A DNA stretch of 64,000 nt from Pezizomycotina sp. ARF18 (taxonomy: Eukaryota; Ascomycota). Below the pieces are notes generated by a model that saw nothing but the letters and a program-made list of their open reading frames with translations, was not told the DNA's origin and made no database searches. The stretch's first letter is position 1. Every line of letters begins with the position of its first letter. The stretch lies in contig AZLU01000131.1 in NCBI GenBank assembly GCA_002224055.1, positions 51,116-115,115 of the forward strand, in the 5' to 3' direction. Below are positions 1 to 64,000 of this stretch, piece after piece. The position numbers were made by a program, and so were the translations under genes.

Positions 1-11
1 ATATATCGAGT

Positions 12-278
12 TTACCGAAAAAAATCGCCGAATGAAACCAAGCGATGCGGCAGCTTGCCTCGAACTAATTTCCCAAAGTTAGTAACATCCACAGTCCAAG
101 TGCTGATCTTCTTTTGATTCTTTTTTTTTTTTTCAGGGATGACCACTACAGCTGAAAAGAGGGAAATGGTGTAGTTACTTTTCTGCACCCTCGTGAGAGG
201 CTTTGCCGAGGGTATCGAGAGAAGGCAGAGAACAACTACGAAACACCCCAGCACAATGAACCGAAGCATAAGGCGCAT
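12..278 (-). CDS. possible N-terminal part of a signal-anchored or secreted protein at the window edge
   Basis: Reading leftward, the first 26 or so residues form a strong hydrophobic stretch (MRLMLRFIVLGCFVVVLCLL) like a signal peptide or signal anchor. After about 34 codons there is a plausible donor (GTAACT, near 173) and, about 100 bases on, a TACTAAC branch site followed by an ATTAG acceptor near 71. Splicing these would replace the lysine-rich stretch encoded by the homopolymer. The spliced reading meets a stop near position 8 unless a homopolymer indel is present, so the gene may be very short or may continue beyond the left edge. No family is recognised. It could also be chance coding potential in a spacer. 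Confidence 0.25.
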   Translation of the reverse strand: MRLMLRFIVLGCFVVVLCLLSIPSAKPLTRVQKSNYTISLFSAVVVIPEKKKKNQKKISTWTVDVTNFGKLVRGKLPHRLVSFGDFFR

Positions 279-3237
279 GCTGCTTAGCGAATGACAGTCG
301 CAGAACGAGAGGCCTTGAAAAAAAAAAAAAAAAAAAGAGAGAGAGAGAGAGAGTGTACTTGATATCTCAAGTACTGCTACAGTTTCCCTCCAGAATAAAT
401 ATCTTTCCTCTTGTTGGTATGAAAAAAAAAAAAATCAACAATATCCAATTCGTCGTTGAAATATCATGCGATCGTCGTGTTATCGAGTGAGCGGGCAATT
501 GCAGCTGAGCACAAGGTCGGCCCAGTTGCGAAGGCTTAAAATATTTTCGAGAACCCAGAAAAAATTCGCGAGGATCACCCTTGCGCGACCTGTAGAACAA
601 GCTCGAAGCAAATGCGAATATCGAAAAAAAGATATATTTCCCAGTTCTTTTCCTTTGGTATTTAGAGGTCGTTTTCCAATTCTTGACGTGCGTGTAAGGA
701 ATCCCAAACAATTCTTCAAGAAGAATTCACATAAATAAAAGTACTTAACGTAAAATAGAGAGAATAAGAAAAATAAACAAAATATGAGAAGGAGATCGGT
801 TGGAATATATAACAATAAGACTGGTAATAACTTATTGTTGTATTGTGCGTGATGGTGTCCCCGTTCCAGCCTCGTGGAAAGTATTTTTTTTTTTTTTTTT
901 TTTTTGCACTGAGCATGAAAAGGCCCAAAATAAATAAAGATAGAGATTCAGCAATCAAGCAATCAAGCAAGCAGGAATTTGCAGGAGATAAGGGGGGATG
1001 CAAAAGAAAAAGAAGCAAAGTAAAACGGTAGAAGAATGAAGAGCCGGCGAACCGAGAGGAGGGTTATATACAACTAAGGTGTACTGTATTATTTATTTAT
1101 TTATTTATTTAATTCTTTATACTAATAGCTGAGAGTGCTTATCTTTTTATTTATTTATTCTCTTGGGTGCTAATCTTCAAACAACTCCACAGGAAAAAAA
1201 AAAAAATAGATTCTCACCTCTTCGTATTATCTAGTTTTTTTTTTTTTTTTTCCCGCAGCAAATGACGACTTATTATTAGGAAAGAATAGTCAAGACTCAA
1301 GAATAGTGCGGCGCCCCTTTCCCGTGCCTTTGCTACAAAGGGGAATGAAAAAGGTAAGAAAAAGGAAAGAAGGCAAAAGAGCTTACGCACGCCAGGCGTT
1401 CGGAAAACGGCAACCATCGTTTGACGACCAATTAGAGGGATGGCGAAATGAAAAAAGCATGGTTTAAAATGGATCCCAAGCAATTTCTAGGGGTACGAAC
1501 CGTCGAACAAGTTCGAAGAAAGTCCCCACACCTCCCGAGACGTCTCTGCAGCGCTCTATCACCTGTTCCGAGAAATCACTCGATCGATTTTTTTTTTTTA
1601 TTTTGAATTTTATAATTTCTTTCAATAGATCGATCGAATTGCAGAATCCTGTAAACTTTGGTACCGGTATTTGAAATAGGGATCGTAAATGCGGCAAGGA
1701 GCTAAACAAAAGTGTCATGTGCCTTTTTTTTTTTTTTTTACCTTATTTAACAAGGACAGATGCCAGCCTGCAGATGAAGCTCTAAGCTCTTCGTTGTTTT
1801 GAAACGGAAAATCTAAAATATCGCACTGCCAAGCAAAACAATCAAACGAGCCGACTTCGGGGCTGCTCTATTAAATTCAAACTAGAGACGAATAAGAACC
1901 AGGGTGAATATACTATCATCACACTTCCGTTCTATATATATATATATACAGCTACTATGGTCCTTCTAGCTATATTATAGCTAGAGACCAACAGCTACTT
2001 ATAACTTATATCTAGTAGCTAAATAACCTAGCTACACTAGGAACGCAGCAGTATATACACTACCATTCGAAAAGTGTATGAATAGACCTATCTTCTCTTT
2101 AGCTACTTTGTCCTAACGTAAGGTTTTTTCTCTCCTTTTTTCCCCCTCCGCCGCGATATGGGAAGGAGCATCCGCTAGCGGTATATTTTCATTTGTCGAG
2201 GTTAAGAGAGTTCCTTCAATGTGTAAACTTAACCTACAAACCTATATACCGTATTATCTGGTGGAGAAGCGTGGTTGCTTACAATAACTCCGACAGTAAC
2301 TCTACTCCTAAGCGTGCTCGCTCAATAAAATACTCTCTTATTCATTAAATACTTGCTTATTTCGTAAAATTTAAACTTTATTAGATTTACTATTTGAAGA
2401 AAATCATAAAAATTTTTATTAATATTGTTTATATAGACATTCGTTTATTTTCATATAGTTTAACGGTATAGCATCATATACTATCTTATATCAAAATCAA
2501 AGAATGGCGGGCTGAAATTTATTGACGCTGCTTGCTTATTCGACGGTGCTCTCTTACGATGTTGTACTCTCCTCTCCGCCAGATAATATGGTATATATAC
2601 TCAATAATCAATAATCAAATATACGCGTCCGGGTGTTTGGTTATATCCTACTTGATTCGCTTACAAAAGAAATAATGCGTAATCATTCATCGAGTTTTTT
2701 TCCTCTTTTCTTTCTTTTTCTACCACTATTCGGGTATAAAACTGTCCTTTGTAATTGCAGGGTGGTGTGAATGAGTCTAAGGATGTGATACGAATAAAAC
2801 GTGATCTAGGAAAAAATATTAACGTAAGATTTGTAGATGCAGGAAACGATACTTAGTATATTCAGGTATTTTCATTTATAATAATATTACACGGGTCGAA
2901 TTCACACATATAATACAGAAGCTACTTCTTTTTTTTCTTGGGGTGGGGGGGTGGGTTCTTTTTTTTAATCTCAAAAAGGAACAAATTTTGTTTAGTGAAT
3001 AATACATCTAAAATGCTTTACAAACAGGTTGTCTCCGAGGACATAAACCATGATAGAGATAAACAGGCAATAAAATAATATTATGAGAGGGAAAATGCAC
3101 CGAATTTAGCTAGTCGTAAAGCATACCCGTAGATATAGAACATTTTTATATGAGACAGAGAAGAATATTACACTTGTGTACAGACGGACCTCTGAAAAGG
3201 AGAAGGGAGCAGTTTCATGTCTCTTTTTTTTTTATCC
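279..3237. other. AT-rich intergenic region
   Basis: About 3 kb with no reading frame that resembles a protein. It holds many A and T homopolymers, a GA microsatellite near 337-353, ATTT repeats near 1090-1110 and 1148-1160, and a cluster of AGCTA-rich inverted sequence near 1950-2040. The right-hand part is the 3' flank of the leftward UTP5 gene. Confidence 0.6.
1959..1989. repeat. imperfect inverted repeat centred on TATAGCTA
   Basis: The core TAGCTATA-T-TATAGCTA is a perfect palindrome around one base. It extends outward with TCTAGC/GCTAGA and GGTC/GACC arms and one or two mismatches. Copies of AGCTAC or GTAGCT surround it between 1950 and 2040. It lies in non-coding DNA, and no mobile-element ends are visible around it. 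Confidence 0.6.
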
Positions 3238-5926
3238 TCATTTAGATTTCGAGAGCTTCCCTTTGCTTTTCGAGGAAAAGCTTTTACTCTTCTTGGGTTG
3301 CTCGTCTTCTTCGTCACCGTCGTCCAAGAAGCCGTCGTCGTTGTCCTCGTCGTATTCGACCTCGTCGTCGCTCACGACAAAACTTTCATTTTCGCTCTCC
3401 TCGTCGTCACCGTCCGAAGATTCTTCGGCCTCGTCATCGAGGTACCTGCCGACGTCATCCTCGTCATCCCCCTCATCACTAAGCTGGACGTCGTGGTCGC
3501 GCTCCGCATCACTCCCTTCCTCGTCTTCTTCCGCCGAGTCGAGCACGCCGTTGACGCCGTGTACCTCTTCATCTTCCTCGTCGCTCGCGGAGTCCGAACC
3601 TTCGACGTCATCATCCTCGGCGCCCTTCAGCAAAGCAACCTCGTTCTCATCGCTGCTCTCGTCGTCGTCGTTGACGCCTTCGACGTACACCACCGCCTCG
3701 TCGTCGTCGTCGCCGGGTTCGCAGCGCGGCTCATGCTGCGCAGCTTCATCTGGGCCACGAGCATGCGCAGCCTGCCGCGGAGAGCCAGCATTTTGTTGAG
3801 GGACGCGGATCGGCGACCTAGCACCCTTTGGAGGCTAGCTAACCTGCTGATGAGGTCCGGCAGGGTGAGGAGGTGGCCGCCGTGGTACACGAACGTAGTC
3901 TCTACCCATATCATCAGGCTTCCGGCGCGGCCCGGTTTCCTGGATATCAGCTCGGAGAGCTTGGAAATAAGCGTCACGGCCAGCACGGAGTCGAGGCGCG
4001 AGATGGTAGACGTTATTATCGACGGGTTTGTCGTGTGGAAGCAAGTTTCGAGGAGCGCACGGTCTGACGTCTTCAGCGCCTGCGTAAGGACGGTCGTAAG
4101 AGAGTCGCGTTGGGGAACTGAGACTGGTTCGTTGCTCGGAGGGCCTTTGTAGTGTCACCGAGCGATGGGACCGTGATGTGGTGATTGCCGTCCCCGAATT
4201 CGACGATACGATACTGTTGCTCTGGTCCATGCTCGATTCGGTTCCCGTTCTGCCCTCAAGTTGCTGGAATTTTTCGGCGAAGGAAGGCTCTGGAATTCTT
4301 CCTTATCTTCTTCGTCATCCTCTTCCTTCATCTCCCGAGCCGTCAGCACGCGCAATGGCAACGTCGTCCATGGCGAGACCGTCCCCTTCCTGGTTAGCTT
4401 CTTCTTCGGCTAAAAGACCGGCTGCGTCGGTCATCCCTACGTCTTCTGTATCAAGACCATCGACAACGACAGCCGCAGCCTGATCAAGGTTGGATTTACC
4501 GACTTCCTTGACACCGTTCATCGTAGTTCCGGACGTATCTCTGGCGCCGATTCCGAGTGACTTGGCCTGGCTAATCTGAATATCTCCTTGAATACCGACT
4601 ACATCCGAAGTTGCACCCGTCCACTTCACCGTCGCAAAATAGACGTTCGTCCCGTTCTCGACCCACGCGAGGACTACCTCCTCCTTCATGAAGCCTGCGC
4701 TCAGTATCTTCACACTCTCGGAACTAGGCCGCGCGACGGCAATCCGCGCCGCCGACGTCCTCGTAAGTGGCTTCTTCCGCGTCGTATCCTCTTGAGCAAC
4801 CTGCGATACATAGGACCAGGGCTTCTCAAAGATTTCAGCCTTCCTTCCGAATTCACCAGGACAAGGGCAGCCTCCGTTGGATCAATGGCTACACTCTCCA
4901 CATCACTCTGAGCAACGAGTGATCCGACCAATTTGCCAAGCCATATCAGCAACATTGACGAACGGTCGCCCCGCGCTGCAGAAAGGAACGCAGACTTTGG
5001 ACTTTGACATCAGCAGCGAGTGTATCTGCGACGTATGAGACGAGACCGGTGACCGAGATTCCAGCGGGTTTCGAGGTCGACATTGTACGTCGAGTGTGAT
5101 GCGCAGAGGACCGAGGTCGAGGTAGGAAGTATACGTCTCGGGGTCCCATAGTTCTTCGGTAGAGTTATAGATCTATGGAGTAATTTCACTGGATTAGCTG
5201 TAGGCACAATAAGAGTCGGTCAAGAGCCAGTAATAATTCCACGATGGCGATTTATCTTAGATCAAACGTGGAAGCAGGTTTGTAGAGATTTGAAGGGATT
5301 AAATGCGCTGCCAATAGAATATCATACCGAATCTTGATTCCTCGCTTCAGTCCCATTCTACCAGGGATCGTCTCCACAGCTCCATCCCCTCGCCTTCTTG
5401 CTCGCCTCCACGAACTGGAATCAAAGACGTTGCCCCTGTGCTCGCCTTCCAGCGTTTTCACAATCGAGCCCTGCGAAGGCGAATATATGAATACCTTCCC
5501 AGCATTTCGTCGCAAGCGCAACGACAGTACCCAAAACATCTCCCTCGTCTGCTCATCGCCGCCATCCTCGTCCTCGTCCTCATCGTAGTCCCTTCCGTTA
5601 CGTTTCCGTTGGTCTTGGACTCTCTTCTCCTCTTCCTCCTTTTCTTTTTTTCTTGTCGGAATCTGTTAGCGTTCCCAAGCGAGCGAGTGGATCTCGATGT
5701 TCTTTTCGAAAACATGCTCGCAACCAACGCGATGTTGTCACATCGTGGATCCGAAGCCTTTGACCGTCAGGCCGCGTATGGCAGAAGCAAAACAGGCCGG
5801 TCCGCAGGTGCTGCGGCGAGAATGCAGCTGCAAGCAGCGGCGATGGGCTCGAGGATCCAGCGACCCGAGTTTCGCTGCAAGGTGCGGCGAAGCTTTCAGT
5901 TTCTGCTTTTTCGACTTGCTGACCAT
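3238..5926 (-). CDS. UTP5: UTP5 / WDR43-like subunit of the small-subunit processome (t-UTP subcomplex)
   Basis: UTP5-type proteins act in the nucleolus in early pre-rRNA transcription and 18S rRNA processing. They combine an N-terminal WD40 propeller, a Utp12 domain and a charged tail. Here the N-terminus (MVSKSKKQKLK, 5926 leftward) is followed by RLRIHD and by a blade-like segment (FIYSPSQGSIVKTLEGEH, near 5480). The Utp12 domain lies at about 3640-3985 (LSELISRKPGRAGSLMIWVE, then LASLQRVLGRRSASLNKM). The last 150 codons are a long Asp/Glu-rich tail ending in a Ser/Lys-rich terminus. The reading frame changes several times inside conserved segments, for example between the start and RLRIHD. 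I read these as sequence errors, though some may be introns. Assignment to UTP5 rather than another Utp12-domain WD protein rests on size and tail composition. Confidence 0.75.
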
Positions 5927-7800
5927 TCTACTAGATTCTCATAGATATCAATAAATAATAAAACGATTGGCAGAATTGAAAGAGACTGATGCAACATCCA
6001 ATGCCAATATAGATAAGCCTTGTTAATGAGAGACAAAATTATTCTATTACTCTAAAACTTGATAAAGAGAATATTATGTGCAAGAAATTTTCGGATAGTA
6101 GCTAAGGTAGAATGATAGAGGGAAAATTTTTTCCTTTTGTGAAATTAGAAAAAAAAGTTAAGCGAGAAAAAATAAAATAAAATCAACCTTTTATTTTCCC
6201 GTTTAGCCTCTTTACTGCACGTTTTCATTACTTTGGTAGCTCTCCTCTCTTTCTCACAGTAATAACGGCCTAGCTGTCAACTAATAGTCTTCAAGAAGTA
6301 GGCCCTTTACCTTGACGACGCAATAATACAATGTACTCGCACAATGAGATAGAAACAAAAAATAATGTTCATGATATACCATGAAATATCTTTGCTCGTG
6401 CTAATATGTTTCTATGTTAAATCGTCTCAATAGTAATTTTTCAACCAGGTCTATCAAGCAAGCTATTTAAGTTTTAGATATCATAGTATCCACAAAGGTA
6501 GAAGAGATACAGCTTATTAATCCGAATCATTGAAAAAAAAAATTTTTTTTTTTTCTTTCTTTCTTCTTTTTTTTTTAGCACCCTAACAGTTCTTGGAAGC
6601 ACGATATCTCGCATGTTATAAATATGAGGAAGATGATTTTGTCTGGATATTCGAGATACACCACAGTGCCCCCGATAAGTGTATACCATTTAAGCCGCAG
6701 TACCGTAGTTGGTAATTTCCTTTTCGACTCAAGTAAGCCGTGCTCGATTCTTTCCCCAGTTATAAATCACGCCTAATCAATTAGGATATATATGAAGCTT
6801 CGATAAATTAATAAGACAGACACCCTGGAAAAAAAAAAAATAAAATAAATAAAATAAAATCTTCTGGAAACAGTTTAGGTCAAATTCCTTCTGCTTCCTC
6901 CAAAATCACCTGTGATCCAATCGTTGAGGGTACGCAAGTTGTGCAACACGGTATTTGGTGTTTATCAATTCGTTGAACAGAGTGAATTTGACAGATGATA
7001 ATTTGATTGGTCCGCGCTCGCCAAAAAATTGGTTTGAATCGCGGGACTAGTCCGTTACGGCATTACGAAATGAAAAAAAAAAATTTTTTTTTTATTATTT
7101 TTTTTTCTTAATTCTTCTCTATTTCGTCTAGAACTTTTTTTTATTTTTAAGTATTTAATCCGCCGCAAAAAGAATATAGGCAGTTTCACGTATAAAACTG
7201 AAGTAACCTCATCCGTATTGTTGTTATTATTCTGCTTACTGGATAATATATATATCAGAGTGTAAAGTTGCGAATTAAAATAGTACCAGTATCATCTTTC
7301 TGTTTCTGTTTATTTATTATTTTTTTTTTTTTTTTGGTTGTTCAACATGTACCATGCATGCAAGAGATCGCTCGGGAAAGAAAGATATAACAGTTAAAAT
7401 GTTTTCTATCTTTTTTATTTGTTATTCTCTTTTTTTTTTTTTTTTTTCCCTTAATGAAAATAGGGTAAATTGTAGGTAGATTCTGCTGGTATGCGGCGAT
7501 AATATATCTCCGAGATACCTTTGTTTCTTGCTGCTGATATGCCGGTATATTTCTCATTTTTCATTTTTTTTTTTTTCACCCAATCCTCCGTGAGAACGTT
7601 TGGGTGTGCGTTGTGCCTGCGGGTGTGTCCGTGTTGCTTGCGCTCTGTGTGTGTGTGTGTGTTTTTGTGCGCGTCTTCCTCTCCCCAGTTGCCAATTGTG
7701 CAATTTCGTAACAGCACGTAAAATACGGAGAAATAATACACAACTAATACACAGTATTTATAGCAGAGATGTATTAATACCTGTAAGAGAGGCGTGAATG

Positions 7801-7855
7801 GGTTGTGTGGTGTGTGTGTGTGTGTGTGTGTGGTGTGTTGTGTGTGGTGTGTGTT
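7801..7855. repeat. GT/TG microsatellite
   Basis: An interrupted run of TG dinucleotides spans this interval. A shorter one lies about 150 bases upstream near 7645-7665. This is simple-sequence DNA in a spacer. Confidence 0.85.
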
Positions 7856-8766
7856 TAAAAGGACACCTGAATTTCAGACACTACCTTTTTTGTTATTATT
7901 ATTATAATTTTTTTTGTTACTTTTTTATTCCTTTTAATTTTAAAAAAAAAATAATATATATTCTGCCCCCGCTTGGTATTTTTCCCCTTTTCTCTTCTCC
8001 CTCTTTCCTCTTCTCTTTTTTTCTTTTCCTCTAAAGGAAGCTTCCCCCTGCCACACTCAAAAAAAAAAATAAAAAAAATAATAATAAAAATTTAACCTTA
8101 CCACTTACCACATCCACTGTAAATTTTTTTTTTTTTTCCCTAAAATTTTTCCTCCCCCTCTTGCCTTTTTTTTATTTTATCAGGCAGGACCTTCAGAGTG
8201 TTGATGGATATTTTCAATATATAGCAACCCCCATCCGATTCTCGTGTGCCTCTGACAAGAAGAAAATATTTTTTATTTCCTTTTCCCATAACACTTTGGA
8301 TAGACACGCCCCCTCCGACCAATCACATCTTCCTCCCTATAATCGACCCAATAAGAACCGCATTCCTATCCGACCAATCAAAAACAAATAATACACGACT
8401 AATTACTAACACTACTTTATTTTTTATTTAATTATTTAAATATTTATATTCCCATGGTAAGGTAATAATCCATATCTCTCTCTATATTATATAATACGTT
8501 TTGTTATATTATCCATCACCTATCACTCAGTGTAAGTATTCACAAGAAGAAATATGTCTTATATATATAATAAATATATATATAACCACTCTACTACCAT
8601 TATTAATAAACGTCTAGAATATAAAAGAATAACTTTTTTTTTTTATATAATATATATCCGTTTGTTCTATTAATGCTTGAATTTCTATTATTCCGTTATT
8701 GTATTTATATTCCCCCCCCATATTTATTACCCGCCCTGTTGACCAAACATAAGAAATTTTAAGCTT

Positions 8767-9152
8767 AAAAAATAATAATATATTTGTACCTTCCATTTTT
8801 ATTTTATTATTTCTTTTCCCTTTCCTATCGCAACCATCTCATCAATCACGCGAAAAAAAAAACACCAACAGTCATACAAACTGTTCAACTTTACACAACA
8901 GCGCATCCCCCGTCGTTATTTCTTTTGTCTCGTTTTATTTTATTTATTTTTTTAAAAAATAATAATATATTTGTACCTTTCCATTTTTATTTTTATTATT
9001 TTCTTTTCCCTTTCCTATCGCAACCATCTCATCAATCACGCGAAAAAAAAAACATCCAAACAACGTCATACAAACTGTTCAACTTTACACAACAACAGCG
9101 CATCCCCCGTCGTTATTTCTTTTGTCTCGTTTTATTTTTTTATTTTTTTTTT
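8767..9152. repeat. tandem duplication of a ~187-base AT-rich unit
   Basis: The unit that starts AAATAATAATATATTTGTACC at about 8768 recurs at about 8954. Both copies carry the same ordered landmarks: TTTCCTATCGCAACCATCTC, then ATCAATCACGCG, a poly-A run, CAAACTGTTCAACTTTACAC, and CGCATCCCCCGTCG. The copies differ by small indels, for example an extra CAA before GCGCATCC and extra bases before GTCATACAAAC in the second copy. No coding capacity or transposon ends are seen. Confidence 0.85.
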
Positions 9153-10317
9153 TAAAAAAATGGTATTAGTATATATATTCAAAACACATTATTCTAGAAG
9201 GTTACTCATTCATTATGTTAATTGAAGCTTTCCCTCTCTATATACTAAAAAAACATTTTGCCCGTTCCGTCTCCCTTTACACTTACCTCAGTGCCCATTC
9301 ATCCTTTACTCTTCAATATATATATATATATATATTTACATTGTTAACGCGCAATCTTCCTTCGCCTCTTACCTATGCGCAATTGTTCTATGAAGCGTAA
9401 TCCTTTTTTTTTTTTAGCCTTTTTATACCCGGCGCTTTATTTTATCGCAAATATACCTTCAAGCTCATGCTAACACGAGACATTCCTAGGAATACACATT
9501 TAATACAACCTCAAACACTTCCGACTGCTTTGTGCTTCCGGATTAACGCTCCTTAAAGTCTAACTAGGGAACTGTACAGTCACAAGGAAAAGAAAATACA
9601 AAAAAGGTACGACGAAATTGCATTCGCTTGTAATTCCCTTTTTCTTAATGCGGTGCTTTATTTTATTTCGCGTCTTTCCATTTTTCGCGGACTGTATTTT
9701 GTTTTTGTCTTCGTTGCGATTGCTCTCTGGGGACAACTACCATGGCGGTTGGTTGTCTAGAGCTACTTTGGCAAATCCTTCCTTCTACCGGTTAGACGGC
9801 GACGCGCGCATCTTCATATGAGTTCCTTTTCGAAATGGACGCCTATCGCACTTGCGCGCCACAACAGCTAGCTAGATGTAGAGCTGCTCAAATTTTCCCA
9901 AATCTGCGATCGCCGCCACGACATTAACCACCTGTGTGTGAAGATTGTAGCCCGGTGATCATGAGAAGGGTCTATTCACCTAGAACCTTCTCAATACTTT
10001 TTAACATCTTTAACATCTTTTATCTTATTTATCCCCCTCAAATACTTTTTGATTCTACATCTTCGTTATACAAGCTCGCATCTACTCGCGAGAGCCCCCT
10101 TTACGCCTAAAATTTTGAAGCGTTATCTAGCATCCCCTTAGCCTACTTCCTTGCAGTTTCTCTAAATTCCTCACGCGCATTTAAAATCAAAAGAAAGAGA
10201 GAAAGAATGAAGCATCGATGCTTACTCGCGAAACGTTTGGGCAAAAATTAGAACCCTAGCCTCGAAGAAGCTCGAGGTAGTGATAATTGGTTGATTACTC
10301 ATTCGCCCATGGCAGTT

Positions 10318-10437
10318 ATGAGTTCTGACCTTCATCATTGGGGTTGGCCGCAGAAACGAAGCCAGCGCAACCAGTTCCACCGGGGCGTCGGCAACTGTTG
10401 AATCCAATTCCATGGACATCGACGTCGAGAATCCAAG
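10318..10437 (+). CDS. possible 5' exon of BDF1
   Basis: An ATG at 10318 opens MSSDLHH. After a one-base frame change the sequence reads ASATSSTGASATVESNSMDI and ends DVENP at a GTGGGA donor at 10438. This low-complexity Ser/Thr/acidic start is the kind seen at the N-terminus of fungal double-bromodomain proteins. The intron to the next clear coding block would be 600-900 bases, long for this window, so it may instead be a separate small gene or an untranslated exon. The frame change is assumed, not shown. Confidence 0.3.
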
Positions 10438-11321
10438 GTGGGAGGCAATTTTCTGTTTGAGCGACTACATTATTATTTATTCACTGCGCTACCCTGCCTT
10501 CCTCGTTCATGTCTACATTTTTTTTTTCTTTTTTTTTGCACGTGCGCGCAAAGTAGTAGACCGCTTCAAGATTCAACCTCGATTTGCGAACAGCTTTGCT
10601 CCAAATTCCGAGCAGCTTTTTCAATTCCTAAATTGTGATACCCATTATCTACCTAGATGTACTATCATGTTCCGACATTTCCTTCCACCTAACTCCTTTT
10701 TTTCTTTTTTCTTTTCTTTTTTTTTTATATATTATATATACATACACATTCTCATCCGTTGTTGGTCTTTGTTTCCTTTTCAAGTTTTATTAAATTTATT
10801 TATTTTAATTTATTTTTTATTTTTTTTTTTTTTTTACTCTTTACATCAATATTTTTCTTCGATTTTTTTTCCTTCTCTTCCTTTGGGCAAACTTCCAAAG
10901 AATTTTTTTTTACTCTCTTGTGGGTAGCCGATGTATTTACAAACAATTTCTTTTTCACCACTATAGTTCAACCACGAATATCAAATTTTGAGGAGCGGTC
11001 AACGAACGAGCCTCATCACAACCTGCATCATCTCCTTTGCACGTAAAACGGTAACGGCGTACACCCAATAATAATACCGCGTCAAAAGACATTACGGCCC
11101 ACCCTCACTGCCAGTTCCGACTCCTCCGCTACATATCCACAGAGGCGGCGCAGGAGTCAAGCAAATTCTCCGAATTTCCATAACTTCACCTCCCCTACCT
11201 TCCAATTCCGCTGGACATATCGACCAGTTAAGTCGGATATCCGATCAAGCCCTAAGCCAGTACCTCGCACGGAGGAACGGCCAGTCGCCCGTCGGATCAA
11301 ACAGAAACCCCCCAGGTAGAG

Positions 11322-14008
11322 ATGACTGATCCAGAGGTTCCGTCGGAGGCGCCTGCCCCGGAGGTCAAACAGCGGATACGGTAGCGTCTCCAACCAAAGC
11401 AGAAGAAGCTAGTGAAACGAAGGTAAAGCAGAGGAACAGGCCAACCCGTCTGAACCACTATCGGCGCCCAGCAAAGAGGAAGAAACCAGAGAAGAAAAAC
11501 GGCAGAGGACTCGTCTACCAAGGAGGATGCTTTCAGATGTAATAAAGGACGAACCCAAAGCTGAGGCGCTGGTTGCCGCACCAGTTTCTCAGACAAAAAC
11601 TGAGTCGCCAGCGCAACCAGCGGCTGCGCCCGCCAATGTGGACTCGGAGGATGACCGATGCGCCTGCTGTTTCACCACCTTCATCGGGCTTCCAGTCCGG
11701 ACCCCCTCTGCGCTGGCAGGTAAGACCCGCGGGCGTGATGATTCCGGCACAGAGAGCGATGAGCCCCATGAAGAGGGCAAAGACGGAAGACGACGAAGAA
11801 ATGGAAAACGCCCCTCCCGCTCCGGTGAAAACCGAGGCACCCGCTCAGCGGAACCCATGAACACTGATACCACGCCTGCTACTGGGGAGGCTGCACCAGC
11901 ACCACTACCACAGCCCAAGGCACCGGGGACGCCCGCCCATGCAGAAAGCACCATGCAGAAGTTTTGTCTCTCTATGGTCCGTAACATGAAGCGTCTGAAA
12001 GATGCCGCGCCATTCGTCTTACCTGTCGACCATGTCAAGCTCAACATTCCTCACTACTACGATATCATTAAAGAACCCATGGATCTGCGACGATCGAGAA
12101 GAAGCTTGTCCAGAACGCCTATCCGAGCACGGAGGAGTTTATAGCAGCTTCAAGCTCATCATAGCGAACACTGTCAAGTTCAATGGCGAGGAGCACGCCG
12201 TCACCCTGATGGGTCGGACCTGGAGGCCCACTTTGAGAGGAACCTGAAATCGATGCCCGCCATTGACCAGGTGACTCCACCATCTAAGAGCAAGAAGAAA
12301 GGAGGGTCTGCCCCAAAGCGCCCGGCAGCTGCCCCCGCGCCTGCTTCGGCTCCTGCCACTGCTCCCGCCACTGCCGCCGATCCAGTTCCAGTCCCATGCA
12401 TACCGCTGCTCCAGCACCTGTCCAGCGCGAACCTAGCCCCAAAACGAAGCCTAAAGTCAGCACCCCTCCGCCGCCTCCCCCGAAAGTTAACACCAAGGTA
12501 CGGCGCGAGTCCAGGTCTACGGCGAAGTCGCCCACGGCGGCCTCTCCTACGTTTTCGCTTCAGCCATCCGGAATGCTCTCATTCGTCGGGATAGTACCGC
12601 GACGACTGACGGTAGACCAAAGCGACCTATTCACCCTCCACCGTCAAGGGACCTTCCTTATTCAGACATGAAGCCGAGACGCAAGAAGGCCGTTGCTGAG
12701 CTCAAGTTCTGCGACACGGTACTAAAGGAACTGCTGAAGAAACAGCACGAGGCTTACGCTTTCCCTTTCTACAACAGTTGACCCTGTCGCGCTGAACATC
12801 CCGGATACTTTAAGATAGTACGGAAACCTATGGATCCTCAGCTCAATTCAAACCAAGCTCAAGGGCAACGAATACGATGGGACTGCCGATTTGAGGCTGA
12901 CATCCGCCTCATGTCACCAATTGCTACAAATTTAATCCTGCCGATTCTCCGTTCATCAATGGGAAAGAAACTGGAGGCGTCTTTGATTCGAAGTGGAAGG
13001 AGAAACCTAATTTCAAGGAGCAGCATTCAGAGTCGGTATCTCCTCAGCCAGAAGAGGCAGAGGAGACGAAATGAGCGAGATGAGTCGCATGAAGACATTG
13101 TTGCACTGCAGCAGCAACTCGAGATGATGAAGGATCGTCTTGATAGGATCAAAGAAGGGCAAAAAGGCTTCGCCTCCCGCGCAACCCAGCAAAAGCAGCC
13201 ACAAGAAAGAAGGGCAGCGTTTCCAGTGCCCCTCCCCCGCTCCGCCTAAGAAAGCGGCACCAGCTAAGGAAGCCGCGGCTCCTGCAAAGAAAAAGTCCAG
13301 CTCGAAGAAGAAATCAGACGACGTTCCTTATATTACATTCGAACAGAAGCAAGAAATCAGTGAAAGATCAACTCGTTGCCTCCTAATAAGATGGCGAACG
13401 CTCTTAAGATGATCCAGGAAGGAATGCCAGTCTTAAAGGGGTAAGTTTCAAAAGGAAAACTCAGCGCCATTCAAATTGTGTTTATGTCTGTCTATATTTG
13501 CATCTATTTACTTGGTTACTAAACGCTATGCCTTTTTTTTAGGATCTTCAACAGGAGAGATCGAACTTGATATTGATGAACTCAGTAACGATGTACTCTA
13601 TCGTCTGTACAAGTATGTTTCGAAACATACAGGCTCATCGAAGGCTGCAGCTCCTGCTGCGCCCGCTCAACCAGCGGCATCTTCCGGGTCAAAGTCTAAG
13701 CCACCGGGCGCGGCAAGGCCAAAGAAAAACAAGCCGATGAGCGCTTTGGAGCAAGAGAAAAAGATCAAAGAAATCCAAAACCGCCTTGAAGGGTACGAAC
13801 GCGACAATTCTGGGGGCGCGAAGCCACAATCGCTGTCGTCGATGACCCAAGCCAAGGAAGTAAGGACATATCCTGAAACCCAAAAATAAATAAATCTGTC
13901 TTGCGAGCTTATTTTCTTTTACTAACAAATTCGTCTTGTTTTTTTAGATGCAGAAATGAGTTCAAGCGATGATGAATCCTCTAGCGGTCTGAGAGCGAAG
14001 AGGAATGA
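11322..14008 (+). CDS. BDF1: BDF1-like BET protein: two bromodomains plus an ET domain
   Basis: BET-type factors bind acetylated histone H4 tails and recruit transcription machinery. An Ala/Pro/Glu-rich leader ([15 protein letters not shown]) precedes bromodomain 1 at about 11955-12250 ([20 protein letters not shown], then [10 protein letters not shown]). Bromodomain 2 lies at about 12690-13020 ([20 protein letters not shown], then [11 protein letters not shown]). A basic Lys/Ser linker follows. The ET domain ([14 protein letters not shown] joined to [10 protein letters not shown]) is split by an intron at 13441-13542. A Lys/Glu-rich stretch ([17 protein letters not shown]) follows, then a second intron (13860-13947) and an acidic Ser tail with stop at 14006-14008. 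Bromodomain 1 alone needs three one-base corrections, near 12087, 12147 and 12217, each a missing base, so the break pattern looks like sequencing error. The exact 5' end is unresolved. Confidence 0.9.
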
Positions 14009-15703
14009 ACCAAATATTCTGCTGGATCTAGATCTCTCAAGTAAGCTAGATGACAAAGCACATACGGTCGAAAACGTTTTCTGCGAGACGCCAACAAGTT
14101 ACAGCTCTTGATAATAATAACTTCCCCTCTTCTCTTCTCTTTCAAATGTGCTTTATTTGGTTCGTCATCTTTAATCTTTTTTTAATGCCTTTTATCCCTT
14201 GCTCATGAGGAACCAAAAGATTATTCGTTCTTATTGTCATTTCCATCCTTATTGTATCTCTTTTTTTTCTATTCATTCTCGTTCGTACTGTTCTCTTTTC
14301 TCCTCTTACTACGGATTGGCTGCTTTTTTCGTTTCTTAAAGAAATAAATGGACCCTGGTGTTATTTCTGAATTATCGATACTTCATGTCTTTTATCTCTA
14401 TGGTCGTTACTCTTTTTCTCTTTCTTATCTCTTCACTCTACTAACATTATCATGTCCATTGTTTCTCTACTTTTTCCTTTACTTTTATTTTATTTTATTT
14501 TTATTTTTTTATTTTTGGGACTGACGGTAGTTTCGAACTGTTTCGTGTCTTGTTTCGAAGGTGTGAGGCAACACTTTACAAAAACGATGTATTTTGTCCC
14601 TCGGGATTGTGTTACTAGAAACCCCTTTTAATAACAGACACCCATTATCCCTTTATCTTCTTTCGTATATATTTTCTTTTCGAATCTCGTACTTTTTTTT
14701 CTAATATTCCTTTTCTTTCTTCTTGTATTTACTTTATTGTTGGTAATTTTTTTTTGTTGTTGTTGCTCTCCAGGGAGAGAGAGTCTTCGGTGGCAGCAGC
14801 TTCTATCTATGGGGCGCCCCGTCTTTTTTATCATATGTATGCTTTTTCTATCATTTCTTTTCCACGGTGCGAAATATTCATCGCCCTTCGGAGGGTATGT
14901 TTCAAGGACCCATTGTTATTTTGTCAGTAAGGAATGGGCGGTGAGAAATTTCTTTTCTCATTATTATCATATTTCCATCTTTATTTATCGCTCACCCAAC
15001 AGATTCCGATAAGCGTGAAAGAGGGAGGGCCATGGCCAGAACTATGGATTTCTGCGTATTATTGTGTGGGGACGCTGCTCTGTATTCTTAGACCATGAAT
15101 GACCTGGCCATGCCATAGGCGACACTAAGATCATATTCTTTTATTTCATTCCTTCAACAGGCTCACAAGAAAGAAAGTTCTCCGGTGCCTTTGATTTGCA
15201 GTGATTACTGCTTTTTTGACGTTTTCCCCACGTAAAGATCTCGAGAGAAACTTGTTTAGTTCTTATCAGTTTAATTCTCGTTCGGCGCCGTCTGAGGCGT
15301 AAAAAAATTGTCTTGTTGAGTCACAGTGAGTTCCACAACATAATCTGGAAGGTTCCGTTTTCATAGCTCTCGCGCACTACTACTATTAAGAATATTCGAG
15401 TAAAAACGATCCTCCGTTCATGTAAGCACCTTTTCCTCTCGCTTTGTCTTTCCAACTTTGATACTTTGAGGATACAGAATGCGGAACTTTTGCCCCATTA
15501 CTTCAACGTTTTTTGGTATGTTCACGATCACGTATGTGTCCAATAGCTTAGCTTGGCTTTTTGAAAGTATGTCAACGATGCGGTGTCACACAAGCTCCAA
15601 TACACGTACGTATACACCAAACAAAGTTTACGTTTTCCTTTTTTGCGACGAATCGGAGTTCGTCTAGACGGTGTTCAAATGCGGGACTCGCTAGAATGTT
15701 CCA

Positions 15704-15736
<33 letters not shown>

Positions 15737-16154
15737 AAAAAATATTAAGAACGCTTTTTTTTCTTCTGGGTTCGATATGTGGAGAAAGATCGACAATACG
15801 GTAATAGGTCACAAGTAGATTCTATATATATCAAAGTATGCCCTTTTTCAAGCGTCTCAATAGGTTTAAGGGTGAAAAAAGATTTTATACTGTAATTTTG
15901 CGACCAGCACTAAGCTAGAAAAGATTGAAAAGATGTACAAGATAACATGGAAAAAGTGATAAGAAGGAAGGATATATCGGTATAGACCTATTTATTATTA
16001 TTAAAAAAAATTTTTTATTCTATAATTTATATTAATATATTAGAGCTTCGGGGTGATATTAGAAACATTGGAGCAGTATTCCCATTTGCTTTCTGTTCGT
16101 CCCTTTTCCAAATTAATTCACAATTCTGTACCCTTACATAAGCCGGGCAATTTT
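14009..16154. other. intergenic region between two convergent genes
   Basis: About 2.1 kb between the 3' ends of BDF1 (+) and the secreted-protein gene (-). It contains T-rich and CTTTT-rich stretches (14100-14520), a poly-A run at about 15711-15734, and no protein-like frame I can support. No tRNA or spliceosomal RNA signature was recognised. Confidence 0.5.
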
Positions 16155-17097
16155 TTACAACCCGCTTCCGCTGCTACCTCCCACCAGCACGGCGTTGGGC
16201 TGCGTCTGGAAGCTCGGCGGCGGCATGACCGGAGCCGCGGGCTTCGTATCCCCGAACAGCCACTCGAGGCCGGCTTGACCTCCTTGTGAACCCAATTCGT
16301 AAGCCACGACGGGAGCAAATCCAGCATCTGGAACATGCCGTCCGTAGCCACATCCATGACGGCCGTAATATCCAACATCAAACCGTCAACATTACCCGTC
16401 GTCAGCGCGTCGATAAGGTCGTGCGGCGTGTTCCAGAGTTCCGCCAGCCCGCCGCCGGACATGAAATTGTCCACGCTCGCGAGGTAAAACGGCAAGTCCC
16501 TGTCTGAAAAACGGTGAATAGGGGCGGAAAGTGTAAATCCTCGCCCATTTCCTCGGGCGTCATGGGGGTTATGTACAGGAAGATCAATTGCATGCGAGAG
16601 CGTTGCTGGCGACGTTCCAGAAGTCCGGCATGAGCATCTGGAGGAGGCCCATCTTTAGGTAAGGGCTGCCGTTGTTCCAGCTTGTGATGATCGGGATGTT
16701 GTTTTGGTGTCTGCGGTGGGTACTAGGGATAGGTGGTTCTTGATGAAGGCGTATGCCATTATCAGGTCCGCTGTTTTTTCAAAAGGTATCATTAGTTTTC
16801 TTCTCGCCTTAGCGGATAATTAGGAAAAGAAAGTAGTATAATTAAAAAAAAGGAGATTTGCAAGACCGCCTTAATAGCTTTTAACTTACGAGGAACATCC
16901 GGCCAGCCCGGTATGCTATCGCCAGAGTTAGGTCCTGCCGTGGTTGTGGCTATCGCGCTAGAAAAAGTCGATGGCGGAGGAGGTGCTACCTCTTTCCGAC
17001 GAGGCTCAGGGTTTGGCTCCGGGAAGGCATGCCCGTTGCCGTGCCGGAACGTTGCTATCCCTCCGGCGAGGAGCAGGAGGAACGAACGGAACTTCAT
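16155..17097 (-). CDS. predicted secreted protein of unknown function
   Basis: The start at 17097 gives a classic signal peptide (MKFRSFLLLLAGGIA). A Pro/Glu-rich spacer follows (EPNPEP) with an Ala/Thr/Ser stretch. A 119-base intron at 16771-16889 has a GTAAGT donor and an AACAG acceptor. The second exon continues PDLIMAYAFIKNHLSLVP, then after frame changes NNIPIITSWNNGSPYLKMGL, MLMPDFWNVASNAL, ITPMTPEEMGEDLHFPP, DNFMSGGGLAELWNTPHDLI, LMLDITAVMDVATDGMFQML and LLPSWLTNWVHKE. The C-terminus is Pro/Gly/Ser-rich and stops at 16155. Mature length would be about 250 residues. I do not recognise the family. The helical, Met-rich core and the PTPHDLI/DLIDAL stretch suggest a globular extracellular or wall protein rather than a small cysteine-rich effector, since very few cysteines are visible. 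Confidence 0.7.
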
Positions 17098-19575
17098 GAT
17101 TCGATATTTGTCGTCGCCCGTGCTGACTATCGATATTTGCAATTCGTAGGGAGCTACTCAACGTGGAATTGAAAAAACTGAAAAAAAAAAAAGTCGCACA
17201 GCTTTCTTAAAAATCAAACGCCGTAATATAGGTCACAAGAGAAAGGAAAAAGTAGAGAAATAGGAGAATGCTCCTACAGCTCTTTATCTTGTGATGTCTC
17301 GCCTGATGGTCGAGGGGCTCGCCCGAGTACCACGAGAGCTTAAATAAAGGTTAAAGTTTAGATGTTTGTCTAGAACATCACCCGCTTTCTCTGTTTTCCT
17401 CCGCGGCCACGCATGTCGCAGCAGCAGCAAGCTATAACAACAAAGTTATCAATGACGATATCGCAGATGGCTTCGTGCATTTGCAAACCGTATAAGGAAA
17501 ACTTTGATGCTCGGAAGGGGAACGCCAAATATGATTGAATCCGTCTCCCAAAATGAAACGTCGTCATGATAATTTTAAAAGCTTCACGAATATACAAACA
17601 AGGATGCAATGGTCTAGGCGCAAGACTCGACGTCGAAGATCTAGGGCAATCATTGCGTTTTATACTTAAGTTATTTTGGGGCTATAGAGGAAGGAATTCC
17701 CTAATCACTTACTAAGTAACCAAAATGTAAAGGCGTCTTTCTACTTCATGTTTAGATTAGGTATAAAGCAGCATATGAAGGAGCATAGTACCATAGATAT
17801 AGCGAATATTCGCAAGCTTCTAGAAGAGTCTACCGTATTGGTGTGCTCAATATCCAGTACATCGTTCCTTAACTACTTTGCCCTTGGATTCCTTTTGGAA
17901 GTTCTAAAGATGGAGCAACACTAATGTTAGAATATAACTTAAAAAAAAGCTAGTAAATACATCATTGTCGTGGATCTCAGGCATTAGCGTAATACTCAAA
18001 TTAAGCGTGACCAAGTATAAGAATCTCTGAGCCCTCATGGTTTCGTTATTCGTGCTGGCGATATACTTCTTTTCCTTTCATCAAGCCTCAAATTTAGACC
18101 TTAATTCTGCAATTTCTATGGTCAAATAATTAAATAAAAATTTAGCTATAGAGCTCGCTAGATGTAAGATCTTCTAGGGTTTATACCGTGCTAAAGACTT
18201 AACTAGTCTTCGAATCTCAATGTAATAGAATTCCGTAAGGGTTATACTTGTTATCCTTTTTTAGAAAGTAAGTGGTGATTCGTTTGCATTTCCCCGAGTC
18301 TAAGCGACTATTTATAATTGCAGGAACAAGCTTGATATAATCTTTTAGGAGTTACTTTTAGTTCGATTACCCGACAATGGACATTCGTATGAGGTTCTTA
18401 GTACTTACTGCATTGATGCTGCCGTATTAAACACTTCGGATGAGGCCGATAATAGCCACGATATAAAACTCAAAGGAAACTACCATAACAAGGATAAGAT
18501 CTTGATCAAGTATGTATTCTTATCGCAGCCCTATGTTTCTCATTCGATCTTTTCAATATCTCGATTAGTAAAGGATCCTTTATCTTAATATTCCCAGCTT
18601 CGCGGACCAGAGGTAAAATGAGAAAAGACCCTCTTCGGGTTCCTGAAGCGAGCCATTTGTAACAGTTCGTCAAAGGAGATAAACGACATTTTATAGCTGC
18701 CGATGAGCCGTGTATATCCTGGAAGGCCATGTGATGCAACAAGGTTTGATAGCAGCTGAATTGTATGCTTGGATATATGCGTGCCTTGTCTGTTTCCTTT
18801 TTCTTCGTTTCTCCTTATGTTTCTTTTTTTCATGATTGTCTTTTCATGTTTCTAGAAGGTGGAGAAGGTTAATGCATGAACGTTGACCGACACTCATCTG
18901 ATTGTGGAAGCGAAAATGAGTTTGATTTCAAGGGGAAATAGCCGGGAGATCGATATCGGAATACATAGCTGTGTGCAAATGTTTACTAAATTAAGGAAGA
19001 TGATCGATAGATACCAGGAGGAAAGTTTAATCCTCCTTTTGTTGCTTTTCAACGTTCTTCCCTTACCTTTCTAATTGGACCCTTCCTCCCTTGTGTGGGT
19101 CCGTTCTTACCTCACTAACTTGTTTGGTTATCCTATGATAATTCTAATTATCTTTAGCGTCCTTGGTGTTTACGCGGATACTTTTGCTTTATCCATGGCA
19201 GATGTAATTAGTTATAGCATGAAGGAGAAATGAGTAGAGCGCCATCTAGATTTAACCATAACTGGTTCAAACTAGTAACAGTTATACTTACCTTATACCG
19301 AATCGATGGTTAACTAAGTTAATCATCCACCACGGAGGGACTCTGATGGCAAGAATGGGGGTAATATGCTCTTCCCATGGTGGAATCTCATGAACTAGGA
19401 CTCTTGTTAGTCCGCATCTATAAAGCCAACAGCTCTTGCACCTTATTCCTGCTTCATTACCATCCTCATCATCCTCCATCATCCTCATCTCCTTACCCAT
19501 TAGCCCTTAAACAAACTCTTTGTCAAAATACCTGTAAATACAATCTCGAAAATAAACGCCTCCCAATTGCCCAGC
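17098..19575. other. intergenic region, no supported gene
   Basis: About 2.5 kb. Frames on either strand are short and show no conserved motif. Immediately right of the secreted-protein start lies its presumed promoter (17098-17400), which includes an A-rich tract at 17180-17191. The remainder has moderate AT content and no clear repeat. Confidence 0.45.
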
Positions 19576-20032
19576 ATGTCAGAATCAGCTCTCTCCTCGC
19601 GTACTCCCTTCGCCGTCTCCGCCATGGCAGCCACGTGGCCTGACGGCGTCGGCCCCTATCCCTCGTACCGAATGCGCTGCGTCTGCGAGGACGGCGTCGA
19701 CAAGCGACCAAATAACCGCCATGCTCGCCGCAGATGCCCAAAAAGTGGCAGAGTCCAGATCACATTGACGGACAACCATATGTGCGCTATGTACTCAACG
19801 ATACGACCTCTTCCCTTTCAACCCCCGAACAAGCAAATCATGGATGAATTCGCGGTGCCTGCAAGACGGCCAATGCGAAGTGCACCTCTGCCAATGCGAT
19901 GTAAGTAATGCTTGATTACCCGCTGCCGAGGTCCCTTTCTAAACCTGTTTCTTCTTTAAATTTTCTTGGACACATTGCTAATAATCTCCTGTGATAAACA
20001 GAAAATCACCTGTGAGCCCCAAGGAGGACTAA
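19576..20032 (+). CDS. weakly supported small gene, function unknown
   Basis: The base composition is GC-richer than the surroundings, as for other coding blocks here. Reading across two or three frame changes gives TAMLAADAQKWQSPDHIDGQ, then PYVRYVLNDTTSSLSTPEQA, then CKTANAKCTSANA. A GTAAGT donor at 19900 is followed about 100 bases later by an AACAG acceptor at 20001. Splicing gives a short end (KSPVSPKED) with stop at 20030-20032. Product about 135-140 residues. No family is recognised and the start at 19576 is only one option. Confidence 0.35.
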
Positions 20033-20608
20033 GATCGAACTGTAAGAATTTTGGAGAGGAGGATCTCGGGATGTATTAGATAGAAATAGCTAGATAATTT
20101 AATGTATACTTGCTATAATTAGCAGACTGGAAAAAGCAGGGTATCAGGTTAAAGTGTATATTCACTGATAGATCGGCGTTTTCTTTCGCTAGAGCTTCCG
20201 ATGATATCAATATAGACTTACTTTCATCTAGCATACGTCTTTCTACCGTATTTTTCGTATTCCTTCATCGTGGACAAAAGAGGGAAAAAAAAAAAAAAAA
20301 AAAAAAAAAAGAGTAGTCAGAATACAATAGATATGATTAAACTGAAGCTATTCATTTCAAAGTATCAAGTGATACTATTCATGTAATTCGTTAAAAAGTC
20401 ACTCGAAAGGTTTCCTGTCTACTTTTGTTCTCGAGAAGGCTTGCTCGGAACGGAAAATTATTTTTCCTATACAGAAAGCATGGGCAGGCTTGGTAAGGGC
20501 TCTAAAAAAAAAAAAAAAAAAAAAATATTGGAGGGAAAAAAAAGTTTCTTTGCGGTTTTCAATTTTCCTAGATCTCGGTAGCGAAAAGAGGTTTCAAGTT
20601 ACTTCGCA
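20033..20608. other. intergenic region, putative GEP3 promoter
   Basis: Contains poly-A tracts at 20284-20310 and 20504-20525. No gene is visible. The last 100-200 bases must include the start region of the rightward GEP3 gene. Confidence 0.5.
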
Positions 20609-23174
20609 ATGCGCAGCAGAATCTTACCCCTTGCCAGGGCGACGTCCCGCAGACGCTCACAATGCATTTTCTGCTCCTTCAGGTCCTTATCGACAGTTCC
20701 TCGGAACTTTCGAGGTGATTTCGCCGTTCAAGCTCCGAAGCGGCAAGCTCCCGTCAAAGGTGCGGCGGCCGTTCCGCGAAGCTACTCTACAGGGCTCGAG
20801 AATCGCTCGCAGAGCCATGCTGAAGAGCAATCGCCTACTTCAGATTCTACTGGAGCTAGCCATGAGCCTACCGTCGCGGACAACGATGGTGTCTCTGATA
20901 CCTCACGAGCTGCAGTAGCAGAGCAGATGACAGCAGATATATTATCGCTATTGAGACTTCATCTGCTGCAGCAGAAAACGAGGAGGTTTTCGTGCCGCCG
21001 CCGTATTGCCCGGGATGTGGCGCACCTTCTCAGACTACGGATCCGGAAGAATCTGGCTACTACTCGACGAAAATGAAACGGGAGTGGATACCGCGGAAAG
21101 CGTTAGAGGGTAACGGGGAAGGCGAGAACGGGGAGTGATGCTGCTAATGTTACAAGTCATGGAGATGGAACTACATCGATGTCCGAAACTACATTGGAAG
21201 AAAACTTTGAGGAAACCGTAGCGTCCGAGCATACGACGATAACGGAGGAGTCACTGTAGCGGAGGAAAGGACAATAATTGGTGAAGCTCGTAGTAAACGA
21301 GATCACGGAAGGGCAGCAGTAGATAAAGTCACGGTCGTCGAGCGCTATGATGGAAAGAGGAGGATACTATTCTTTTAAGGCTAAGGTGCGGTACAAACGA
21401 GTGCGAACGAAAGTGAATGTACTCCACGACTTCAGGAGGCTGGGGACGAGTGAAGACGGGGCTATGGGCGAGCAAATACGAGCACAAGAAGCGTACGATC
21501 TAGAGAAGGCGAAGAATGCTCCGAAGAGGAAGAAATAGAAGGTGAGATAGAGGGAGAAGAGGTGGTTGCATCAGAGCAAGCGGAGAAAGTTCGGGAAGAC
21601 CCGAGAGAAGTTGAACTGCGCAAGCGTTTTTTCGCTGAGCAAGAAAAGATCAAGCCGCCACTCTGCGGTCGGTGTCATGCTCTCATGCACCATGGCAAAG
21701 GCACTCCTCTGCCGTATCCGACATTCGCTTCCGTCGCACAACCAATGTTGGAAAGCCAATTTCAGAACCTCTACATATATCACATCGTAGACGCTGCAGA
21801 TTTCCTCTCTCAATACTACCGGGTCTACGCCGCAACATCTTGCGACACCTGCCATCCTCACGTTCCGTGAGAAGAAACGTGACGTTTTCCCTCATTGTCA
21901 CCAGAGCAGACCTCTTGATGCCCAAGGAGAACATGGTCTCCAGCCTGATGACGTACCTGAGGACAGTTTTGAAGGAAGCACTTCCGGAGTGGATGAAGAC
22001 GGCGATATCAGAGTTGTGAGCGCCAAAAATACGTGACTACCGAGCGGGTCAAGAGCGAGATCAAGGGTCGCAGGGAAGCGTCTTCCTCATCGGCCGTACG
22101 AATGTCGGCAAAAGTAGGCTGTTTGAAAGCATCTACCCGAGAAATAACAAGATTGCGAAAGCCTGGGTGGGGTAAAGGCGACGGCGTTGAGAGAGGCGGA
22201 TTTAACTACGACCAGCTTCTAGGTGAAAATGCAGGTTGTAGGAACGAAAAAGCATAGTACGGGCCAAGGCGAGTCGTTATAAGTGAGGTCGGCCGCTCAA
22301 GAGGCTATCAGTTCGTTGAAATGCCAACCGTCAACGAAATGCCTGGCACTACGGCGGGTGCCATCCGGGTTCCGTTCTCGAACGGTAAAGGCGAACTTGT
22401 TGACCTTCCAGGACTTGCGCGAGGGAACTTACTTGACTACGTGCGTGACGAATATATCAAGGGCACGGTCATGACGAATCGCATAATTCCCGAGCAATAT
22501 GTCATCAAGCCAGGCCAGACTCTTGTGCTCGGTGGTATTATTAGAATCTCTGCTGTTACAGAGAAAGTTACTCTGCTCGCTTACCCGTTTCTCACATTGC
22601 CCGCGCACGTTACCAACCCCAGTAAAGCCCATGACCTCCTCAACCATCCGGACCCAGCATCTTCAAACAAGCCAGTCTTGTGGTCAAAGCCTCTCATCGG
22701 CCATGCTATAAAGTCTGCGGGACCTTCACGCTTGGGTGGGATGTGACCCAAAGAAGAGATCAAGACTGAAGCACTACAAAGCTGCTGAAATGGAGAAGAT
22801 CCCTTACAGGATATATTCGACAGATCTCCTGGTCGAGGGCTGCGGGTGGATAGAGCTGGTTGCTGAGGTTCTCAAGTGGAAAGACCCTCCAGTGGTGGAA
22901 GTTGGAGCCCGCTCGGTAAGAGTATTGGATCCGACCGCCCATGGGAGCTCAGGCTCTTGGCAAGAAGAAAAAGAAGGCCCGGCCTGTAGCGGCCGAAGAT
23001 GAGCATGAAAGGAAGGGCGAAGGAGCAAGAAGGCTTGCTAGGAGGCAAATACCGGAGTTCTGGAAGAAGATTGGGAATATGGCCCGGGAGGCTCGGCAGA
23101 GGGAAGGAAGCAAATCTCAGAAGCTTCTTAAGCCTTTTTCTCCTCTTTGCCTTGCCTCACGATTTGTAAAATAA
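20609..23174 (+). CDS. GEP3: GEP3-like mitochondrial GTPase (YqeH/NOA1 family, circularly permuted)
   Basis: Members of this family are matrix GTPases linked to assembly of the small mitochondrial ribosomal subunit; yeast Gep3 was named for its interaction with prohibitins. The N-terminus is Arg/Ser-rich with almost no acidic residues (MRSRILPLARATSRRRSQ), typical of a mitochondrial presequence. A zinc-binding module is split: CPGCGAPSQ near 21010 and CGRCHALMHHG near 21664. The GTPase motifs come in permuted order: a G4-like VTRADLLMP (about 21900), then the G1 P-loop GRTNVGKS (about 22093), a G2-region threonine in PGTTAG (22340) and G3 DLPG (22402). A long beta-rich C-terminal part follows and ends in a basic tail. 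The P-loop, G3 and G4 lie in different frames, so indels are present. Start chosen because the presequence begins there. Confidence 0.85.
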
Positions 23175-23681
23175 ATGTACTATACGATATGCATAAATCA
23201 AGCATCAATACTAGCTTGTACGGGGTAGGAAGGAAATGAGCACATCGTGTATTTTTTTGCAGTCAAATAGAGAAAGACTAAACGATATTAGTTGCAAAGA
23301 CTCATGTTTATATATAATGTGATCAAGAGCTCGAAAACTGTTCATTATATAGGACGGGTGATTCCAATATCCAAGCTGTCAATTTCGCACGTACATTTGT
23401 AAATGCCAAGAACCTTGCTCTCCACCGCTATGGCTGCCGCGTCACCAAAAATTCGCAAGAAAAAAAGCTCTCACCCACGAACGCCTACTCCCTCTATATT
23501 TATTTCTTGGGAGCAGCTTTAATTAATTCTATCCACTTACAAAATACTTCAAGTTTCTCCCCCTCCACTCCCCTCAAACAACGCACTTGCCTTCAGGAAA
23601 CGAGGGAAGGAAACTAAATATCCCTGAGCCAGTTTACTATCTCCATCTATCTTTCTCTAGCCCTTCTTCCTTCTTGCAATC
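23175..23681. promoter_or_regulatory. intergenic region with the PRE8 promoter
   Basis: About 500 bases between GEP3 and PRE8, both rightward. The last 150 bases are C/T-rich (CTCCCCCTCCACTCCCCTC near 23560), as is common just upstream of fungal start codons. No PACE-type proteasome element (GGTGGCAAA) is seen. Confidence 0.4.
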
Positions 23682-24752
23682 ATGGCCGACAGATACTCGT
23701 TCTCCCTCACAACATTCTCACCTAGGTACGTTGCAGCTGCTCTCCGATACCTGGGAAGCTCTAAAGTAACTCCAGCCGATGCTAATGACTAGAATCTGGT
23801 GGTCATAGCGGAAAGCTGGTGCAGATTGGTACTAGAGCTTGCCTCTAGCTCCAAGCCGTTCACGCCAACCCCTCTTCTAACACTTTTGATTCGTATCTCC
23901 GCAGAATAGCTCTCACGCTGTCAACCAAGGAGTTACCTCCCTAGGAATCAAAGGTAAGTCTACAAAGCCGCTTGGAAAGCTAGTATAAACCGTTTATCAG
24001 CATTGCGGAGACCTTCCCATAGCTAACCTCAGCTCCAATCTTTACCCTCCGAATAGCTACAAACGGTGTTGTCCTTGCAACGGAAAAGAAGTCCTCATCG
24101 CCCCTTATCACCCCACAGTCCCTCGAAAAGATCTCTCTCATCACCCCCAACATCGGCATGGTCTACTCCGGAATGGGGCCGGATTTTCGCGTCCTGTCGA
24201 TAAAGCACGCAAGGTCTCGCACACCGCTTACAAGCGCATCTACAACGAGTACCCGCCGACCAGGATCCTGGTGCAAGAAGTAGCCAAGGTGGTCCAGGAG
24301 GCGCAGAGCGGTGGTGTCCGACCGTACGGTGTGAGCATCCTCGTTGCGGGCTGGACGAGCACACGGGACACGCCAAGCCTATACCAGGTCGACCCCAGCG
24401 GGAGCTACTTCCCCTGGAGGCTACGGCTATCGGAAGAGCGCGACTAGCCGCGAAGAACGTTCCTGGAGAAGCGGTACGCGGAAGGGTTGGAGCTGGAGAT
24501 GCTATACACGTAGCCCTACTGACGCTAAAGGAAACTATCGAAGGGGAGATGAACGGGGATACGGTTGAGATTGGTGCGTACATTTATTCCTAAAATATTA
24601 CGGCTACTGCTTGTATTGACTTTGGCGTTTCATAGCATCGTTGGCCTCCAGCAGATCATCTTCTCGGCTACGAAGGTGTTGAAGGCAAACGTGGACCGAG
24701 ATTCAGAAAGTTAACTCCACAAGAGATTGAGGATTATCTGACGAATTTATAA
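23682..24752 (+). CDS. PRE8: 20S proteasome subunit alpha-2 (PRE8/PSMA2)
   Basis: A structural subunit of the outer ring of the 20S proteasome. Exon 1 (23682-23725) encodes [14 protein letters not shown]. Intron 1 ends at 23808. Exon 2 is only about 20 bases and reads GKLVQI; a second intron ends at 23905. Exon 3 encodes [12 protein letters not shown], and a third intron ends near 24057. The main exon then reads [66 protein letters not shown] and [10 protein letters not shown]. The last exon begins with IVG and ends with [17 protein letters not shown] and a stop at 24750-24752. Several bases are missing against the family, for example in exon 3 and after the IVG, so frames shift. The assignment is firm from sequence order and the alpha-subunit N-terminal [10 protein letters not shown] signature. 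Confidence 0.95.
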
Positions 24753-26338
24753 ACTTGTGCACTGCGTCTTGTTATTTTCAATGATCGAAATTATATATAA
24801 TAGAGACACCATATAGAGATGTCCAATCCAGGCTAGTTCAAGTAGCTACATTTCACTAGTCCTCTAAGTAACATTCTAATCAAGAAGGGAGACTAGTTCG
24901 AGCACCAAGTGCTTATGGAGGTTTGAATGTCCTTATGAATTTGCCCAATTGAATTTCCATATTACTCAACTTCAATAGGTGCATAGTCACGTATTGGAGT
25001 CTGGCAACCCAATTCATGCTAGCATGACAGATAGCAGTCTCTAAGGTTGCAACTAACTACATTAGAGCTCCTCCACAACCCAACTTATTTGCGAACATCT
25101 TCTCCAGTATTATTGCCTTTTGCTCACACTTAAGTTGCACTGCCTTTTGCTCACCCATGCGTGTCAATTAGTCTATGCAGCAGAGATCGATCCTGTATGA
25201 GAGCTTCCTCATGTTTCGGGGACCCTTTTTCAGCTGAAAGCAGTTTTTGCTTACAACTGAGGGTTCTATGAATGTTAAAGTGAGGATTACGCTTTTTACG
25301 CGGGGATTCAGGGAAGAGATTGTGGTATCCGCTCATTAGCATAGAACCAACCAAATATAGCTGCGTCTTGCAGTTCTGGATCTTGGGAAAGCTGGAGCAG
25401 TGACGCCCTTTCTTCGTTCTAAATGGAACATGAAAGTTATCTTGCACAGTCGTGTAAGATCTCTTCACTTTTGTTCTACGATTTATCATCCTGGAACAAA
25501 TCTGTTTTCTTCAAGTTTTTATTTTATTTATTTATTTTATTTTTATTTATTTATTTATTTTGTTCTAGTTGCAATGACAATATATTAGAATATTCCGTTT
25601 TTAGAGTTGGTTAACGCTTTAGTAACCTAATTTATCAGATTCACCTTTTGGTTTATACTTTTTCTTAATATTTGAAGTTTCTCATTATATATGCTTTCTT
25701 CGAAGGTCACGCTGCAACTCAAACACAAGATACAAAGTATGCTATATGCACGATCTGCATTACTCCTCTATCCCAATCGACAGCTAGCAGAGAAATTGGA
25801 TCGTGAAGTTCTTTCGGGGGAGTCTGAGGATGAAGAAGAAAGATTATCATTGATTCAAGGGAAGTATTGTGCAGGAATCACTAAGCAAGGAGTGAACAGC
25901 GCTGAGAATCGAGGGCATGTGAAGAGGGAGGAGAAATGGAGAGCTGGCTACATGCCCTCCGATTCATTCGAATCTCTAAGGTTGAAAGGATTAGGCTTTG
26001 TGAAGTTTCATTGAGTTCTTCAATATTTTGTTAAGCTTTTAATTTCTGTGTCGACTACTATTTTTCCGGTCATTTGAGCAAGACGAAGGTTATAAAGACC
26101 GGTCTTTCCCCTTTTTTTCACGATGTAAATCCTCGAAACAAAATATATTTGTTTAGAAAATTTTTGGATCGTCTGACGACTATTTGATTCAATAGCAAAA
26201 ACGATTATAGAGGTGTCTTAGAAAAGCACTGATACCACAACGAAATCAGCATTAGGAAGCAAAACTTGTAGCCTTGATATCCTTCCGGTATCTTATCCTT
26301 ATTCGAAACAGTTTACTTGCAACATTTTAAACGCAAAT
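24753..26338. other. intergenic region
   Basis: Separates PRE8 and the transporter. It contains a 14-base direct repeat (TGCCTTTTGCTCAC at 25114-25127 and 25141-25154), a TTTA-rich stretch (25520-25562) and one open frame of uncertain status (25691-26014). A 112-codon minus-strand frame at 25151-25489 has no recognisable features. Confidence 0.45.
25691..26014 (+). CDS. hypothetical 107-residue frame
   Basis: An uninterrupted frame of 107 codons, polar, with an acidic patch (SGESEDEEERLSL) and a basic helix-like start. It has no signal peptide, membrane segment or known motif. Uninterrupted frames of this length are uncommon in the AT-rich spacers here, which is the only argument for it. It may be a chance frame or a gene remnant. 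Confidence 0.2.
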   Translation: MLSSKVTLQLKHKIQSMLYARSALLLYPNRQLAEKLDREVLSGESEDEEERLSLIQGKYCAGITKQGVNSAENRGHVKREEKWRAGYMPSDSFESLRLKGLGFVKFH

Positions 26339-28725
26339 ATGACTTCCCGTCCGAGAAGGGAATCCCAAGTCAACTTTGACGTTGGGACATTCACCTTCGA
26401 CCGAAGCAACAGGAGGGGGACGAACAACACGACGGGCACTATCGATTCGGTAGTCGCTGAACGGAGGGTCAATAAGATGCTGAATGACCCTTTAGCTCGA
26501 TTCCACACGCCAGAAGAAGCCGCCGATGAAGCGGAAACCCTCACAAAGAATTCGGCAACGACAGCATCGATGCTGATTTGGTCAGGAATCTCAGGAAGGG
26601 AGCCATGGTAGCCAAGGCGCAAAGCTTGGGTGACCTGAGCCTGATCGAGGAACACCTTGATGCTGAGGATCACAATGTTCTAGCAAAGAAGAAAATAATC
26701 GCTGGAACCAACCGTTTTCTCTTATTTTATTGGCTGTTTCATGTTCGTTGAGCGCAGGCGTCCAAGGAATGGGTAAGTAATATCATCCTCATTCATCTTT
26801 AGTTGTAAACAAGATCAATTCTACCATGCATCGTTCTGTTATCAGATGAAACCGTTATAAACGGAGCTCAAATTTTCTACAAGGAGGCCTTGGCCTTACC
26901 GCCAACGATACCAAAACCCAGTGGCTCTTGGGTTTGGTAAACAGTGCGCCATATCTCTGCTGCGCTCTAATCGGTTGCTGGCTTACGAGTAAGTTGGTCG
27001 AAGACCCGCCCTGGCTATTCTTTCTTCGTAATCTCTGAGCTAGTTTTACTAAAAAGAAATCCGTTGTCTATAGAGCCTTTGAACAGATGGTTAGGTCGCA
27101 AAGGCACAATTTTTGTAACGTGCCTTATTTCGTCCGTTACCTGCATCTGGCAAGCATTTGTCAATTCGTGGCCGCACCTCTTTGCGGCAAGATTTATCCT
27201 CGGGATCGGTATTGGAGCAAAATCGAGCACCGTGCCCATCTATGCCGCTGAGTGCGCACCACGAACATCCGCGGCGCTTTCGTTATGCTCTGGCAGCTCT
27301 GGACGGCCTTCGGTATTTTTCTAGGCTTCGTGTGCGATGTTGGATTCTACTATGTGTCTAGCCCGAAGGTATGTTATACAGTTATACATTTGTGAAGCTT
27401 TCCCGCCGTTGAAATGTAGTGTGCAGTATCTACGCCTCTTCTATTCTTTTGTTTACAGATCAAAGGTCTCAACTGGAGACTGATGTTAGCATCTCCGTCC
27501 GTCCTGCCAATCCTCGTCTGCTTCCTGATCTGGTGGTCACCAGAATCTCCGAGGTATTTGATTCGCACAATAAGCTTGAGAAGGCTTACAAGTCGTTGCG
27601 AAAGCTTCGTACGTCGGAGCTTCAAGCAAGCCGCGACTTTTTCATCATGCCATGTCCATCAGGACAGAGCAGAACGTAGAAGTCAGGAGGAAGTCCTTCT
27701 TCAGGCTGTTTACCGTCCGCCGTAACCGGACAGCCCTGATTGCGAGTGAAATCCTCATGTTTATGCAGCAGGTAAGTCTTATAACAACATTTAGCCCTCT
27801 TCCAAGCTGATGTTCTTTTCTTCCTGTAGTTCTGTGGTATCAACGTCATCGCCTACTACTCCTCAGAAATTTTCCTCAAGGAGGATTCGGCGAGCGCGAT
27901 GCTCTGTTGGCGAGCATGGGTTTCGGCGCTCTCAACTTTGTGGGAGCTTTTCCGCGCTCTATACAATCGACAAGTCGGCCGCCGGCCCCTGCTTGTCACG
28001 TTCCCGATCATGGCCGCGTGCCTTTTCTCAGTGGGAGCGTTTTTCCACCTCCCCGAGGGCTCTCTTAAGCTCGGCTCCTCGGCGGCGCCATCTACCTTTT
28101 CGCCGCTGCCTACTCGCCTGGTCCCGGACCGGTTCCGTTCACGTACTCCGCCGAGGCATACCCCTGCACATCCGAGAGATCGGCATGTCGCTCGCTACGG
28201 CTACGACCTGGCTGTTCAACTTCATCCTCGCGATAACCTGGCCGGCCATGCAACACATTGTCACCCCAACTGGAGCGTTCGCTTCTACGGCCTGGAACAT
28301 AATCGGCTGTTTGCGACCTTGCTGTGCGTGCCCGAGACCAAAGGAAGTCATTAGAGGAGCTAGACGACGTCTTCAACAGGGGCACGAAGAAGAACGCGAG
28401 GTACGGGTGGTACCAGTTCAAGAGCTTCGTGCCGAAGTACGTTCTCGGGATGAAGGTCGCGGAAATGGATCCGGACACGGGGAGACTCTTGGACGATTCC
28501 GACTCGGAGGCGACGATAGCGGTAAGAGATTCGATTTCCGTGTCTTCTGGCGCTGCTAAGGAAGATAACCAGAATGAAAAGGCCACGCAGGAGAGAACTA
28601 CTACTGGTAATAACACAGCTCCTGAGCGTAATGCTGGAGATGTGAATACTTCAACTTCACCTGAGGATACTGCGAATCCAGATCCTACGACCGAGAAAGA
28701 ACCTACCAACACTTCTTCAATCTAG
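26339..28725 (+). CDS. MFS sugar/polyol transporter (myo-inositol-transporter-like)
   Basis: A 12-helix plasma-membrane transporter of the sugar porter family. A long polar N-terminus with TTGTIDSVVAERRVNKML comes before helix 1. Family signatures in order: GVQGMDETVINGAQIFYKEA (spanning an intron that ends near 26845), NRWLGRKG after helix 2, RFILGIGIGAKSSTVPIYAA (helix 4), WWSPESPRYL at the end of helix 6, QQFCGINVIAYYSSEIFL (helix 7), and PETKG after helix 12. A hydrophilic tail of about 120 residues follows, rich in Ser, Thr, Glu and Asn, and ends NTSSI. At least four introns are visible, with donors near 26773, 26990, 27370 and 27771. Frame breaks interrupt several helices. The substrate cannot be read from sequence; the family also includes glucose, quinate and lactose transporters. 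Confidence 0.85.
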
Positions 28726-30037
28726 AAGACAGAAAAAAATAAGAATGTTAATGTTCAAGGTTTGTTTCGCATTTCAAAGTGTAGTTTAAGTTTCTGAACT
28801 AAATTGTAGTCGGTTACTGGAACATCTCACAATATACAAATAACGGCATGTATATAAACGTAAATGATAAAAAGAAACAATAAAACGAGGTTAAGGATGC
28901 TTTGAATATTGTGATAGCTACAGTTCCAACTTTGAGTCACGTCATTCAGCGGCTAGATCCACAATATAAGACGTTTTTTTTCGAGACGTCATGGTAGAAA
29001 GAGACGTTCCTCACAAGGACTGCTACGGACGTTCTCTTATTTTATAATTGGCGGTTATGTTGAACCCGAGGAAACAATTGCAATATATTTCGCCACGAAT
29101 ACCACCAAAAAAAATTTGAAAATGTTTATCGTTTTCTTTTTCTTCTAAAAGAATACGTCTTCCATACGGTGTATCAATCTAGATGTAGAGGAGAAAAGAA
29201 TGGTATAACAAAATGAATATGTATAACGACGAGCATCGAAAAAGAAGTCAAAAAGTAGTGCGATTGTAATACTAGGCATATAGTATGAAGAAGAACTGAC
29301 GCATAGAAGGAAGAAATTTAGTGCTGTTAAAAAAAAAAAAAAAAAAAAAAAAGACAAAGAGCAATGAATCGACCAAATCAAAGGCTAAGTACTGATAAGA
29401 CCAGAGAAAGTCAAGACGGACTACGCTGTGAAACGTTTAGGATTGTAATCGTATGATCATACGATTTCGCATGTGAGCTAGGATATGAGTGTCAGACGAA
29501 GGTAGTGGATTTTGACGGAGTATGTCAAACTAGAATCCAACCGCCGTTCGCATTAAGCATCAAAAGAAAGAAAAATGGAAAGGACAGTAAACCAAATGCT
29601 CGTTGAACGCGTTTAGTCAATAAAAAGGATAAATATAAAGGAAAAGTAAACGGTAAGGGAAAAAAACCCCAGTGGGAATAAACGACGCCCCGGAACTCCA
29701 CGGAATAACATAATTCTTAAATCCTTTCCCTCCTCTTTCGAATACGTATAGATGGCGATAGATTTTTTCGCTCTTGAAAGTGGTCGATTCGGCTTTGCAG
29801 CGCATCGAAATCATGCTATTTGTTTAGCCGCTGTTGTTCAGCGCGGGCCTGCGTTTTCCCACACAATCCGAAGAGTTTTTCCATTAATGAGATGAATCGA
29901 TATTATGTTTGCGGACTCGCTCGCACTCTAAAACGCAAGATAAGAAGACCTGTGTTAGCCACCCAAAAATGAAGCCGGAAACACCAAAGATGAGAAGAGG
30001 AGTAGAGTATATTATATATTCGGGCTGGATGAAGAGG
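28726..30037. other. intergenic region
   Basis: Contains a 23-base poly-A run (29330-29352). On the minus strand, between about 29620 and 29900, a frame reads QARAEQQRLNK, then after a stop HDFDALQSRIDHFQERKN, a coiled-coil-like composition. A TTTTAG acceptor lies at about 29930 with GCTAAC upstream of it. This may be a downstream exon of the Q-rich gene to the right, but I cannot join them with confidence. Confidence 0.35.
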
Positions 30038-30631
30038 TTATCCCAAAACTCCAGCGCGGCTGGGAGGAAGATAACTCACAATCAAGATATCACTGCCATT
30101 GCCCGGTTGAGTATTCACCAACGTAACGGTGCCTCCGTTTGGTGTCGTGGTAGTTGTTTGCTGTAGGGTTGAATCCTCTGGATACCCCGACTGCTGCTGC
30201 TGTGACGACTGTTGCTGGCCCTGCTGTTGCCCCTGCTGAGATGGCTGCGACGACGAGCCCCCGTGGTGCGACTGAGACGGGTGAGTGATCCTACTTGTGA
30301 TAGGCACAGGGACAGGACGGAGGAGGCCACCGAGGTTTTGGGTATCGAGCCTGCTATTTCGGGACCTGCGCGACGGGCTGGCGGCATCGGTGATGTGGAG
30401 AGGTCGGGTTGAGTTGGCTATAGAAAAGGTGGTCGATGGTGGGGTAAGCGGTGCCTGGTCGATATCCGGACCGATCTGAGGGACCGTCTGGACGTTTCTT
30501 TGATTAGAGCTTAATTCCTTATCCCTTAGATGGATCAATAATTCGAGTTTGAGCGCGATGGATGGTGGGAAAGGGGTTGAAGCAAGGGAGCGCAAGGAAA
30601 AACTGATGTTGGAGAGATGGCGGTTGCACAA
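30038..30631 (-). CDS. Q/S-rich protein, function unknown
   Basis: An uninterrupted frame from 30631. The start is moderately hydrophobic and amphipathic (ISFSLRSLASTPFPPSIALK). A Pro/Thr-rich part follows, then an Arg/Ser-rich block (SPSRRSRNSRLDTQ), then a poly-glutamine tract with Ser and Gly (about 30170-30245), and a Thr-rich stretch TTTTTPNGGTVTLVNTQPG. A GTGAGT donor near 30080 (minus strand) suggests the last coded residues in this frame are intronic and the gene continues left, possibly to exons near 29.6-29.9 kb. The composition fits a disordered regulatory protein. No domain is recognised and the start codon is not certain. Confidence 0.45.
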   Translation of the reverse strand: MCNRHLSNISFSLRSLASTPFPPSIALKLELLIHLRDKELSSNQRNVQTVPQIGPDIDQAPLTPPSTTFSIANSTRPLHITDAASPSRRSRNSRLDTQNLGGLLRPVPVPITSRITHPSQSHHGGSSSQPSQQGQQQGQQQSSQQQQSGYPEDSTLQQTTTTTPNGGTVTLVNTQPGNGSDILIVSYLPPSRAGVLG

Positions 30632-31146
30632 AGGGGGAGGGCTGTGCGAAGAAAAAAGAAAAAAAAAAAAAAGGAAAAGGGCTCGTAATAAAAATAAATA
30701 ATTTTTAATTTTGGGGTGTCGGGTGTTCCAGTAGCGCTCGAGAATAGTAATAATACTCAGTAGTTAATAATAATAGTCGACAATAACGGGGCAAACAAAG
30801 GCAGCAGTGAAAAACTTGAAGTACCACCAGTGTGAAGTAACACCTTCAGAAGAAATAAATTATGATTATATTCATAAATTAAAAAAAAGAAAAAAAAAAT
30901 TTAAAATTAAAAAACTAAATGTAAATAAAAACGAAGAACAGGGAAAAGGCAAAAAAACAAGGAGAAGAATGTTTGTGGGAAGAGAAGAGACGGAATGGAA
31001 CGAACAACAACAGGAAAAAAAAAAATATGAATTACAAAGGTATTTAAAGTGTTGATGTATGCTGATGAATGTTGCTTTGTATATCTGAATAGGAATGAAA
31101 GGGGAAACAGTCAGATAGAATAGAATAAAACAATTGAAAATCCAAG

Positions 31147-31212
31147 CGTCAGCTCGATGTGCCTGTCAAGATATTTTGACAAGCATTTACGGATGCTTGA
31201 CGAGCTCGGACG
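31147..31212. other. three-way-junction-like inverted repeats
   Basis: An outer pair (AGCTCG 31151-31156 with CGAGCT 31201-31206) encloses two adjacent hairpins. Hairpin 1 is TGTCAA (31164-31169) with TTGACA (31176-31181) and a 6-base loop. Hairpin 2 is CAAGCAT (31180-31186) with ATGCTTG (31193-31199) and a 6-base loop; it shares two bases with hairpin 1. TGTCAAG can alternatively pair with CTTGACG at 31196-31202. No tRNA promoter boxes are present. It could be part of a non-coding RNA, a structured 5' leader or a DNA-level element. Confidence 0.4.
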
Positions 31213-33558
31213 GCCAATTATCTTATCGTCGACTTGAACTTACTCGGTGTTGAGACTCAATCCTGCCCTGGTAGTAATTTCGTAAATTTGCGATTCCCTC
31301 GTATCGTATGTGCACTTCGGATTGCTAAAACCTGGCCTTATAGTAACTAATATCGAAATAACCTCTTCGAGTAACGTCGAGATGAATATAGCTGTGGTCG
31401 TTCCGCGGTCTTTGTTTTTGCCTGTCAGTCTACAGCTTGTCCTCAGGTCCCCTCCTGGTTGTACGTGAATTCCTGTGTGCCGGTCAATCGTTTATCTGTC
31501 TGTGCGAACGGTCGCTTTTCTTCCTTTCCTTGAGAGAAGATGTGGGCACGAGCACCGTCGTGTAACGGAAATCTAGGCTGATGGTAAGAAGCAGTTAAGG
31601 CAACGGACCGTAGGGCGAAATGGAATTGATGTGCTTATGGGAGAGGAGGGCGAATTGAGATATTCCAATCCCAATCCCAAAAATAATAATAATAATAATA
31701 ATAATAATGGGAGAGGCAGGGAGTAGAAAAGAAAGAAAAGAGGGAAAAAGTGGCAGTGAAGCACGTAGCAATTAGTAAGTAAGTACAGTACAGCAGTAGG
31801 AATTTAACGAATCCAGAATGCAGGGGTGGGACCGCGGGGAAAACGGGTTCGATACTAGTAGTAGTATATACCAACTTTAGTAGTTACTGCTGTACTTACT
31901 GCTCGCTCTATTTATTCTTATTATTATAAAAGCTTGAGAAAAATATAAAAGGATGATAGTAATAACAATGAATTCGAAGAATGACTGAAGAACAAATAAT
32001 GAATTAAATACCAAATTATTCCAGCTCCACGACCAAGACTCGCAAAAACTGGGAGGAATCGAAAATGGAATATCTCCATCTGGCTACTTGAGCTCACTCT
32101 GCAGCGCTTGCTTGTATGGATAGGTGGGTGACATCACGTGGCCCTATATATCAAACCAAAAAAAAAAAAAAAATAAATAAATGAATTTGAATCTAGCGGA
32201 AACTCCCGATCTTTACAATTCCAGAAGTTCCCAGCTATTGCGCAACTTTTCCCAATTCTAGGTCGCAGATGAGTTCCAGATAAGTGCCCTCCCGCAATTG
32301 TTCAGCTCTTTCTGTTCAACTTTCCTGCGAGACTTCAAAGCATTCGACAATCGTGCACAAGACTTAAGCAAGATCTCATGAGGAAAGCAAACTGACACTT
32401 TCTGCATGCTAAGGAGGGACGTGGGCAAATGGTTTGACCCCCACAAGCGTCGAGCTTGGAGGGCTGGAAATATACCGGTACACTGCAATACTAAGGTGAC
32501 GAGCACCTTGGACACAACGACTTATGCATGCATGCAACAATATCTACATGCATGTGCTTTTTCGCTATATTTCGTGTCTTTCGGCTCGCATACGCTAAGG
32601 GTTCCCTTTCTCATTTTTTATAGGAAAAACAATTATTAAAAGGGAAAAATATATATAAAGAATAAAAGGAAGAAAAAGGAACCAACAAAGGTACTGCGGG
32701 CCATTTTAAATAAGCAATTTCATTTCTTGCATTGGAGAGGGTAAAGTTGGAAATAATTTTACTTAACACGACGAACGAAGGGACCCATTTGAGGCATTTC
32801 TCTCAGAAGAAGCAGAGGGGAAAAAAAAAAAACGTACGTTCGTTTACACCACAAATCGCGGAAGGCAAACCAAACCGAGTCAGATTACCGCTCTGCCTCC
32901 TTAAAAGTAACTCGAGTGCCGACGCAGTAGGTCCAAGGAAGGAAAACTTCACGAAGAATCGCGCGCCGAGCATGGATGAGCGCTTTTAGTCCTAAAGGTA
33001 TATTGAGCGGTATATATTGAGCTCCAATAGCGTTTTATTGAGTAGCATACATATGTTGGGAAGTATACCTATTTTGTTATCGTGAGATTTGACAGTAGAA
33101 TGTTTGGTCATGCATCTACTTTCGCAAATATAATCAATGTAAGTAGTTGGGCTTTGATAAGGAAAAAAAAAAAAGCTTTTTTTATCGTAAGAATCCAACA
33201 TTCCACACGTTGATAGACGACAACGACTTAAAAGCTCCGTCGGTGCGTTAGCTGCATTTTACCATCTCGATATTCAGACGTCGATATCGTTGAAAAACTT
33301 ATCCTTCGGGACGCGCCGGAATATTTTGTCCTGTTCGAATTAATACTTTGTCTAATAATTCAAGTTACCTTTTTTTTTTTGGAAAAAAAAAAAAAAAAAA
33401 GGGAACAAGGGCATGGGTTCTTCGTTAGTATCGTCAACCCCAACTTTTCGGAGGATTTCAGGAAGGAGTGATATCGGCTAATGAGATACGAAGGTGATTA
33501 ACGAATATCATTTTATCTTATTTTATTATTTTTTCCTATAAAAGAACCGATTTTATAT

Positions 33559-33588
33559 CACGATACTAATCCCAATGGTAGTATCGTG
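33559..33588. repeat. perfect 10-bp inverted repeat with 10-base loop
   Basis: CACGATACTA at 33559-33568 is matched by TAGTATCGTG at 33579-33588. A further copy of TAGTATCGT lies upstream at 33426-33434. It sits in spacer DNA about 1.1 kb upstream of the F-box gene. Confidence 0.65.
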
Positions 33589-34736
33589 CAGATGAACACC
33601 TGTCTCGACTAATATCATAACGACAGTATTATATGTATTGTAATTATCAAGATGACAATATATATATATACTATCGAAGCAAGTTTACGCTGTCTGATCT
33701 GTGCGTACGATCTTTGGATCAACTTTGACAAGGACTATACTATACGACCCCAGTTCATACCATCTTAAGTGAGGCAAAAAAAAAAAATTTTTTTTTTCTC
33801 CTTCTCTTATATCATCAATTTCTTTTCTTTTTCTTCGCTGTATAGGCAAGTAGGTATTATTATGTACTTACTTGGTGGATATATTTCTTTTCCTTTATAT
33901 CTCCCTTATTTCTTTCTTTCTTTTTTTTTTTTTTCTGTTTATCCTTCCTCCGATGAGCGCCCTCGCATTGAGCTCCTTTCTTTGATAAGTGGCTGCCGAG
34001 CCCGCCTGTTAGAACCCCGCCTTGCCTCGAAAAATCGATTAAAATGATAGGGAAAAAAAGAAATTTAAAGAAAGAAAATAATTGAAGAGAAACGAAAGTG
34101 TAAGCTCTCAATACTACATTGCCAAATGAACTGTAGTTACATACTACTATACCTAAGTACGCTCTGTTATTATTATTGTTCCAATATTAATGGATCTCTT
34201 TTATCGAGATAAAAAGGCTAAAGTTGGATATATGTATATAGCTTTTTTTTTTTTTCCCTATAATTATTTTATTTCCTATTATTTTTTCTTTCCTATTATT
34301 TTTTTCTTTTCTTTTTTCTAAAATGTTAATCTATTACCTGAACAAACTTCAAGGAAAAAGAAAATATTACTTATTTATCTATTTGCTATATCCCTAGAGT
34401 CATGAAATGTGACATGATTTATTCTTAAAGCTAGTGAGGTACCCAAATGCCAACAAGGTGCCTGACAGAGATGACGGAGTTCGTACAAACTGAGTATATA
34501 ATCAAGCTTCTTAGCTGCTCGGGGACCCTTTGACTCGAGTCCACTAGCGAAAGCACACGAGACAGAGTCTACTCATTTAATTCCCATTCCATCTCTAAAC
34601 TACAGCGATCCCATTCTTGAACCACGGAGTGGTTAAGTTGTAACTGCCTATCTACGTTGATCACTCTCCGTTCATATTCGTTTCTCCCCTCTAGAGCTTT
34701 CGAAATCACCTCCCTTTCGACCCTAAACCATCGACA

Positions 34737-35967
34737 ATGGCCACCTCATTAAATGACGTCTTCCTTATTCCACCAATCTACGACGCCATCGTAGACCACC
34801 TATCCTCCATCGACCTCTTAAGGCTGCGCAGAACAAACCGGAGAATACACGACGCTTTGCTAGACTCACGTGCCGCATGGCGTGCGCTCTCCTTTACCTC
34901 GTTAGAACCAACGAGGCCGTGCTCCTGCCACCAGAGGCCCCGTGCCATGACGGGAAGCTCCTACTCGAACCTGATAACGTCGCGGTCACACCTTCCAGCT
35001 TTGGACGGCTGTGGACGGAGGGCGGCGAACAACCAGGGCCTCGATGTCGGCACGGGGAAAACCGCATACCTCTCGGTCGATAAAGTCCTGACTTTTATCG
35101 GCAGGACGCTGCGGCTGAACATGTACACTAGCCTGAACCTCAGCCGGACGATGGCGGACGCTTCGCTCGTGCGGAACCTGCTGGATAACTGTCCGGGTTT
35201 GGTCTGGCTCGGTTTGGCGGACTGCCCAAACATCCGACCCTATGACATGTTGATCGGTCTGTACGGCCTCGAGAAGGCTTTCCTGCAGGAATTTAGAGCT
35301 CAAAGAGCTCGCGAAAATACGAAACTCGCGGAGGAGAAAGGGTCCGCTGGCAGTAACAGCGGCAGCGTTACACCGTCTCCGTATTCCAAGAGAAAACCCC
35401 CGCGGGAAAAGATCGAATCCAACAGCCTGATCGTCGAATTCATGAGTAAACCGAAAATCGAAGCAGACCCCTCCACAAGAATCTACACAAATTCTCCCGA
35501 ATGGTCTGAAGACGCCTTCAATGCCGACGACGATAATAACAACAATAACATCGATAATATAGACTCGGGTCGGCAAGGCGGACACCCGGGGAGGAGCTAA
35601 GTGAGACAGCAGAAGCAGCGAGCAGTAGCAGCCATGTGCAGCGAGCTCTTCCTACTCAAGTCCAAAACGAGCTGATCAGGATGCAGGAGCTGACGCGCTG
35701 CCTGAACTGGTCAGAACTAGACGCCCTATTGGACAACGACCTCATCGAGGACGCATACGCCGCGCCGAACCTCCCTCCTTCTCCCCGCAGCTCGAAAACC
35801 GCCCATTTAAGCTGCGGCACCTCACGCTGAACATCAACCTGGCGGCCTCGAAACCTCCGATGCAGAGTTGGCTATATACGGCACTATGGAAGCCGGAAAC
35901 GTACCTATACCTGATGGGGTATCTGATGGAAATCAAGATTGATTGCGCCTGCGACGGGCCAGTGTAA
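34737..35967 (+). CDS. F-box protein
   Basis: F-box proteins are the substrate-choosing subunits of SCF ubiquitin ligases and contact Skp1 through the F-box. The N-terminal 55 residues match an F-box (IPPIYDAIVDHLSSIDLLRL, then RRIHDALLDSRAAWRAL). The middle has a leucine-rich-repeat-like stretch (VRNLLDNCPGLVWLGLADCP). A long disordered Ser/Asp/Asn region follows with a run of Asp and Asn near 35530-35560. A frame change near 35573 is needed to continue into MQELTRCLNWSELDALLDND and LRHLTLNINLAASKPPMQSW; the product ends KIDCACDGPV with stop at 35965-35967. Total about 405 residues. No intron is needed in the first 280 codons. Substrate unknown. The C/T-rich sequence just before the ATG supports the chosen start. 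Confidence 0.75.
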
Positions 35968-36859
35968 AAAAATGTGTCCTCTTTTTGATCCCATTTCCTA
36001 TTCTTTTGAAATCTCTAGCTAGAATCTCTTTTCTTGGGGAAAATAATCAACAAGAGGAAGAAAAAGAAAAAAAGAGGTTCTGGGTACGAGACTGTATAAA
36101 ACCTTTCCTACAAGCTGTTTATATATGCGTAACTTTGATTAACTAGCAAACGGAGCGTCCTGACCTGCGTATCCTCTGTAAATAAAGTCATCTGTGTTAT
36201 TATTTATTTTCCCTTGACCAGTAGAGTCAACATGCTCATTTTCGAAGCAAAAAAGGAGCTTATTTGACATACGCGAGTAAATGAAAATAAAAGCTCAATG
36301 GCTAAGTAAATGCCTCTTTTTTTTGCATAGGAATTTGTTCTGCAAATTTATATTCATGAAATGCTTGTGCTACCTGTGCACAATGTTCCACACCAGCTCT
36401 CAGATATGCTAGTTAATTATTAGTAAGGAATTTTGATATATTGCATTGGCGCCGTAGGGAAAAATTCACATGAATACACATCATTCTTCGGTGTGCTCTT
36501 CAATAGCACACGATTACAGGCACTGAAAAGTGCCCCCTGTGTATCTCTCTGGGGTCTTGGACGAATTCCAAGGTGCAGTGATGCAAAATAAACATGAATT
36601 TACTACTGCTATCGATGATAATTCTTCTATACAGGTTTTGAGAAAAATTTGTATACACTACCTTCGTCCCTTCGGTTTTATTCACAATAATGGTGTGTGC
36701 ATTTTCTTAACTTAAAAAAGAAAGCATTGAGCATATATATGCTATTTCGAAAATATTTTATACTTTTCTTAAAAAAATTCTCATCTACGATAAAGGAAAA
36801 ACGGCCGCCAGCTCCTGCACATCGTTCTCGATGCCTCCTAAAATTCCCGTGAACCGGCT
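35968..36859. other. intergenic region between convergent genes
   Basis: Contains the 3' flanks of the F-box gene (+) and ATP5 (-). A pair of 61-codon frames on opposite strands near 36500-36715 overlap each other and have no features. I see no RNA gene. Confidence 0.5.
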
Positions 36860-37968
36860 TTACAAGGCGTCCGTCAGAAGTTTGTTGAGTTTGGCAATCT
36901 TGTGAGCGACACTGGTGTCGACGGTCCGGTCTCCGATTTCGACGACAAGGCCACCGAGGATATCAGGTTGACCTATAGAATATCAAAATTTAGTATATCC
37001 GCCAAAGCAAAATAGTGAAACCGTTCGCAGATTGGAAAGGTGGGGATCCTACCTTGTTGACCATCTTTATCTTTTGGCCTGATTTGACATATTCTGACTT
37101 CGAAACCGCAGATTCAAGACGGCTCATGGTTTTAGAGTCGAGTTGCTAAATATTGATATTTCATGTATATTTCCTTATTAGCCATTATAACACGTAGACC
37201 TTAAAATAGCAAGCGAAGATTTAAGTATAAATAATTATTCCTATGCAAGGGAATACCAGTGCATACCTGAGCAGAGCTGACGATGACCTGTATCTCCCCC
37301 TTGTGTGCTCCCATCAGGGTCTCGAACTTGTTGGCGATACCCGGGAGGAGGCCTAGCCGGTTGTTCTCGGCCAGCGTCTCCAGCAGTCCCTTGAACACCT
37401 TGCTTCCCTTCGCCTCGGCTCCTGCTTGCTTGGTAATCTCGGAGATGACGGTAGACTTGTCCTTGGGGGAGAGGGAAGGGAGGAGACGACCTCGACGAGC
37501 TTAGGGTCCTTGTGGAATACTTGTCGGAGGGTCGCGAAGATCTTGTCGGTGGTTTCGAGGGCGGATCCTCCTTCTTTTACGCTGGCGGTGTACTATTAAA
37601 TCGAGAAAGGGAATTACCAAATTAGCATCTACTCAATGTACGATTGACGTATATATGAACCGAAATACGCTACTAGTTGTGTAGTCATTCTCCATTCCTC
37701 TTAAAAAAGCTCAGAAATCCCATGCTTTTGTCCCTTCTATCGCTGATAATCTGCCCGCTCTTCTTCCGGACACAGTTGAAATAATAGAACTTGTTCAATC
37801 GATGAATGCTTGCCATACCATAGCGGAAGTGTACGTTCCATCCACGCCGTACAATGGCACTGGAGGCTTTGCGTCGGCGGAAGTGGCATACCTTCGGACC
37901 GAATTGACAGCGGCACGAGAGGTAATTGACGATCCGCGGGCGAGAGCCGCTGTTCTGGCGGCGAGCAT
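36860..37968 (-). CDS. ATP5: ATP synthase subunit 5 (OSCP), mitochondrial
   Basis: OSCP links F1 to the peripheral stalk of mitochondrial ATP synthase. Four exons are clear: 37968-37819, 37592-37267, 37145-37053 and 36972-36860. Introns have GTATGG, GTATGC and GTAGGA donors and TAG acceptors. Exon 1 encodes a mitochondrial presequence (MLAARTAALARGSSITSRAA) followed by PPVPLYGVDGTYTSAM. Exon 2 reads SVKEGGSALETTDKIFATLR, QVFHKDPKLVEVVSSLP and LAENNRLGLLPGIANKFETL. Exon 3 reads LDSKTMSRLESAVSKSEYVK. Exon 4 is PDILGGLVVEIGDRTVDTSV and ends KLNKLLTDAL. Exon 2 has a frame break in a C-rich run near 37470. Length about 225 residues, normal for the family. The order and spacing of conserved segments make this one of the firmest calls in the window. 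Confidence 0.95.
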
Positions 37969-38618
37969 CTTCGGATAGAGGGGAGATATCTAACAGACGT
38001 ATGGATTGGGGTTTAGTTCGTCCGGCCTGAGTTGAAGAATCGCTGGTGGTGGTGGTTGTCTTTGGATGGATGGACGTTGGTGGGTAGCTAAATTACTTTT
38101 TCCTTTCTGACGAATGAATTCGGTTGTGAATTTAATTTTATTTATTAATTAATTTTCTATGTAACGAATCTTTTCCCGCCGTATTAGGCAATCAATAGCA
38201 GCACCCCCTCGGTAACACCTACAGTCTCTGGCAAATGTCATTTCGTCAAATGGTTGCAAGTTCAAAGTGTATGCGGCAGGCAATTCACGATCTTTCTCAC
38301 AAAAGCTACTTGGTGGTAATTTGATGAAGATATTTCGAATTGTTTCCTTATCGTTATAACTATATACAATATTGCCCATTTTCCTTTGCTAACAAGTCTC
38401 CACTTGAAGCAGCTACTTTTTCTTTCCTTTTAACACCTTACTAACTCTCATCCTTCCGAATTATATCTCAAAGAACAAAAAATGAAGAGAAGGCAAGAGA
38501 GGAAAACGAATGGGGCGAAATGAGGGACATATTCGAACCAGTAACCAATTTTTTTTAACAATTTCACAAACGCCTAACCAATTAGAAGAAGAAAAAAAAG
38601 TTTGTAGAGACTACAAGC
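37969..38618. other. intergenic region, ATP5 upstream flank
   Basis: Holds the ATP5 promoter (immediately right of 37968) and the 3' flank of the LEA-like gene. No gene is seen. Confidence 0.5.
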
Positions 38619-39097
38619 TCAGGCAGTGTTCTCTCCGGGAGCAGTCTCGTTGGTGTACTTGCTCAGGAACTTGTTCCCTGCCGCTGATTCTGTGAACCTT
38701 TGGGTTCTCCGAAGAGCTGGGGGCCGCCAATATTCCCGTGCGTGTTCCCTCCAATCTGTTTGCCGATGCTCTGCATTGTTTCATCCATCTTGGTTTGCGC
38801 TTTCTGCGTGACGCCACCGGCGGTGTTACCATTCATGTGGACCGGATCGTTGCCGGTGTGGGTTAGATCCTTGACCGCCTCGGTCATTTGGTTGACCTTC
38901 TCCTTGGCCATGTCAAGCTGCAATTGAAAAAGAGTAACGGTCGTGTTAGCATTCTGGATCGTCGGGATTGGTTAGTCACTGCTGGAGGAAGACCTGCGGA
39001 CCTGGTCGAAGACTGTGGTGCCTCGTGCAGGAGTGTCTTCCAAACCCTGACCTCCCCTGACGGCTCCAATATCGCGGTTGTGAGATGAGCTTGCCAT
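38619..39097 (-). CDS. small LEA-like / stress-type hydrophilic protein
   Basis: Start at 39097 (MASSSHNRDIGAVRGGQGLE, then TPARGTTVFDQV). An intron of about 80-90 bases follows; it contains GTGACTAAC and TGCTAAC branch-like sites and ends with TTGCAG near 38920. Exon 2 reads LDMAKEKVNQMTEAVKDLTH, then NTAGGVTQKAQTKMDETMQS, then NTHGNIGGPQLFGEPK. A frame change near 38700 leads to FTESAAGNKFLSKYTNETAP and a stop at 38619. The product is about 125 residues, hydrophilic, Gly/Thr/Lys/Gln-rich and predicted helical, like late-embryogenesis-abundant or conidiation-linked fungal proteins that protect cells in drying or heat. The donor is ambiguous (GTCCGC or GTCTTC) and the function is inferred from composition only. 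Confidence 0.6.
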
Positions 39098-40579
39098 GGT
39101 TTCTTTCTTTTTGGAGAGAGATTGTTTGTTGAAGTTTCGTTATCGTTGTATAGCAAATATTGTTATAAAAATACTTGATATTTTATTTTATTTTTTTTAT
39201 TTTTTTATTTTTTCGCAATAATTGAATTGAAATTTAGTTGGATGAAATGTATGCTAATGAGTAGATTCTGAATGGCTCCCAGAAACCCGTGTCTCTTAAA
39301 TGCTTTTTTTTATATAGAGCAGTTACCTCTGAAGGCAAATCACAAAATCAGGATTAAAGAAAGACACCAATTAAGTACGCCTTAATTACTCACTATACTA
39401 CGCGGAATATAGATATATTAGTCAAGGCACATGATAAGCCAGACTCCCATCTTAAGATCGGGATTCTGAGCGGAGAGCAGCCCAGAAATCAATCAAAAAG
39501 TACTCCTAGGATAGTAGTATATTACCAGTAGTATTAATGGCAAATCTGGGCTTCGAATAGGTGTATCTACAATCCACATGTCTTAATTCTTCTTCGATTC
39601 TTCTTCGATTCTTCATTTAGTCGTTTTTGGCGTCCCTGTAGTGCTATACCATTGCTCACTGCGTCCGAACAAGGAAACACTGAACATTCTCTCTCTGCAT
39701 CCCAGATTAGAGCGTTGATAATGACTCGGATGGAAAAAACAAACGAGAATCTCGATTTCCATCCCTAAAGAAAAAAAAAGAAAAAAAAAAAAAAAGGTAT
39801 AATTCGATATCGGCTAGTCGATTTAATACTATACCAGAAGATATTCCGGATATCCATTTCCTTCTATACTTCAAGTCTTCACAGGCTAGGCTAAGTAGCT
39901 TTTTCTTGTGCAGCCGCCCGCTACCCAGAGGTTTTCTCTTTTTGAGCCTCATCCGGCGTTACCTCGCCGACGCGCTGAAACCGACAGCGAAATAAATAGA
40001 AAATTTTTTTTATTATTTTTATTTTATTTTATTTTTATTTTTATTTTATTTTTATTTTTATTTTTTAATTTATTTACTGGGCACTCAACTATTTTCTCTA
40101 AACCCAAAGTAAGAAGGATACTTACACACGACAACGACGCCTGCTGCCTCTTTTTTTCGGTTTCTTTTATCATTGTCAACCCTACTGCTACTCGTTTTGA
40201 CCTCTTATACGGTGAAAATACGAAAAAATTCTTAGTTTTACTCCAAGACAGAGGGACAACAAAAGAAAAGGCAGAGCTTCCACGCAAAACGAAGTAAACG
40301 ATCATGGCAGCAATAATGTAGGTCCTCCTCCACATTAGCTTTCAGTATCTTTTCTCCGACGCCTATATTATCACAGCTGCGGTATTGTGTATCAGCTATA
40401 TTCGACAGTTACGAGGAAGAAGTGTAAAAAAGGCAGAGTGGTTTTGGCGCGCAACAATGCAGACTTCTCAGCTCCAGTGGATCGTTCATCACTTCCATCA
40501 TCTACCGCCCAGAATTTCCAGAATTGGTCTACTGTTCTCCACTGACTTCTTCATCCGACCTTTACTTAAGGGGTACTAG
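39098..40579. other. intergenic region between divergent genes
   Basis: Contains TTTTA repeats (39180-39215 and 40010-40065), a directly repeated TTCTTCGATTC (about 39590-39612) and poly-A tracts (39768-39795). The first exon of MOB1 is probably within 40300-40560 but I could not fix it. Otherwise nothing is seen. Confidence 0.45.
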
Positions 40580-41508
40580 AGTGGTCGGACGTTCAAGCCG
40601 AAATCGAAGGCCGGAAATACTAGCTTCCACTTGCGACAGTACGCGCAGGCAACTCTTGGGGATGGCAGCTTAAAGCAGGTGGTCAAGCTACCCGAAGGCG
40701 AGGTATGCGTTAAATCTTTGAACGGAGTTTATAGAGTACCTCCGCTCACAATTTGTCTTTTTTTTGATGCATGGGTAGGATTTGAACGAATGGCTAGCAG
40801 TTAATGGTACGAAAATTTGTGTTTGGTGGCAAACCTCACCTACTCCCGAATACGCAGCGATCTTTTCGTCAATTGCTAATGCTAATCCTTCTAGTTGTCG
40901 ATTTCTACAACCAAATTAATTTACTAGTAGGTGTATTATGTGAGAACCCGACGAGGAAACCGAAGCTAACTCTCTGTGTCTTTCCTTGAAGTATGGATCT
41001 ATCACCGAATTCTGCTCTCCAACCACCTGTCCCGAGATGAAAGCTACGGACGAGTTTGAGTACCTCTGGCAGGACAACGAGAAGTACAAGAAGCCCACGA
41101 AAATGTCAGCGCCGGATTATATCGAACATCTGATGACGTGGGTGCAGAGCAGCATCGATAATGATCAGATCTTCCCTTCTCGTATCGGTAAGATTGTCTT
41201 TGCTTCGGATGTTGACCAGCGAACGGGTTTGCTGCAGCTGTGATACTAACATCCATGCGATCAGGTGCTCCTTTCCCGAAAACATTCCCGCCTCTCGTCA
41301 GGCAATTCTTCAAGCGCCTATACAGGGTCTACGCACATATATACTGCCACCACTACCCGTCATCGGAGCACTTAGCTTGGACCAGCACTTAAATACGTCG
41401 TTCAAGCACTTTGTCCTGTTCGTCAAGGAGTTCGACCTTGCACAGGGGAAAGACTTCTGGGGACCCCTTGCTGAATTGGTGGAGAGTATGACAAAAGAGG
41501 ATTCGTGA
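40580..41508 (+). CDS. MOB1: MOB1 kinase activator (first exon not resolved)
   Basis: Mob1 binds and activates NDR/LATS-type kinases (Dbf2, Sid2) in the mitotic exit or septation network. Exons seen: about 40580-40702 ([20 protein letters not shown], then KLPEGE), 40781-40806 (DLNEWLAVN), 40895-40926 ([10 protein letters not shown]), 40992-41187 ([40 protein letters not shown], then [18 protein letters not shown]) and 41265-41508 ([49 protein letters not shown], ending VESMTKEDS). The zinc ligands of the family are visible: the two Cys in CSPTTC and the His in HIYCHH. Donors are GTATGC, GTACGA, GTAGGT and GTAAGA. The last exon has a local frame break after the HHYP. The initiating ATG lies in an upstream exon I could not identify. 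Confidence 0.93.
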
Positions 41509-42393
41509 TTACAAGCTATTACATGAATTGCAAAAAAAAAAATTTCTTTTCTTTTTCCTTGTCTGCTTCCCGGCAGCTATTTTATCCCATGAGAATCGCT
41601 TTTGTTTCCTTTCTTATCATCTGGAGCTGTAGAAGCATTGGTGCAGTTTTCGACTTTTGTCCTTTTTCTTTTTTTTTCTGTCAATTTTTTTCCTCATCGC
41701 TTTCATCGGACGGATCATAATGGTAGAAGGCGCAACGGTAGTTTGGACATGGCATAGCTCGCAAGTGGCTTTTTTTCCTATTTAAAGAATACCCTCCGTG
41801 TATTGAGGTTGTCAACTTTGGTCTCATCGCTTTTTCTTAGTCGCTAGTCTCTACAAATTGAAGAAGTCATTAGTATTATATCTGGTGAGCTCTGTTCTTA
41901 CCAGCTTCTGCGAAGGTATGCAGGCTTCGCCTACCCCTCGCGCCAGCTAGCTACGAGACAAGGGTAATCCTGAATAATGATGTGTTGCAATATTAATTCT
42001 ACGCTCCAAATCCATCTGATAGATACGATAATATTTTATATATAAATACCACACTCCTAATTCTAGGACCGCTCCTGAGGCCCCTTGATCAATTTTACCC
42101 CAAGAACTACCGCCATAGTCCTACTCCCGGCCATTGTTCGCTGACGAAATTTCTCGCCCTTCAAACCAGAACACTCCGAAGCCCCACAACCGATTAGGGT
42201 CCGTGGTCGTCGTGTCAGCTTACAGACACAGGCCAGCAAAGGCGAATAATTGTTCGCACTTGCTACCGTCCGTTGCGCCCTGCTCGAAAAAAAAAAAGAG
42301 CGCTACGGATCTAACAAATACCCAAAGACCAATTCATGGGTTTAAAGTACTTCCTGCCTTGAAATCTCTCTTTATCGCCTAAAACTCGCCCCT
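41509..42393. other. intergenic region between convergent genes
   Basis: T-rich and C/T-rich sequence; no gene recognised. It contains the 3' flanks of MOB1 (+) and PTH1 (-). Confidence 0.5.
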
Positions 42394-43156
42394 TCAACCT
42401 TTTCCAAGGTTTTCTATCATCCCCATTACGAGCGGTAAGGACCTTTCTTCGAGCACCTCCTTCTCACGCCCGGAAAGCTTCGTCAGCACGTAGTTCGAAA
42501 CATCCCTTGGGTCCCTGCTCTCCGGCCGCCCGATCCCCAACCCGATCCTGACAAAATCCTTCGTCGACAGCGAATCCGCTACGGACGAGAGGCCGTTGTG
42601 CCCACCCGTCGATCCGGATTTCTTCAGCTTCACCTGCCCCAGCGACTTTTCCAGCTCGTCGTGCAGCACGACCAGCAACGGACACCGCCGCTCTTACCTT
42701 TATCTTCGGCTACCGGCGTCGGTGTCGGTGCGCTCTTTTGAAATTCGTTCCATGCTTTTTAACGGCTTTACCGGACACGTTCATCATGCTAGGCGACTGG
42801 AAGAGCGTTACTTTGTACGAATCCGAATAGGGTCCCTGGGCGACCATGCCGCCGTACTGTGCGTCCCTGTAGAATGATCCGGAGGCGAGGAGTTGGAGGA
42901 TGTAGTGGCCGACGGAGTGGCGGGTGCTCAGTAGGGAACCGGGGTTGCCGATACTGCAGATTAGGATGCGGCGCGGTATCCGCATCGCTGCCGTCGCCGC
43001 GGAGTTTGGTAAAGGCATTTGGTAGATGTTTAGAGCGGACTGCGAAGAGGAGGAAGGCTCCGGTTGGACAGTGGAATTGTCGCCGAAGTTCTCCTCTGCC
43101 GCGAGCAATTCGGCCTTTTCCTTCCTGCGAAGGCGCTTATTAGCTTTGACAGCCAT
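42394..43156 (-). CDS. PTH1: peptidyl-tRNA hydrolase (Pth1 type)
   Basis: Pth1 cleaves the ester bond of peptidyl-tRNAs released from stalled ribosomes; in fungi this type is often mitochondrial. A lysine-rich start (MAVKANKRLRRKEKAELLAA) and a Ser-rich linker come before the catalytic domain, which begins ILICSIGNPGSLLSTRHSVG (about 42890-42960). The expected active-site residues are visible: Asn in GNPG, His in TRHSVG, Asn in SPSMMNVSG and Asp in LHDEL. The second half reads LEKSLGQVKLKKSGSTGGHN, DSLSTKDFVRIGLGIGRPES and DVSNYVLTKLSGREKEVLEE, with stop at 42394. One frame break lies near 42680-42720, between the MNVSG block and LHDEL. Length about 250 residues, longer than bacterial Pth because of the N-terminal extension. 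Confidence 0.93.
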
Positions 43157-43982
43157 TGCGGTATAAATGTTTAGGTATATTTCTATTTTGAATTGTGGAC
43201 TGTATGAGAGGAATATATAAATTAAACAGAATGATAGGGAGAAGAAAAATTATACAACAATTGCTGCTGGGAAGCTGTATACCAAAACAGAAAGGCGATC
43301 AAAAGCAGATACAAAGCAGAACTTATATATAGCAGCACTTACCTGAGCTATATAGGAATAGAACCTGCTAAAGACGTCAGAGAGAGTTGGCTATGTTTTG
43401 ATTTATAAAAAGAATCACCGTTGAGTCAGTGAGAAAGGTTGAAACCAATTGGTGAATTTCAAACCCAAAAGGCAGGAACGAACAAAGGAAGGAAAAAAAA
43501 GAAAAAAAAAAAAAGAAAAAAGAAAAAAAAGAAAAAAAATTTGTTTTTTCCCTGGTAAGCACTGCACTACAGGGCTTTAAAGATACTAAGTAAGGAGCGG
43601 GGACAGAAAAAAAAAAAAGCAATAAACAACAACAGATTTTAGTGACTCGAACTCGCGAATAAGCGCACTTAAACTCCGCCGCCGTCGAAGGCTTGGCCAT
43701 TTACCACTTGTTCTCTTTTTACTTCTTTCCTTCCCTCCTCCTCCTATTCTACCTTCTTTCCGCTCCTCAGTGGCTTATTCTCACAATCATTCGATTTTCC
43801 TTTTCGGCGTTCTTACCCCTTCGCCTTTCACACCGATGCAGCTGATGTTGAGCTAGGGCTGTTGCAAGAGTGCCCTCCTTTAGTGCCCTCCTTTACCTTT
43901 CAGATTGTGCCGGCTTCTCATTCCTTTACGCCGAACCGAGTCTGAACCGAGTCCTACTTTTCGACGTAGTTACCAACTCACT
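43157..43982. promoter_or_regulatory. shared upstream region of PTH1 and the SNF2-type ATPase
   Basis: The two genes are divergent and share this 0.8-kb spacer. It contains a long A-rich tract (43494-43540), C/T-rich sequence (43720-43800) and a directly repeated TTTAGTGCCCTCC-like 13-mer at about 43869-43894. No TATA box stands out. Confidence 0.4.
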
Positions 43983-46900
43983 ATGGCCGCCACACTTGAG
44001 CCCGAGCGTCCTGTCGATGCCAAACCTTTCGGCGAACTGTCGTTGCATACCCCAGAGCCGTCTTTACCAACCTTCGCAGGCGAATTGGATCTGACAAAAT
44101 TCCTTGGTATTGGGACACTCGATGGCTCGAGTGGCGGATTTTCGGAGGATTGCGCCTTTACCACACGACGAACAGCCTCCGACGGCTGGCTAGAATTCGC
44201 AATACCTCCATTCGACTTGACTCGAGACCTTGGCAGGAAGCTACAGCTCCTCCATTTGAAAGACCTGATAAAGCTAACATTCTCTGTGGACAATGGAAAG
44301 TTAAGCGCCAGGCTCTACGTTCTCCCTAGCGACAACGGGTTTCCAGCGAGGCAATTGAGCGTGCTCAATGCTGTCCTCGCCCAGGTCGATACGTCAAAGG
44401 AAGCATGGGATGCCAAACCAACAAATATCCGAACTAACTTCGATGCGAAAGTGTCTAATATCTGCAGGTCCTCGTTGTTCGCCATGTTCAACAGTCTACC
44501 GTCGCCGAACCCGAAGTGGGTCACGGGCACCATCCACGACGATGTTTTACAGAACATACGCACAGGATATATTGCGGGCTTGAAAACTAAACCTTTCAAT
44601 TACCAGCGCAGGTCCGCTGCGCTCATGCTCGAGCGAGAAATTGACCCGGAAAGGTTCTTGGATCCTTATCTGGAGCAGAAGTTTCGCCTGGAGGTCGCAA
44701 TTACTACGTCTTGTCGGCATTCTCCAAATCCCCCTCCAAGATCATCCTCCAGGATCCCCTGTACGTCGAGGATGTTAGGGGCGGCATCTTGGCCGAGGAA
44801 ATGGGTACTGGCAAAACACTCACCTGCTTGATGTTGATACTGGCTACAAAGCACTATGCTGCGGAAATGCCACCAGAAAAGGCCGAAAGGGACACGTCTG
44901 GCGTTGTGCTGTCTTTGATGGACATTTGTGCTAAGGTTATCCTTACAAAATCTGTGCCATGGACTAACGAGGCCCTCGAAGTCCCGGCCCCTTTACAAAA
45001 CCACATCCTCTCTGCGCGGGAACGATTGAGGGCGGATATTTACTCAGCCAAAGTCTCAAAAGTTTCAAAGCGGGCAAACATTGAAGGGGGGAAATCGGTA
45101 CGGATACGCCTTGCCAAGGGCTCTATTGTGGTAGTGCCACCGAACCTCATCAACCAGTGGGAAGGCGAAATTGAGAAGCATTGCGAGGCGGGCGCTTTGA
45201 GATATGTAAAATTGATGGACAATATTCCATTCCATCGGTGAACGAGCTGCTTGATCTCGAGCTTGTCCTTATTACCGCGCACGTTTTGATAAAGAGGTGC
45301 AGGAAGATACGGACCAACGCGGTCGTAAAAAACCTACAGGGGTTCAAGTCGTCTGCAATTGTCCTTATTTACGTGCGACGCGGATTCCTGACTGTACTTG
45401 TCCGAAGGAAAGCGATTACTATGAATCCCCACTACTAAAAGTGCACTGGAAGCGCATAATCGTGGACGAAGGCCACTCTATGACTTCTACGAAGACTAAT
45501 TCTATGGAGGTAGCCCAGAAACTGCATGTCCAGAGCAGGTGGGCTGTTAGCGGAACACCGACGAGCGGCTTTTTCACGGCTCCGAAGGGCGTCGATCTTG
45601 ATAAGGAGGAGAACAGCATTCTCAAGGATTTTGCTACAGCAGAAGAATCTGACCTGAAAAAAATTGGCACTATCCTTCGACACTTTCTCAAGTCAAGCAT
45701 TTTCGTCCGACATGAGGCGGAACTTCTGAATCGCGACTGGCCTACATCATTGACAAATTTGAATAGGCACGTCATCTGGAACTTCTTGCAGAGAACCATT
45801 GTGCGACATCAAATTAGCGATGTCGAGGAGGAGGTGAAACTGCCGCCGATGAATCACAAAGTGGTTTCTCTAGCTCCGGGTTATCTCGAAAGAATTACGT
45901 TGAACCTTTTCTTGGCTCTGTTTACGACAAACGCGGTCACTTCTGAAAGAGAGGACCAGGATTACATGTTCCATCCTAGCCAAAGGTCCAGCTTAACACA
46001 TTCGTTTCGAATCTGAAGACAGCTACGATCTATTGGACAGCGTTCGACGACATCGGGAAGACGCTAGAGATTGCGCGAAAGTACCTCGATGGTGCACTTG
46101 CGGGGATTAAGAAATGCCATGCGAGTGACATCTCGTTGCTTCAGCGAGCGATAAGTGCAGGCGAAGAGGCGTTAGCGTCCAGTTTCTGGAATGCGATTTC
46201 GACTTCGCATGACATGGGCTATTTTATTTCCGATTTACCGGACGCAGTTGCTGATGCGTGGTCCATCGGCGGACCCATTCTTCAGAAGTCGACGGCCCCA
46301 TACGCGGTGCTCGGAAGCGCGCAAACAATACAGATGCAAAAGTTCCTTAGCAGCTACGCTTTTGCTCTCGATCCAGAGTCGTGCACTAGAGCTCTAAAGT
46401 CAGAAGGGGAAAGGGTCTTAGAAATTTCTCGCAAACGGGAGGACCGCAAATCAAGTACTAATCCATCTGGAATGTCGACCAAAGAGAGCAATGCCACTTC
46501 TCCACAGAAAAAGATAAAGGGACCATCTCAGAAGAAAGCACATGCTCAGCGGAAAACTCAGCATCTTTCCCGGCGAAAGGGACCCAAAAAGGTATCCTCA
46601 AGGAGACAAAAACTTCTTTTACAATTGACCTCTTGCACAGAGACTCGCCCCTCAGACACACGGCGATCATGGGAACGGCATCAGTAAAACTCTCTTATCT
46701 TCTCGACAGAATTATCACCTTATCGCCAGAGGAGAAAATCATAGTCTTCTTCGAGAGTGAAGAATTGCTTATTATCTGGCCGAGTCGCTTGATATTCTTG
46801 CGATACCATATCTGCTTTACGCGAAGTCTCTGGATCTCCATCGAAAGTCCGAATATTTGGTCACTTTCAACACTAACCCCCATTCAGGGTTTTCCTAATG

Positions 46901-47812
46901 AGTGTTAGGCAGCAACGTATGGCTAAATTTGTATAGCGCAAGTCGAATGTTCTTTATTAGCCCGCTCTGGGGCCCTCCCAGCGTCGAAGCGCAAGCTTTG
47001 AAGCGAGCTCACAGGATCGGGCAGACGAGGCCGGTTTTCGTAGAGACGCTAGTTTTACAAGGCACTATCGAAGAAGAAATGCTAAGGCGGCGACAAAACA
47101 TGTCTGAGCCGATTTTCGGTCTCATAGGCTAATGATGGACGATTCGGGTTTGCGAGACATTTTGTCGAACGCAAAATTCCTTGACAGTTCTGATTCGCTA
47201 CTCCGGCTAGACTGGCTCACCCTCAATTGCTCTTCGGCGAGGGTAAGACGGGAGAGATGCCTGAAAATCCGGATGTCGGCATCGTCAAGATAGCTACGGC
47301 GAGAAACCAGGCGCCGAGTCCTGCTCCTAGTTTGGGTGAGGATAGCGGTGGCCCGAGCACAAATACCAAGAAACGGCGTCGCGTTCTTTTCGTAGTAGAC
47401 GATGACTCGGAATCGGACGGGCTGTGACATTGCGGGCTCCCGCTCCCGTGCCAGACCATATGGACTGGATGCCGCATCGACATGACGTCGAAAGCGAACC
47501 CAAGAGGAGCGTTACCTTCACGGTTCCAACGAAGCCACTACATCAACCGGCGACGCTGCCTATAGACCCCACCGCCCCTGAGAAACAAAAATCCGTTATA
47601 TTTACATTACCAGTAGAAGGCCGTAGTCCTCAATCAGAAGCGTTACGGACACTACTGTCGAATTATCGAATCAAATGGCCACCTCTATTCCTGTTGGTAG
47701 CGAACGCGGACCTGGGGACGACGCAATGCCTACGTTCGAACAACCACCGTCTCATGAAGGTTCTGAACTTCCTCCGGTGAAGAAACCTCGAGTAACGTTC
47801 GCAGACATATAG
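43983..47812 (+). CDS. SNF2-family ATPase/helicase with RVxF-rich C-terminal tail
   Basis: A DNA-translocating ATPase of the SNF2/Rad5-16-like group; its exact role is unknown. The N-terminal 240 residues ([20 protein letters not shown]) have no recognised domain. Motif I is [14 protein letters not shown] (about 44800), preceded by [18 protein letters not shown], which resembles the Q-motif region. [18 protein letters not shown] is motif Ia. A CxC-x(n)-CxC cluster (45354-45401) lies just before motif [14 protein letters not shown] (about 45460), a DEGH variant of [14 protein letters not shown] is motif III. The C-terminal helicase half includes [15 protein letters not shown] and motif [17 protein letters not shown] (about 47000), then [15 protein letters not shown]. 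The tail to the stop at 47810-47812 is disordered and carries four [RK]x(0-1)VxF motifs. Frames shift about eight times; no RING finger was found. Confidence 0.85.
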
Positions 47813-48561
47813 GAGATACCGCACTTGATGTCCAGTTTTTTTTTTTTTTTTTTTTTTTTTTAGGTATCGATATATCAGAGAAAGGTGTCCACGGAGTTTA
47901 CTGTAGCATGAGCCTTGCTTTACTTTGCCCTTAACTGCTTTTTTCGCCTTCCTCGCCTCTATATAAATATATATTTTTATAAATAAATTACTGCCAAATA
48001 TCTTTTTCTTCAGCAGTTGATATACCTTTGAATAGTATTAATCGCTCAAGCACAACGCCAAAGTTCTTGACGTCTCTCGCATGTTGAGTTTCGAATTGAA
48101 GTCTCGTAATTATAAATAGCTTCTTTAATATAAGTATTCTGACTATATTTACATTTTCGTATCGGAAACTGAGCCGATATGACAGCCTGTATACGCTACG
48201 ATTATTAGAAGATAAAAATGGAGAGCAGTGATATTTGCCTCGTGATTTCGCCTATAATTCGTGAGATTATTTGTTGTGGTAACATTCCTTCGATACACTG
48301 CTATATTAAATTAATGGATTAAACTCCGGCTGGCTGTTCAACCAGTCCACCAGCCCAGCCCGCCATTCCTTTTAAAACCCACTTGGAAAAATAACACATC
48401 TCTTCTTTCCATCACAACATCAATCCACTTCAAATACAACTTGAACGCTACAATATCAACAATAACAGATATTGCTAATTCACTGTACAAAACTTACACC
48501 TCATCCTGAGTAGCAATAGCAAACACCCATTATTCTGAACAAACTTTCAACTACCGTAATT
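47813..48561. other. intergenic region
   Basis: Includes a T24-like tract at about 47837-47862 just after the SNF2 gene, and A/C-rich sequence (48400-48550) just upstream of the RING-CH gene, which is likely its promoter and 5' leader. Confidence 0.5.
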
Positions 48562-49648
48562 ATGGAGGACGATGATCCCGGTTTCAACATCCTGGGTTTT
48601 CTCTAACGCTTTCGAGGAGGCACGGGCCATGTACGACAGTGGCGGGTGGGGATCGACTGCCGACAATAACACTACGACGTCACAAACCGCTCATCCGACA
48701 GCATCCGCCAACCGTGAACCACCGGAGCCGCGAACATGTCGGATATGCCTCGACACCACTACAGAAACCGAAGACCCCGAACTCGGCAAGCTATTCTCGC
48801 CTTGCAAATGCACGGGGACGGCAAAGTACGTTCATACCGAATGCCTCAAGCAATGGCGGCTTCAGTCTGCGAACGAGGCGAGCTACTTTCAAATGCCCGA
48901 CGTGCCAGTACAAGTACAAGCTTAGGAGGCTGAAATGGGGTATGTAAAATGGCTCTTAAAATTGGGAGGGTTTCTCATCGAAGGTTACTATGTGGGATAA
49001 TCAATGGCAGTGTACTGACTATTCATCCTTATAGCCCAGATAGTGGCCAGCTCCGCCATGCAGATCAGCCTGACGGTCCTGATCCTCCTCGTAACCGTAT
49101 TCCTGCTCGGGTTTATTGCCGACCCGATCATCAATTTCTACCTGGAACCGCACTATTCCTTCGCCCCGTCGTACTTTAGCGTCGGCGGCTTCACGTTTTC
49201 ATCATTCGGCAGCTCCTACTACCGGAACTACCCGCCTCGCACTCCTCCTCGCCGTCGACTCCGCGCAACAAGAAGTCCTTCAGCTTGACCGAGCACATGC
49301 TCCGGGGACTGACGTCGCTCGGCCTGATCGGGTTCGTCAAGGCCGTCTTCTTGGTGCCTCAGTTCTGGTTCCGCATGACGTTCGGGGGCGGCGCAGGCGT
49401 CGGCGTCACGGCGAGGGAAGGCAGAACGGTAGGATAGGCTCGGCCAGCTTGGCTGGATTATGGTCGCCTTCGGAGTGATCAACTTTTTGATTTTGGTGTG
49501 GAGGTTTGTGCGACATCGGACGAAAGGTTTTCTGAACGGACTAGCGGACGGCGTACTCGACATATCCGAGATCCTGATGCGGAACCAGTTCAGGCTCAGC
49601 AGACAGCTCCCCGCCCTAGTGCGCAAGAAAAGGAGGACTAACAACTAG
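48562..49648 (+). CDS. RING-CH (MARCH-type) membrane-bound E3 ubiquitin ligase
   Basis: RING-CH proteins attach ubiquitin to membrane or ER proteins. The start at 48562 reads MEDDDPGFNILG. The C4HC3 RING-CH domain follows (about 48735-48925): CRICLD, then CKCTGTAKYVHTECLKQW, then CPTCQYKYKL after a frame change. An intron (48940-49034, GTATGT donor, TATAG acceptor) leads to the membrane part. Three hydrophobic segments are visible: MQISLTVLILLVTVFLLGFI (about 49058), LTSLGLIGFVKAVFLVPQFW (about 49310) and WIMVAFGVINFLILVWRFV (about 49460). The C-terminus is a basic helix-rich tail (RHRTKGFLNGLADGVLDISE) ending VRKKRRTNN, stop at 49648. Overall about 320 residues. It resembles fungal single-RING-CH membrane proteins; it is much shorter than Doa10/SSM4. 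The target is unknown. Confidence 0.85.
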
Positions 49649-50100
49649 CGGAAATCATGGTTCTATCCCTACTCTTTCTCAATCGCCGGGACCCTCGCTT
49701 GTCCTTCTTGCCCTCAAACTTTCAATTGTGTTAGATATTTTTTTTTCTTGACTTTCCACTGCTTGCATTTGTTAAATTGGCGTTCTGCGTTTCAGACCTT
49801 TTCTGGTCAGGCTTATTAGAGTGCTAATTTTTGCAATCTTGGGAGCCTGGTCCTGATCGTGATTACATTGCCTTCAATTATAGTATATTCTACAAGGCGC
49901 TTTATTTGTTGTTGTATAGAGTAACAATTCCTATCATCTATTTCGAATACCATTATCGTCACACACGCTAATAATTGTTTTGTTTCGTTTTTATCATAAC
50001 TTGCACTTTCTACGGTGATATTACTCATTTTTTGGCATTTCGGTTCTAAAGTTTCAAGAGTTGGTCACCAACCTTATTCCGTTTTCTCTTAAAGATAGTC
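49649..50100. other. intergenic region
   Basis: AT-rich 450-base spacer between two rightward genes. No gene or strong signal is seen. Confidence 0.5.
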
Positions 50101-51121
50101 ATGTGGAGGTGGATGGCCTCCCTTCCCCTTCTACTATTCGTTATAGTTTGCGTGTCTCTCAGGCCCCCACTTTTGGATAAGTCTAAAAAATCAATTTTAA
50201 TGTCTCTCTCGTTTCCCCCTTCCCAGATGGACACCTTAGCCGTTAAGCGGCATGATATTCTTCTGCCGTCAATTGTCAGCGCCGACCCGCTCACCTACCG
50301 ATGCTGCGAGGGCATCGCTGCTATTATCGATGACCCTACGGTCGCCAAAGAAGCTCCGATCCTCAACGTCGGCTGGTACTGCGATTTTCTCTCCGGAGCG
50401 CAATCCCCGTACCCCGCTCAATCCGTAGATATGAGTTTCCGGGACCGTATCCTCGCCGTCAACGCATTCTTCGTCAACATGCCCGTCGACGAGAAGGAAC
50501 AGGTCCACCACGATAAAACCGCGCCGTACCGCTACCCGCCAAGCTCCTTTCCAGCGGGAAATCGTTTGCTGAACTGCGTTCCAGCGTGGCGAGGTGGGCC
50601 GTCGATTTACGCCTCGCCCAGAGGTTCACGGACAGGAACCACCGGACGGCCGTGTGCATGCCGTGTGCATGACTTACGAACTGCTGGCGGACAAAGGCTA
50701 CGTTATATCTCTGGAGCGGCTTCCTCCGATACGACTGTACGCCGAGGTATCAAATAGGGATCAGAAGTTAAACTGGGACAAAGTCGTCGAGCGGTACGCC
50801 AGGCGCCTTCGCAACCACGCTAGGAAGCGGCCGGAAGCAGTGGATTTGGAGTACCGCCAGCGACTCGCAAATGCGGTTAAGTGCATACCGGTTGTAAACA
50901 CCCAATTAGAGTTTGTACGGGAAGGGAAGAGGTGCAAGGGTCTAAGTCATAGAATCAAGCTGCAGTGGGGCGGTACGAAGCTATTGAAGAGCTATAAGCT
51001 GCTAGAGCACAAGTGGAGCGAAGATGAAATGGTGGCAAGAAGGTCATACTTGCTTTGGACGAGAAAATTAACCACAGGTGTTTGCAAAGCAAACAATGAT
51101 ATCAATAGAATGTGGAAATAG
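50101..51121 (+). CDS. protein with a Fic/Doc-like motif, function uncertain
   Basis: The first frame opens MWRWMASLPLLLFVIVCVSL, which may be a signal anchor or may be upstream of the true start at MDTLAVKRHDILLP (50227). It continues LPSIVSADPLTYRCCEGIAA and MSFRDRILAVNAFFVNMPVD. After a frame change (50570-50650) the sequence reads RWAVDLRLAQRFTDRNHRTA, then TYELLADKGYVISLERLPP. The RFTDRNHRTA stretch followed by a helix and DKG resembles the Fic/Doc active-site loop and next helix (consensus HPFxDGNxR), but has Gln where the catalytic His is expected and Arg in place of Gly. A tandem 11-base duplication (50650-50671) shifts the frame here. The rest is basic and helical and ends NNDINRMWK. 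If it is Fic-like it would be an AMP-transfer or related enzyme, possibly inactive. Family assignment is tentative. Confidence 0.45.
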
Positions 51122-51388
51122 ATACTCTTTGTGCAAGCAAGACAGCGAATCGTAGGCTGCCTCAGCTGTTTGTTTATATATTTCTTTCCTTGAAAATCCA
51201 ATGCGAACGAACATGTTGCAAAGTGTATTGTTCTTTATAGGCATCCGTTGTGTGTATATGCTTAGCCATATTCGGGTAATTAAGTAGTCGTAAAAAAAAA
51301 TTTTTTTCGTTGTTGAAATGAAGGAAAGAAACAAACGGAGGTACAGAGCCAAGGCCTGTCACTTTTCTAAAAGAAAACCTCCCCCCCC

Positions 51389-51419
<31 letters not shown>

Positions 51420-51671
51420 TTGACAATTTTTTTAAGGCTTTTGTGTTGCACACGGCTTTCCCTTCCTCTCTCTAGGCCATTTCATCCTCATGGCCATGTA
51501 AAGTATTCATCATCACTGGCGTTATTTGGCGACAGCTATTCTGATATACAAAGATCTGGGCTTTAATGTCTGCTTGCACGCGACTACCGAGAAGAAACCG
51601 GACAAAGCTCTAGCGTGCCATTTACTCATCCTCTGGAAATAGCTATCGGCTCGAACCACATAGCCGCCAGG
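51122..51671. other. intergenic region, DCL2 upstream flank
   Basis: Contains a C8-A29 tract near 51382-51417 and an A9T7 palindromic tract at 51292-51307. The DCL2 promoter must lie here. No gene is seen. Confidence 0.5.
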
Positions 51672-54600
51672 ATGCCGAGCAGCGCTGAGCCGTGGGACGA
51701 GAGCGGGGAGCGATCTCCCTCCCAGCGATAATGCCGTCTCCAAGCTCGAGTCAGCGGAGGGCGTTGTGGTGAGGACAAGAGGATATCAGGCGGAAATGCT
51801 TGAAGCGAGCTTGAAGCAGAATATTATTGTCACTGTACGTTCTATCTGAAACCAGGACTTCACAGGTTGACTACGGTAGGGGTTAGAATGAGCTAACTAA
51901 CCTATCGGGTAATATAGATGGACACCGGTAGCGGTAAGACGCACATGTAAGCACTCTCGTCCGCTTTCATTCGCTGGCTAAACTCACTGATTATTATAAG
52001 CGCAATAATTCGTATTATTGCCGAGCTGGAGCGAAGTCCACACACGGTATAGCCTGACTATTGCTTTCTGATGTATCTAGCTTGTATACTGGGTTTCAAG
52101 CACATCATGGTGTCACTAATTAGGAACAATGTGATATCCTCTAGATTCCTGGTTCTTGACGCCTACGGTCTGGCTTCTTCGACAACAAACGGAAGTTCTG
52201 AAGAAGCACCTCCCGTGCGCCGTTGTTTCGCTCTCCGGGAAGAAGTTGTTGAGAAATGGTCGACGGAGGTCTGGAAAGCTGTCTTGGATCAAGTTGCGGG
52301 AGGAGTCGTGCTGAGTACGCATCAGTACTTTGGGACGCACTCGCGCACGGTTCGTCAAACTTGGAAAGATCCCCATGGATGGCGAGAAGAACCTGATCAG
52401 CCTTCTAATCTTCGACGAAGGTGAGGGAACTAAAGATGTGGCTCTTTCAAGTTACAGAAAGAATTTTGTTCGCTTCTTTTATATAGCTGCATATACAGTG
52501 TGCTGACATGATATATACAGCGCATCATTGTATGCACAACCATCCAGCAAGGCGAATAATGGATGACTTCTACTTTCGTGCGAAGCTGGCCGATCCATCT
52601 GGTGAAAGCTGCCTTCAATATTAGGTCTCACAGCTTCACCAATTGTTCGAGCTAGGCCAGATGATTTACAGTGAGTTCCTTTCTCTGCACTGCAAGTTAC
52701 CTATAGAGCGGTGTGCTTTGTCTCTGGTTCAAGGATTGAGGAATATAAAAGGCTGAACTGCTCAAGGGCGATTGAACGGAATCTTGACGCTATAGCAAAG
52801 ACACCGAGCGTACATAAAGAGGAACTGCTTCGTTTCGTACACCTCCGACGCTTAGGCTAGTGTTTTATAACCCTACTAGCGTGTTCGATAGCGCATTATC
52901 CTCTCCACGACCTCAAAGTCCTCCAGCTGTGCCTATACACACTCGCACTATCAGTCTCCAGTTACCCTCCTCGCCTCCCCTCCAGTCTTCAAGTCGACCT
53001 AGCGACCCACTACATTCTCGTAGCAATAGCTTTCAATTACAACACTCGATGCCATCCCAATCCTCCGCAACGTCGTCGCAGCGTGGAGCAGTATCGAACC
53101 TGCCTGCCTCGCTCGCGAAGAAGGGCTCATTCTCGGAGAGCTTCGGAGCTTCAGGTTATGTAGAGTTGTCAATCGACGACATCATGTCTGGAGGAGACTT
53201 TACTGTTGTGCCAAATCCGCGACAGCCAACACCTCCCATTTCGCCGCCATTGTCTCGCAGACCAAGCTCGCAGTCGAGCTCCTCTCCCAGCGCCGTTAAC
53301 TAAGTCACCTCAGACTCGTCCTCGACAACCGAGCGTAGCGTCAAGAATCGGTAAAAGAACAGTAACCTCCGACAAGTTTAGCCTTCCAAGCAAAAATAGC
53401 TATATAGAGTTATCCATAGAGGACATTATGGCGACAAGGAATGAGAAGCCAATAAAAGAGACAGTTTCGAGCGTCGATACCTCCAGTGCCTTAGCGCCAC
53501 TGATCCGGCTCCTAGCGAAGCGGAGCTTTCGGTTGAGAACATCTTCCTGGGAAGTTACAGCTTACCATCTCAGCTTGAGGATACCGAATCTCAACACATG
53601 GATCTGGACAACCCAATGCAAGGTCGCAGTATAGCGCTGGAGTCTCTTGAGAGAGCATGGAGGGCGATGGAAATTCAGGAAGACCCATACGTGATCAACC
53701 TACGGTCCGAAGATCCTGAAGGTACCGGACACTGTATGGAGGAAGAACACCTATTCGCAAAGCAGTGGCTAGCTTCTATCGTCGGGCGTGTTATGTGTTT
53801 GCAGAATTTGGGGCTTGGTGTGCGGAAATGTTCGTGTCGCAGTGTATAGATTTATTCCTCGACTCTTCTCCAACCTCGGAGGCCAAATTCCGAGAAGGAC
53901 TTCAGAGCGAAGAGTTTCGTGGAGTCCTTTGGGAGATTGTACGGCGGGGGTACTACTACTAAAAGTCGAGCAATGACCTCTGATGAGCTAACAAGAGCCG
54001 AGACACGTTATAGGAAGGTCTTGAGAACCGTTGAAACCTCTGACCCCAGACCTCAAGACCTGGAGCTACCGGGAGCACTAGCGCCAAAGCTCGAATTGCT
54101 GATATCTACTTTGATCGACGAACACCAAAGCGAAAAGTTTCCAAGCGACTTTCAGGCTTGTCTTCGTCGACCAAAGAGCTGGAGTAGCGGTTTATCCAGA
54201 GTTCTCTGTGCACCGAAAGACAGCTCACCTCTTTAACATCGGTACACTTCTCGGAGGATCATCCATGCAAAAGAAAAGCCAATCGAACGGCATGATCTCC
54301 GAACTTCTTAGCCCTGCAAATGAGCTGAGTGCTCTCGCAGAGTTTCGCCAGGGACAAATAACCTACTCATCTCGACGTCGGTTGGAGAAGAGGGCATAGA
54401 TATACAGGCATGCGCTGTCGTGGTTTGCTATAATCTACCGCAAAATCTAAAATCCTTTATTCAGAGGAGAGGGCGAGCGAGAAGGGCAGGCAGCAGGTGT
54501 ATATTAATGTGCATTCGCGGGGAGGAAAGCAAGGTTGGAAAGCTCCAGGACCTTGAGAAGGACATGAAAGCAGCTTACGAAGATGACATGCGCCACCTAT

Positions 54601-57441
54601 TTGGCTCTGCTGCTCCTGGCGAATTAGAGAATTTGGCACTGGATGAAGAAAGCAACCAAAAACGAGTGTTTTCTGCGTCGAAGTGAGTCTTATGATGCGA
54701 GAATAGTTTTGAATATGTTTCCTTGTCTAGCTCCGGGTTGAATTTGCTAACTGAGAACACATTTAGGGGCCTCCTTACAATGGACTCTGCAGTTCCGCAT
54801 CTACACCACTTCTGCGCTGTTCTACCACAGATTAGCTATGTTGACACGCGGCCCGTATTCGAAACTTTAAGACCGACTGGGAATAAGGTGTATCGTGACG
54901 CTCCCCAACTGCCTACCTCCTGAACTTAGACGGGCGGAAAGCGAATGTGCATGGAATAGTAAAAGAAGAGCACAACAAGATGCGGCCTTCACCGCCTATA
55001 TCCAGCTATACGATGCGGGTCTGATCGATGAGCACATGCTACCGTTGGCACAAGATGACGATGAAGAGACGAAATTGGCGAAAAGTGGTATTGAAAAGCG
55101 GCCTTCCAAAATCGGTGTTATCCAAGTTTAGATCCGTGGAGGTATGCACCAGGTTGGCAGGAAAATGATGGCGCCTGGTGCTCCACAATCAATATCGGCA
55201 GTTCCGTAGTTGATATGCTGACTCCTTTCCCATTCCCGAGCACATACCAACCTTCCAATTGCATAAAACAGCCTTCGAACGTATTGATGTTAGCATCTCG
55301 TCATGCTTCTGGAAGAACGCTGGAGATATCTTCAAGGATTATGGTAGCTGGGAAAGAGCACGGCAGTACACGCGATCGATATTTTGGAGTGTACACCAAA
55401 CAAGGATGACAAAGCAAAAACTGGATTTGTTTATTGCTTCATTCCACGGGGATGCACGCCGCATGTCACAGTCTAGACCTTGAAAATGAACCAGCAGCGC
55501 CCGCGAAGTTAACGAATTTTGAGAATTTGAACACTAGTGGCATCGTTGTGGACCTGAAGAGCAACCAAAAGTTTCTTGTCGTTGGCGATGGATGGTTCCC
55601 GAAGCAAGCATCAATGAAGACATACAGAATTATATCAGAGGGCAAACTAAATACCAGGGCAAGACTGTCTCTTTTGAGGGGCCTGTTATCGAGGCACGAC
55701 CTTTCCCCAAGAGACTAGATTACCTTCACCGAGATTCTGCCCCGAAAATCCTGCATCAAAGAAGGTGGAGTACCTGCTTGCCGAGTACTGCGTTGCGGAT
55801 AAAGTTCCTGTCAAGTTACCCTGAATGCGCTTTATCTACCTTGTGTGATCAGAAAATCCGGATCGGCTTGATAGCCGAGACTTTGCGGACCGAGCTGCTC
55901 TCGCCTTGCGGACTAACAGAAAGATCACTGCCGATGATTTGTACGGCGATCAGCAGCTCCGCGGCTCGAGAGGACGACAACTATCAGCGCCTTGAGTTTC
56001 TAGGCGACTCTGTACTGAAGTATTGCACCGCAGTACAGGTGATGGCCGAATACCCATCGTGGCACGAAGGTTTACTTAGCGGTAAAAAGGATCACATTGT
56101 CACGAACTCCACACTCGCAAGAGCCGCAGTATCGAAGAACCTAGCGCAGTGGATTATCACAAGGCCCTTTGCAGGCTCCAAGTGGCGACCAAGTTATATT
56201 TCTGACTCGGACGGTGACAACAATGTTGAAATCGATAAGGTTATTTCGATGGACGATGATGCCGGCGCCATGCAGGAAGCTACCGAAGACAAACCCGCAG
56301 ATGGGAGCAGGGTTTATCGACGAAGATACTGGCAGACGTAGTTGAATCGCTGATAGGGCCTGCTACATGATCGGGTCGTTTGAGATGTCCCTCAAGTGTA
56401 TAGGCGTGTTCGGACTGGAATAAAATTGAAACCCCTCGATGAGCGAATGATGGAATCTATAATACCTACCAGGACCAGGAATGGATGAAAACTTCGAGCG
56501 CAGTCTTTGATAAAGTTGAGGAAATGCTCGGTTACCACTTCAAGAAAGGCATTGCTTGTGGAAGCATTGACACACCCTTCCTACCAGCCTTTCACGACGA
56601 CGACAGAAGCATGAGTTACCAGAGGCTTGAATTTCTAGGAGATGCGGTGCTCGACATGATCGTGGTTGACGAATTGTACAAGAGAGGACACGAGTACAAT
56701 CCGAGCGGTGAAAGCTATTCGCACATCGACATGCATCTGTATAAGTCGGCTGTAGTCAACATGGACTTTCTGGCTTTCTTATGCATGGGCTTTTCTATTA
56801 CAGAACCAATATTAAAGGTTGTGCGACCGCGCCCAGATGAATTTGCTGTGTGCGAAGGAGGCAAGACTCAGTTCCCGTTGTGGAAGTTTGTAAGGAAGAA
56901 CTCGCCAAAATTAAACAAATCCATCGAATTTACCGTCCAAAAGTACGAGCAACTTAAGGCCAGGATCGAGAGCTCATTCGGACAATGTGAACTTGGCAGT
57001 GGTACCAAACATCATGGTACAAATAGCTCCGAGGAAAAGGCATATCCTTGGGTGGAACTAGCAGCGTTGGAAGCAGACAAACATCTAAGTGACATCATGG
57101 AAAGCTTGATCGGAGCCGTATTCATTGATTCCGGCGGGAGTGTGGAGGTCACAAAGGCGATCATCGAGACTATGGGCATACTCAATGTTCTCAGGCGTTT
57201 ACTGAGAAATGGGTCGATCCCGCGCATCCAGTCAAGAAGCTTGGAGAGCTTGCCGGTAAAGACCTCAAAACAGTTCGCTACGAGAAGAAGGAGGAAGTTG
57301 TGGATGAGGCGACCGGCCGTCGAGAGTACGAGTGCAAAGTTCTTATTGACGAGTTCGTCGTCGAAACCGCTCGTGGCGGGTCTTCCTGGAAAGAGGCGCG
57401 GGCAAGGGCGGCACAGGACGCATTCAAGGCCTTGAGTCTTT
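51672..57441 (+). CDS. DCL2: Dicer-like ribonuclease III (DCL2-type)
   Basis: Dicers cut long double-stranded RNA to small interfering RNA; the DCL2 type is the main fungal antiviral and transposon-silencing Dicer. Order: RGYQAEMLEASLKQNIIVT, intron, P-loop MDTGSGKTH (51918), intron, helicase motif II with LLIFDEAHHC split by an intron (52425-52520), LTASPIV motif III, then an unusual Ser/Pro-rich insert (about 52880-53640). The C-terminal helicase half has FIQRRGRARRAGSRC (motif VI, about 54460). The dimerisation domain covers about 54760-55100. RNase IIIa: YQRLEFLGDSVLKYC (55983) and ADVVESLIG (56330). RNase IIIb: YQRLEFLGDAVLDM (56619) and LSDIMESLIGAVFIDSGG (57090). Both RNase III acidic sets are present. 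A dsRBD-like tail begins near 57215 and ends at 57441. At least ten frame changes, several introns. The start is one candidate. Confidence 0.92.
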
Positions 57442-57667
57442 AGCTTTCGTTCGTTAATTTTTTAATGATTGCTCAGATATATAGCCCTTTACACGGGAGA
57501 GTATGATCGAGACTACACATGTAATTATAACTACTAACTAATTATTTTCTGGTTTAGCTCTTTACAACTAGTTCGCGTTGATATAATCGAGTACTTGTTA
57601 CAAATTCATTCCTTACAAGATACAAAGCTTTGATTGATTGATAAGAGCGTGCTAAACACGCTTATCC

Positions 57668-57707
<40 letters not shown>

Positions 57708-58458
57708 AACTAATTTTCCTAGACACGCACAGTTCGAATTTCGAAACCAGGTATTCGCGTCTACCTCCCTTTTTTTTTTTAATATAACGAAGCCATTTCT
57801 ACTTACAAGCCATTTCTTACTCACCCATCTTATATATATATATATATACCCGTTAAAATATATAGTTTTAACTTATAAAAAAAAATAGAAATAAGTTATT
57901 AGTAATACTTAAATTATTATTTAAACTATTTAATTGGTAAATAATTAAAATAATTAAATAATAACTTGAATAATAAATATATAAACAAAATAGATTTATA
58001 TTTTAATGAAAAATTATTAAATAATATAATATATTAGATTATTGGAAAAATAATAAAAAATATATAATATAAATATAATAGCTTGTAATTATTTATCTAT
58101 ACCTACAACGAGCGCAGCCGTCGAGTCGCAATTTCAATTACAAGTAATATATATACAAAACAACGAAATTTGTTGAAAAGTGAGACGTTTTGTCAACTAA
58201 TAATAATGTTAAAAAATTGGGGGGTAGATCCTAAGTATGAGCCTCAAAAACCACGCTAAATACCCTGTTCGAAACCCACCTATCAGTTGTAACAATCATC
58301 CAACGCTTGCAAAGCTCCTACCTGTTTTTTTTTTTTTTTTTTTTTTTTTTTTCCGGCTTGCAATCACTTCCTTTTGCCAGCACTTGCCCACAAAATCCAT
58401 ATTTCTGCGAGAAGTCAAGGTAGCCAAGAGCACAAGGCAAGCAGGAGAGTAAGAAGCC
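57442..58458. other. very AT-rich intergenic region
   Basis: Between DCL2 and RRP42. 57830-58100 is almost pure A/T. It contains a short hairpin plus a 42-base T/A palindrome (57646-57709) and a T26 tract (58326-58352). No gene is seen; the last 100 bases are the RRP42 upstream flank. Confidence 0.55.
57646..57709. repeat. hairpin followed by a T20A22 palindromic tract
   Basis: AGCGTG-CTAAA-CACGCT (57646-57662) is a perfect 6-bp stem. Six bases on, a run of 20 T (57668-57687) is followed directly by 22 A (57688-57709), a perfect A/T palindrome of 40 bases. It lies downstream of DCL2. The stem followed by a T run superficially resembles a bacterial intrinsic terminator or an RNA polymerase III stop, but no pol III gene is seen upstream. 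Confidence 0.6.
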
Positions 58459-59556
58459 ATGGCACGCCAACACCTCTATCACCACCGGAGATATCGTTCC
58501 TGCACAGCTCGCTCGCGCACGACCCTCCCTGCGCCCAGACTCAGGAAAAAAGACCAGTTCCGTCCAATTCTAGCGGAGTGTTCCATCCTACCGTCCTGTA
58601 ACGGTTCGGCGCGCATATGCATGCCCGAAGCCGGCGAGTGCATCGTCGGTATAAAAGCTGAAGTTGAAAAGCACGGCGCAAACCGCAGCCCGAGGATTGG
58701 GTTGAGGTAGCTGTGGATATCGCTAGTGGAGGGGGCGGTGGTCAAGGAGGAGGAGGAGGAGGAGGCGGCGGAGGCGGAGCGGGGTGGTGGAGGTGGCGGC
58801 ATCGTAGGATTGACCGGTGGAGGCGGCGGGTCTGGAAGGGACGAAGGTGACGGCGGAGCTACGATTTGGTTAAAGGAGTCGCTGTTATCCGGCGGAGAAG
58901 ACGGCTCGTTCAGCTTGTTGGAAAGGTTAATTATCAGTAAAGGCTGGCATTGGAAGCTCTACATTGACGTACGGCCCCCTTTTAATATTCTACCTTCCTG
59001 TCCAACAAATGAACTCCACGAAACGGAATCGCTAGCTAACTTTATGATTTCTGCTATATAGGTACTTCTACTCACACCGACATCCCACCCATCGCCTTTA
59101 TTGCTATCCATGACGATGAACCTCGCGCTAGACTCGACATACCTACCAAAGCTAACTTCCCCCACGGACGCCGAAGACATACCAACCTTCTCAGACGATT
59201 GGGAACTCGCGACGCGGTTATACCCCAACAACTCCTACCCCAAGGTACCCATATCGATGCCCATCGTCTCCGTCGGCGAGAACGCCTTCCTGGACCCCAG
59301 CGTGGCAGAGGTCGCCGCTTCTGAAACCGGCCTAGTAGTGACGGTGTCGGTAGTCACGACCAAGAAGGCGGAGGGGAGGTTACCGGTGTCGCGGCATGGA
59401 AGTTGGTATGCCGGAGCGGGGACCGAAAAGACCAAGAAAGGCATGAGTCGGACATTGCTGAAAATCATGGTACAGGAGTGCCGCACTGCAGGGATCGAAA
59501 TGGTGAAGGAGTTGAACAAGACCGTAAACGATCAGTTACGGAAAGAAGGCGGATAA
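58459..59556 (+). CDS. RRP42: exosome core subunit RRP42 (RNase PH-like)
   Basis: Rrp42 is one of six RNase PH-fold subunits in the ring of the eukaryotic RNA exosome; in fungi it has no catalytic activity of its own. Reading across one-base indels in the first 100 bases gives LSPPEISFLHSSLAHDPP, then FRPILAECSILPSCNGSARI, then AGECIVGIKAEVEKHGANRS. An unusual Glu6/Ala/Gly6-rich insert follows (58744-58856). Then SFSLLERLIISKGWHWKLYI joins across a 93-base intron (58969-59061, GTACGG donor, ATAG acceptor, GCTAAC branch) to DVLLLTP. The last part reads YLPKLTSPTDAEDIPTFSDD, MPIVSVGENAFLDPSVAEVA and KGMSRTLLKIMVQECRTAGI and stops at 59556. The SGS/NGSARI and GWHWKLYIDV segments are typical for Rrp42 rather than Rrp43 or Rrp45. 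Confidence 0.9.
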
Positions 59557-60051
59557 TAAAATAAAATACTGGCGGGTAGTTTGGCAGCTTATATACCATG
59601 ATCCTATGGGATTATTTTTCCTTTTGGCGTGTACGATAGTAATACGTATAGAGTTTTATAGGTTAAACGCAGTGCATGCACCGGATTGCGACGGAGTTTC
59701 TTAACGGCTATAAAAAAAAAGCATTCATTATCCATCATCTTAAGGATTTCCGTAGGAGAAAATTATAACAAAAAAATATGAAGAGGGAGATTTGTATATT
59801 TTAGCAACGATATGATCCCATGCTTATGCATTACAGAAACATCCTAATCTCGGTCATTTATATACAAATTATTATTAAAGCACTCGGTCGCCTTTGTATT
59901 GCTTAGCCTTTAAAGCATCATTCTTTCTTTTGACTTCCCCACCATAAGAATGGTGATTTCGTCCCCGTTTTCTCGGCGTTGATCTCTACAGTGCTGGCGC
60001 CTCAGGTGCCGCCGCTTGTGTATCGCTCTGCTCTCATCATCCTCAACGATC
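59557..60051. other. intergenic region between convergent genes
   Basis: 3' flanks of RRP42 (+) and the mitochondrial membrane protein gene (-). The coding end of the leftward gene may extend to about 59915, where an alternative frame stops. Nothing else is seen. Confidence 0.4.
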
Positions 60052-60860
60052 TCACCCCTCGCCTCCTTTCCTCCTTCTCCTTCTTTCCTTAGCTTCCGCG
60101 ATAAGATCACTACTCGCTACCCGGATCCTCACGGTGCCCCACTCCTCGTCGTACGGATGAGGCCTAACAGATATACCCCAACCTTCACCGCCCGTTTTCC
60201 CCTCGACGACGAGAGCGTAGTGCGCCCTCTTCTCCATGTCCTCCACCTCCGCCGCCTCTTCTCCATGATACGCATCGAATGGCTCTTGTCGTCCGCCCTG
60301 TACGCTTCTACGAACTCTTGATCGACGCGATGGGGTGCTTCCAATCCCAGAATGCCAAGTGACTGTACGGGCTCGCCTCCAAAAAGTCGCGGACGCCGAC
60401 GTAGCACGCTAGCGCGATCAGCGTCGAGAGCGTGAAGATGGCGTGGAAGATCTTGTTGTGAGGAAGAAGTGAGCTACTGTCCCCGGTTCGGGCATCGAGC
60501 CGGGGTAGTGCGCCCGCTCGGATTTGTGCTCGGCGCGGGAGTGGGGTGGGCATTCTTCCGGGGGGTGGTGGGGTCGAAGTGGGACGGCGGGCGGTAGCGG
60601 TTCGGTTTCGCGAGGCGGGCGGTTCTTTGGCGCTGCTGCTGCTGCTGCCCTTCGCCTTCGGTGAGGGTTTTCCGGCTTGGGGAGGAGCTGTGCTGGCGAA
60701 GCGGGTGAGAGGGGGCTTGCGAGAGAATTCTGCAAAGGGCGGCGGTGGTGGCAGTAGCGGTAGCATTTCTCCCTAAGAAGGCGGCGACTAATAGAGTGGC
60801 CGAAGGGGTCTGGTGACCAAGTAGCTCAGTCTGGAAATGGCAATTGGCCGATATGGCCAC
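60052..60860 (-). CDS. predicted mitochondrial single-pass membrane protein, conserved-looking, function unknown
   Basis: A basic, Ser/Ala/Thr/Pro-rich N-terminal region, poor in acidic residues (for example LCRILSQAPSHPLRQHSSSP), fits a mitochondrial presequence followed by a disordered linker with Pro runs. One membrane segment follows (KIFHAIFTLSTLIALACYVG, about 60410-60470), then a compact aromatic stretch (DFLEASPYSHLAFWDWKHPI). After a frame change the sequence continues with a charged helix (SFVEAYRADDKSHSMRIMEK, then AHYALVVEG) and a basic end. The start could be 60860 or 60766, and the stop 60052, 60129 or further left near 59910, depending on frame corrections. Overall about 250 residues. 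I do not recognise the family; the topology suggests an inner-membrane protein with a matrix or intermembrane-space helical tail. Confidence 0.6.
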
Positions 60861-62645
60861 ATTTTTAGGATCGGGAAAAAGTCTTTCCCCCTCTTTCCTT
60901 CTACTTAAGATCGTGATCGTTAGGAGGGGTTGATTTTCAGTTTGTTTGGTTATATATATTCAACTCTTTTTTTCCTCTTATTTTTTCAGTCAACGACATT
61001 TGCTTAAATTGCACGCACGCTATCTCATTCTTCCTCAGCACATCTTGCTCAGGCAAGTTTCAAACATCGCCCCGATTACTTCAAAGGATCGTCCTCTGCT
61101 GAACTTGTGGATTTTTCCCTTTCTTTCTTTATTATCAATAATTACGCTTTATTATTTTAGCTATACATTCAGGTATTATCTACGTTTTGTTGGGTGGAAA
61201 AAAAGGAAAAAAAAAAAGGAGCTTCGAAATAACACAAGTAGCGCAAAATATACATATAGTAAAATGATTGAACGAAGCTGGAGCGCAGAAAGCGACGCTC
61301 CAACTCGTATATGAGATAGCCGAGCTCACTTCCTCAATATGAACAACATAGCTTCAACGAATTCGAACTGCACCGTGGTGGATATTGTTCAACGTTTCTT
61401 CTCTCTTAAATGTACAAGGCTTACAAAGGGGAAAAAAAAAAAAAAAAAAAAAATTTGAATGAGAAAAATACGGCTAATAAGAAGCGGATCATATATATTA
61501 TGTTAGTTCAAAATATAGATCTCGGAGAAAACTTGATACTTGTATTAAGTACTTGGATTTGACTATTTAGATATTATGGATTATAGGAGGAACAAAGGAA
61601 ATATACGAAGCTAAAGGTAGCAATGAATGGATGAATAAATGGATACAATGGTGTATATGGGTAAAGTGGGTGACACTATATACATACACTGGAGGCCGCA
61701 AAGCAAAAATGACAAAGGGAAATAGATATTTAGGAAATTTTGTTTTTTTACGAGTAAAAGCCAGAAACAGGTAGGAGAGAGAAAGTATCAAAATATAAAA
61801 CGAGAGTGACAATGGATGACATCATGGAACAGCCAAGGGACGATGGACAATGAGCGCCTGATCCCAAGCAGGATTGTGGTTCCACATCTTGCGCGTTCGG
61901 AGCGAAAGATGCGTTCCAAGGAGAGTTAGGTGGTAGAGCAAGAGATTTTAGTGATTAAAAAAAAAAAGAGCAAAAAAATGTATAAACAATGCAAGAATTA
62001 AAAGGATACAGTATTGTAAATTGGCAAAGCGAATATTGAAATTCAAGCGAAAAAAGAACAATATACCCTATACCAAAGTCGCTGTACTAAGAAGAACGAA
62101 AGGACAAAGCATAAAGAGAGAAAGAAACATATATGAACAAGGCGGATTAAATATAGATTAAAAATAAACTAAATGATTTCCTAGGAATTTTTTGGAGCAT
62201 GCAAATATGAGGAAACAGATATGAACAAAAATCAATGTGATATTGGGCGAAAGAAATTTGAAGGAATTTGTAAATAGAAAAGGTAAAAAATAGAGACAAA
62301 AGGAAAGAAACAAAAAAGGACCCAATCTATAGCATAGCGCCAGCAATTCCCTTTAAATAGATAAGATTTCCTCATTTCGAAGACAGTCCAAAAATTTTGT
62401 GGTTTTCGATCAAATCAAAAGCAACAAAACGACGCGCGTAGCGGAGATCTATATATGCCATTCATCGAGGTAGGTGATTTCAAAAAAAAGAAAGAAAATT
62501 ATGTAGAAGCCGAGAGTAGTATATTCAAGAGCGCGACGCGATTCGATAAATATTGGATACGGCTCGTCGTAGCAAAAGGAAAACGAAATGGAAGAAGTCG
62601 AATTCATAAGACCGATAGACTATCTTCTGTTACTGTTGTACGCAT
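60861..62645. other. AT-rich intergenic region
   Basis: About 1.8 kb with no protein-like frame. It contains a poly-A run (61431-61453) and A-rich sequence (61960-62330). It is the upstream flank of the membrane-protein gene and the 3' flank of the leftward gene at the right edge. Confidence 0.5.
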
Positions 62646-63980
62646 TTACCGCAGCGCTGTTGCCCAGTGATGATCATCGTATGGCGGCGTTGGCCATTTG
62701 GTTGCCCCGGCTTCCTCATCTGAAGGTTTGTGGCCGGCTCGCCGCCGCCCTTTTCCAAGCGCATCCATACTTTTGAGAAGCATGGCCGAAGATACTAGCG
62801 ACAGACATTTGCTTGTGCGATGGAGGGGTAGGATATGCCGTTGGACTGATCGTTCTCTCGGGAGTCTGCCTCGATGATTGATGATCTGTAGAAATAGAGA
62901 GCTGTTGCTGTTGAAGCCGCTCAAGTCGCCTCGCCACCCTAGCGGCGAGATATGGCTTCATCGAGAAGTTCCTCCTCTTCGTCAGGGACATCGTATTGTG
63001 TCACTTTCGCTACAGCCCGACGAGTTCGCGAGGACACAGGCCAGCAACGGAAGAATTGTTTACGACGCCTGCGGCAGATTGCTGTACTGATGTAATCGGT
63101 CCGACATCTTTCCGTGTGCCATTCGATGACGAGACAACACTGGGGGCGGTGAAACCAACTGCTGACGATATACCGCCGAGTGATGCTTCGAACCGTTGAG
63201 GCCCACTCCACTTGGTACTCGCCACAAAATTCTGATAACCCGAATCGCGATGAGAATGGGATCGCCCTCTGGCATGCCGGTGCTCGATGGACTGGACACC
63301 TGATCAACGACCATAGAAGATCTGTTCGAACTCCACATCCCACAGCCGGCCTGGGCCTCTACATCGTCATCCGCTGGAGAGACAGAGCCTGTTTCTACCT
63401 GACAACCTCCTAACCCGTTTCCTAAAATGGGCAACACATTCGAACTTTCTTTGCGTCCGGGCGGCGAGGCAACAGATCTTTGACCTGTTAAGGATGAGAG
63501 AGCTGCCGCATGAGGGCCGGTTTGTATACTGTTGCTGACTGTTACTGTTGACCGACAACTGCCTTCCAAGCTTCTGCTGCTTTTCTCCTCGGAGGATTTC
63601 TTATATCAAAGTAATGGTGGTAGTCATGTTCTCAACATATCTTCCAAGGTCTTGAGACTGGCGGATCGCTGCCTGAGCGGTCACGGTATCTGAGTGGGAG
63701 GAGACTGTCGAATAGTAGCAAGAAGGAATCGGCGCGCCATGGATTGTCTAGGTGCATGCCAAGTAGATCTCTTCTCGTCCTTGCAAGCCACAGCGGCAGG
63801 CTGAGGTTTCGCTTGAGCTCGAATTTCGTATTGTTGGCTTGGTAGTTGGCGGGATTGGAGGACGCTGGTCGAATTGCTACCAGCAAACGACTTCCTAAAC
63901 CATGATGGCTTTTGATGCAAGCTGGTGTGACCTGTATCGGAATCGTTTGCATTGGTCGTTTCTTTCGAAGACACCCTCAA
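62646..63980 (-). CDS. C-terminal part of an unidentified gene running in from the right edge
   Basis: The region is GC-richer than the spacers and, read leftward across several frame changes, yields Ser/Gln/Pro-rich, mostly disordered sequence: KPSWFRKSFAGSNSTSVLQS, EIRAQAKPQPAAVACKDEKR, GGISSAVGFTAPSVVSSSNG, VPDEEEELLDEAISRR, ARRLERLQQQQLSIS, and near the left end SDEEAGATKWPTPPYDDHHW with stop at 62646. The WPTPPYDDHHW end looks like a conserved short motif. No domain is recognised, and the start is probably outside the window. It could contain introns. The continuous coding-like composition is the main evidence. Confidence 0.4.
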
Positions 63981-64000
63981 CTCGGAGTTTCTGCTTCTCA

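Follow-up and report, generated by a model that had tools for sequence, protein, structure and literature searches.

A Dicer-like gene with an insert at the helicase junction

The window, i.e. the whole stretch of 64,000 nucleotides that was analysed, covers positions 51116-115115 of contig C131 in a genome assembly of 46.36 Mb and 408 contigs. A Dicer-like gene lies on its forward strand and was read by translating the three frames across 51.65-57.46 kb and by running Pfam on ten open pieces. The gene and its parts are the following, in window coordinates:

51672-57443, forward strand: Dicer-like gene (three-frame translation and Pfam matches in pieces), spread over many frames in the assembly, with a putative start at 51672
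52732-52857, forward strand: end of the presumed first helicase half (RIEEYK...EELLRFVHLRR), in frame 1, followed by LRLVFYNP in frame 0 (frame translation)
52875-53642, forward strand: Ser/Pro-rich insert, split over three frame pieces that add up to about 255 codons (frame translation, composition)
53157-53186, forward strand: motif copy 1, YVELSIDDIM, frame 0 (translation; core found again by a genome pattern search)
53401-53430, forward strand: motif copy 2, YIELSIEDIM, frame 1 (translation; core found again by a genome pattern search)
53517-53546, forward strand: motif copy 3, EAELSVENIF, frame 0, with no aromatic residue ahead of the core (translation; genome pattern search)
53643-53719, forward strand: conserved helicase sequence resumes, SLERAWRAMEIQEDPYVINL (frame translation), a probable first helix of the Hel2i insertion domain
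54345-54491, forward strand: Helicase_C (PF00271), the C-terminal helicase domain (E 4.4e-14, covering positions 62-110 of the 110-position profile)
54789-54893 and 54880-55056, forward strand: Dicer_dimer, two abutting pieces in different frames (Pfam)
55985-56227, forward strand: first Ribonuclease_3 domain (Pfam)
56620-57135, forward strand: second RNase III domain, Ribonuclease_3 (PF00636; E 1.3e-15)
57228-57434, forward strand: dsrm (Pfam)

With its Helicase_C, Dicer_dimer and two RNase III domains, this gene is a Dicer. The sequence matches of its RNase IIIb piece in the PDB are chains named Dicer, the best being 2eb1_A ('Endoribonuclease Dicer', E 2.8e-10). The same piece gave 13 pattern matches in bacterial or archaeal contigs and 3 in viral contigs when relatives were sought, none of which was confirmed. 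DCL2 is the antiviral Dicer of ascomycetes, and the C131 gene is presumably a DCL2 by its sequence. Its domains follow the same order as in fungal DCL2 (Helicase_C, Dicer_dimer, two RNase III domains and a C-terminal dsRNA-binding motif), but about 255 residues are added after the first helicase half, ahead of the conserved block that follows. To our knowledge, the control and the protein contacts of fungal DCL2 are poorly understood.

The added sequence was foreseen by the original prediction as an insert of about 250 Ser/Pro/Gln-rich residues and is present in that place: counted up to SLERAW, its roughly 255 codons comprise 22.7% Ser, 11.8% Pro and 5.5% Gln. It is read in three pieces with approximate edges (52875-53300 in frame 0, 53302-53487 in frame 1 and 53490-53642 in frame 0). 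Judged from this composition only, the insert would be disordered. Its first piece, searched against its own genome, matched itself and one other sequence at E 0.80, and nothing else. A phmmer search of the PDB with the end piece of the first helicase half gave no match.

Dicer_dimer matches occur at two loci of the genome, the C131 gene and a second Dicer gene on C188 (49500-58500, L028), presumably DCL1-like. The latter has no insert at the corresponding junction, where LPHEEALLYPKLELPRATDLIKKL continues almost uninterrupted, with a few residues at most (alignment by eye); a PDB phmmer search with this junction piece returned no match. The claim that the junction is usually short is supported, by eye, by the one other Dicer found in this genome; for DCL2 proteins in general, a short junction is presumed.

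Frame breaks and the coding status of the insert

As assembled, the insert is not one open frame. The motif copies 1, 2 and 3 are found in frames 0, 1 and 0, their start-to-start distances of 244 and 116 nt both being indivisible by 3. Copy 1 is separated from copy 2 by a frame 0 stop at 53301-53303. A further frame change, near 52852, falls within the peptide VHLRRLRLVFYNP. Since the copies sit in frames 0, 1 and 0, the single continuous Dicer protein described originally is a stitch across frames, which had been left unstated.

The breaks were quantified as the least number of frame switches that avoids stops, with HSP70 genes of the same assembly as a yardstick. Per kb, the Dicer gene takes 3.61 switches in 52742-54682 (7 in all) and 3.74 in 54765-57440 (10 in all), versus 3.37 and 2.81 in the HSP70 genes on C49 (53036-54818) and C70 (64385-65993), a comparison that comprises these two HSP70 genes only. 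An HSP70 profile search of the genome gave 38 matches on seven contigs, and the joins between matching pieces were inspected on three of them. The C49 gene is split into seven pieces with 6 frame changes in 1.78 kb; the excess over the profile length is only -8 to +2 nt at all 6 joins, which leaves no space for introns. On C70 the excess is at most 10 nt at 6 of the 7 joins, the remaining one being intron-sized. On C303 this holds for 3 of the 8 joins, and five are intron-sized (two of these in frame).

Numerous frame breaks along an entire gene are what a decaying pseudogene would display, in which case the motifs would be relics. This reading was dropped as scarcely credible: the HSP70 genes are broken at a similar rate, so that the two Dicer stretches show no excess of breaks over these two essential genes, the C49 joins are small indels, and the second Dicer is likewise scattered across three frames (by eye). 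Single-base assembly indels are the simplest and most likely cause of the breaks, because HSP70 genes of this assembly are similarly broken. Frame breaks in the present assembly call for assembly error as a first explanation, not for dead genes, and stitched translations need checking.

The frame changes within the insert could also signal that it consists, in whole or in part, of one or several introns or is otherwise spliced out. Codon-usage scores do not support coding in the insert, the used frame scoring below 0 in all windows except 53440-53560 in frame 0 (0.8) and the unused frame 2 reaching 2.1 in 53200-53320. The score was derived from 16 pieces of HSP70 and DEAD-helicase genes (4 containing internal stops were dropped), a training set that differs from Ser/Pro-rich sequence, against which the score is biased. 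Nevertheless, only 2 frame switches are necessary to cross 52858-53643 on the forward strand (8 on the reverse strand), whereas dinucleotide shuffles of the insert need 6.47 on average and manage with 2 or fewer in 13 of 2000 cases. Four pieces of the Dicer core, picked around known open stretches, took 3, 1, 0 and 1 switches, and six other stretches took 12, 5, 12, 8, 8 and 4. The last value belongs to 40500-41300, for which 14 of 500 shuffles are as low and which may be coding.

Splice signals also argue against an intron. The donor-like GT[AG]NG, a stricter six-letter donor and the motif CT[AG]AC are all absent from 52860-53643, where the looser CTGAT occurs once, at 53500. In contrast, among the six putative introns of the Dicer gene (placed by eye), GT[AG]NG is found in five, the stricter donor in three and CT[AG]AC in four. 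In addition, an ascomycete intron of about 770 bp would be very long. Because two switches suffice where shuffles need about 6.5, and because no donor-like site is present, the insert is probably exonic and, we infer, translated as one piece; its removal by splicing appears very unlikely.

The repeated motif and its candidate roles

The three motif copies announced in the original prediction are encoded at the positions given there, and their end-to-start gaps of 214 and 86 nt, or about 71 and 29 codons, agree with the predicted spacing of about 70 and 30 codons. The motif recurs in the insert above chance. The best pair of 8-mers in the 255 residues scores 35, a value reached in 5 of 1000 residue shuffles (mean 25.6), and comparison of copy 3 with copies 1 and 2 gives 24.5, which was reached in 6 of 50,000 shuffles (mean 10.5). 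When a three-copy profile was run over the six frames of the window, the copies were the top three of 91,930 8-mers (32.3, 31.7 and 29.0); as they had built the profile, only the gap to the fourth (20.3) is informative.

The DNA pattern for exact ELSI[DE]DIM with TCN serine has two matches in 46.36 Mb, both in the insert, and the broader E[LF]S[IV][DE][DN]I with TCN serine has six, three of them inside a span of 381 bp in the insert; the backwards control of each pattern gave 0. With AGY serine, the broader pattern has no match in the genome. The three matches elsewhere fall in open stretches of 119 (L030), 17 (L031) and 34 codons (L035). L030, with the longest of these open stretches outside the Dicer, reads EFSIDDI (G000:C19:259735-259755).

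The copies had been described as conserved at the protein level. Six of the 30 nt differ between copies 1 and 2, the changes at codon positions 1, 2 and 3 numbering 1, 0 and 5 (ten codons); copies 1 and 3, and likewise copies 2 and 3, differ by 4, 0 and 5 (eight codons). Random placement of the changes retained as many equal residues in 473 of 20,000 trials for pair 1-2 and, over the core of pair 2-3, in 288 of 20,000, which suggests conservation as protein for these two pairs. The same does not extend to pair 1-3, for which 2394 of 20,000 placements retained as many residues and conservation is not significant.

A weakly constrained low-complexity sequence, expanded by slippage and duplication, would account for the Ser/Pro/Gln-rich composition and for the lack of significant protein-level constraint in pair 1-3, the motifs being long-standing internal duplicates that serve no function today. 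Disordered loops in fungal proteins do often expand. On the other hand, codon position 3 accounts for five of the six nucleotide differences between copies 1 and 2, which speaks against this reading. Expansion of this kind is unlikely on balance, if still to be taken seriously.

The explanation that we prefer, and which may hold although we would put it somewhat below an even chance, is that the insert is a translated disordered linker of a fungal DCL2 whose three-copy motif provides docking sites for a partner. Its position at the helicase hinge, its composition and its repetition fit a flexible docking loop. The insert would link the first helicase half to the Hel2i domain, and the short amphipathic motif ELS[IV][DE][DN]I[MF], present three times, would dock in a groove or propeller of the partner. 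Three copies on one flexible loop would raise avidity, and the loop would hold the partner next to the helicase while leaving the nuclease undisturbed. What is observed is the layout of the gene, a motif recurrence above chance and the openness of the insert; disorder and the binding of a partner are inferred. The docking role proposed originally is partly supported, in that a Ser/Pro-rich, probably exonic insert with a repeated motif, and hence possible docking, fits most tests that were run. The partners named at the time fare poorly.

The partner could also be DCL2 itself. In an intramolecular latch, the motifs would regulate the protein in cis by binding its helicase or Hel2i surface. The insert presumably sits at the Hel1/Hel2i hinge, and three equal motifs could swap on one site. 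However, the best look-alikes of the motif in the second Dicer, weak as they are, HLTIEEIV at 5529 (18.3) and QLSVEQIS at 6790 (20.0), are both away from the junction. We regard a latch as distinctly less probable than a loop that docks a separate partner.

Among the named partners, Atg8 and the export machinery were considered from the motif itself. The bare Atg8 core [WFY]xx[LIV] is matched by YVEL and YIEL, so that copies 1 and 2 resemble a LIR/AIM by their Tyr-x-x-Leu, but copy 3 reads EAEL and has no such core. No acidic residue is present in the three residues ahead of the core in the matching copies. The core is moreover common by chance, at 1.66 per shuffle, and a third one in the insert (FTVV) is outside the motif copies. 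The proposed Atg8-interacting fit is therefore not upheld. Neither is the nuclear-export-signal spacing: the pattern of L/I/V/M/F residues separated by x2-3, x2-3 and x has no match in the three insert pieces, forward or reverse, versus 1.85 forward and 1.62 reverse in shuffles. Atg8-binding or nuclear-export signals are a highly improbable identity for these motifs.

A WD40 protein is the first candidate instead, with low confidence, because the spacing L-x-I-x-x-I-M equals that of EH1. EH1 (engrailed homology 1) peptides are bound by the WD40 domains of Groucho/TLE and have the spacing F-x-I-x-x-I-L. The insert motif shares with them its spacing (L-S-I-x-x-I-M) and its short, acidic nature, but all three copies have Leu in place of the defining Phe/Tyr/His. 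Accordingly, the strict EH1 pattern,.[FYH].[IVM]xx[ILM][ILMV], has no match in the three insert pieces. A relaxed version, in which Leu is allowed first and Phe last, finds exactly the three copies at 0.08 per shuffle, with the proviso that it was written after the copies had been seen. A contact of yeast alpha2 on the WD repeats of Tup1 is named in the title of a reference within PMC2882346. Searched with Tup_N, the genome gave no match, and the 14 controls of this search were equally silent.

It is conceivable, if very doubtful, that the three-site docking loop brings a WD40-type protein, be it a Tup1-like corepressor or some other propeller, to the helicase of the antiviral Dicer. In that case, dsRNA sensing and a regulatory partner would be directly coupled. 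We know of no fungal Dicer described as coupling dsRNA sensing to a partner through a docking loop. In the literature on fungal Dicer inserts, Tup1/EH1 contacts and Cryphonectria DCL2, the titles and abstract openings of the matches listed mention no such insert. Whatever the partner, a short motif repeated in a loop at the helicase hinge offers a tangible handle of peptide size for finding it.

Neighbouring genes and Argonaute loci

The window has 56 open stretches of at least 130 codons. Twenty of those outside the Dicer gene were run on Pfam and 8 of the 20 matched, mostly as partial domains. The neighbours identified by Pfam pieces are the following:

3630-4154: Utp12
11416-13886: bromodomain and BET
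23989-24444: proteasome subunit
27830-28351: sugar transporter
42713-43249: peptidyl-tRNA hydrolase
44645-46013: SNF2-related

The partial matches of the neighbouring genes fit frame breaks, and introns could equally cause them. This applies to the bromodomain/BET and proteasome subunit genes, both found in fragments.

Elsewhere in the genome, Piwi-domain (Argonaute) matches above the curated cut-off are located at C6:53736-54674, C216:37663-38494 and C193:16483-16852, and a further one at C95:98688-98954 is below this cut-off. Within the window, the Dicer gene is bordered by long runs of A and T at 51389-51416 and 57668-57709 (the latter T then A), and an AT-rich stretch follows past the gene at about 57.84-58.10 kb.
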